Shown here piece after piece: positions 1 to 64,000 of a stretch of DNA of 64,000 nt. A program made the position numbers and the translations under genes. Each line of letters starts with the position of its first letter. The stretch's first letter is position 1. The stretch covers positions 6,559,501 through 6,623,500 of the forward strand of contig OY727100.1 of assembly GCA_963402885.1 (NCBI GenBank), written 5' to 3'. Source of the stretch: Antedon bifida. Taxonomy: Eukaryota; Echinodermata; Crinoidea; Comatulida; Antedonidae. A model generated the notes under the pieces. It had not been told where the DNA came from. It did no database searches and worked only from the letters and a program-made list of their open reading frames with translations.

Positions 1-326
1 TTTGAGCATTTCGATAAAACTTTTCACACAAAAACATCAAAGAGCACAAAATAGCTTAATATCGTATTTAAAAACGTTTTAGACCATTTTGAGCATTTCA
101 ACAAAACTTTTCACACAAAACATCAAAGTGTACAGAATAGCTTCAAATCGCATTTGGAGACGTTTTAGACCATTTTGTGATTTTCGAAAAAACTTGTTAA
201 CATAAAAACACCAAAGAGCTAAGAATATCTTCAAATCGCATTTGGAGACGTTTTAGACCATTTTGTGCATTTCGATGAAACTTTGTTACACAAAAACATC
301 AAAGTGCTTAAAATCACATTAGAAAC
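1..326. repeat. HOR unit, 3' end only (cut by window start)
   Basis: Last four monomers (G, G, D, C; first one partial) of a HOR unit that begins before the window. It matches 45098-45423, the end of unit 11, with one substitution seen (162 G versus 45259 C), so the super-unit period extends to the left edge. Confidence 0.85.
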
Positions 327-665
327 CGTTTTAGACCATTTTGAGCATTTCGATAAAACTTTTCACACAAAACATCAAAGTGTACAGAATAGCTTCAAAT
401 CGCATTTGGAGACGTTTTAGACCATTTTGAGCATTTCGATAAAACTTTTCACACAAAAACATCAAAGAGCACAGAATAGCTTCAAATCGCATTTGGAGAC
501 GTTTTAGACCATTTTGTGATTTTCGAAAAAACTTGTTAACATAAAAACACCAAAGAGCTAAGAATATCTTCAAATCGCATTTGGAGACGTTTTAGACCAT
601 TTTGTGCATTTCGATGAAACTTTGTTACACAAAAACATCAAAGTGCTTAAAATCACATTTGGAGA
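327..665. repeat. Representative G-G-D-C monomer block (339 bp)
   Basis: This block shows the building plan. Monomer G1 is 327-412 (86 bp, core TTTTGAGCATTTCGATAAAA). G2 is 413-499 (87 bp). D is 500-587 (88 bp, core TTTTGTGATTTTCGAAAAAA). C is 588-665 (78 bp, core TTTTGTGCATTTCGATGAAA, with a tail lacking the CAAATCGC dyad). This exact combination (G2 ending in an AGAGCACAGAATAG variant) occurs once per HOR unit and was used to set unit starts. The three classes share the head and most of the tail, so they derive from one ancestral monomer of about 86 bp. Confidence 0.93.
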
Positions 666-3600
666 CGTTTTAGACCATTTTGAGCATTTCGATAAAACTT
701 TTCACACAAAAACAGCAAAGTGCACAAAATAGCTTAATATGGTATTTGAAAACGTTTTAGACCATTTTGAGCATTTAGACAAAACTTTTTGATACTAAAC
801 ATAAAAGTGTACAGAATAGCTTCAAATCGCATTTGGAGACGTTTTAAACCATTTTTTGATTTTCGAACAAACTTGTTAACATAAAAACTCCAAAGCGCTT
901 AGAATAGCTTCAAATCGCATTTGGAGACGTTTTAGACCATTTTATGATTTTCGAAAAAACTTGTTAACATAAAAATACCAAAGTTTTAAGAATAGCTTCA
1001 AATCGCATTTGGAGATGTTTAAGACCATTTTGTGCATTTCGATGAAACTTGGTTACACAAAAACATCAAAGTGCTTAAAATCACATTAGAAACCGTTTTA
1101 GACCATTTTGAGCATTTCGATAAAACTTTTCACACAAAACATCAAAGTGTACAGAATAGCTTCAAATCGCATTTGGAGACGTTTTAGACAATTTTGAACA
1201 TTTCGACAAAACTTTTTCACACAAAACATCAAAGTGTACAGAATAGCTTCAAATCGCATTTGGAGACGTTTTAGACCATTTTGTGATTTTCGAAAAAACT
1301 TGTTAACATAAAAACACCAAAGTGCTTAGAATAGCTTCAAATCTCATTTGGAGACGTTTTAGACCATTTTGTGCATTTCGATGAAACTTGGTTACAGAAA
1401 AACATCTAAGTGCTTAAAATCACATTAGAAACCGTTTTAGACCATTTTGAGCATTTCGATAAAACTTTTCACACAAAGCATCCAAGTGTACAGAATAGCT
1501 TCAAATCGCATTTGGAGACGTTTTAGACCATTTTGTGATTTTCGAAAAAACTTGTTACCATAAAAACACCAAAGAGCTAAGAATATCTTCAAATCGCATT
1601 TGGAGACGTTTTAGACCATTTTGTGCATTTCGATGAAACTCTGTTACACAAAAACATCAAAGTGCTTAAAATCACATTTGAAACCGTTTTAAACCATTTT
1701 GAGCATTTCGATAAAACTTTTCACACAAAAACAGCAAAGTGCACAAAATAGCTTAATATGGTATTTGAAAACGTTTTAGACCATTTTGAGCATTTCGATA
1801 AAACTTTTCACACAAAAACATCAAAGAGCACAAAATAGCTTAATATCGTATTTAAAAACGTTTTAGACCATTTTGAACATTTCGACAAAACTTTTTCACA
1901 CAAAACATCGCAGTGTACAGAATAGCTTCAAATCGCATTTGGAGACGTTTCAGACCATTTTGTGATTTTCGAAAAAACTTGTTAACATAATAACACCAAA
2001 GTGCTTAGAATAGCTTCAAATCGCATTTGGAGACGTTTTAGACCATTTTGTGCATTTCGATGAAACTTGGTTACACAAAAACATCAAAGTGCTTAAAATC
2101 ACATTAGAAACCGTTTTAGACCATTTTTAGCATTTCGCTAAAACTTTTCACACAAAAACATCAAAGAGCACAAAATAGCTTAATATCGTATTTAAAAACG
2201 TTTTAGACCATTTTGAGCATTTCAACAAAACTTTTCACACAAAACATCAAAGTGTACAGAATAGCTTCAAATCGCATTTGGAGACGTTTTAGACCATTTT
2301 GTGATTTTCGAAAAAACTTGTTAACATAAAAACACCAAAGAGCTAAGAATATCTTCAAATCGCATTTGGAGACGTTTTAGACCATTTTGTGCATTTCGAT
2401 GAAACTTTGTTACACAAAAACATCAAAGTGCTTAAAATCACATTTGGAGACGTTTTAAACTATTTTGAGCATTTCGATAAAACTTTTGACACAAAAACAG
2501 CAAAGTGCACAAAATAGCTTATTATGGTATTTGAAAACGTTTTAGACCATTTTGAGCATTTTGAGAAAACTTTTTCACACAAAATTTCATAGTGTACAGA
2601 ATAGCTTCAAATCGCATTAGAAAACGTTTTAGACCATTTTGAGCATTTCAATAAAACTTTTCACAAGAAAACATCAATGTGCACAAAAGAGCTTAATATG
2701 GTATTTAAAAATGTTTTAAACCATTTTGAGCATTTCGTTAAAACTTTTCACACAAAAACATCAAAGTGTACAGAATAGCTTCAAATCGCATTTGGAGACG
2801 TTTAAACCATTTTGTGATTTTTGAAAAAACTTGTTAACATAAAAACACCAAAGTGCTAAGAATAGCTTCAAATCGCATTTGGAGACGTTTTAGACCATTT
2901 TGTGATTTTCGAAAAAACTTGTTGACATAAAAACACCAAAGTGCTAAGAATAGCTTCAAATCGCATTTGGAGACGTTTTAGACCATTTTGTAATTTTCGA
3001 AAAAACTAGTTAACATAAAAACACCAAAGTGCTAAGAATAGCTTCAAATCGCATTTGGAGACGTTTTAAACCATTTTGTGATTTTCGAAAAAACTTGTTA
3101 ACATAAAAACACCAAAGTGCTTAGAATAGCTTCAAATCGCATTTGGAGACGTTTTAGACCATTTTGTGCATTTCGATGAAACTTTGTTACACAAAAACAT
3201 CAAAGTGCTTAAAATCACATTTGAAACCGTTTTAGACCATTTTGAGCATTTCGATAAAACTTTTCACACAAAAACAGCAAAGTGCACAAAATAGCTTAAT
3301 ATGGTATTTGAAAACGTTTTAGACCATTTTGAGCATTTCGACAAAACTTTTTCATACTAAACATCAAAGTGTACAGAATAGCTTCAAATCGCATTTGGAG
3401 ACGTTTTAGACCATTTTGTGATTTTCGAAAAAACTTGTTAACATAAAAACTACTAAGTGCTTAGAATAGCTTCAAATCGCATTTGGAGACGTTTTAGACC
3501 ATTTTATGATTTTCGAAAAAACTTGTTAACATAAAAATACCAAAGTTCTAAGAATAGCTTCAAATCGCATTTGGAGACGTTTTAGACCATTTTGTGCATT

Positions 3601-4420
3601 TCGATGAAACTTGGTTACACAAAAACATCAAAGTGCTTAAAATCAAAATAGAAACCGTTTTAGACCATTTTGAGCATTTCGATAAAACTTTTCACACAAA
3701 AACATCAAAGAGCACAAAATAGCTTAATATCGTATTTAAAAACGTTTTAGACCATTTTGAACATTTCGACAAAACTTTTTCACACAAAACATCAAAGTGT
3801 ACAGAATAGCTTCAAATCGCATTTGGAGACGTTTTAGACCATTTTGTGATTTTCGAAAAAACTTGTTAACATAAAAACACCAAAGTCCTTAGAATAGCTT
3901 CAAATCGCATTTGGAGACGTTTTAGACCATTTTGTGCATTTCGATGAAACTTTGTTACACAAAAACATCAAAGTGCTTAAAATCACATTTGGAGACGTTT
4001 TAGACCATTTTGAGCATTTCGATAAAACTTTTCACACAAAACATCAAAGTGTACAGAATAGCTTCAAATCGCATTTGGAGACGTTTTAGACAATTTTGAG
4101 CATTTCGATAAAACTTTTCACACAAAAACATCAAAGAGCACAAAATAGCTTAATATCGTATTTAAAAACGTTTTAGACCATTTTGAGCATTTCAACAAAA
4201 CTTTTCACACAAAACATCAAAGTGTACAGAATAGCTTCAAATCGCATTTGGAGACGTTTTAGACCATTTTGTGATTTTCGAAAAAACTTGTTAACATAAA
4301 AACACCAAAGAGCTAAGAATATCTTCAAATCGCATTTGGAGACGTTTTAGACCATTTTGTGCATTTCGATGAAACTTTGTTACACAAAAACATCAAAGTG
4401 CTTAAAATCACATTAGAAAC
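327..4420. repeat. HOR unit 1 (4,094 bp)
   Basis: Reference HOR unit. I count 48 monomers in the order GGDC, GGDDC, GGDC, GDC, GGGDC, GGDC, GGGGDDDDC, GGDDC, GGDC, GGGDC, so ten blocks each ending in one C. Landmarks: GATACTAAACATAAAAG in a G monomer near 795, GAGATGTTTAAGACC near 1013, CATCGCAGTG near 1906, CATAATAACACC near 1987, four D monomers in a row from about 2799, and the AAATCAAAATAG variant near 3640. Unit 12 has the same length and landmarks. Confidence 0.9.
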
Positions 4421-7400
4421 CGTTTTAGACCATTTTGAGCATTTCGATAAAACTTTTCACACAAAACATCAAAGTGTACAGAATAGCTTCAAATCGCATT
4501 TGGAGACGTTTTAGACCATTTTGAGCATTTCGATAAAACTTTTCACACAAAAACATCAAAGAGCACAGAATAGCTTCAAATCGCATTTGGAGACGTTTTA
4601 GACCATTTTGTGATTTTCGAAAAAACTTGTTAACATAAAAACACCAAAGAGCTAAGAATATCTTCAAATCGCATTTGGAGACGTTTTAGACCATTTTGTG
4701 CATTTCGATGAAACTTTGTTACACAAAAACATCAAAGTGCTTAAAATCACATTTGGAGACGTTTTAGACCATTTTGAGCATTTCGATAAAACTTTTCACA
4801 CAAAAACAGCAAAGTGCACAAAATAGCTTAATATGGTATTTGAAAACGTTTTAGACCATTTTGAGCATTTAGACAAAACTTTTTGATACTAAACATAAAA
4901 GTGTACAGAATAGCTTCAAATCGCATTTGGAGACGTTTTAAACCATTTTTTGATTTTCGAACAAACTTGTTAACATAAAAACTCCAAAGCGCTTAGAATA
5001 GCTTCAAATCGCATTTGGAGACGTTTTAGACCATTTTATGATTTTCGAAAAAACTTGTTAACATAAAAATACCAAAGTTTTAAGAATAGCTTCAAATCGC
5101 ATTTGGAGATGTTTTAGACCATTTTGTGCATTTCGATGAAACTTGGTTACACAAAAACATCAAAGTGCTTAAAATCACATTAGAAACCGTTTTAGACCAT
5201 TTTGAGCATTTCGATAAAACTTTTCACACAAAACATCAAAGTGTACAGAATAGCTTCAAATCGCATTTGGAGACGTTTTAGACAATTTTGAACATTTCGA
5301 CAAAACTTTTTCACACAAAACATCAAAGTGTACAGAATAGCTTCAAATCGCATTTGGAGACGTTTTAGACCATTTTGTGATTTTCGAAAAAACTTGTTAA
5401 CATAAAAACACCAAAGTGCTTAGAATAGCTTCAAATCTCATTTGGAGACGTTTTAGACCATTTTGTGCATTTCGATGAAACTTGGTTACAGAAAAACATC
5501 TAAGTGCTTAAAATCACATTAGAAACCGTTTTAGACCATTTTGAGCATTTCGATAAAACTTTTCACACAAAACATCCAAGTGTACAGAATAGCTTCAAAT
5601 CGCATTTGGAGACGTTTTAGACCATTTTGTGATTTTCGAAAAAACTTGTTAACATAAAAACACCAAAGTGCTTAGAATAGCTTCAAATCGCATTTGGAGA
5701 CGTTTTAGACCATTTTGTGCATTTCGATGAAACTTGGTTACACAAAAACATCAAAGTGCTTAAAATCACATTTGAAACCGTTTTAAACCATTTTGAGCAT
5801 TTCGATAAAACTTTTCACACAAAAACAGCAAAGTGCACAAAATAGCTTAATATGGTATTTGAAAACGTTTTAGACCATTTTGAGCATTTCGATAAAACTT
5901 TTCACACAAAAACATCAAAGAGCACAAAATAGCTTAATATCGTATTTAAAAACGTTTTAGACCATTTTGAACATTTCGACAAAACTTTTTCACACAAAAC
6001 ATCGCAGTGTACAGAATAGCTTCAAATCGCATTTGGAGACGTTTCAGACCATTTTGTGATTTTCGAAAAAACTTGTTAACATAAAAACACCAAAGTGCTT
6101 AGAATAGCTTCAAATCGCATTTGGAGACGTTTTAGACCATTTTGTGCATTTCGATGAAACTTGGTTACACAAAAACATCAAAGTGCTTAAAATCACATTA
6201 GAAACCGTTTTAGACCATTTTTAGCATTTCGCTAAAACTTTTCACACAAAAACATCAAAGAGCACAAAATAGCTTAATATCGTATTTAAAAACGTTTTAG
6301 ACCATTTTGAGCATTTCAACAAAACTTTTCACACAAAACATCAAAGTGTACAGAATAGCTTCAAATCGCATTTGGAGACGTTTTAGACCATTTTGTGATT
6401 TTCGAAAAAACTTGTTAACATAAAAACACCAAAGAGCTGAGAATATCTTCAAATCGCATATATTCATTTTGTGCATTTCGATGAAACTTGGTTACACAAA
6501 AACATCAAAGTGCTTAAAATCACATTAGAAACCGTTTTAGACCATTTTGAGCATTTCGATAAAACTTTTCACACAAAACATCAAAGTGTACAGAATAGCT
6601 TCAAATCGCATTTGGAGACGTTTTAGACAATTTTGAGCATTTCGATAAAACTTTTCACACAAAAACAGCAAAGTGCACAAAATAGCTTATTATGGTATTT
6701 GAAAACGTTTTAGACCATTTTGAGCATTTTGAGAAAACTTTTTCACACAAAATTTCAAAGTGTACAGAATAGCTTCAAATCGCATTAGAAAACGTTTTAG
6801 ACCATTTTGAGCATTTCAATAAAACTTTTCACACAAAAACATCAATGTGCACAAAAGAGCTTAATATGGTATTTAAAAACGTTTTAAACCATTTTGAGCA
6901 TTTCGTTAAAACTTTTCACACAAAAACATCAAAGTGTACAGAATAGCTTCAAATCGCATTTGGAGACGTTTAAACCATTTTGTGATTTTTGAAAAAACTT
7001 GTTAACATAAAAACATCAATGTGTACAGAATAGCTTCAAATCGCATTTGGAGACGTTTTAGACCATTTTGTGATTTTCGAAAAAACTTGTTGACATAAAA
7101 ACACCAAAGTGCTAAGAATAGCTTCAAATCGCATTTGGAGACGTTTTAGACCATTTTGTAATTTTCGAAAAAACTTGTTAACATAAAAACACCAAAGTGC
7201 TAAGAATAGCTTCAAATCGCATTTGGAGACGTTTTAGACCATTTTGTGCATTTCGAAAAAACTTGTTAACATAAAAACACCAAAGAGCTGAGAATATCTT
7301 CAAATCGCATATATTCATTTTGTGCATTTCGATGAAACTTGGTTACAGAAAAACATCAAAGTGCTTAAAATCACATTAGAAACCGTTTTAGACCATTTTG

Positions 7401-9777
7401 AGCATTTCGATAAAACTTTTCACACAAAACATCAAAGTGTACAGAATAGCTTCAAATCGCATTTGGAGACGTTTTAGACAATTTTGAGCATTGCGATAAA
7501 ACTTTTCACACAAAAACAGCAAAGTGCACAAAATAGCTTATTATGGTATTTGAAAACGTTTTAGACCATTTTGAGCATTTTGAGAAAACTTTTTCACACA
7601 AAATTTCAAAGTGTACAGAATAGCTTCAAATCGCATTAGAAAACGTTTTAGACCATTTTGAGCATTTCAATAAAACTTTTCACACAAAAACATCAATGTG
7701 CACAAAAGAGCTTAATATGGTATTTAAAAACGTTTTAAACCATTTTGAGCATTTCGTTAAAACTTTTCACACAAAAACATCAAAGTGTACAGAATAGCTT
7801 CAAATCGCATTTGGAGACGTTTAAACCATTTTGTGATTTTTGAAAAAACTTGTTAACATAAAAACATCAATGTGTACAGAATAGCTTCAAATCGCATTTG
7901 GAGACGTTTTAGACCATTTTGTGATTTTCGAAAAAACTTGTTGACATAAAAACACCAAAGTGCTAAGAATAGCTTCAAATCGCATTTGGAGACGTTTTAG
8001 ACCATTTTGTAATTTTCGAAAAAACTTGTTAACATAAAAACACCAAAGTGCTAAGAATAGCTTCAAATCGCATTTGGAGACGTTTTAGACCATTTTGTGC
8101 ATTTCGATGAAACTTGGTTACACAAAAACATCAAAGTTCTTAAAATCACATTAGAAACCGTTTTAGACCATTTTGAGCATTTCGATAAAACTTTTCACAC
8201 AAAACATCAAAGTGTACAGAATAGCTTCAAATCGCATTTGGAGACGTTTTAGACAATTTTGAGCATTTCGATAAAACTTTTCACACAAAAACATAAAAGA
8301 GCACAAAATAGCTTAATATCGTATTTAAAAACGTTTTAGACCATTTTGAACATTTCGACAAAACTTTTCACACAAAACATCAAAGTGTACAGAATAGCTT
8401 CAAATCGCATTTGGAGACGTTTTAGACCATTTTGTGATTTTCGATAAAACTTGTTAACATAAAAACACCAAAGAGCTAAGAATATCTTCAAATCGCATTT
8501 GGAGACGTTTTAGACCATTTTGTGCATTTCGATGAAACTCTGTTACATAAAAACATCAAAGTGCTTAAAATCACATTTGAAACCGTTTTAGACCATTTTG
8601 AGCATTTCGATAAAACTTTTCACACAAAAACAGCAAAGTGCACAAAATAGCTTAATATGGTATTTGAAAACGTTTTAGACCATTTTGAGCATTTCGACAA
8701 AACTTTTTCACACAAAACATCAAAGTGTACAGAATAGCTTCAAATCGCATTTGGAGACGTTTTAGACCATTTTGTGATTTTCGAAAAAAACTTGTTAACA
8801 TAAAAACACCAAAGTGCTTAGAATAGCTTCAAATCGCATTTGGAGACGTTTTAGACCATTTTGTGCATTTCGATGAAACTTTATTACACAAAAACATCAA
8901 AGTGCTTAAAATCACATTTGGAGACGTTTTAGACCATTTTGAGCATTTCGATAAAACTTTTCACACAAAAACGGCAAAGTGCACAAAATAGCTTAATATG
9001 GTATTTGAAAACGTTTTAGACCATTTTGAGCATTTCGACAAAACTTTTTCATACTAAACATCAAAGTGTACAGAATAGCTTCAAATCGCATTTGGAGACG
9101 TTTTAGACCATTTTTTGATTTTCGAACAAACTTGTTAACATAAAAACTCCAAAGTGCTTAGAATAGCTTCAAATCGCATTTGGAGACGTTTTAGACCATT
9201 TTCTGATTTTCGAAAAAACTTGTTAACATAAAAATACCAAAGTTTTAAGAATAGCTTCAAATCGCATTTGGAGACGTTTTAGACCATTTTGTGCATTTCG
9301 ATGAAACTTGGTTACACAAAAACATCAAAGTGCTTAAAATCACATTAGAAACCGTTTTAGACCATTTTGAGCATTTCGATAAAACTTTTCACACAAAACA
9401 TCAAAGTGTACAGAATAGCTTCAAATCGCATTTGGAGACGTTTTAGACAATTTTGAGCATTTCGATAAAACTTTTAACACAAAAACATCAAAGAGCACAA
9501 AATAGCTTAATATCGTATTTAAAAACGTTTTAGACCATTTTGAGCATTTCAACAAAACTTTTCACACAAAACATCAAAGTGTACAGAATAGCTTCAAATC
9601 GCATTTGGAGACGTTTTAGACCATTTTGTGATTTTCGAAAAAACTTGTTAACATAAAAACACCAAAGAGCTAAGAATATCTTCAAATCGCATTTGGAGAC
9701 GTTTTAGACCATTTTGTGCATTTCGATGAAACTTTGTTACACAAAAACATCAAAGTGCTTAAAATCACATTAGAAAC
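4421..9777. repeat. HOR unit 2 (5,357 bp, internally expanded)
   Basis: Begins like unit 1, then carries an 851-bp tandem duplication marked by the scar GCATATATTCATTTT at 6456 and 7307. Its second half has variants not found in unit 1, such as ACATAAAAGAGCAC near 8291, CACAAAAACGGCAAAG near 8965 and CTTTTAACACAAAAAC near 9471. Unit 13 has exactly the same length and structure; differences I saw are 7348 G/C, 7493 G/T and 8548 T/C. Confidence 0.88.
6456..7306. repeat. First copy of 851-bp tandem duplication, with scar
   Basis: The scar GCATATATTCATTTT replaces the usual monomer junction (GCATTTGGAGACG...CCATTTT), a net loss of 12 bp. It recurs 851 bp later at 7307, with about ten similar monomers between. 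The second copy differs in details such as CATTGCGAT at 7490. Unit 13 has the same pair (51553 and 52404). Unit 11 has only one scar (43291), the likely pre-duplication state. Confidence 0.85.
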
Positions 9778-12700
9778 CGTTTTAGACCATTTTGAGCATT
9801 TCGATAAAACTTTTCACACAAAACATCAAAGTGTACAGAATAGCTTCAAATCGCATTTGGAGACGTTTTAGACCATTTTGAGCATTTCGATAAAACTTTT
9901 CACACAAAAACATCAAAGAGCACAGAATAGCTTCAAATCGCATTTGGAGACGTTTTAGACCATTTTGTGATTTTCGAAAAAACTTGTTAACATAAAAACA
10001 CCAAAGAGCTAAGAATATCTTCAAATCGCATTTGGAGACGTTTTAGACCATTTTGTGCATTTCGATGAAACTTTGTTACACAAAAACATCAAAGTGCTTA
10101 AAATCACATTTGGAGACGTTTTAGACCATTTTGAGCATTTCGATAAAACTTTTCACACAAAAACAGCAAAGTGCACAAAATAGCTTAATATGGTATTTGA
10201 AAACGTTTTAGACCATTTTGAGCATTTAGACAAAACTTTTTGATACTAAACATAAAAGTGTACAGAATAGCTTCAAATCGCATTTGGAGACGTTTTAAAC
10301 CATTTTTTGATTTTCGAACAAACTTGTTAACATAAAAACTCCAAAGTGCTGAGAATAGCTTCAAATCGCATTTGGAGACGTTTTAGACCATTTTCTGATT
10401 TTCGAAAAAACTTGTTAACATAAAAATACCAAAGTTTTAAGAATAGCTTCAAATCGCATTTGGAGACGTTTTAGACCATTTTGTGCATTTCGATGAAACT
10501 TGGTTACACAAAAACATCAAAGTGCTTAAAATCACATTAGAAACCGTTTTAGACCATTTTGAGCATTTCGATAAAACTTTTCACACAAAAACATCAAAGA
10601 GCACAAAATAGCTTAATATCGTATTTGAAAACGTTTTAGACCATTTTGAGCATTTCGACAAAACTTTTTCATACTAAACATCAAAGTGTACAGAATAGCT
10701 TCAAATCGCATTTGGAGACGTTTTAGACAATTTTGAGCATTTCGATAAAACTTTTCACACAAAAACATCAGAGAACACAAAATAGCTTAATATCGTATTT
10801 AAAAACGTTTTAGACCATTTTGAGCATTTCAACAAAACTTTTCACACAAAACATCAAAGTGTACAGAATAGCTTCAAATCGCATTTGGAGACGTTTTAGA
10901 CCATTTTGTGATTGTCGAAAAAACTTGTTAACATAAAAACACCAAAGAGCTAAGAATATCTTCAAATCGCATTTGGAGACGTTTTAGACCATTTTGTGCA
11001 TTTCGATGAAACTTTGTTACACAAAAACATCAAAGTGCTTAAAATCACATTTGGAGACGTTTTAAACTATTTTGAGCATTTCGATAAAACTTTTCACACA
11101 AAAACAGCAAAGTGCACAAAATAGCTTATTATGGTATTTGAAAACGTTTTAGACCATTTTGAGCATTTTGAGAAAACTTTTTCACACAAAATTTCAAAGT
11201 GTACAGAATAGCTTCAAATCGCATTAGAAAACGTTTTAGACCATTTTGAGCATTTCAATAAAACTTTTCACACGAAAACATCAATGTGCACAAAAGAGCT
11301 TAATATGGTATTTAAAAATGTTTTAAACCATTTTGAGCATTTCGTTAAAACTTTTCACACAAAAACATCAAAGTGTACAGAATAGCTTCAAATCGCATTT
11401 GGAGACGTTTAAACCATTTTGTGATTTTTGAAAAAACTTGTTAACATAAAAACACCAAAGTGCTAAGAATAGCTTCAAATCGCATTTGGAGACGTTTTAG
11501 ACCATTTTGTGATTTTCGAAAAAACTTGTTGACATAAAAACACCAAAGTGCTAAGAATAGCTTCAAATCGCATTTGGAGACGTTTTAGACCATTTTGTAA
11601 TTTTCGAAAAAACTAGTTAACATAAAAACACCAAAGTGCTAAGAATAGCTTCAAATCGCATTTGGAGACGTTTTAAACCATTTTGTGATTTTCGAAAAAA
11701 CTTGTTAACATAAAAACACCAAAGTGCTTAGAATAGCTTCAAATCGCATTTGGAGACGTTTTAGACCATTTTGTGCATTTCGATGAAACTTGGTTACACA
11801 AAAACATCAAAGTGCTTAAAATCACATTTGAAACCGTTTTAGACCATTTTGAGCATTTCGATAAAACTTTTCACACAAAAACATCAAAGTGTACAGAATA
11901 GCTTCAAATCGCATTTGGAGACGTTTTAGACAATTTTGAGCATTTCGATAAAACTTTTAACACAAAAACATCAAAGAGCACAAAATAGCTTAATATCGTA
12001 TTTAAAAACGTTTTAGACCATTTTGAGCATTTCAACAAAACTTTTCACACAAAACATCAAAGTGTACAGAATAGCTTCAAATCGCATTTGGAGACGTTTT
12101 AGACCATTTTGTGATTTTCGAAAAAACTTGTTAACATAAAAACTACTAAGTGCTTAGAATAGCTTCAAATCGCATTTGGAGACGTTTTAGACCATTTTAT
12201 GATTTTCGAAAAAACTTGTTAACATAAAAATACCAAAGTTCTAAGAATAGCTTCAAATCGCATTTGGAGACGTTTTAGACCATTTTGTGCATTTCGATGA
12301 AACTTGGTTACACAAAAACATCAAAGTGCTTAAAATCAAAATAGAAACCGTTTTAGACCATTTTGAGCATTTCGATAAAACTTTTCACACAAAAACATCA
12401 AAGAGCACAAAATAGCTTAATATCGTATTTAAAAACGTTTTAGACCATTTTGAACATTTCGACAAAACTTTTTCACACAAAACATCAAAGTGTACAGAAT
12501 AGCTTCAAATCGCATTTGGAGACGTTTTAGACCATTTTGTGATTTTCGAAAAAACTTGTTAACATAAAAACACCAAAGTCCTTAGAATAGCTTCAAATCG
12601 CATTTGGAGACGTTTTAGACCATTTTGTGCATTTCGATGAAACTTTGTTACACAAAAACATCAAAGTGCTTAAAATCACATTTGGAGACGTTTTAGACCA

Positions 12701-13113
12701 TTTTGAGCATTTCGATAAAACTTTTCACACAAAACATCAAAGTGTACAGAATAGCTTCAAATCGCATTTGGAGACGTTTTAGACAATTTTGAGCATTTCG
12801 ATAAAACTTTTCACACAAAAACATCAAAGAGCACAAAATAGCTTAATATCGTATTTAAAAACGTTTTAGACCATTTTGAGCATTTCAACAAAACTTTTCA
12901 CACAAAACATCAAAGTGTACAGAATAGCTTCAAATCGCATTTGGAGACGTTTTAGACCATTTTGTGATTTTCGAAAAAACTTGTTAACATAAAAACACCA
13001 AAGAGCTAAGAATATCTTCAAATCGCATTTGGAGACGTTTTAGACCATTTTGTGCATTTCGATGAAACTTTGTTACACAAAAACATCAAAGTGCTTAAAA
13101 TCACATTAGAAAC
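9778..13113. repeat. HOR unit 3 (3,336 bp)
   Basis: Corresponds to unit 14 (3,250 bp). The 86-bp difference is one extra monomer inside a divergent tract at 11884-12051, where three monomers replace the two found in unit 14. Other landmarks are GTGCTGAG near 10347, CATCAGAGAACAC near 10767 and TGATTGTCG near 10910, shared with units 7-9 and 14. Confidence 0.88.
11884..12051. repeat. Conversion-like patch in HOR unit 3
   Basis: These 168 bp stand where the second super-unit copy has 82 bp (56981-57062); sequence on both sides aligns without a break (offset 45,097 before, 45,011 after). The patch carries the uncommon CTTTTAACAC variant and reads the same as the stretch starting near 9398 in unit 2. 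A short non-reciprocal transfer from such a neighbour, exchanging two monomers for three, explains it. Confidence 0.8.
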
Positions 13114-16100
13114 CGTTTTAGACCATTTTGAGCATTTCGATAAAACTTTTCACACAAAACATCAAAGTGTACAGAATAGCTTCAAATCGCATTTGGAGAC
13201 GTTTTAGACCATTTTGAGCATTTCGATAAAACTTTTCACACAAAAACATCAAAGAGCACAGAATAGCTTCAAATCGCATTTGGAGACGTTTTAGACCATT
13301 TTGTGATTTTCGAAAAAACTTGTTAACATAAAAACACCAAAGAGCTAAGAATATCTTCAAATCGCATTTGGAGACGTTTTAGACCATTTTGTGCATTTCG
13401 ATGAAACTTTGTTACACAAAAACATCAAAGTGCTTAAAATCACATTTGGAGACGTTTTAGACCATTTTGAGCATTTCGATAAAACTTTTCACACAAAAAC
13501 AGCAAAGTGCACAAAATAGCTTAATATGGTATTTGAAAACGTTTTAGACCATTTTGAGCATTTAGACAAAACTTTTTGATACTAAACATAAAAGTGTACA
13601 GAATAGCTTCAAATCGCATTTGGAGACGTTTTAAACCATTTTTTGATTTTCGAACAAACTTGTTAACATAAAAACTCCAAAGCGCTTAGAATAGCTTCAA
13701 ATCGCATTTGGAGACGTTTTAGACCATTTTATGATTTTCGAAAAAACTTGTTAACATAAAAATACCAAAGTTTTAAGAATAGCTTCAAATCGCATTTGGA
13801 GATGTTTTAGACCATTTTGTGCATTTCGATGAAACTTGGTTACACAAAAACATCAAAGTGCTTAAAATCACATTAGAAACCGTTTTAGACCATTTTGAGC
13901 ATTTCGATAAAACTTTTCACACAAAACATCAAAGTGTACAGAATAGCTTCAAATCGCATTTGGAGACGTTTTAGACAATTTTGAACATTTCGACAAAACT
14001 TTTTCACACAAAACATCAAAGTGTACAGAATAGCTTCAAATCGCATTTGGAGACGTTTTAGACCATTTTGTGATTTTCGAAAAAACTTGTTAACATAAAA
14101 ACACCAAAGTGCTTAGAATAGCTTCAAATCTCATTTGGAGACGTTTTAGACCATTTTGTGCATTTCGATGAAACTTGGTTACAGAAAAACATCTAAGTGC
14201 TTAAAATCACATTAGAAACCGTTTTAGACCATTTTGAGCATTTCGATAAAACTTTTCACACAAAACATCCAAGTGTACAGAATAGCTTCAAATCGCATTT
14301 GGAGACGTTTTAGACCATTTTGTGATTTTCGAAAAAACTTGTTACCATAAAAACACCAAAGAGCTAAGAATATCTTCAAATCGCATTTGGAGACGTTTTA
14401 GACCATTTTGTGCATTTCGATGAAACTCTGTTACACAAAAACATCAAAGTGCTTAAAATCACATTTGAAACCGTTTTAAACCATTTTGAGCATTTCGATA
14501 AAACTTTTCACACAAAAACAGCAAAGTGCACAAAATAGCTTAATATGGTATTTGAAAACGTTTTAGACCATTTTGAGCATTTCGATAAAACTTTTCACAC
14601 AAAAACATCAAAGAGCACAAAATAGCTTAATATCGTATTTAAAAACGTTTTAGACCATTTTGAACATTTCGACAAAACTTTTTCACACAAAACATCGCAG
14701 TGTACAGAATAGCTTCAAATCGCATTTGGAGACGTTTCAGACCATTTTGTGATTTTCGAAAAAACTTGTTAACATAAAAACACCAAAGTGCTTAGAATAG
14801 CTTCAAATCGCATTTGAAGACGTTTTAGACCATTTTGTGCATTTCGATGAAACTTGGTTACACAAAAACATCAAAGTGCTTAAAATCACATTAGAAACCG
14901 TTTTAGACCATTTTGAGCATTTCGATAAAACTTTTCACACAAAAACATCAAAGAGCACAAAATAGCTTAATATCGTATTTGAAAACGTTTTAGACCATTT
15001 TGAGCATTTCGACAAAACTTTTTCATACTAAACATCAAAGTGTACAGAATAGCTTCAAATCGCATTTGGAGACGTTTTAGACAATTTTGAGCATTTCGAT
15101 AAAACTTTTCACACAAAAACATCAGAGAACACAAAATAGCTTAATATCGTATTTAAAAACGTTTTAGACCATTTTGAGCATTTCAACAAAACTTTTCACA
15201 CAAAACATCAAAGTGTACAGAATAGCTTCAAATCGCATTTGGAGACGTTTTAGACCATTTTGTGATTGTCGAAAAAACTTGTTAACATAAAAACACCAAA
15301 GAGCTAAGAATATCTTCAAATCGCATTTGGAGACGTTTTAGACCATTTTGTGCATTTCGATGAAACTTTGTTACACAAAAACATCAAAGTGCTTAAAATC
15401 ACATTTGGAGACGTTTTAAACTATTTTGAGCATTTCGATAAAACTTTTCACACAAAAACAGCAAAGTGCACAAAATAGCTTATTATGGTATTTGAAAACG
15501 TTTTAGACCATTTTGAGCATTTTGAGAAAACTTTTTCACACAAAATTTCAAAGTGTACAGAATAGCTTCAAATCGCATTAGAAAACGTTTTAGACCATTT
15601 TGAGCATTTCAATAAAACTTTTCACACGAAAACATCAATGTGCACAAAAGAGCTTAATATGGTATTTAAAAATGTTTTAAACCATTTTGAGCATTTCGTT
15701 AAAACTTTTCACACAAAAACATCAAAGTGTACAGAATAGCTTCAAATCGCATTTGGAGACGTTTAAACCATTTTGTGATTTTTGAAAAAACTTGTTAACA
15801 TAAAAACACCAAAGTGCTAAGAATAGCTTCAAATCGCATTTGGAGACGTTTTAGACCATTTTGTGATTTTCGAAAAAACTTGTTGACATAAAAACACCAA
15901 AGTGCTAAGAATAGCTTCAAATCGCATTTGGAGACGTTTTAGACCATTTTGTAATTTTCGAAAAAACTAGTTAACATAAAAACACCAAAGTGCTAAGAAT
16001 AGCTTCAAATCGCATTTGGAGACGTTTTAAACCATTTTGTGATTTTCGAAAAAACTTGTTAACATAAAAACACCAAAGTGCTTAGAATAGCTTCAAATCG

Positions 16101-16654
16101 CATTTGGAGACGTTTTAGACCATTTTGTGCATTTCGATGAAACTTGGTTACACAAAAACATCAAAGTGCTTAAAATCACATTTGAAACCGTTTTAGACCA
16201 TTTTGAGCATTTCGATAAAACTTTTCACACAAAAACAGCAAAGTGCACAAAATAGCTTAATATGGTATTTGAAAACGTTTTAGACCATTTTGAGCATTTC
16301 GACAAAACTTTTTCATACTAAACATCAAAGTGTACAGAATAGCTTCAAATCGCATTTGGAGACGTTTTAGACCATTTTGTGATTTTCGAAAAAACTTGTT
16401 AACATAAAAACTACTAAGTGCTTAGAATAGCTTCAAATCGCATTTGGAGACGTTTTAGACCATTTTATGATTTTCGAAAAAACTTGTTAACATAAAAATA
16501 CCAAAGTTCTAAGAATAGCTTCAAATCGCATTTGGAGACGTTTTAGACCATTTTGTGCATTTCGATGAAACTTGGTTACACAAAAACATCAAAGTGCTTA
16601 AAATCAAAATAGAAACCGTTTTAGACCATTTTGAGCATTTCGATAAAACTTTTC

Positions 16655-16658
16655 ACAC
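16655..16658. other. Target-site duplication, left copy (ACAC)
   Basis: Last four bases of satellite before the insertion. The empty site reads TTTTCACACAAAAACATC; the left border keeps TTTTCACAC and the right border starts again with ACACAAAAAC. Confidence 0.65.
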
Positions 16659-16673
16659 TGGTACTGGTACTGG
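16659..16673 (-). repeat. Simple-repeat 3' tail of the retroelement
   Basis: TGGTACTGGTACTGG on the plus strand, i.e. CCAGTACCAGTACCA at the element's 3' end, two and a half copies of a 6-bp unit. It abuts the target sequence directly and marks the priming site of cDNA synthesis. The mirror copy is at 18061-18075. Confidence 0.8.
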
Positions 16674-16843
16674 TTCAAATAACCGTCTCACAGAGACATC
16701 TGGTAGCCATTGACTTAAAGTTGGCATTTGGATGTGTTACTTTTAAATGTAGGCCTACAGTATGAGAGTGACTACTACCAAATTACACAGTCTCAAAACA
16801 ACTTATAAACAGTTCATATATACAGTTAAAACATTGCTGGGAA
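16659..16843 (-). other. Retroelement 3' UTR
   Basis: The 185 bp between the stop codon and the insertion border form a short 3' UTR, read right to left. It has no long poly(A) and ends in a short simple repeat. A brief 3' UTR with a microsatellite-like end is usual for RTE elements and supports the assignment. This UTR is also present inverted at 17891-18075. Confidence 0.75.
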
Positions 16844-17814
16844 TTATAAATTTCTGTTGAAGCAGGCTCTAATGAAGTTGCATCTAGTAAGTTGACTTTG
16901 TTGTACAACTCTATCAAGTATTGATGGTATCTTCCGACCTCTTCGTTTACTTTGGGTTGTGTGAAAAGTAAGAATTTTTGTAGGATCTTCATTTTCTTTT
17001 CTAATTACATGTCCGATCCAGTTGAATTGTTGCTTGTAGACATATTCTTCTAGCGGTTGACAGCCAGTAATTTTGTAGAGATCGTCATTATCAATAACGT
17101 AACGCCAGTCTATATAGTTTTCATCTGTTTCTTCATCTGAGGATATGTCTACATGGTTTGGTGGGCAGACTCTTTGAAAGCCATTCACTAGCATTCTTCT
17201 TAGGAAGGTTTTGTATGTTGTGCTAAGTTTGGACATTTCACTTCCTGTTGCCCTCCAAGCATGGCAACCATAGGTGAGTCTACTCCTAACTAGACCATTA
17301 AGAAACATCATTCTTGTTTGTAAGTGGATCGTTCTGTTGGTAAGCAATGCTCTATTCTCTGCAAATGCTCCTTTGGCTGAATTGATTCTGTATTTTACTT
17401 CTTGATCTCCAATATGAACATCATTGTAGGTAGCCCATACACCAAGGTATCTAAAGTGTGTTACGTTGTTAATGTGTACGCCGCCAATTTGTATGATGCA
17501 TCTTGGGTATTCTTCAACTTCCTCTTTCCAGTTCCATATAATGGTTTCTGTTTTGGGGGCACTAATTCTTAGACCAAATTCCAGACAAACTTTATTCAAG
17601 ATGTTCACAATGGTTTGCAGTTCTTCTTGTGACCAGGAGCTTACAGCAAAGTCATCAGCATAGCCACTTTCAAAGTCGTCATAGATGCCCCTTGATGGTG
17701 CTTTACGTCTTTGAGCACGATTTGTAGCTTCAATAGGAATTAGGTATTGTATCATTAGGCCATCCAAACTAGCATCTTTACAGCGTTGTTTGAACACTCT
17801 AATAACGTAATCAA
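16844..17814 (-). pseudogene. Reverse transcriptase, C-terminal fragment of an RTE-like non-LTR retrotransposon
   Basis: An open frame of 323 authentic codons ends in TAA at 16844. It encodes the polymerase core and C-terminal region of a LINE reverse transcriptase. The catalytic YADD is encoded at 17651-17662. Downstream are an LEFGLRIS/KTE segment (palm), an FRYLGVW motif, a basic helix (EVKYRINSAKGAF), RSRLTYGCHAWR and a C-terminal RRGRKIPSILDRV, the order seen in RTE-type enzymes. The endonuclease and the fingers part of the polymerase are missing, so the copy is 5'-truncated and cannot act alone. No stop or frameshift interrupts what remains, suggesting a recent insertion. The open frame runs on to 17842, but those first nine codons (TTG start) come from the inverted arm and are not part of the protein. 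RTE assignment is by motif layout only; a related clade is possible. Confidence 0.85.
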
Positions 17815-18075
17815 ACTTGATAGAGTTGTACAACAAAGTCAACTTACTAGATGCAACTTCATTAGAGCCTGCTTCAACAGAAATTTATAATTCCCAGCAA
17901 TGTTTTAACTGTATATATGAACTGTTTATAAGTTGTTTTGAGACTGTGTAATTTGGTAGTAGTCACTCTCATACTGTAGGCCTACATTTAAAAGTAACAC
18001 ATCCAAATGCCAACTTTAAGTCAATGGCTACCAGATGTCTCTGTGAGACGGTTATTTGAACCAGTACCAGTACCA
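17815..18075 (+). pseudogene. Inverted duplicate of the retroelement 3' end
   Basis: A second copy of the element's last 261 bp, here in plus orientation. It carries the last 24 reverse transcriptase codons (from 17816, beginning LDRVVQQ) with the TAA stop at 17888-17890, the whole 3' UTR and the CCAGTA tail. It has no upstream coding part and is a by-product of the fold-back. Confidence 0.85.
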
Positions 18076-18419
18076 GTGTGAAAAGTTTTATCGAAATGCT
18101 CAAAATGGTCTAAAACGGTTTCTATTTTGATTTTAAGCACTTTGATGTTTTTGTGTAACCAAGTTTCATCGAAATGCACAAAATGGTCTAAAACGTCTCC
18201 AAATGCGATTTGAAGCTATTCTTAGAACTTTGGTATTTTTATGTTAACAAGTTTTTTCGAAAATCATAAAATGGTCTAAAACGTCTCCAAATGCGATTTG
18301 AAGCTATTCTAAGCACTTAGTAGTTTTTATGTTAACAAGTTTTTTCGAAAATCACAAAATGGTCTAAAACGTCTCCAAATGCGATTTGAAGCTATTCTGT
18401 ACACTTTGATGTTTAGTAT
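18076..18419 (-). repeat. Inverted satellite segment
   Basis: The only part of the window where the satellite runs in the opposite orientation. It is the reverse complement of 16315-16658 and keeps that locus's rare variants (AAATCAAAATAG, ATACCAAAGTTCTAAG, AACTACTAAG), so it was copied from the immediate left flank or from the same position in another unit. Its outer edge lies mid-monomer. Confidence 0.9.
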
Positions 18420-18420
18420 T

Positions 18421-18424
18421 ACAC
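18421..18424. other. Target-site duplication, right copy (ACAC)
   Basis: The four bases repeat 16655-16658 and open the restored satellite. The preceding T (18420) matches neither the empty site (C) nor the palindrome (G) and looks like junction filler. With only four low-complexity bases, chance microhomology cannot be excluded. Confidence 0.6.
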
Positions 18425-19147
18425 AAAAACATCAAAGAGCACAAAATAGCTTAATATCGTATTTAAAAACGTTTTAGACCATTTTGAACATTTCGACAAA
18501 ACTTTTTCACACAAAACATCAAAGTGTACAGAATAGCTTCAAATCGCATTTGGAGACGTTTTAGACCATTTTGTGATTTTCGAAAAAACTTGTTAACATA
18601 AAAACACCAAAGTCCTTAGAATAGCTTCAAATCGCATTTGGAGACGTTTTAGACCATTTTGTGCATTTCGATGAAACTTTGTTACACAAAAACATCAAAG
18701 TGCTTAAAATCACATTTGGAGACGTTTTAGACCATTTTGAGCATTTCGATAAAACTTTTCACACAAAACATCAAAGTGTACAGAATAGCTTCAAATCGCA
18801 TTTGGAGACGTTTTAGACAATTTTGAGCATTTCGATAAAACTTTTCACACAAAAACATCAAAGAGCACAAAATAGCTTAATATCGTATTTAAAAACGTTT
18901 TAGACCATTTTGAGCATTTCAACAAAACTTTTCACACAAAACATCAAAGTGTACAGAATAGCTTCAAATCGCATTTGGAGACGTTTTAGACCATTTTGTG
19001 ATTTTCGAAAAAACTTGTTAACATAAAAACACCAAAGAGCTAAGAATATCTTCAAATCGCATTTGGAGACGTTTTAGACCATTTTGTGCATTTCGATGAA
19101 ACTTTGTTACACAAAAACATCAAAGTGCTTAAAATCACATTAGAAAC

Positions 19148-21697
19148 CGTTTTAGACCATTTTGAGCATTTCGATAAAACTTTTCACACAAAACATCAAA
19201 GTGTACAGAATAGCTTCAAATCGCATTTGGAGACGTTTTAGACCATTTTGAGCATTTCGATAAAACTTTTCACACAAAAACATCAAAGAGCACAGAATAG
19301 CTTCAAATCGCATTTGGAGACGTTTTAGACCATTTTGTGATTTTCGAAAAAACTTGTTAACATAAAAACACCAAAGAGCTAAGAATATCTTCAAATCGCA
19401 TTTGGAGACGTTTTAGACCATTTTGTGCATTTCGATGAAACTTTGTTACACAAAAACATCAAAGTGCTTAAAATCACATTTGGAGACGTTTTAGACCATT
19501 TTGAGCATTTCGATAAAACTTTTCACACAAAAACAGCAAAGTGCACAAAATAGCTTAATATGGTATTTGAAAACGTTTTAGACCATTTTGAGCATTTAGA
19601 CAAAACTTTTTGATACTAAACATAAAAGTGTACAGAATAGCTTCAAATCGCATTTGGAGACGTTTTAAACCATTTTTTGATTTTCGAACAAACTTGTTAA
19701 CATAAAAACTCCAAAGCGCTTAGAATAGCTTCAAATCGCATTTGGAGACGTTTTAGACCATTTTATGATTTTCGAAAAAACTTGTTAACATAAAAATACC
19801 AAAGTTTTAAGAATAGCTTCAAATCGCATTTGGAGATGTTTAAGACCATTTTGTGCATTTCGATGAAACTTGGTTACACAAAAACATCAAAGTGCTTAAA
19901 ATCACATTAGAAACCGTTTTAGACCATTTTGAGCATTTCGATAAAACTTTTCACACAAAACATCAAAGTGTACAGAATAGCTTCAAATCGCATTTGGAGA
20001 CGTTTTAGACAATTTTGAACATTTCGACAAAACTTTTTCACACAAAACATCAAAGTGTACAGAATAGCTTCAAATCGCATTTGGAGACGTTTTAGACCAT
20101 TTTGTGATTTTCGAAAAAACTTGTTAACATAAAAACACCAAAGTGCTTAGAATAGCTTCAAATCTCATTTGGAGACGTTTTAGACCATTTTGTGCATTTC
20201 GATGAAACTTGGTTACAGAAAAACATCTAAGTGCTTAAAATCACATTAGAAACCGTTTTAGACCATTTTGAGCATTTCGATAAAACTTTTCACACAAAGC
20301 ATCCAAGTGTACAGAATAGCTTCAAATCGCATTTGGAGACGTTTTAGACCATTTTGTGATTTTCGAAAAAACTTGTTACCATAAAAACACCAAAGAGCTA
20401 AGAATATCTTCAAATCGCATTTGGAGACGTTTTAGACCATTTTGTGCATTTCGATGAAACTCTGTTACACAAAAACATCAAAGTGCTTAAAATCACATTT
20501 GAAACCGTTTTAAACCATTTTGAGCATTTCGATAAAACTTTTCACACAAAAACAGCAAAGTGCACAAAATAGCTTAATATGGTATTTGAAAACGTTTTAG
20601 ACCATTTTGAGCATTTCGATAAAACTTTTCACACAAAAACATCAAAGAGCACAAAATAGCTTAATATCGTATTTAAAAACGTTTTAGACCATTTTGAACA
20701 TTTCGACAAAACTTTTTCACACAAAACATCGCAGTGTACAGAATAGCTTCAAATCGCATTTGGAGACGTTTTAGACCATTTTGTGATTTTCGAAAAAACT
20801 TGTTAACATAAAAATACCAAAGTTCTAAGAATAGCTTCAAATCGCATTTGGAGACGTTTTAGACCATTTTGTGCATTTCGATGAAACTTGGTTACACAAA
20901 AACATCAAAGTGCTTAAAATCAAAATAGAAACCGTTTTAGACCATTTTGAGCATTTCGATAAAACTTTTCACACAAAAACATCAAAGAGCACAAAATAGC
21001 TTAATATCGTATTTAAAAACGTTTTAGACCATTTTGAACATTTCGACAAAACTTTTTCACACAAAACATCAAAGTGTACAGAATAGCTTCAAATCGCATT
21101 TGGAGACGTTTTAGACCATTTTGTGATTTTCGAAAAAACTTGTTAACATAAAAACACCAAAGTCCTTAGAATAGCTTCAAATCGCATTTGGAGACGTTTT
21201 AGACCATTTTGTGCATTTCGATGAAACTTTGTTACACAAAAACATCAAAGTGCTTAAAATCACATTTGGAGACGTTTTAGACCATTTTGAGCATTTCGAT
21301 AAAACTTTTCACACAAAACATCAAAGTGTACAGAATAGCTTCAAATCGCATTTGGAGACGTTTTAGACAATTTTGAGCATTTCGATAAAACTTTTCACAC
21401 AAAAACATCAAAGAGCACAAAATAGCTTAATATCGTATTTAAAAACGTTTTAGACCATTTTGAGCATTTCAACAAAACTTTTCACACAAAACATCAAAGT
21501 GTACAGAATAGCTTCAAATCGCATTTGGAGACGTTTTAGACCATTTTGTGATTTTCGAAAAAACTTGTTAACATAAAAACACCAAAGAGCTAAGAATATC
21601 TTCAAATCGCATTTGGAGACGTTTTAGACCATTTTGTGCATTTCGATGAAACTTTGTTACACAAAAACATCAAAGTGCTTAAAATCACATTAGAAAC
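19148..21697. repeat. HOR unit 5 with 1,544-bp internal deletion
   Basis: Follows unit 1 (offset 18,821) up to about 20770, then continues as the part of unit 1 near 3534 (AAAATACCAAAGTTC at 20811). The loss is 1,544 bp, 18 monomers, exactly the length difference from unit 1. The break lies inside a D monomer whose head combines features of both parents, as expected from unequal exchange between homologous monomers. Confidence 0.85.
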
Positions 21698-24600
21698 CGT
21701 TTTAGACCATTTTGAGCATTTCGATAAAACTTTTCACACAAAACATCAAAGTGTACAGAATAGCTTCAAATCGCATTTGGAGACGTTTTAGACCATTTTG
21801 AGCATTTCGATAAAACTTTTCACACAAAAACATCAAAGAGCACAGAATAGCTTCAAATCGCATTTGGAGACGTTTTAGACCATTTTGTGATTTTCGAAAA
21901 AACTTGTTAACATAAAAACACCAAAGAGCTAAGAATATCTTCAAATCGCATTTGGAGACGTTTTAGACCATTTTGTGCATTTCGATGAAACTTTGTTACA
22001 CAAAAACATCAAAGTGCTTAAAATCACATTTGGAGACGTTTTAGACCATTTTGAGCATTTCGATAAAACTTTTCACACAAAAACAGCAAAGTGCACAAAA
22101 TAGCTTAATATGGTATTTGAAAACGTTTTAGACCATTTTGAGCATTTAGACAAAACTTTTTCATACTAAACATAAAAGTGTACAGAATAGCTTCAAATCG
22201 CATTTGGAGACGTTTTAAACCATTTTTTGATTTTCGAACAAACTTGTTAACATAAAAACTCCAAAGCGCTTAGAATAGCTTCAAATCGCATTTGGAGACG
22301 TTTTAGACCATTTTATGATTTTCGAAAAAACTTGTTAACATAAAAATACCAAAGTTTTAAGAATAGCTTCAAATCGCATTTGGAGATGTTTTAGACCATT
22401 TTGTGCATTTCGATGAAACTTGGTTACACAAAAACATCAAAGTGCTTAAAATCACATTAGAAACCGTTTTAGACCATTTTGAGCATTTCAATAAAACTTT
22501 TCACACAAAACATCAAAGTGTACAGAATAGCTTCAAATCGCATTTGGAGACGTTTTAGACAATTTTGAACATTTCGACAAAACTTTTTCACACAAAACAT
22601 CAAAGTGTACAGAATAGCTTCAAATCGCATTTGGAGACGTTTTAGACCATTTTGTGATTTTCGAAAAAACTTGTTAACATAAAAACACCAAAGTGCTTAG
22701 AATAGCTTCAAATCTCATTTGGAGACGTTTTAGACCATTTTGTGCATTTCGATGAAACTTGGTTACAGAAAAACATCTAAGTGCTTAAAATCACATTAGA
22801 AACCGTTTTAGACCATTTTGAGCATTTCGATAAAACTTTTCACACAAAACATCCAAGTGTACAGAATAGCTTCAAATCGCATTTGGAGACGTTTTAGACC
22901 ATTTTGTGATTTTCGAAAAAACTTGTTACCATAAAAACACCAAAGAGCTAAGAATATCTTCAAATCGCATTTGGAGACGTTTTAGACCATTTTGTGCATT
23001 TCGATGAAACTCTGTTACACAAAAACATCAAAGTGCTTAAAATCACATTTGAAACCGTTTTAAACCATTTTGAGCATTTCGATAAAACTTTTCACACAAA
23101 AACAGCAAAGTGCACAAAATAGCTTAATATGGTATTTGAAAACGTTTTAGACCATTTTGAGCATTTCGATAAAACTTTTCACACAAAAACATCAAAGAGC
23201 ACAAAATAGCTTAATATCGTATTTAAAAACGTTTTAGACCATTTTGAACATTTCGACAAAACTTTTTCACACAAAACATCGCAGTGTACAGAATAGCTTC
23301 AAATCGCATTTGGAGACGTTTCAGACCATTTTGTGATTTTCGAAAAAACTTGTTAACATAAAAACACCAAAGTGCTTAGAATAGCTTCAAATCGCATTTG
23401 GAGACGTTTTAGACCATTTTGTGCATTTCGATGAAACTTGGTTACACAAAAACATCAAAGTGCTTAAAATCACATTAGAAACCGTTTTAGACCATTTTTA
23501 GCATTTCGCTAAAACTTTTCACTCAAAAACATCAAAGAGCACAAAATAGCTTAATATCGTATTTAAAAACGTTTTAGACCATTTTGAGCATTTCAACAAA
23601 ACTTTTCACACAAAACATCAAAGTGTACAGAATAGCTTCAAATCGCATTTGGAGACGTTTTAGACCATTTTGTGATTTTCGAAAAAACTTGTTAACATAA
23701 AAACACCAAAGAGCTAAGAATATCTTCAAATCGCATTTGGAGACGTTTTAGACCATTTTGTGCATTTCGATGAAACTTTGTTACACAAAAACATCAAAGT
23801 GCTTAAAATCACATTTGGAGACGTTTTAAACTATTTTGAGCATTTCGATAAAACTTTTGACACAAAAACAGCAAAGTGCACAAAATAGCTTATTATGGTA
23901 TTTGAAAACGTTTTAGACCATTTTGAGCATTTTGAGAAAACTTTTTCACACAAAATTTCATAGTGTACAGAATAGCTTCAAATCGCATTAGAAAACGTTT
24001 TAGACCATTTTGAGCATTTCAATAAAACTTTTCACACGAAAACATCAATGTGCACAAAAGAGCTTAATATGGTATTTAAAAATGTTTTAAACCATTTTGA
24101 GCATTTCGTTAAAACTTTTCACACAAAAACATCAAAGTGTACAGAATAGCTTCAAATCGCATTTGGAGACGTTTAAACCATTTTGTGATTTTTGAAAAAA
24201 CTTGTTAACATAAAAACACCAAAGTGCTAAGAATAGCTTCAAATCGCATTTGGAGACGTTTTAGACCATTTTGTGATTTTCGAAAAAACTTGTTGACATA
24301 AAAACACCAAAGTGCTAAGAATAGCTTCAAATCGCATTTGGAGACGTTTTAGACCATTTTGTAATTTTCGAAAAAACTAGTTAACATAAAAACATCAAAG
24401 TGCTTAAAATCACATTAGAAACCGTTTTAGACCATTTTGAGCATTTCGATAAAACTTTTCACACGAAAACATCAATGTGTACAGAATAGCTTCAAATCGC
24501 ATTTGGAGACGTTTTAGACAATTTTGAGCATTTCGATAAAACTTTCACACAAAAACAGCAAAGTGCACAAAATAGCTTATTATGGTATTTGAAAACGTTT

Positions 24601-26816
24601 TAGACCATTTTGAGCATTTTGAGAAAACTTTTTCACACAAAATTTCAAAGTGTACAGAATAGCTTCAAATCGCATTAGAAAACGTTTTAGACCATTTTGA
24701 GCATTTCAATAAAACTTTTCACACAAAAACATCAATGTGCACAAAAGAGCTTAATATGGTATTTAAAAACGTTTTAAACCATTTTGAGCATTTCGTTAAA
24801 ACTTTTCACACAAAAACATCAAAGTGTACAGAATAGCTTCAAATCGCATTTGGAGACGTTTAAACCATTTTGTGATTTTTGAAAAAACTTGTTAACATAA
24901 AAACATCAATGTGTACAGAATAGCTTCAAATCGCATTTGGAGACGTTTTAGACCATTTTGTGATTTTCGAAAAAACTTGTTGACATAAAAACACCAAAGT
25001 GCTAAGAATAGCTTCAAATCGCATTTGGAGACGTTTTAGACCATTTTGTAATTTTCGAAAAAACTTGTTAACATAAAAACACCAAAGTGCTAAGAATAGC
25101 TTCAAATCGCATTTGGAGACGTTTTAGACCATTTTGTGCATTTCGATGAAACTTGGTTACACAAAAACATCAAAGTTCTTAAAATCACATTAGAAACCGT
25201 TTTAGACCATTTTGAGCATTTCGATAAAACTTTTCACACAAAACATCAAAGTGTACAGAATAGCTTCAAATCGCATTTGGAGACGTTTTAGACAATTTTG
25301 AGCATTTCGATAAAACTTTTCACAAAAAAACATAAAAGAGCACAAAATAGCTTAATATCGTATTTAAAAACGTTTTAGACCATTTTGAACATTTCGACAA
25401 AACTTTTCACACAAAACATCAAAGTGTACAGAATAGCTTCAAATCGCATTTGGAGACGTTTTAGACCATTTTGTGATTTTCGATAAAACTTGTTAACATA
25501 AAAACACCAAAGAGCTAAGAATATCTTCAAATCGCATTTGGAGACGTTTTAGACCATTTTGTGCATTTCGATGAAACTCTGTTACACAAAAACATCAAAG
25601 TGCTTAAAATCACATTTGAAACCGTTTTAGACCATTTTGAGCATTTCGATAAAACTTTTCACACAAAAACAGCAAAGTGCACAAAATAGCTTAATATGGT
25701 ATTTGAAAACGTTTTAGACCATTTTGAGCATTTCGACAAAACTTTTTCACACAAAACATCAAAGTGTACAGAATAGCTTCAAATCGCATTTGGAGACGTT
25801 TTAGACCATTTTGTGATTTTCGAAAAAAACTTGTTAACATAAAAACACCAAAGTGCTTAGAATAGCTTCAAATCGCATTTGGAGACGTTTTTGACCATTT
25901 TGTGCATTTCGATGAAACTTTATTACACAAAAACATCAAAGTGCTTAAAATCACATTTGGAGACGTTTTAGACCATTTTGAGCATTTCGATAAAACTTTT
26001 CACACAAAAACGGCAAAGTGCACAAAATAGCTTAATATGGTATTTGAAAACGTTTTAGACCATTTTGAGCATTTCGACAAAACTTTTTCATACTAAACAT
26101 CAAAGTGTACAGAATAGCTTCAAATCGCATTTGGAGACGTTTTAGACCATTTTTTGATTTTCGAACAAACTTGTTAACATAAAAACTCCAAAGTGCTTAG
26201 AATAGCTTCAAATCGCATTTGGAGACGTTTTAGACCATTTTCTGATTTTCGAAAAAACTTGTTAACATAAAAATACCAAAGTTTTAAGAATAGCTTCAAA
26301 TCGCATTTGGAGACGTTTTAGACCATTTTGTGCATTTCGATGAAACTTGGTTACACAAAAACATCAAAGTGCTTAAAATCACATTAGAAACCGTTTTAGA
26401 CCATTTTGAGCATTTCGATAAAACTTTTCACACAAAACATCAAAGTGTACAGAATAGCTTCAAATCGCATTTGGAGACGTTTTAGACAATTTTGAGCATT
26501 TCGATAAAACTTTTAACACAAAAACATCAAAGAGCACAAAATAGCTTAATATCGTATTTAAAAACGTTTTAGACCATTTTGAGCATTTCAACAAAACTTT
26601 TCACACAAAACATCAAAGTGTACAGAATAGCTTCAAATCGCATTTGGAGACGTTTTAGACCATTTTGTGATTTTCGAAAAAACTTGTTAACATAAAAACA
26701 CCAAAGAGCTAAGAATATCTTCAAATCGCATTTGGAGACGTTTTAGACCATTTTGTGCATTTCGATGAAACTTTGTTACACAAAAACATCAAAGTGCTTA
26801 AAATCACATTAGAAAC
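21698..26816. repeat. HOR unit 6 (5,119 bp), unit 1 / unit 2 mosaic
   Basis: From 21698 to about 24387 it follows unit 1. Within 24387-24394 a D monomer passes into a C monomer inside a shared AAAAACA, and from 24391 the unit follows the second half of unit 2 (offset 17,039) to its end. It is a simple two-parent recombinant. Confidence 0.82.
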
Positions 26817-29800
26817 CGTTTTAGACCATTTTGAGCATTTCGATAAAACTTTTCACACAAAACATCAAAGTGTACAGAATAGCTTCAAATCGCATTTGGA
26901 GACGTTTTAGACCATTTTGAGCATTTCGATAAAACTTTTCATACAAAAACATCAAAGAGCACAGAATAGCTTCAAATCGCATTTGGAGACGTTTTAGACC
27001 ATTTTGTGATTTTCGAAAAAACTTGTTAACATAAAAACACCAAAGAGCTAAGAATATCTTTAAATCGCATTTGGAGAGGTTTTAGACCATTTTGTGCATT
27101 TCGATGAAACTTTGTTACACAAAAACATCAAAGTGCTTAAAATCACATTTGGAGACCTTTTAGACCATTTTGAGCATTTCGATAAAACTTTTCACACAAA
27201 AACAGCAAAGTGCACAAAATAGCTTAATATGGTATTTGAAAACGTTTTAGACCATTTTGAGCATTTAGACAAAACTTTTTGATACTAAACATAAAAGTGT
27301 ACAGAATAGCTTCAAATCGCATTTGGAGACGTTTTAAACCATTTTTTGATTTTCGAACAAACTTGTTAACATAAAAACTCCAAAGTGCTGAGAATAGCTT
27401 CAAATCGCATTTGGAGACGTTTTAGACCATTTTCTGATTTTCGAAAAAACTTGTTAACATAAAAATACCAAAGTTTTAAGAATAGCTTCAAATCGCATTT
27501 GGAGACGTTTTAGACCATTTTGTGCATTTCGATGAAACTTGGTTACACAAAAACATCAAAGTGCTTAAAATCACATTAGAAACCGTTTTAGACCATTTTG
27601 AGCATTTCGATAAAACTTTTCACACAAAAACATCAAAGAGCACAAAATAGCTTAATATCGTATTTGAAAACGTTTTAGACCATTTTGAGCATTTCGACAA
27701 AACTTTTTCATACTAAACATCAAAGTGTACAGAATAGCTTCAAATCGCATTTGGAGACGTTTTAGACAATTTTGAGCATTTCGATAAAACTTTTCACACA
27801 AAAACATCAGAGAACACAAAATAGCTTAATATCGTATTTAAAAACGTTTTAGACCATTTTGAGCATTTCAACAAAACTTTTCACACAAAACATCAAAGTG
27901 TACAGAATAGCTTCAAATCGCATTTGGAGACGTTTTAGACCATTTTGTGATTGTCGAAAAAACTTGTTAACATAAAAACACCAAAGAGCTAAGAATATCT
28001 TCAAATCGCATTTGGAGACGTTTTAGACCATTTTGTGCATTTCGATGAAACTTTGTTACACAAAAACATCAAAGTGCTTAAAATCACATTTGGAGACGTT
28101 TTAAACTATTTTGAGCATTTCGATAAAACTTTTCACACAAAAACAGCAAAGTGCACAAAATAGCTTATTATGGTATTTGAAAACGTTTTAGACCATTTTG
28201 AGCATTTTGAGAAAACTTTTTCACACAAAATTTCAAAGTGTACAGAATAGCTTCAAATCGCATTAGAAAACGTTTTAGACCATTTTGAGCATTTCAATAA
28301 AACTTTTCACACGAAAACATCAATGTGCACAAAAGAGCTTAATATGGTATTTAAAAACGTTTTAAACCATTTTGAGCATTTCGTTAAAACTTTTCACACA
28401 AAAACATCAAAGTGTACAGAATAGCTTCAAATCGCATTTGGAGACGTTTAAACCATTTTGTGATTTTTGAAAAAACTTGTTAACATAAAAACACCAAAGT
28501 GCTAAGAATAGCTTCAAATCGCATTTGGAGACGTTTTAGACAATTTTGAGCATTTCGATAAAACTTTTCACACAAAAACATAAAAGAGCACAAAATAGCT
28601 TAATATCGTATTTAAAAACGTTTTAGACCATTTTGAACATTTCGACAAAACTTTTCACACAAAACATCAAAGTGTACAGAATAGCTTCAAATCGCATTTG
28701 GAGACGTTTTAGACCATTTTGTGATTTTCGATAAAACTTGTTAACATAAAAACACCAAAGAGCTAAGAATATCTTCAAATCGCATTTGGAGACGTTTTAG
28801 ACCATTTTGTGCATTTCGATGAAACTCTGTTACACAAAAACATCAAAGTGCTTAAAATCACATTTGAAACCGTTTTAGACAATTTTGAGCATTTCGATAA
28901 AACTTTTCACACAAAAACATCAAAGAGCACAAAATAGCTTAATATCGTATTTAAAAACGTTTTAGACCATTTTGAGCATTTCAACAAAACTTTTCACACA
29001 AAACATCAAAGTGTACAGAATAGCTTCAAATCGCATTTGGAGACGTTTTAGAACATTTTGTGATTTTCGAAAAAACTTGTTAACATAAAAACACCAAAGA
29101 GCTAAGAATATCTTCAAATCGCATTTGGAGACGTTTTAGACCATTTTGTGCATTTCGATGAAACTTTGTTACACAAAAACATCAAAGTGCTTAAAATCAC
29201 ATTTGGAGACGTTTTAAACTATTTTGAGCATTTCGATAAAACTTTTGACACAAAAACAGCAAAGTGCACAAAATAGCTTATTATGGTATTTGAAAACGTT
29301 TTAGACCATTTTGAGCATTTTGAGAAAACTTTTTCACACAAAATTTCAAAGTGTACAGAATAGCTTCAAATCGCATTAGAAAACGTTTTAGACCATTTTG
29401 AGCATTTCAATAAAACTTTTCACACGAAAACATCAATGTGCACAAAAGAGCTTAATATGGTATTTAAAAACGTTTTAAACCATTTTGAGCATTTCGTTAA
29501 AACTTTTCACACAAAAACATTAAAGTGTACAGAATAGCTTCAAATCGCATTTGGAGACGTTTAAACCATTTTGTGATTTTTGAAAAGACTTGTTAACATA
29601 AAAACACCAAAGTGCTAAGAATAGCTTCAAATCGCATTTGGAGACGTTTTAGACCATTTTGTAATTTTCGAAAAAACTTGTTGACATAAAAACACCAAAG
29701 TGCTAAGAATAGCTTCAAATCGCATTTGGAGACGTTTTAGACCATTTTGTAATTTTCGAAAAAACTTGGTTACACAAAAACATCAAAGTGCTAAGAATAG

Positions 29801-31517
29801 CTTCAAATCGCATTTGGAGACGTTTTAGACCATTTTGTGCATTTCGATGAAACTTGGTTACACAAAAACATCAAAGTTCTTAAAATCACATTAGAAACCG
29901 TTTTAGACCATTTTGAGCATTTCGATAAAACTTTTCACACAAAACATCAAAGTGTACAGAATAGCTTCAAATCGCATTTGGAGACGTTTTAGACAATTTT
30001 GAGCATTTCGATAAAACTTTTCACACAAAAACATAAAAGAGCACAAAATAGCTTAATATCGTATTTAAAAACGTTTTAGACCATTTTGAACATTTCGACA
30101 AAACTTTTCACACAAAACATCAAAGTGTACAGAATAGCTTCAAATCGCATTTGGAGACGTTTTAGACCATTTTGTGATTTTCGATAAAACTTGTTAACAT
30201 AAAAACACCAAAGAGCTAAGAATATCTTCAAATCGCATTTGGAGACGTTTTAGACCATTTTGTGCATTTCGATGAAACTCTGTTACACAAAAACATCAAA
30301 GTGCTTAAAATCACATTTGAAACCGTTTTAGACCATTTTGAGCATTTCGATAAAACTTTTCACACAAAAACAGCAAAGTGCACAAAATAGCTTAATATGG
30401 TATTTGAAAACGTTTTAGACCATTTTGAGCATTTCGACAAAACTTTTTCACACAAAACATCAAAGTGTACAGAATAGCTTCAAATCGCATTTGGAGACGT
30501 TTTAGACCATTTTGTGATTTTCGAAAAAAACTTGTTAACATAAAAACACCAAAGTGCTTAGAATAGCTTCAAATCGCATTTGGAGACGTTTTAGACCATT
30601 TTGTGCATTTCGATGAAACTTTATTACACAAAAACATCAAAGTGCTTAAAATCACATTTGGAGACGTTTTAGACCATTTTGAGCATTTCGATAAAACTTT
30701 TCACACAAAAACGGCAAAGTGCACAAAATAGCTTAATATGGTATTTGAAAACGTTTTAGACTATTTTGAGCATTTCGACAAAACTTTTTCATACTAAACA
30801 TCAAAGTGTACAGAATAGCTTCAAATCGCATTTGGAGACGTTTTAGACCATTTTTTGATTTTCGAACAAACTTGTTAACATAAAAACTCCAAAGTGCTTA
30901 GAATAGCTTCAAATCGCATTTGGAGACGTTTTAGACCATTTTCTGATTTTCGAAAAAACTTGTTAACATAAAAATACCAAAGTTTTAAGAATAGCTTCAA
31001 ATCGCATTTGGAGACGTTTTAGACCATTTTGTGCATTTCGATGAAACTTGGTTACACAAAAACATCAAAGTGCTTAAAATCACATTAGAAACCGTTTTAG
31101 ACCATTTTGAGCATTTCGATAAAACTTTTCACACAAAACATCAAAGTGTACAGAATAGCTTCAAATCGCATTTGGAGACGTTTTAGACAATTTTGAGCAT
31201 TTCGATAAAACTTTTAACACAAAAACATCAAAGAGCACAAAATAGCTTAATATCGTATTTAAAAACGTTTTAGACCATTTTGAGCATTTCAACAAAACTT
31301 TTCACACAAAACATCAAAGTGTACAGAATAGCTTCAAATCGCATTTGGAGACGTTTTAGACCATTTTGTGATTTTCGAAAAAACTTGTTAACATAAAAAC
31401 ACCAAAGAGCTAAGAATATCTTCAAATCGCATTTGGAGACGTTTTAAACCATTTTGTGCATTTCGATGAAACTTTGTTACACAAAAACATCAAAGTGCTT
31501 AAAATCACATTAGAAAC
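26817..31517. repeat. HOR unit 7 (4,701 bp), multiply mosaic
   Basis: The diagnostic start block is present but mutated (CATACAAAAAC near 26940, CTTTAAATC near 27059, GGAGAGG near 27074). It follows unit 3 to about 28506, switches within shared sequence (28506-28541) to unit 2-like sequence with ACATAAAAGAGCAC, and near 28871-28880 to another unit 1-like part. A D monomer near 29760-29790 contains a short C-type patch. From about 29820 it again follows unit 2. Confidence 0.75.
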
Positions 31518-33060
31518 CGTTTTAGACCATTTTGAGCATTTCGATAAAACTTTTCACACAAAACATCAAACTGTACAGAATAGCTTCAAATCGCATTTGG
31601 AGACGTTTTAGACCATTTTGAGCATTTCGATAAAACTTTTCACACAAAAACATCAAAGAGCACAGAATAGCTTCAAATCGCATTTGGAGACGTTTTAGAC
31701 CATTTTGTGATTTTCGAAAAAACTTGTTAACATAAAAACACCAAAGAGCTAAGAATATCTTCAAATCGCATTTGGAGACGTTTTAGACCATTTTGTGCAT
31801 TTCGATGAAACTTTGTTACACAAAAACATCAAAGTGCTTAAAATCACATTTGGAGACGTTTTAGACCATTTTGAGCATTTCGATAAAACTTTTCACACAA
31901 AAACAGCAAAGTGCACAAAATAGCTTAATATGGTATTTGAAAACGTTTTAGACCATTTTGAGCATTTAGACAAAACTTTTTGATACTAAACATAAAAGTG
32001 TACAGAATAGCTTCAAATCGCATTTGGAGACGTTTTAAACCATTTTTTGATTTTCGAACAAACTTGTTAACATAAAAACTCCAAAGTGCTGAGAATAGCT
32101 TCAAATCGCATTTGGAGACGTTTTAGACCATTTTCTGATTTTCGATGAAACTTGGTTACACAAAAACATCAAAGTGCTTAAAATCACATTAGAAACCGTT
32201 TTAGACCATTTTGAGCATTTCGATAAAACTTTTCACACAAAAACATCAAAGAGCACAAAATAGCTTAATATCGTATTTGAAAACGTTTTAGACCATTTTG
32301 AGCATTTCGACAAAACTTTTTCATACTAAACATCAAAGTGTACAGAATAGCTTCAAATCGCATTTGGAGACGTTTTAGACAATTTTGAGCATTTCGATAA
32401 AACTTTTCACACAAAAACATCAGAGAACACAAAATAGCTTAATATCGTATTTAAAAACGTTTTAGACCATTTTGAGCATTTCAAGAAAACTTTTCACACA
32501 AAACATCAAAGTGTACAGAATAGCTTCAAATCGCATTTGGAGACGTTTTAGACCATTTTGTGATTGTCGAAAAAACTTGTTAACATAAAAACACCAAAGA
32601 GCTAAGAATATCTTCAAATCGCATTTGGAGACGTTTTAGACCATTTTGTGCATTTCGATGAAACTTTGTTACACAAAAACATCAAAGTGCTTAAAATCAC
32701 ATTTGGAGACGTTTTAAACTATTTTGAGCATTTCGATAAAACTTTTCACACAAAAACAGCAAAGTGCACAAAATAGCTTATTATGGTATTTGAAAACGTT
32801 TTAGACCATTTTGAGCATTTTGAGAAAACTTTTTCACACAAAATTTCAAAGTGTACAGAATAGCTTCAAATCGCATTAGAAAACGTTTTAGACCATTTTG
32901 AGCATTTCAATAAAACTTTTCACACGAAAACATCAATGTGCACAAAAGAGCTTAATATGGTATTTAAAAATGTTTTAAACCATTTTGAGCATTTCGTTAA
33001 AACTTTTCACACAAAAACATCAAAGTGTACAGAATAGCTTCAAATCGCATTTGGAGACGT
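30161..33060. repeat. 2,900-bp tandem duplication, first copy
   Basis: This segment is followed directly by a near-identical copy at 33061-35960. Both carry the rare variants GACTATTTTGAGC (about 30760 and 33660), AAACTGTACAG (about 31569 and 34469) and the chimeric TTTTCTGATTTTCGATGAAA (about 32140 and 35033). The left junction lies in the shared tail of a G monomer. One substitution was noticed (32485 G versus C in the second copy). Confidence 0.85.
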
Positions 33061-34417
33061 TTTAGACCATTTTGTGATTTTCGATAAAACTTGTTAACAT
33101 AAAAACACCAAAGAGCTAAGAATATCTTCAAATCGCATTTGGAGACGTTTTAGACCATTTTGTGCATTTCGATGAAACTCTGTTACACAAAAACATCAAA
33201 GTGCTTAAAATCACATTTGAAACCGTTTTAGACCATTTTGAGCATTTCGATAAAACTTTTCACACAAAAACAGCAAAGTGCACAAAATAGCTTAATATGG
33301 TATTTGAAAACGTTTTAGACCATTTTGAGCATTTCGACAAAACTTTTTCACACAAAACATCAAAGTGTACAGAATAGCTTCAAATCGCATTTGGAGACGT
33401 TTTAGACCATTTTGTGATTTTCGAAAAAAACTTGTTAACATAAAAACACCAAAGTGCTTAGAATAGCTTCAAATCGCATTTGGAGACGTTTTAGACCATT
33501 TTGTGCATTTCGATGAAACTTTATTACACAAAAACATCAAAGTGCTTAAAATCACATTTGGAGACGTTTTAGACCATTTTGAGCATTTCGATAAAACTTT
33601 TCACACAAAAACGGCAAAGTGCACAAAATAGCTTAATATGGTATTTGAAAACGTTTTAGACTATTTTGAGCATTTCGACAAAACTTTTTCATACTAAACA
33701 TCAAAGTGTACAGAATAGCTTCAAATCGCATTTGGAGACGTTTTAGACCATTTTTTGATTTTCGAACAAACTTGTTAACATAAAAACTCCAAAGTGCTTA
33801 GAATAGCTTCAAATCGCATTTGGAGACGTTTTAGACCATTTTCTGATTTTCGAAAAAACTTGTTAACATAAAAATACCAAAGTTTTAAGAATAGCTTCAA
33901 ATCGCATTTGGAGACGTTTTAGACCATTTTGTGCATTTCGATGAAACTTGGTTACACAAAAACATCAAAGTGCTTAAAATCACATTAGAAACCGTTTTAG
34001 ACCATTTTGAGCATTTCGATAAAACTTTTCACACAAAACATCAAAGTGTACAGAATAGCTTCAAATCGCATTTGGAGACGTTTTAGACAATTTTGAGCAT
34101 TTCGATAAAACTTTTAACACAAAAACATCAAAGAGCACAAAATAGCTTAATATCGTATTTAAAAACGTTTTAGACCATTTTGAGCATTTCAACAAAACTT
34201 TTCACACAAAACATCAAAGTGTACAGAATAGCTTCAAATCGCATTTGGAGACGTTTTAGACCATTTTGTGATTTTCGAAAAAACTTGTTAACATAAAAAC
34301 ACCAAAGAGCTAAGAATATCTTCAAATCGCATTTGGAGACGTTTTAAACCATTTTGTGCATTTCGATGAAACTTTGTTACACAAAAACATCAAAGTGCTT
34401 AAAATCACATTAGAAAC
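31518..34417. repeat. HOR unit 8 (2,900 bp)
   Basis: Shortened unit created by the 2,900-bp tandem duplication; its length equals the duplication period. It begins as unit 3 (with an 88-bp monomer lost at the D/C fusion near 32140) and ends as unit 2 from 33061. Confidence 0.85.
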
Positions 34418-35960
34418 CGTTTTAGACCATTTTGAGCATTTCGATAAAACTTTTCACACAAAACATCAAACTGTACAGAATAGCTTCAAATCGCATTTGG
34501 AGACGTTTTAGACCATTTTGAGCATTTCGATAAAACTTTTCACACAAAAACATCAAAGAGCACAGAATAGCTTCAAATCGCATTTGGAGACGTTTTAGAC
34601 CATTTTGTGATTTTCGAAAAAACTTGTTAACATAAAAACACCAAAGAGCTAAGAATATCTTCAAATCGCATTTGGAGACGTTTTAGACCATTTTGTGCAT
34701 TTCGATGAAACTTTGTTACACAAAAACATCAAAGTGCTTAAAATCACATTTGGAGACGTTTTAGACCATTTTGAGCATTTCGATAAAACTTTTCACACAA
34801 AAACAGCAAAGTGCACAAAATAGCTTAATATGGTATTTGAAAACGTTTTAGACCATTTTGAGCATTTAGACAAAACTTTTTGATACTAAACATAAAAGTG
34901 TACAGAATAGCTTCAAATCGCATTTGGAGACGTTTTAAACCATTTTTTGATTTTCGAACAAACTTGTTAACATAAAAACTCCAAAGTGCTGAGAATAGCT
35001 TCAAATCGCATTTGGAGACGTTTTAGACCATTTTCTGATTTTCGATGAAACTTGGTTACACAAAAACATCAAAGTGCTTAAAATCACATTAGAAACCGTT
35101 TTAGACCATTTTGAGCATTTCGATAAAACTTTTCACACAAAAACATCAAAGAGCACAAAATAGCTTAATATCGTATTTGAAAACGTTTTAGACCATTTTG
35201 AGCATTTCGACAAAACTTTTTCATACTAAACATCAAAGTGTACAGAATAGCTTCAAATCGCATTTGGAGACGTTTTAGACAATTTTGAGCATTTCGATAA
35301 AACTTTTCACACAAAAACATCAGAGAACACAAAATAGCTTAATATCGTATTTAAAAACGTTTTAGACCATTTTGAGCATTTCAACAAAACTTTTCACACA
35401 AAACATCAAAGTGTACAGAATAGCTTCAAATCGCATTTGGAGACGTTTTAGACCATTTTGTGATTGTCGAAAAAACTTGTTAACATAAAAACACCAAAGA
35501 GCTAAGAATATCTTCAAATCGCATTTGGAGACGTTTTAGACCATTTTGTGCATTTCGATGAAACTTTGTTACACAAAAACATCAAAGTGCTTAAAATCAC
35601 ATTTGGAGACGTTTTAAACTATTTTGAGCATTTCGATAAAACTTTTCACACAAAAACAGCAAAGTGCACAAAATAGCTTATTATGGTATTTGAAAACGTT
35701 TTAGACCATTTTGAGCATTTTGAGAAAACTTTTTCACACAAAATTTCAAAGTGTACAGAATAGCTTCAAATCGCATTAGAAAACGTTTTAGACCATTTTG
35801 AGCATTTCAATAAAACTTTTCACACGAAAACATCAATGTGCACAAAAGAGCTTAATATGGTATTTAAAAATGTTTTAAACCATTTTGAGCATTTCGTTAA
35901 AACTTTTCACACAAAAACATCAAAGTGTACAGAATAGCTTCAAATCGCATTTGGAGACGT
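33061..35960. repeat. 2,900-bp tandem duplication, second copy
   Basis: Second copy of 30161-33060, with the same length and same private variants. The joint at 33060/33061 puts a unit 3-type G monomer next to a unit 2-type D monomer, whereas 35961 continues as normal unit 3. This identifies the crossover point as homologous monomer tails. Confidence 0.85.
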
Positions 35961-37579
35961 TTAAACCATTTTGTGATTTTTGAAAAAACTTGTTAACATA
36001 AAAACACCAAAGTGCTAAGAATAGCTTCAAATCGCATTTGGAGACGTTTTAGACCATTTTGTGATTTTCGAAAAAACTTGTTGACATAAAAACACCAAAG
36101 TGCTAAGAATAGCTTCAAATCGCATTTGGAGACGTTTTAGACCATTTTGTAATTTTCGAAAAAACTAGTTAACATAAAAACACCAAAGTGCTAAGAATAG
36201 CTTCAAATCGCATTTGGAGACGTTTTAAACCATTTTGTGATTTTCGAAAAAACTTGTTAACATAAAAACACCAAAGTGCTTAGAATAGCTTCAAATCGCA
36301 TTTGGAGACGTTTTAGACCATTTTGTGCATTTCGATGAAACTTGGTTACACAAAAACATCAAAGTGCTTAAAATCACATTTGAAACCGTTTTAGACCATT
36401 TTGAGCATTTCGATAAAACTTTTCACACAAAAACAGCAAAGTGCACAAAATAGCTTAATATGGTATTTGAAAACGTTTTAGACCATTTTGAGCATTTCGA
36501 CAAAACTTTTTCATACTAAACATCAAAGTGTACAGAATAGCTTCAAATCGCATTTGGAGACGTTTTAGACCATTTTGTGATTTTCGAAAAAACTTGTTAA
36601 CATAAAAACTACTAAGTGCTTAGAATAGCTTCAAATCGCATTTGGAGACGTTTTAGACCATTTTATGATTTTCGAAAAAACTTGTTAACATAAAAATACC
36701 AAAGTTCTAAGAATAGCTTCAAATCGCATTTGGAGACGTTTTAGACCATTTTGTGCATTTCGATGAAACTTGGTTACACAAAAACATCAAAGTGCTTAAA
36801 ATCAAAATAGAAACCGTTTTAGACCATTTTGAGCATTTCGATAAAACTTTTCACACAAAAACATCAAAGAGCACAAAATAGCTTAATATCGTATTTAAAA
36901 ACGTTTTAGACCATTTTGAACATTTCGACAAAACTTTTTCACACAAAACATCAAAGTGTACAGAATAGCTTCAAATCGCATTTGGAGACGTTTTAGACCA
37001 TTTTGTGATTTTCGAAAAAACTTGTTAACATAAAAACACCAAAGTCCTTAGAATAGCTTCAAATCGCATTTGGAGACGTTTTAGACCATTTTGTGCATTT
37101 CGATGAAACTTTGTTACACAAAAACATCAAAGTGCTTAAAATCACATTTGGAGACGTTTTAGACCATTTTGAGCATTTCGATAAAACTTTTCACACAAAA
37201 CATCAAAGTGTACAGAATAGCTTCAAATCGCATTTGGAGACGTTTTAGACAATTTTGAGCATTTCGATAAAACTTTTCACACAAAAACATCAAAGAGCAC
37301 AAAATAGCTTAATATCGTATTTAAAAACGTTTTAGACCATTTTGAGCATTTCAACAAAACTTTTCACACAAAACATCAAAGTGTACAGAATAGCTTCAAA
37401 TCGCATTTGGAGACGTTTTAGACCATTTTGTGATTTTCGAAAAAACTTGTTAACATAAAAACACCAAAGAGCTAAGAATATCTTCAAATCGCATTTGGAG
37501 ACGTTTTAGACCATTTTGTGCATTTCGATGAAACTTTGTTACACAAAAACATCAAAGTGCTTAAAATCACATTAGAAAC
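34418..37579. repeat. HOR unit 9 (3,162 bp)
   Basis: Equals unit 14 (3,250 bp) minus one 88-bp monomer, lost at the D/C fusion near 35033-35050 shared with unit 8. The remainder follows unit 14, including the two-monomer version of the tract that is patched in unit 3. Confidence 0.85.
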
Positions 37580-40500
37580 CGTTTTAGACCATTTTGAGCA
37601 TTTCGATAAAACTTTTCACACAAAACATCAAAGTGTACAGAATAGCTTCAAATCGCATTTGGAGACGTTTTAGACCATTTTGAGCATTTCGATAAAACTT
37701 TTCACACAAAAACATCAAAGAGCACAGAATAGCTTCAAATCGCATTTGGAGACGTTTTAGACCATTTTGTGCATTTCGATGAAACTTTGTTACACAAAAA
37801 CATCAAAGTGCTTAAAATCACATTTGGAGACGTTTTAGACCATTTTGAGCATTTCGATAAAACTTTTCACACAAAAACAGCAAAGTGCACAAAATAGCTT
37901 AATATGGTATTTGAAAACGTTTTAGACCATTTTGAGCATTTAGACAAAACTTTTTGATACTAAACATAAAAGTGTACAGAATAGCTTCAAATCGCATTTG
38001 GAGACGTTTTAAACCATTTTTTGATTTTCGAACAAACTTGTTAACATAAAAACTCCAAAGCGCTTAGAATAGCTTCAAATCGCATTTGGAGACGTTTTAG
38101 ACCATTTTATGATTTTCGAAAAAACTTGTTAACATAAAAATACCAAAGTTTTAAGAATAGCTTCAAATCGCATTTGGAGATGTTTAAGACCATTTTGTGC
38201 ATTTCGATGAAACTTGGTTACACAAAAACATCAAAGTGCTTAAAATCACATTAGAAACCGTTTTAGACCATTTTGAGCATTTCGATAAAACTTTTCACAC
38301 AAAACATCAAAGTGTACAGAATAGCTTCAAATCGCATTTGGAGACGTTTTAGACCATTTTGTGATTTTCGAAAAAACTTGTTAACATAAAAACACCAAAG
38401 TGCTTAGAATAGCTTCAAATCTCATTTGGAGACGTTTTAGACCATTTTGTGCATTTCGATGAAACTTGGTTACAGAAAAACATCTAAGTGCTTAAAATCA
38501 CATTAGAAACCGTTTTAGACCATTTTGAGCATTTCGATAAAACTTTTCACACAAAGCATCCAAGTGTACAGAATAGCTTCAAATCGCATTTGGAGACGTT
38601 TTAGACCATTTTGTGATTTTCGAAAAAACTTGTTACCATAAAAACACCAAAGAGCTAAGAATATCTTCAAATCGCATTTGGAGACGTTTTAGACCATTTT
38701 GTGCATTTCGATGAAACTCTGTTACACAAAAACATCAAAGTGCTTAAAATCACATTTGAAACCGTTTTAAACCATTTTGAGCATTTCGATAAAACTTTTC
38801 ACACAAAAACAGCAAAGTGCACAAAATAGCTTAATATGGTATTTGAAAACGTTTTAGACCATTTTGAGCATTTCGATAAAACTTTTCACACAAAAACATC
38901 AAAGAGCACAAAATAGCTTAATATCGTATTTAAAAACGTTTTAGACCATTTTGAACATTTCAACAAAACTTTTCACACAAAACATCGCAGTGTACAGAAT
39001 AGCTTCAAATCGCATTTGGAGACGTTTCAGACCATTTTGTGATTTTCGAAAAAACTTGTTAACATAAAAACACCAAAGAGCTAAGAATATCTTCAAATCG
39101 CATTTGGAGACGTTTTAGACCATTTTGTGCATTTCGATGAAACTTTGTTACACAAAAACATCAAAGTGCTTAAAATCACATTTGGAGACGTTTTAAACTA
39201 TTTTGAGCATTTCGATAAAACTTTTGACACAAAAACAGCAAAGTGCACAAAATAGCTTATTATGGTATTTGAAAACGTTTTAGACCATTTTGAGCATTTT
39301 GAGAAAACTTTTTCACACAAAATTTCATAGTGTACAGAATAGCTTCAAATCGCATTAGAAAACGTTTTAGACCATTTTGAGCATTTCAATAAAACTTTTC
39401 ACAAGAAAACATCAATGTGCACAAAAGAGCTTAATATGGTATTTAAAAATGTTTTAAACCATTTTGAGCATTTCGTTAAAACTTTTCACACAAAAACATC
39501 AAAGTGTACAGAATAGCTTCAAATCGCATTTGGAGACGTTTAAACCATTTTGTGATTTTTGAAAAAACTTGTTAACATAAAAACACCAAAGTGCTAAGAA
39601 TAGCTTCAAATCGCATTTGGAGACGTTTTAGACCATTTTGTGATTTTCGAAAAAACTTGTTGACATAAAAACACCAAAGTGCTAAGAATAGCTTCAAATC
39701 GCATTTGGAGACGTTTTAGACCATTTTGTAATTTTCGAAAAAACTAGTTAACATAAAAACACCAAAGTGCTAAGAATAGCTTCAAATCGCATTTGGAGAC
39801 GTTTTAAACCATTTTGTGATTTTCGAAAAAACTTGTTAACATAAAAACACCAAAGTGCTTAGAATAGCTTCAAATCGCATTTGGAGACGTTTTAGACCAT
39901 TTTGTGCATTTCGATGAAACTTTGTTACACAAAAACATCAAAGTGCTTAAAATCACATTTGAAACCGTTTTAGACCATTTTGAGCATTTCGATAAAACTT
40001 TTCACACAAAAACAGCAAAGTGCACAAAATAGCTTAATATGGTATTTGAAAACGTTTTAGACCATTTTGAGCATTTCGACAAAACTTTTTCATACTAAAC
40101 ATCAAAGTGTACAGAATAGCTTCAAATCGCATTTGGAGACGTTTTAGACCATTTTGTGATTTTCGAAAAAACTTGTTAACATAAAAACTACTAAGTGCTT
40201 AGAATAGCTTCAAATCGCATTTGGAGACGTTTTAGACCATTTTATGATTTTCGAAAAAACTTGTTAACATAAAAATACCAAAGTTCTAAGAATAGCTTCA
40301 AATCGCATTTGGAGACGTTTTAGACCATTTTGTGCATTTCGATGAAACTTGGTTACACAAAAACATCAAAGTGCTTAAAATCAAAATAGAAACCGTTTTA
40401 GACCATTTTGAGCATTTCGATAAAACTTTTCACACAAAAACATCAAAGAGCACAAAATAGCTTAATATCGTATTTAAAAACGTTTTAGACCATTTTGAAC

Positions 40501-41255
40501 ATTTCGACAAAACTTTTTCACACAAAACATCAAAGTGTACAGAATAGCTTCAAATCGCATTTGGAGACGTTTTAGACCATTTTGTGATTTTCGAAAAAAC
40601 TTGTTAACATAAAAACACCAAAGTCCTTAGAATAGCTTCAAATCGCATTTGGAGACGTTTTAGACCATTTTGTGCATTTCGATGAAACTTTGTTACACAA
40701 AACATCAAAGTGTACAGAATAGCTTCAAATCGCATTTGGAGACGTTTTAGACCATTTTGTGATTTTCGAAAAAACTTGTTAACATAAAAACACCAAAGTC
40801 CTTAGAATAGCTTCAAATCACATTTGGAGACGTTTTAGACCATTTTGAGCATTTCGATAAAACTTTTCACACAAAACATCAAAGTGTACAGAATAGCTTC
40901 AAATCGCATTTGGAGACGTTTTAGACAATTTTGAGCATTTCGATAAAACTTTTCACACAAAAACATCAAAGAGCACAAAATAGCTTAATATCGTATTTAA
41001 AAACGTTTTAGACCATTTTGAGCATTTCAACAAAACTTTTCACACAAAACATCAAAGTGTACAGAATAGCTTCAAATCGCATTTGGAGACGTTTTAGACC
41101 ATTTTGTGATTTTCGAAAAAACTTGTTAACATAAAAACACCAAAGAGCTAAGAATATCTTCAAATCGCATTTGGAGACGTTTTAGACCATTTTGTGCATT
41201 TCGATGAAACTTTGTTACACAAAAACATCAAAGTGCTTAAAATCACATTAGAAAC
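37580..41255. repeat. HOR unit 10 (3,676 bp), heavily edited unit 1
   Basis: Its length is fully explained against unit 1: loss of an 88-bp D monomer at about 37755, loss of an 86-bp G at about 38345, loss of one 340-bp D-C-G-G block near 39010-39060, a 1-bp loss near 38965, gain of a 175-bp duplication (40621 to 40796) and loss of a 78-bp C near 40830. The net is 418 bp less than 4,094. The missing D makes its start block G-G-C, the one clear break of the G-D-C order that I found. Confidence 0.82.
40621..40830. repeat. 175-bp local duplication with two chimeric monomers
   Basis: The AAGTCCTTAG variant, normally once per unit, occurs at 40621 and again at 40796. Between them a C-type head (GATGAAACTTTGTTACAC) joins a G-type tail, and after the second copy a D monomer carries a C-type tail (AATCACATTTGGAGA). 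This is the result of exchange or template switching at shared words. Confidence 0.75.
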
Positions 41256-44200
41256 CGTTTTAGACCATTTTGAGCATTTCGATAAAACTTTTCACACAAA
41301 ACATCAAAGTGTACAGAATAGCTTCAAATCGCATTTGGAGACGTTTTAGACCATTTTGAGCATTTCGATAAAACTTTTCACACAAAAACATCAAAGAGCA
41401 CAGAATAGCTTCAAATCGCATTTGGAGACGTTTTAGACCATTTTGTGATTTTCGAAAAAACTTGTTAACATAAAAACACCAAAGAGCTAAGAATATCTTC
41501 AAATCGCATTTGGAGACGTTTTAGACCATTTTGTGCATTTCGATGAAACTTTGTTACACAAAAACATCAAAGTGCTTAAAATCACATTTGGAGACGTTTT
41601 AGACCATTTTGAGCATTTCGATAAAACTTTTCACACAAAAACAGCAAAGTGCACAAAATAGCTTAATATGGTATTTGAAAACGTTTTAGACCATTTTGAG
41701 CATTTAGACAAAACTTTTTGATACTAAACATAAAAGTGTACAGAATAGCTTCAAATCGCATTTGGAGACGTTTTAAACCATTTTTTGATTTTCGAACAAA
41801 CTTGTTAACATAAAAACTCCAAAGCGCTTAGAATAGCTTCAAATCGCATTTGGAGACGTTTTAGACCATTTTATGATTTTCGAAAAAACTTGTTAACATA
41901 AAAATACCAAAGTTTTAAGAATAGCTTCAAATCGCATTTGGAGATGTTTTAGACCATTTTGTGCATTTCGATGAAACTTGGTTACACAAAAACATCAAAG
42001 TGCTTAAAATCACATTAGAAACCGTTTTAGACCATTTTGAGCATTTCGATAAAACTTTTCACACAAAACATCAAAGTGTACAGAATAGCTTCAAATCGCA
42101 TTTGGAGACGTTTTAGACAATTTTGAACATTTCGACAAAACTTTTTCACACAAAACATCAAAGTGTACAGAATAGCTTCAAATCGCATTTGGAGACGTTT
42201 TAGACCATTTTGTGATTTTCGAAAAAACTTGTTAACATAAAAACACCAAAGTGCTTAGAATAGCTTCAAATCTCATTTGGAGACGTTTTAGACCATTTTG
42301 TGCATTTCGATGAAACTTGGTTACAGAAAAACATCTAAGTGCTTAAAATCACATTAGAAACCGTTTTAGACCATTTTGAGCATTTCGATAAAACTTTTCA
42401 CACAAAACATCCAAGTGTACAGAATAGCTTCAAATCGCATTTGGAGACGTTTTAGACCATTTTGTGATTTTCGAAAAAACTTGTTAACATAAAAACACCA
42501 AAGTGCTTAGAATAGCTTCAAATCGCATTTGGAGACGTTTTAGACCATTTTGTGCATTTCGATGAAACTTGGTTACACAAAAACATCAAAGTGCTTAAAA
42601 TCACATTTGAAACCGTTTTAAACCATTTTGAGCATTTCGATAAAACTTTTCACACAAAAACAGCAAAGTGCACAAAATAGCTTAATATGGTATTTGAAAA
42701 CGTTTTAGACCATTTTGAGCATTTCGATAAAACTTTTCACACAAAAACATCAAAGAGCACAAAATAGCTTAATATCGTATTTAAAAACGTTTTAGACCAT
42801 TTTGAACATTTCGACAAAACTTTTTCACACAAAACATCGCAGTGTACAGAATAGCTTCAAATCGCATTTGGAGACGTTTCAGACCATTTTGTGATTTTCG
42901 AAAAAACTTGTTAACATAAAAACACCAAAGTGCTTAGAATAGCTTCAAATCGCATTTGGAGACGTTTTAGACCATTTTGTGCATTTCGATGAAACTTGGT
43001 TACACAAAAACATCAAAGTGCTTAAAATCACATTAGAAACCGTTTTAGACCATTTTTAGCATTTCGCTAAAACTTTTCACACAAAAACATCAAAGAGCAC
43101 AAAATAGCTTAATATCGTATTTAAAAACGTTTTAGACCATTTTGAGCATTTCAACAAAACTTTTCACACAAAACATCAAAGTGTACAGAATAGCTTCAAA
43201 TCGCATTTGGAGACGTTTTAGACCATTTTGTGATTTTCGAAAAAACTTGTTAACATAAAAACACCAAAGAGCTGAGAATATCTTCAAATCGCATATATTC
43301 ATTTTGTGCATTTCGATGAAACTTGGTTACACAAAAACATCAAAGTGCTTAAAATCACATTAGAAACCGTTTTAGACCATTTTGAGCATTTCGATAAAAC
43401 TTTTCACACAAAACATCAAAGTGTACAGAATAGCTTCAAATCGCATTTGGAGACGTTTTAGACAATTTTGAGCATTTCGATAAAACTTTTCACACAAAAA
43501 CAGCAAAGTGCACAAAATAGCTTATTATGGTATTTGAAAACGTTTTAGACCATTTTGAGCATTTTGAGAAAACTTTTTCACACAAAATTTCAAAGTGTAC
43601 AGAATAGCTTCAAATCGCATTAGAAAACGTTTTAGACCATTTTGAGCATTTCAATAAAACTTTTCACACAAAAACATCAATGTGCACAAAAGAGCTTAAT
43701 ATGGTATTTAAAAACGTTTTAAACCATTTTGAGCATTTCGTTAAAACTTTTCACACAAAAACATCAAAGTGTACAGAATAGCTTCAAATCGCATTTGGAG
43801 ACGTTTAAACCATTTTGTGATTTTTGAAAAAACTTGTTAACATAAAAACACCAAAGTGCTAAGAATAGCTTCAAATCGCATTTGGAGACGTTTTAGACCA
43901 TTTTGTGATTTTCGAAAAAACTTGTTGACATAAAAACACCAAAGTGCTAAGAATAGCTTCAAATCGCATTTGGAGACGTTTTAGACCATTTTGTAATTTT
44001 CGAAAAAACTAGTTAACATAAAAACACCAAAGTGCTAAGAATAGCTTCAAATCGCATTTGGAGACGTTTTAAACCATTTTGTGATTTTCGAAAAAACTTG
44101 TTAACATAAAAACACCAAAGTGCTTAGAATAGCTTCAAATCGCATTTGGAGACGTTTTAGACCATTTTGTGCATTTCGATGAAACTTTGTTACACAAAAA

Positions 44201-45423
44201 CATCAAAGTGCTTAAAATCACATTTGAAACCGTTTTAGACCATTTTGAGCATTTCGATAAAACTTTTCACACAAAAACAGCAAAGTGCACAAAATAGCTT
44301 AATATGGTATTTGAAAACGTTTTAGACCATTTTGAGCATTTCGACAAAACTTTTTCATACTAAACATCAAAGTGTACAGAATAGCTTCAAATCGCATTTG
44401 GAGACGTTTTAGACCATTTTGTGATTTTCGAAAAAACTTGTTAACATAAAAACTACTAAGTGCTTAGAATAGCTTCAAATCGCATTTGGAGACGTTTTAG
44501 ACCATTTTATGATTTTCGAAAAAACTTGTTAACATAAAAATACCAAAGTTCTAAGAATAGCTTCAAATCGCATTTGGAGACGTTTTAGACCATTTTGTGC
44601 ATTTCGATGAAACTTGGTTACACAAAAACATCAAAGTGCTTAAAATCAAAATAGAAACCGTTTTAGACCATTTTGAGCATTTCGATAAAACTTTTCACAC
44701 AAAAACATCAAAGAGCACAAAATAGCTTAATATCGTATTTAAAAACGTTTTAGACCATTTTGAACATTTCGACAAAACTTTTTCACACAAAACATCAAAG
44801 TGTACAGAATAGCTTCAAATCGCATTTGGAGACGTTTTAGACCATTTTGTGATTTTCGAAAAAACTTGTTAACATAAAAACACCAAAGTCCTTAGAATAG
44901 CTTCAAATCGCATTTGGAGACGTTTTAGACCATTTTGTGCATTTCGATGAAACTTTGTTACACAAAAACATCAAAGTGCTTAAAATCACATTTGGAGACG
45001 TTTTAGACCATTTTGAGCATTTCGATAAAACTTTTCACACAAAACATCAAAGTGTACAGAATAGCTTCAAATCGCATTTGGAGACGTTTTAGACAATTTT
45101 GAGCATTTCGATAAAACTTTTCACACAAAAACATCAAAGAGCACAAAATAGCTTAATATCGTATTTAAAAACGTTTTAGACCATTTTGAGCATTTCAACA
45201 AAACTTTTCACACAAAACATCAAAGTGTACAGAATAGCTTCAAATCGCATTTGGAGACCTTTTAGACCATTTTGTGATTTTCGAAAAAACTTGTTAACAT
45301 AAAAACACCAAAGAGCTAAGAATATCTTCAAATCGCATTTGGAGACGTTTTAGACCATTTTGTGCATTTCGATGAAACTTTGTTACACAAAAACATCAAA
45401 GTGCTTAAAATCACATTAGAAAC
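41256..45423. repeat. HOR unit 11 (4,168 bp)
   Basis: Last unit of the first super-unit. It exceeds unit 1 by 74 bp: one extra 86-bp G monomer, minus 12 bp lost at the scar GCATATATTCATTTT (43291). Its first part resembles unit 2; from about 43800 it follows unit 1. It carries the scar once, without the 851-bp duplication. Confidence 0.85.
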
Positions 45424-48400
45424 CGTTTTAGACCATTTTGAGCATTTCGATAAAACTTTTCACACAAAACATCAAAGTGTACAGAATAGCTTCAAATCGC
45501 ATTTGGAGACGTTTTAGACCATTTTGAGCATTTCGATAAAACTTTTCACACAAAAACATCAAAGAGCACAGAATAGCTTCAAATCGCATTTGGAGACGTT
45601 TTAGACCATTTTGTGATTTTCGAAAAAACTTGTTAACATAAAAACACCAAAGAGCTAAGAATATCTTCAAATCGCATTTGGAGACGTTTTAGACCATTTT
45701 GTGCATTTCGATGAAACTTTGTTACACAAAAACATCAAAGTGCTTAAAATCACATTTGGAGACGTTTTAGACCATTTTGAGCATTTCGATAAAACTTTTC
45801 ACACAAAAACAGCAAAGTGCACAAAATAGCTTAATATGGTATTTGAAAACGTTTTAGACCATTTTGAGCATTTAGACAAAACTTTTTGATACTAAACATA
45901 AAAGTGTACAGAATAGCTTCAAATCGCATTTGGAGACGTTTTAAACCATTTTTTGATTTTCGAACAAACTTGTTAACATAAAAACTCCAAAGCGCTTAGA
46001 ATAGCTTCAAATCGCATTTGGAGACGTTTTAGACCATTTTATGATTTTCGAAAAAACTTGTTAACATAAAAATACCAAAGTTTTAAGAATAGCTTCAAAT
46101 CGCATTTGGAGATGTTTAAGACCATTTTGTGCATTTCGATGAAACTTGGTTACACAAAAACATCAAAGTGCTTAAAATCACATTAGAAACCGTTTTAGAC
46201 CATTTTGAGCATTTCGATAAAACTTTTCACACAAAACATCAAAGTGTACAGAATAGCTTCAAATCGCATTTGGAGACGTTTTAGACAATTTTGAACATTT
46301 CGACAAAACTTTTTCACACAAAACATCAAAGTGTACAGAATAGCTTCAAATCGCATTTGGAGACGTTTTAGACCATTTTGTGATTTTCGAAAAAACTTGT
46401 TAACATAAAAACACCAAAGTGCTTAGAATAGCTTCAAATCTCATTTGGAGACGTTTTAGACCATTTTGTGCATTTCGATGAAACTTGGTTACAGAAAAAC
46501 ATCTAAGTGCTTAAAATCACATTAGAAACCGTTTTAGACCATTTTGAGCATTTCGATAAAACTTTTCACACAAAGCATCCAAGTGTACAGAATAGCTTCA
46601 AATCGCATTTGGAGACGTTTTAGACCATTTTGTGATTTTCGAAAAAACTTGTTACCATAAAAACACCAAAGAGCTAAGAATATCTTCAAATCGCATTTGG
46701 AGACGTTTTAGACCATTTTGTGCATTTCGATGAAACTCTGTTACACAAAAACATCAAAGTGCTTAAAATCACATTTGAAACCGTTTTAAACCATTTTGAG
46801 CATTTCGATAAAACTTTTCACACAAAAACAGCAAAGTGCACAAAATAGCTTAATATGGTATTTGAAAACGTTTTAGACCATTTTGAGCATTTCGATAAAA
46901 CTTTTCACACAAAAACATCAAAGAGCACAAAATAGCTTAATATCGTATTTAAAAACGTTTTAGACCATTTTGAACATTTCGACAAAACTTTTTCACACAA
47001 AACATCGCAGTGTACAGAATAGCTTCAAATCGCATTTGGAGACGTTTCAGACCATTTTGTGATTTTCGAAAAAACTTGTTAACATAATAACACCAAAGTG
47101 CTTAGAATAGCTTCAAATCGCATTTGGAGACGTTTTAGACCATTTTGTGCATTTCGATGAAACTTGGTTACACAAAAACATCAAAGTGCTTAAAATCACA
47201 TTAGAAACCGTTTTAGACCATTTTTAGCATTTCGCTAAAACTTTTCACACAAAAACATCAAAGAGCACAAAATAGCTTAATATCGTATTTAAAAACGTTT
47301 TAGACCATTTTGAGCATTTCAACAAAACTTTTCACACAAAACATCAAAGTGTACAGAATAGCTTCAAATCGCATTTGGAGACGTTTTAGACCATTTTGTG
47401 ATTTTCGAAAAAACTTGTTAACATAAAAACACCAAAGAGCTAAGAATATCTTCAAATCGCATTTGGAGACGTTTTAGACCATTTTGTGCATTTCGATGAA
47501 ACTTTGTTACACAAAAACATCAAAGTGCTTAAAATCACATTTGGAGACGTTTTAAACTATTTTGAGCATTTCGATAAAACTTTTGACACAAAAACAGCAA
47601 AGTGCACAAAATAGCTTATTATGGTATTTGAAAACGTTTTAGACCATTTTGAGCATTTTGAGAAAACTTTTTCACACAAAATTTCATAGTGTACAGAATA
47701 GCTTCAAATCGCATTAGAAAACGTTTTAGACCATTTTGAGCATTTCAATAAAACTTTTCACAAGAAAACATCAATGTGCACAAAAGAGCTTAATATGGTA
47801 TTTAAAAATGTTTTAAACCATTTTGAGCATTTCGTTAAAACTTTTCACACAAAAACATCAAAGTGTACAGAATAGCTTCAAATCGCATTTGGAGACGTTT
47901 AAACCATTTTGTGATTTTTGAAAAAACTTGTTAACATAAAAACACCAAAGTGCTAAGAATAGCTTCAAATCGCATTTGGAGACGTTTTAGACCATTTTGT
48001 GATTTTCGAAAAAACTTGTTGACATAAAAACACCAAAGTGCTAAGAATAGCTTCAAATCGCATTTGGAGACGTTTTAGACCATTTTGTAATTTTCGAAAA
48101 AACTAGTTAACATAAAAACACCAAAGTGCTAAGAATAGCTTCAAATCGCATTTGGAGACGTTTTAAACCATTTTGTGATTTTCGAAAAAACTTGTTAACA
48201 TAAAAACACCAAAGTGCTTAGAATAGCTTCAAATCGCATTTGGAGACGTTTTAGACCATTTTGTGCATTTCGATGAAACTTTGTTACACAAAAACATCAA
48301 AGTGCTTAAAATCACATTTGAAACCGTTTTAGACCATTTTGAGCATTTCGATAAAACTTTTCACACAAAAACAGCAAAGTGCACAAAATAGCTTAATATG

Positions 48401-49517
48401 GTATTTGAAAACGTTTTAGACCATTTTGAGCATTTCGACAAAACTTTTTCATACTAAACATCAAAGTGTACAGAATAGCTTCAAATCGCATTTGGAGACG
48501 TTTTAGACCATTTTGTGATTTTCGAAAAAACTTGTTAACATAAAAACTACTAAGTGCTTAGAATAGCTTCAAATCGCATTTGGAGACGTTTTAGACCATT
48601 TTATGATTTTCGAAAAAACTTGTTAACATAAAAATACCAAAGTTCTAAGAATAGCTTCAAATCGCATTTGGAGACGTTTTAGACCATTTTGTGCATTTCG
48701 ATGAAACTTGGTTACACAAAAACATCAAAGTGCTTAAAATCAAAATAGAAACCGTTTTAGACCATTTTGAGCATTTCGATAAAACTTTTCACACAAAAAC
48801 ATCAAAGAGCACAAAATAGCTTAATATCGTATTTAAAAACGTTTTAGACCATTTTGAACATTTCGACAAAACTTTTTCACACAAAACATCAAAGTGTACA
48901 GAATAGCTTCAAATCGCATTTGGAGACGTTTTAGACCATTTTGTGATTTTCGAAAAAACTTGTTAACATAAAAACACCAAAGTCCTTAGAATAGCTTCAA
49001 ATCGCATTTGGAGACGTTTTAGACCATTTTGTGCATTTCGATGAAACTTTGTTACACAAAAACATCAAAGTGCTTAAAATCACATTTGGAGACGTTTTAG
49101 ACCATTTTGAGCATTTCGATAAAACTTTTCACACAAAACATCAAAGTGTACAGAATAGCTTCAAATCGCATTTGGAGACGTTTTAGACAATTTTGAGCAT
49201 TTCGATAAAACTTTTCACACAAAAACATCAAAGAGCACAAAATAGCTTAATATCGTATTTAAAAACGTTTTAGACCATTTTGAGCATTTCAACAAAACTT
49301 TTCACACAAAACATCAAAGTGTACAGAATAGCTTCAAATCGCATTTGGAGACGTTTTAGACCATTTTGTGATTTTCGAAAAAACTTGTTAACATAAAAAC
49401 ACCAAAGAGCTAAGAATATCTTCAAATCGCATTTGGAGACGTTTTAGACCATTTTGTGCATTTCGATGAAACTTTGTTACACAAAAACATCAAAGTGCTT
49501 AAAATCACATTAGAAAC
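45424..49517. repeat. HOR unit 12 (copy of unit 1)
   Basis: Starts the second super-unit copy. Same length (4,094 bp) and landmarks as unit 1 at offset 45,097, including the private CATAATAACACC variant and GAGATGTTTAAGACC. Confidence 0.9.
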
Positions 49518-52500
49518 CGTTTTAGACCATTTTGAGCATTTCGATAAAACTTTTCACACAAAACATCAAAGTGTACAGAATAGCTTCAAATCGCATTTGG
49601 AGACGTTTTAGACCATTTTGAGCATTTCGATAAAACTTTTCACACAAAAACATCAAAGAGCACAGAATAGCTTCAAATCGCATTTGGAGACGTTTTAGAC
49701 CATTTTGTGATTTTCGAAAAAACTTGTTAACATAAAAACACCAAAGAGCTAAGAATATCTTCAAATCGCATTTGGAGACGTTTTAGACCATTTTGTGCAT
49801 TTCGATGAAACTTTGTTACACAAAAACATCAAAGTGCTTAAAATCACATTTGGAGACGTTTTAGACCATTTTGAGCATTTCGATAAAACTTTTCACACAA
49901 AAACAGCAAAGTGCACAAAATAGCTTAATATGGTATTTGAAAACGTTTTAGACCATTTTGAGCATTTAGACAAAACTTTTTGATACTAAACATAAAAGTG
50001 TACAGAATAGCTTCAAATCGCATTTGGAGACGTTTTAAACCATTTTTTGATTTTCGAACAAACTTGTTAACATAAAAACTCCAAAGCGCTTAGAATAGCT
50101 TCAAATCGCATTTGGAGACGTTTTAGACCATTTTATGATTTTCGAAAAAACTTGTTAACATAAAAATACCAAAGTTTTAAGAATAGCTTCAAATCGCATT
50201 TGGAGATGTTTTAGACCATTTTGTGCATTTCGATGAAACTTGGTTACACAAAAACATCAAAGTGCTTAAAATCACATTAGAAACCGTTTTAGACCATTTT
50301 GAGCATTTCGATAAAACTTTTCACACAAAACATCAAAGTGTACAGAATAGCTTCAAATCGCATTTGGAGACGTTTTAGACAATTTTGAACATTTCGACAA
50401 AACTTTTTCACACAAAACATCAAAGTGTACAGAATAGCTTCAAATCGCATTTGGAGACGTTTTAGACCATTTTGTGATTTTCGAAAAAACTTGTTAACAT
50501 AAAAACACCAAAGTGCTTAGAATAGCTTCAAATCTCATTTGGAGACGTTTTAGACCATTTTGTGCATTTCGATGAAACTTGGTTACAGAAAAACATCTAA
50601 GTGCTTAAAATCACATTAGAAACCGTTTTAGACCATTTTGAGCATTTCGATAAAACTTTTCACACAAAACATCCAAGTGTACAGAATAGCTTCAAATCGC
50701 ATTTGGAGACGTTTTAGACCATTTTGTGATTTTCGAAAAAACTTGTTAACATAAAAACACCAAAGTGCTTAGAATAGCTTCAAATCGCATTTGGAGACGT
50801 TTTAGACCATTTTGTGCATTTCGATGAAACTTGGTTACACAAAAACATCAAAGTGCTTAAAATCACATTTGAAACCGTTTTAAACCATTTTGAGCATTTC
50901 GATAAAACTTTTCACACAAAAACAGCAAAGTGCACAAAATAGCTTAATATGGTATTTGAAAACGTTTTAGACCATTTTGAGCATTTCGATAAAACTTTTC
51001 ACACAAAAACATCAAAGAGCACAAAATAGCTTAATATCGTATTTAAAAACGTTTTAGACCATTTTGAACATTTCGACAAAACTTTTTCACACAAAACATC
51101 GCAGTGTACAGAATAGCTTCAAATCGCATTTGGAGACGTTTCAGACCATTTTGTGATTTTCGAAAAAACTTGTTAACATAAAAACACCAAAGTGCTTAGA
51201 ATAGCTTCAAATCGCATTTGGAGACGTTTTAGACCATTTTGTGCATTTCGATGAAACTTGGTTACACAAAAACATCAAAGTGCTTAAAATCACATTAGAA
51301 ACCGTTTTAGACCATTTTTAGCATTTCGCTAAAACTTTTCACACAAAAACATCAAAGAGCACAAAATAGCTTAATATCGTATTTAAAAACGTTTTAGACC
51401 ATTTTGAGCATTTCAACAAAACTTTTCACACAAAACATCAAAGTGTACAGAATAGCTTCAAATCGCATTTGGAGACGTTTTAGACCATTTTGTGATTTTC
51501 GAAAAAACTTGTTAACATAAAAACACCAAAGAGCTGAGAATATCTTCAAATCGCATATATTCATTTTGTGCATTTCGATGAAACTTGGTTACACAAAAAC
51601 ATCAAAGTGCTTAAAATCACATTAGAAACCGTTTTAGACCATTTTGAGCATTTCGATAAAACTTTTCACACAAAACATCAAAGTGTACAGAATAGCTTCA
51701 AATCGCATTTGGAGACGTTTTAGACAATTTTGAGCATTTCGATAAAACTTTTCACACAAAAACAGCAAAGTGCACAAAATAGCTTATTATGGTATTTGAA
51801 AACGTTTTAGACCATTTTGAGCATTTTGAGAAAACTTTTTCACACAAAATTTCAAAGTGTACAGAATAGCTTCAAATCGCATTAGAAAACGTTTTAGACC
51901 ATTTTGAGCATTTCAATAAAACTTTTCACACAAAAACATCAATGTGCACAAAAGAGCTTAATATGGTATTTAAAAACGTTTTAAACCATTTTGAGCATTT
52001 CGTTAAAACTTTTCACACAAAAACATCAAAGTGTACAGAATAGCTTCAAATCGCATTTGGAGACGTTTAAACCATTTTGTGATTTTTGAAAAAACTTGTT
52101 AACATAAAAACATCAATGTGTACAGAATAGCTTCAAATCGCATTTGGAGACGTTTTAGACCATTTTGTGATTTTCGAAAAAACTTGTTGACATAAAAACA
52201 CCAAAGTGCTAAGAATAGCTTCAAATCGCATTTGGAGACGTTTTAGACCATTTTGTAATTTTCGAAAAAACTTGTTAACATAAAAACACCAAAGTGCTAA
52301 GAATAGCTTCAAATCGCATTTGGAGACGTTTTAGACCATTTTGTGCATTTCGAAAAAACTTGTTAACATAAAAACACCAAAGAGCTGAGAATATCTTCAA
52401 ATCGCATATATTCATTTTGTGCATTTCGATGAAACTTGGTTACACAAAAACATCAAAGTGCTTAAAATCACATTAGAAACCGTTTTAGACCATTTTGAGC

Positions 52501-54874
52501 ATTTCGATAAAACTTTTCACACAAAACATCAAAGTGTACAGAATAGCTTCAAATCGCATTTGGAGACGTTTTAGACAATTTTGAGCATTTCGATAAAACT
52601 TTTCACACAAAAACAGCAAAGTGCACAAAATAGCTTATTATGGTATTTGAAAACGTTTTAGACCATTTTGAGCATTTTGAGAAAACTTTTTCACACAAAA
52701 TTTCAAAGTGTACAGAATAGCTTCAAATCGCATTAGAAAACGTTTTAGACCATTTTGAGCATTTCAATAAAACTTTTCACACAAAAACATCAATGTGCAC
52801 AAAAGAGCTTAATATGGTATTTAAAAACGTTTTAAACCATTTTGAGCATTTCGTTAAAACTTTTCACACAAAAACATCAAAGTGTACAGAATAGCTTCAA
52901 ATCGCATTTGGAGACGTTTAAACCATTTTGTGATTTTTGAAAAAACTTGTTAACATAAAAACATCAATGTGTACAGAATAGCTTCAAATCGCATTTGGAG
53001 ACGTTTTAGACCATTTTGTGATTTTCGAAAAAACTTGTTGACATAAAAACACCAAAGTGCTAAGAATAGCTTCAAATCGCATTTGGAGACGTTTTAGACC
53101 ATTTTGTAATTTTCGAAAAAACTTGTTAACATAAAAACACCAAAGTGCTAAGAATAGCTTCAAATCGCATTTGGAGACGTTTTAGACCATTTTGTGCATT
53201 TCGATGAAACTTGGTTACACAAAAACATCAAAGTTCTTAAAATCACATTAGAAACCGTTTTAGACCATTTTGAGCATTTCGATAAAACTTTTCACACAAA
53301 ACATCAAAGTGTACAGAATAGCTTCAAATCGCATTTGGAGACGTTTTAGACAATTTTGAGCATTTCGATAAAACTTTTCACACAAAAACATAAAAGAGCA
53401 CAAAATAGCTTAATATCGTATTTAAAAACGTTTTAGACCATTTTGAACATTTCGACAAAACTTTTCACACAAAACATCAAAGTGTACAGAATAGCTTCAA
53501 ATCGCATTTGGAGACGTTTTAGACCATTTTGTGATTTTCGATAAAACTTGTTAACATAAAAACACCAAAGAGCTAAGAATATCTTCAAATCGCATTTGGA
53601 GACGTTTTAGACCATTTTGTGCATTTCGATGAAACTCTGTTACACAAAAACATCAAAGTGCTTAAAATCACATTTGAAACCGTTTTAGACCATTTTGAGC
53701 ATTTCGATAAAACTTTTCACACAAAAACAGCAAAGTGCACAAAATAGCTTAATATGGTATTTGAAAACGTTTTAGACCATTTTGAGCATTTCGACAAAAC
53801 TTTTTCACACAAAACATCAAAGTGTACAGAATAGCTTCAAATCGCATTTGGAGACGTTTTAGACCATTTTGTGATTTTCGAAAAAAACTTGTTAACATAA
53901 AAACACCAAAGTGCTTAGAATAGCTTCAAATCGCATTTGGAGACGTTTTAGACCATTTTGTGCATTTCGATGAAACTTTATTACACAAAAACATCAAAGT
54001 GCTTAAAATCACATTTGGAGACGTTTTAGACCATTTTGAGCATTTCGATAAAACTTTTCACACAAAAACGGCAAAGTGCACAAAATAGCTTAATATGGTA
54101 TTTGAAAACGTTTTAGACCATTTTGAGCATTTCGACAAAACTTTTTCATACTAAACATCAAAGTGTACAGAATAGCTTCAAATCGCATTTGGAGACGTTT
54201 TAGACCATTTTTTGATTTTCGAACAAACTTGTTAACATAAAAACTCCAAAGTGCTTAGAATAGCTTCAAATCGCATTTGGAGACGTTTTAGACCATTTTC
54301 TGATTTTCGAAAAAACTTGTTAACATAAAAATACCAAAGTTTTAAGAATAGCTTCAAATCGCATTTGGAGACGTTTTAGACCATTTTGTGCATTTCGATG
54401 AAACTTGGTTACACAAAAACATCAAAGTGCTTAAAATCACATTAGAAACCGTTTTAGACCATTTTGAGCATTTCGATAAAACTTTTCACACAAAACATCA
54501 AAGTGTACAGAATAGCTTCAAATCGCATTTGGAGACGTTTTAGACAATTTTGAGCATTTCGATAAAACTTTTAACACAAAAACATCAAAGAGCACAAAAT
54601 AGCTTAATATCGTATTTAAAAACGTTTTAGACCATTTTGAGCATTTCAACAAAACTTTTCACACAAAACATCAAAGTGTACAGAATAGCTTCAAATCGCA
54701 TTTGGAGACGTTTTAGACCATTTTGTGATTTTCGAAAAAACTTGTTAACATAAAAACACCAAAGAGCTAAGAATATCTTCAAATCGCATTTGGAGACGTT
54801 TTAGACCATTTTGTGCATTTCGATGAAACTTTGTTACACAAAAACATCAAAGTGCTTAAAATCACATTAGAAAC
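49518..54874. repeat. HOR unit 13 (copy of unit 2)
   Basis: Same length as unit 2 (5,357 bp), with both GCATATATTCATTTT scars (51553 and 52404) and hence the 851-bp duplication. That duplication therefore predates the super-unit duplication. Confidence 0.9.
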
Positions 54875-57800
54875 CGTTTTAGACCATTTTGAGCATTTCG
54901 ATAAAACTTTTCACACAAAACATCAAAGTGTACAGAATAGCTTCAAATCGCATTTGGAGACGTTTTAGACCATTTTGAGCATTTCGATAAAACTTTTCAC
55001 ACAAAAACATCAAAGAGCACAGAATAGCTTCAAATCGCATTTGGAGACGTTTTAGACCATTTTGTGATTTTCGAAAAAACTTGTTAACATAAAAACACCA
55101 AAGAGCTAAGAATATCTTCAAATCGCATTTGGAGACGTTTTAGACCATTTTGTGCATTTCGATGAAACTTTGTTACACAAAAACATCAAAGTGCTTAAAA
55201 TCACATTTGGAGACGTTTTAGACCATTTTGAGCATTTCGATAAAACTTTTCACACAAAAACAGCAAAGTGCACAAAATAGCTTAATATGGTATTTGAAAA
55301 CGTTTTAGACCATTTTGAGCATTTAGACAAAACTTTTTGATACTAAACATAAAAGTGTACAGAATAGCTTCAAATCGCATTTGGAGACGTTTTAAACCAT
55401 TTTTTGATTTTCGAACAAACTTGTTAACATAAAAACTCCAAAGTGCTGAGAATAGCTTCAAATCGCATTTGGAGACGTTTTAGACCATTTTCTGATTTTC
55501 GAAAAAACTTGTTAACATAAAAATACCAAAGTTTTAAGAATAGCTTCAAATCGCATTTGGAGACGTTTTAGACCATTTTGTGCATTTCGATGAAACTTGG
55601 TTACACAAAAACATCAAAGTGCTTAAAATCACATTAGAAACCGTTTTAGACCATTTTGAGCATTTCGATAAAACTTTTCACACAAAAACATCAAAGAGCA
55701 CAAAATAGCTTAATATCGTATTTGAAAACGTTTTAGACCATTTTGAGCATTTCGACAAAACTTTTTCATACTAAACATCAAAGTGTACAGAATAGCTTCA
55801 AATCGCATTTGGAGACGTTTTAGACAATTTTGAGCATTTCGATAAAACTTTTCACACAAAAACATCAGAGAACACAAAATAGCTTAATATCGTATTTAAA
55901 AACGTTTTAGACCATTTTGAGCATTTCAACAAAACTTTTCACACAAAACATCAAAGTGTACAGAATAGCTTCAAATCGCATTTGGAGACGTTTTAGACCA
56001 TTTTGTGATTGTCGAAAAAACTTGTTAACATAAAAACACCAAAGAGCTAAGAATATCTTCAAATCGCATTTGGAGACGTTTTAGACCATTTTGTGCATTT
56101 CGATGAAACTTTGTTACACAAAAACATCAAAGTGCTTAAAATCACATTTGGAGACGTTTTAAACTATTTTGAGCATTTCGATAAAACTTTTCACACAAAA
56201 ACAGCAAAGTGCACAAAATAGCTTATTATGGTATTTGAAAACGTTTTAGACCATTTTGAGCATTTTGAGAAAACTTTTTCACACAAAATTTCAAAGTGTA
56301 CAGAATAGCTTCAAATCGCATTAGAAAACGTTTTAGACCATTTTGAGCATTTCAATAAAACTTTTCACACGAAAACATCAATGTGCACAAAAGAGCTTAA
56401 TATGGTATTTAAAAATGTTTTAAACCATTTTGAGCATTTCGTTAAAACTTTTCACACAAAAACATCAAAGTGTACAGAATAGCTTCAAATCGCATTTGGA
56501 GACGTTTAAACCATTTTGTGATTTTTGAAAAAACTTGTTAACATAAAAACACCAAAGTGCTAAGAATAGCTTCAAATCGCATTTGGAGACGTTTTAGACC
56601 ATTTTGTGATTTTCGAAAAAACTTGTTGACATAAAAACACCAAAGTGCTAAGAATAGCTTCAAATCGCATTTGGAGACGTTTTAGACCATTTTGTAATTT
56701 TCGAAAAAACTAGTTAACATAAAAACACCAAAGTGCTAAGAATAGCTTCAAATCGCATTTGGAGACGTTTTAAACCATTTTGTGATTTTCGAAAAAACTT
56801 GTTAACATAAAAACACCAAAGTGCTTAGAATAGCTTCAAATCGCATTTGGAGACGTTTTAGACCATTTTGTGCATTTCGATGAAACTTGGTTACACAAAA
56901 ACATCAAAGTGCTTAAAATCACATTTGAAACCGTTTTAGACCATTTTGAGCATTTCGATAAAACTTTTCACACAAAAACAGCAAAGTGCACAAAATAGCT
57001 TAATATGGTATTTGAAAACGTTTTAGACCATTTTGAGCATTTCGACAAAACTTTTTCATACTAAACATCAAAGTGTACAGAATAGCTTCAAATCGCATTT
57101 GGAGACGTTTTAGACCATTTTGTGATTTTCGAAAAAACTTGTTAACATAAAAACTACTAAGTGCTTAGAATAGCTTCAAATCGCATTTGGAGACGTTTTA
57201 GACCATTTTATGATTTTCGAAAAAACTTGTTAACATAAAAATACCAAAGTTCTAAGAATAGCTTCAAATCGCATTTGGAGACGTTTTAGACCATTTTGTG
57301 CATTTCGATGAAACTTGGTTACACAAAAACATCAAAGTGCTTAAAATCAAAATAGAAACCGTTTTAGACCATTTTGAGCATTTCGATAAAACTTTTCACA
57401 CAAAAACATCAAAGAGCACAAAATAGCTTAATATCGTATTTAAAAACGTTTTAGACCATTTTGAACATTTCGACAAAACTTTTTCACACAAAACATCAAA
57501 GTGTACAGAATAGCTTCAAATCGCATTTGGAGACGTTTTAGACCATTTTGTGATTTTCGAAAAAACTTGTTAACATAAAAACACCAAAGTCCTTAGAATA
57601 GCTTCAAATCGCATTTGGAGACGTTTTAGACCATTTTGTGCATTTCGATGAAACTTTGTTACACAAAAACATCAAAGTGCTTAAAATCACATTTGGAGAC
57701 GTTTTAGACCATTTTGAGCATTTCGATAAAACTTTTCACACAAAACATCAAAGTGTACAGAATAGCTTCAAATCGCATTTGGAGACGTTTTAGACAATTT

Positions 57801-58124
57801 TGAGCATTTCGATAAAACTTTTCACACAAAAACATCAAAGAGCACAAAATAGCTTAATATCGTATTTAAAAACGTTTTAGACCATTTTGAGCATTTCAAC
57901 AAAACTTTTCACACAAAACATCAAAGTGTACAGAATAGCTTCAAATCGCATTTGGAGACGTTTTAGACCATTTTGTGATTTTCGAAAAAACTTGTTAACA
58001 TAAAAACACCAAAGAGCTAAGAATATCTTCAAATCGCATTTGGAGACGTTTTAGACCATTTTGTGCATTTCGATGAAACTTTGTTACACAAAAACATCAA
58101 AGTGCTTAAAATCACATTAGAAAC
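54875..58124. repeat. HOR unit 14 (copy of unit 3, without patch)
   Basis: 3,250 bp; matches unit 3 except that 56981-57062 holds the standard two-monomer sequence (CAGCAAAGTGCACAAAATAG, then a CATACTAAACATC monomer). The same version stands in units 1, 4, 9, 10 and 12, so this is the ancestral state. Confidence 0.88.
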
Positions 58125-61100
58125 CGTTTTAGACCATTTTGAGCATTTCGATAAAACTTTTCACACAAAACATCAAAGTGTACAGAATAGCTTCAAATCG
58201 CATTTGGAGACGTTTTAGACCATTTTGAGCATTTCGATAAAACTTTTCACACAAAAACATCAAAGAGCACAGAATAGCTTCAAATCGCATTTGGAGACGT
58301 TTTAGACCATTTTGTGATTTTCGAAAAAACTTGTTAACATAAAAACACCAAAGAGCTAAGAATATCTTCAAATCGCATTTGGAGACGTTTTAGACCATTT
58401 TGTGCATTTCGATGAAACTTTGTTACACAAAAACATCAAAGTGCTTAAAATCACATTTGGAGACGTTTTAGACCATTTTGAGCATTTCGATAAAACTTTT
58501 CACACAAAAACAGCAAAGTGCACAAAATAGCTTAATATGGTATTTGAAAACGTTTTAGACCATTTTGAGCATTTAGACAAAACTTTTTGATACTAAACAT
58601 AAAAGTGTACAGAATAGCTTCAAATCGCATTTGGAGACGTTTTAAACCATTTTTTGATTTTCGAACAAACTTGTTAACATAAAAACTCCAAAGCGCTTAG
58701 AATAGCTTCAAATCGCATTTGGAGACGTTTTAGACCATTTTATGATTTTCGAAAAAACTTGTTAACATAAAAATACCAAAGTTTTAAGAATAGCTTCAAA
58801 TCGCATTTGGAGATGTTTTAGACCATTTTGTGCATTTCGATGAAACTTGGTTACACAAAAACATCAAAGTGCTTAAAATCACATTAGAAACCGTTTTAGA
58901 CCATTTTGAGCATTTCGATAAAACTTTTCACACAAAACATCAAAGTGTACAGAATAGCTTCAAATCGCATTTGGAGACGTTTTAGACAATTTTGAACATT
59001 TCGACAAAACTTTTTCACACAAAACATCAAAGTGTACAGAATAGCTTCAAATCGCATTTGGAGACGTTTTAGACCATTTTGTGATTTTCGAAAAAACTTG
59101 TTAACATAAAAACACCAAAGTGCTTAGAATAGCTTCAAATCTCATTTGGAGACGTTTTAGACCATTTTGTGCATTTCGATGAAACTTGGTTACAGAAAAA
59201 CATCTAAGTGCTTAAAATCACATTAGAAACCGTTTTAGACCATTTTGAGCATTTCGATAAAACTTTTCACACAAAACATCCAAGTGTACAGAATAGCTTC
59301 AAATCGCATTTGGAGACGTTTTAGACCATTTTGTGATTTTCGAAAAAACTTGTTACCATAAAAACACCAAAGAGCTAAGAATATCTTCAAATCGCATTTG
59401 GAGACGTTTTAGACCATTTTGTGCATTTCGATGAAACTCTGTTACACAAAAACATCAAAGTGCTTAAAATCACATTTGAAACCGTTTTAAACCATTTTGA
59501 GCATTTCGATAAAACTTTTCACACAAAAACAGCAAAGTGCACAAAATAGCTTAATATGGTATTTGAAAACGTTTTAGACCATTTTGAGCATTTCGATAAA
59601 ACTTTTCACACAAAAACATCAAAGAGCACAAAATAGCTTAATATCGTATTTAAAAACGTTTTAGACCATTTTGAACATTTCGACAAAACTTTTTCACACA
59701 AAACATCGCAGTGTACAGAATAGCTTCAAATCGCATTTGGAGACGTTTCAGACCATTTTGTGATTTTCGAAAAAACTTGTTAACATAAAAACACCAAAGT
59801 GCTTAGAATAGCTTCAAATCGCATTTGAAGACGTTTTAGACCATTTTGTGCATTTCGATGAAACTTGGTTACACAAAAACATCAAAGTGCTTAAAATCAC
59901 ATTAGAAACCGTTTTAGACCATTTTGAGCATTTCGATAAAACTTTTCACACAAAAACATCAAAGAGCACAAAATAGCTTAATATCGTATTTGAAAACGTT
60001 TTAGACCATTTTGAGCATTTCGACAAAACTTTTTCATACTAAACATCAAAGTGTACAGAATAGCTTCAAATCGCATTTGGAGACGTTTTAGACAATTTTG
60101 AGCATTTCGATAAAACTTTTCACACAAAAACATCAGAGAACACAAAATAGCTTAATATCGTATTTAAAAACGTTTTAGACCATTTTGAGCATTTCAACAA
60201 AACTTTTCACACAAAACATCAAAGTGTACAGAATAGCTTCAAATCGCATTTGGAGACGTTTTAGACCATTTTGTGATTGTCGAAAAAACTTGTTAACATA
60301 AAAACACCAAAGAGCTAAGAATATCTTCAAATCGCATTTGGAGACGTTTTAGACCATTTTGTGCATTTCGATGAAACTTTGTTACACAAAAACATCAAAG
60401 TGCTTAAAATCACATTTGGAGACGTTTTAAACTATTTTGAGCATTTCGATAAAACTTTTCACACAAAAACAGCAAAGTGCACAAAATAGCTTATTATGGT
60501 ATTTGAAAACGTTTTAGACCATTTTGAGCATTTTGAGAAAACTTTTTCACACAAAATTTCAAAGTGTACAGAATAGCTTCAAATCGCATTAGAAAACGTT
60601 TTAGACCATTTTGAGCATTTCAATAAAACTTTTCACACGAAAACATCAATGTGCACAAAAGAGCTTAATATGGTATTTAAAAATGTTTTAAACCATTTTG
60701 AGCATTTCGTTAAAACTTTTCACACAAAAACATCAAAGTGTACAGAATAGCTTCAAATCGCATTTGGAGACGTTTAAACCATTTTGTGATTTTTGAAAAA
60801 ACTTGTTAACATAAAAACACCAAAGTGCTAAGAATAGCTTCAAATCGCATTTGGAGACGTTTTAGACCATTTTGTGATTTTCGAAAAAACTTGTTGACAT
60901 AAAAACACCAAAGTGCTAAGAATAGCTTCAAATCGCATTTGGAGACGTTTTAGACCATTTTGTAATTTTCGAAAAAACTAGTTAACATAAAAACACCAAA
61001 GTGCTAAGAATAGCTTCAAATCGCATTTGGAGACGTTTTAAACCATTTTGTGATTTTCGAAAAAACTTGTTAACATAAAAACACCAAAGTGCTTAGAATA

Positions 61101-62392
61101 GCTTCAAATCGCATTTGGAGACGTTTTAGACCATTTTGTGCATTTCGATGAAACTTGGTTACACAAAAACATCAAAGTGCTTAAAATCACATTTGAAACC
61201 GTTTTAGACCATTTTGAGCATTTCGATAAAACTTTTCACACAAAAACAGCAAAGTGCACAAAATAGCTTAATATGGTATTTGAAAACGTTTTAGACCATT
61301 TTGAGCATTTCGACAAAACTTTTTCATACTAAACATCAAAGTGTACAGAATAGCTTCAAATCGCATTTGGAGACGTTTTAGACCATTTTGTGATTTTCGA
61401 AAAAACTTGTTAACATAAAAACTACTAAGTGCTTAGAATAGCTTCAAATCGCATTTGGAGACGTTTTAGACCATTTTATGATTTTCGAAAAAACTTGTTA
61501 ACATAAAAATACCAAAGTTCTAAGAATAGCTTCAAATCGCATTTGTAGACGTTTTAGACCATTTTGTGCATTTCGATGAAACTTGGTTACACAAAAACAT
61601 CAAAGTGCTTAAAATCAAAATAGAAACCGTTTTAGACCATTTTGAGCATTTCGATAAAACTTTTCACACAAAAACATCAAAGAGCACAAAATAGCTTAAT
61701 ATCGTATTTAAAAACGTTTTAGACCATTTTGAACATTTCGACAAAACTTTTTCACACAAAACATCAAAGTGTACAGAATAGCTTCAAATCGCATTTGGAG
61801 ACGTTTTAGACCATTTTGTGATTTTCGAAAAAACTTGTTAACATAAAAACACCAAAGTCCTTAGAATAGCTTCAAATCGCATTTGGAGACGTTTTAGACC
61901 ATTTTGTGCATTTCGATGAAACTTTGTTACACAAAAACATCAAAGTGCTTAAAATCACATTTGGAGACGTTTTAGACCATTTTGAGCATTTCGATAAAAC
62001 TTTTCACACAAAACATCAAAGTGTACAGAATAGCTTCAAATCGCATTTGGAGACGTTTTAGACAATTTTGAGCATTTCGATAAAACTTTTCACACAAAAA
62101 CATCAAAGAGCACAAAATAGCTTAATATCGTATTTAAAAACGTTTTAGACCATTTTGAGCATTTCAACAAAACTTTTCACACAAAACATCAAAGTGTACA
62201 GAATAGCTTCAAATCGCATTTGGAGACGTTTTAGACCATTTTGTGATTTTCGAAAAAACTTGTTAACATAAAAACACCAAAGAGCTAAGAATATCTTCAA
62301 ATCGCATTTGGAGACGTTTTAGACCATTTTGTGCATTTCGATGAAACTTTGTTACACAAAAACATCAAAGTGCTTAAAATCACATTAGAAAC
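58125..62392. repeat. HOR unit 15 (empty-site counterpart of unit 4)
   Basis: 4,268 bp of uninterrupted satellite, equal to unit 4 without its insertion. The pre-insertion target is at about 61661-61678 (TTTTCACACAAAAACATC). One private change was noticed (61546 T; G at 16535). Confidence 0.9.
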
Positions 62393-64000
62393 CGTTTTAG
62401 ACCATTTTGAGCATTTCGATAAAACTTTTCACACAAAACATCAAAGTGTACAGAATAGCTTCAAATCGCATTTGGAGACGTTTTAGACCATTTTGAGCAT
62501 TTCGATAAAACTTTTCACACAAAAACATCAAAGAGCACAGAATAGCTTCAAATCGCATTTGGAGACGTTTTAGACCATTTTGTGATTTTCGAAAAAACTT
62601 GTTAACATAAAAACACCAAAGAGCTAAGAATATCTTCAAATCGCATTTGGAGACGTTTTAGACCATTTTGTGCATTTCGATGAAACTTTGTTACACAAAA
62701 ACATCAAAGTGCTTAAAATCACATTTGGAGACGTTTTAGACCATTTTGAGCATTTCGATAAAACTTTTCACACAAAAACAGCAAAGTGCACAAAATAGCT
62801 TAATATGGTATTTGAAAACGTTTTAGACCATTTTGAGCATTTAGACAAAACTTTTTGATACTAAACATAAAAGTGTACAGAATAGCTTCAAATCGCATTT
62901 GGAGACGTTTTAAACCATTTTTTGATTTTCGAACAAACTTGTTAACATAAAAACTCCAAAGCGCTTAGAATAGCTTCAAATCGCATTTGGAGACGTTTTA
63001 GACCATTTTATGATTTTCGAAAAAACTTGTTAACATAAAAATACCAAAGTTTTAAGAATAGCTTCAAATCGCATTTGGAGATGTTTAAGACCATTTTGTG
63101 CATTTCGATGAAACTTGGTTACACAAAAACATCAAAGTGCTTAAAATCACATTAGAAACCGTTTTAGACCATTTTGAGCATTTCGATAAAACTTTTCACA
63201 CAAAACATCAAAGTGTACAGAATAGCTTCAAATCGCATTTGGAGACGTTTTAGACAATTTTGAACATTTCGACAAAACTTTTTCACACAAAACATCAAAG
63301 TGTACAGAATAGCTTCAAATCGCATTTGGAGACGTTTTAGACCATTTTGTGATTTTCGAAAAAACTTGTTAACATAAAAACACCAAAGTGCTTAGAATAG
63401 CTTCAAATCTCATTTGGAGACGTTTTAGACCATTTTGTGCATTTCGATGAAACTTGGTTACAGAAAAACATCTAAGTGCTTAAAATCACATTAGAAACCG
63501 TTTTAGACCATTTTGAGCATTTCGATAAAACTTTTCACACAAAGCATCCAAGTGTACAGAATAGCTTCAAATCGCATTTGGAGACGTTTTAGACCATTTT
63601 GTGATTTTCGAAAAAACTTGTTACCATAAAAACACCAAAGAGCTAAGAATATCTTCAAATCGCATTTGGAGACGTTTTAGACCATTTTGTGCATTTCGAT
63701 GAAACTCTGTTACACAAAAACATCAAAGTGCTTAAAATCACATTTGAAACCGTTTTAAACCATTTTGAGCATTTCGATAAAACTTTTCACACAAAAACAG
63801 CAAAGTGCACAAAATAGCTTAATATGGTATTTGAAAACGTTTTAGACCATTTTGAGCATTTCGATAAAACTTTTCACACAAAAACATCAAAGAGCACAAA
63901 ATAGCTTAATATCGTATTTAAAAACGTTTTAGACCATTTTGAACATTTCGACAAAACTTTTTCACACAAAACATCGCAGTGTACAGAATAGCTTCAAATC
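62393..64000. repeat. HOR unit 16, partial (cut by window end)
   Basis: First 1,608 bp of a unit that matches unit 5 and unit 1, including GAGATGTTTAAGACC near 63080. The window ends at the equivalent of 20755, just before the unit 5 deletion point, so whether this copy carries that deletion cannot be seen. Confidence 0.85.

Follow-up and report, generated by a model that had tools for sequence, protein, structure and literature searches.

In a satellite array of the crinoid Antedon bifida, a 5'-truncated LINE (non-LTR retrotransposon) insertion carries, at its truncated end, an inverted copy that comprises not only the 3' end of the element itself, but also 344 bp of the host satellite adjoining it. 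We consider it likely that the target-primed cDNA snapped back on its own strand, copied across its 3' junction into the host DNA and was finally attached, by end joining, to the opposite side of the target. The window, i.e. the entire stretch of 64,000 nucleotides analyzed here, corresponds to C13:6559501-6623500 of a 315.6-Mb genome in 27 contigs. Apart from the insertion, it consists of one 87/88-bp satellite (as detected with TRF), which is in plus orientation throughout except at 18076-18419.

The locus is built around two inverted arms, 16315-16919 and 17815-18419, with 895 unpaired bp between them. The second is the perfect reverse complement of the first (605 of 605 bases, no mismatches), and the identity ends abruptly on both sides of each arm; the longest inverted repeat listed for the window is this same pair, extended. 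Each arm is composed of 261 bp of the LINE 3' end and 344 bp of satellite. Read from left to right, the array of 87/88-bp monomers (1-16658, all in plus orientation by TRF) forms the 3' flank of the insertion, and its last 344 bp (16315-16658, plus strand) are an exact match to the reverse complement of 18076-18419. They are followed by the LINE fragment (16659-17814, minus strand), by the inverted copy of its 3' 261 bp (17815-18075, plus strand; evident from the arm comparison and from a BLAST match to 18075-17810), by the inverted copy of the flanking satellite (18076-18419, minus strand), which is the sole inverted satellite in the window, and by a single T at 18420, for which sequence comparison finds a template in neither donor nor target. 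From 18425 to 64000, the array continues in plus orientation, as judged by joining the flanks and by comparison with a sibling sequence. The initial annotation had proposed this order of segments, and the arms together with the empty site described below confirm it. Its assignment of the structure up to 18424 stands for the arrangement as a whole, but the arm itself stops at 18419, 18420 is the unexplained T, and 18421-18424 is an ACAC target duplication. Because the inverted copy spans the LINE-target junction at 16658/16659, its template had cDNA already joined to the target. Inverted 20-mers that do not touch the insert are absent from the 64-kb window, Rfam has no match within 15900-19000, and local hairpins at the switch points do not clearly beat shuffled sequence (of 200 shuffled sequences, 57, 52 and 29 have a fold that is as good or better).

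The site before insertion can be reconstructed exactly. Deletion of 16659-18424 yields a sequence that is found intact elsewhere in the window (2200 bp exact at 56302-58501), and the joined flanks, at 500 bp per side, occur exactly at five places. The array therefore continues from the insertion point, after a target duplication of 2-4 bp: ACAC is present at 16655-16658 and, by comparison of the flanks, at 18421-18424, and the lower bound applies if the AC at 16657-16658 belongs to the LINE tail. A longer target duplication is ruled out, as the fifth base differs. The closest sibling without the insertion (57063-64000, plus strand), compared against 12052-16658 plus 18425-20755, has its empty site between 61669 and 61670 and shows a single mismatch in 6938 bp. 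This mismatch lies at 16535, with G at the locus and T in the sibling, and the inverted copy has the local base. When random right-hand sides were substituted, none of 300 reached the score of the real join (1263 bits, against 1230 for the best of them); of 62041 array positions, 238 open with 60 bp that come next to the left flank elsewhere. Counting the flank itself, the 344-bp donor occurs seven times in the window as an exact plus copy, so that the local origin of the copied segment is supported by its unbroken connection to the LINE junction and not by private variants.

Perfectly identical arms in a highly repetitive array could also stem from an assembly or library chimera, which we regard as very unlikely. 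The 895-bp unpaired stretch between the arms argues against a simple missed hairpin adapter, and any chimera would, in addition, need to rejoin the array precisely at the site of insertion and show a target duplication there. Moreover, there is no other inverted stretch in the 64 kb, and none was detected by pattern at the other 103 clusters of this LINE in the genome.

The element is an APE-type LINE, since a full-length relative fetched from the same genome encodes both RVT_1 (E = 1.4e-25) and Exo_endo_phos (E = 8.9e-9) in one protein of 1095 aa. The copy in the window retains the C-terminal part of the reverse transcriptase (RT) and the 3' UTR; its own RVT_1 match (E = 8.8e-7, 29.3 bits) lies just below the Pfam cut-off of 29.6, and near-identical longer copies in the genome complement this assignment. 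At its 3' end, it bears a tail of (ACCAGT)x3 on the sense strand (16657-16674, minus strand), which is the same in 20 other copies from 16659 on. We take the short 3' UTR and the tandem tail to give the element an RTE-like look. A search of the genome with the locus as query gave 42 listed matches (40 of 1381 candidates scored), and a 68-bp pattern from the 3' end, allowing up to 3 mismatches, has 103 genomic matches (100 listed). The 20 other copies, which come from the top of the match list, match 16659-17814 at 99.8-100% identity and thereby indicate that the insertion is young. As their 3' flanks differ, the element is not specific for this satellite. The 3' end is common to all 35 other copies compared, while their lengths range from 199 to 3848 bp and their flanks differ; the element thus has a fixed 3' end, variable 5' truncation and dispersed target sites. 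A clear target duplication was not found in most of the 20 other copies, and its length seems to vary across copies of this LINE. Two of the 20 (L010 and L014) have repeats of 15 and 21 bp, respectively, between their 5' and 3' flanks. No relatives of the RT fragment were found in IMG/VR, plasmids or phages, and the best hit of the LINE fragment in a PDB search had an E-value of 0.57.

The same 20 copies define the point at which the element was truncated. Past 17814, all of them go on with other LINE sequence (ATCAA-AATATTGG): they read AATATTGGTTAAACATG after this position, and the window instead reads ACTTGATAG, the complement of 16919 leftward. The copy in the window is therefore truncated exactly where the inverted copy begins. 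The LINE may end at 17814 or at 17815, as the next base is A in the window as well as in the other copies, and A17815 could mark either the end of the cDNA or the start of the inverted copy. Judging from the divergence from the other copies and from the possible pairing, the cDNA 3' end would be ATCAAA (17810-17815, plus strand) and the putative priming site 16919-16925 (plus strand), where T16919 and TTGAT at 16921-16925 could pair with this end and A16920 would be bulged. This amounts to six possible pairs (5+1) with one bulge, which random cDNA ends and template positions reach with a probability of 0.0016; for five pairs with at most one skipped template base, the value is 0.0026. Both probabilities were computed post hoc and we treat them as supporting evidence only. 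The pairing of ATCAA with TTGAT was part of the initial proposal and is indeed possible; the skipped template base that came with it is not needed if the cDNA ends at 17815, with A16920 bulged.

Since the inverted piece is bordered precisely by the truncated cDNA end on one side and by the target duplication on the other, it was most likely made when the LINE 5' end was closed, and not by a later accident. From this arrangement, we infer fold-back priming, the order of events and the exposure of the host strand as follows. From a nick set by the LINE endonuclease in the satellite plus strand near 16658, target-primed reverse transcription would have proceeded rightward and halted at 17814/17815. 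The 3' end of this cDNA, ATCAAA, while still free and not yet connected to the far end, would have folded back on the same strand at 16919-16925. The snapped-back end may then have been extended leftward by the LINE RT or by a host polymerase, copying first the LINE 3' end, then the cDNA-target junction and finally 344 nt of the host plus strand down to 16315. The new end would then have been released from its template and ligated to the opposite side of the staggered break, with one extra T and without visible microhomology, and fill-in would have produced the second strand. The host strand could have been exposed by 5' resection or by strand displacement; the 5' end of the opposite strand faces the break, so that resection would bare the copied strand.

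This geometry is that of a snap-back 5' junction, in which the cDNA end and the target are separated by reverse-complemented sequence, here of both cDNA and target origin. The case for it, as made in the initial annotation, is strengthened by the unbroken arm identity through the junction, the exact empty site, the truncation relative to 20 of 20 copies, the local base at 16535, the failure of all 300 random rejoinings and the possible pairing between cDNA end and template. The further claim that copying proceeded into a displaced target strand is supported in one part: 344 bp of the host strand were copied, but their exposure may be due to resection rather than to displacement. Several points speak against snap-back. 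It is a single event among the 104 clusters described below, the duplex proposed to prime it is short and has a bulge, and the switch points lack a local hairpin that would clearly beat shuffled sequence. To proceed 344 nt into host duplex, the copying would also have required resection or displacement, neither of which is visible. Furthermore, fold-backs of the same plan in yeast span 2 to ~150 bp, most of them less than 14, according to the available text of PMC11724301, compared with 605 here.

A version of snap-back that is quite conceivable, if somewhat short of an even chance, assigns its steps to host repair. Here, the unfinished insertion would have been treated as a double-strand break: the 5' strand would have been resected past 16315, the cDNA end would have folded, Pol theta or Pol delta would have extended it, and end joining would have captured the far side. 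It has the same fold-back geometry and is thus a special case of snap-back, not exclusive of it. In its favor, the yeast model contains these steps (PMC11724301, available text), resection of the strand opposite the primer would bare the copied 344 nt, and the final join has one untemplated base. The length of the copy, 605 nt, exceeds the yeast events mentioned above, however, and a host polymerase may be unneeded: L1 ORF2p is primed by RNA hairpins and copies DNA templates, as the available text of PMC10830420 states, and strand displacement by an R2 RT is the subject of a title cited in PMC12222951. Sequence alone cannot distinguish between the LINE RT and a host polymerase.

Twin priming of L1, reportedly described by Ostertag and Kazazian in 2001, likewise leaves LINE pieces head-to-head on opposite strands, as could two independent insertions in opposite orientation; we consider either origin extremely unlikely here. 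According to the available text of PMC12016303, twin priming resembles the present case in placing inverted LINE sequence at the 5' end of the insertion, but it joins two cDNAs made from LINE RNA, and host flank is not copied. At this locus, the inverted segment is not confined to LINE cDNA, but combines the LINE 3' end with 344 bp of flank, which bears out the earlier suggestion that the event differs from ordinary twin priming. With two insertions, in turn, neither a reversed repeat of the identical 344 bp of satellite nor a single exact empty site would result. Besides, among the matches listed in the genome search (40 of 1381 candidates scored, very common words skipped), the only ones to extend beyond 7 bases into the satellite of the query are the locus, its inverted arm and a neighbouring piece of 42 bp. 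Copying of antisense RNA transcribed from a further insertion at this position of the satellite was considered as well, but rejected, as the matches listed (40 of 1381 scored, common words skipped) include none that reaches further into the satellite, besides the three just named.

A later replication error, in which template switching added the inverted copy to a finished LINE insertion, appears quite improbable. Such events do occur: 277 inverted duplications outside mobile-element insertions were described in 1,019 humans, and most inverted duplications have 1-15 bp of microhomology, which the authors read as replicative (PMC12350158, available text). At this locus, though, template switching would have to begin at the truncated LINE end and return exactly at the target duplication.

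Snap-back has counterparts in known systems. In R2 transgene insertion, it is a named class of 5' junction, in which synthesis proceeds on the cDNA and less often on nearby rDNA (PMC11371274; PMC11331408; PMC12222951), and which the two later of these reports find at low frequency. As far as the accessible text of these reports goes, it works like the present locus. Yet, those are engineered insertions in human cells that use the R2 protein, whereas we describe a natural event of an APE-type LINE in a satellite, in which one continuous copy ran from the cDNA into 344 bp of host DNA and left an inverted satellite segment. Fold-back insertions at yeast breaks follow the same plan and involve Pol delta and end joining (PMC11724301): an end folds on short microhomology and, once extended, is unwound again and ligated to the other end. 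In the available text of that report, they arise from ends of broken host DNA and mostly comprise 5-34 bp, compared with 605 bp and a cDNA as the break end here. Lastly, 5' junctions of Drosophila R1 and R2 (rearrangements at the R1 site, 28S duplications) show duplicated host target and untemplated bases, as in our case, but the R1 rearrangements are short (16-27 nt), and the word 'inverted' is absent from the available text of PMC2718515.

To place the event among copies of this LINE, four patterns at offsets of ~15, 145, 300 and 800 from the 3' end were searched in the genome, the first being the 68-bp pattern above; the others gave 49, 55 and 37 matches, and all matches were grouped within 8 kb into 104 clusters. 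LINE patterns on both strands are present in one of the 104, the window's own, in a comparison that detects only arms holding a pattern. In 39 of the 104 clusters, the first pattern is the only one present; such clusters could represent very short truncations or diverged copies, or else a SINE with the same 3' end as the LINE. An inverted LINE arm was found neither in the 20 long copies (BLAST with E up to 1e-10, and 16-mers ~80 bp past the 5' end) nor in 15 short ones (16-mers, in the 400 bp beyond the 5' end), where one 16-mer did match, but is its own reverse complement and hence uninformative on inversion. The genome search suggested in the initial annotation thus returned no further LINE copy with an inverted 3' end plus flank among the 104 pattern clusters or the 35 other copies compared. 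Two of the 20 long-copy loci have weak inverted pairs (BLAST) in the host flank, outside the LINE.

As snap-back has already been published for R2, the locus is less new than first proposed, the variant here being a natural case that runs into the host flank. We found no natural LINE insertion with an inverted copy running into host flank in the titles and abstract openings listed from the open-licence literature, which is not a claim of absence from print. How the 5' end of a LINE is closed is an unsettled question, and the copy through the cDNA-target junction means that the cDNA was already attached to host DNA at a time when its other end was still open, with the 344 nt as a measure of the host DNA open to copying. 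The homogeneous array, by giving an exact empty site, makes this an unusually clean case, and it illustrates a route by which a LINE can plant an inverted segment in a satellite array. Tentatively, the locus might even be seen to preserve an intermediate of retrotransposition with an open cDNA end, to which a host strand was attached that was single-stranded over at least 344 nt. If so, natural LINE intermediates would undergo the same resection as the ends of broken chromosomes, and some orientation switches in satellite arrays would be due to snap-back from such intermediates.

Beside one of the LINE copies, there is an open frame (L024:15-956), which by eye looks to us like a fragment of a Ty1/copia polyprotein. 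The array around the insertion also contains an exact 7185-bp satellite repeat (163-7347 and 45260-52444, 45.1 kb apart), as well as further exact blocks of 1.5-4.5 kb; in all, the window has 335 exact runs of at least 300 bp. These long exact repeats point to very recent duplication at the scale of the array.
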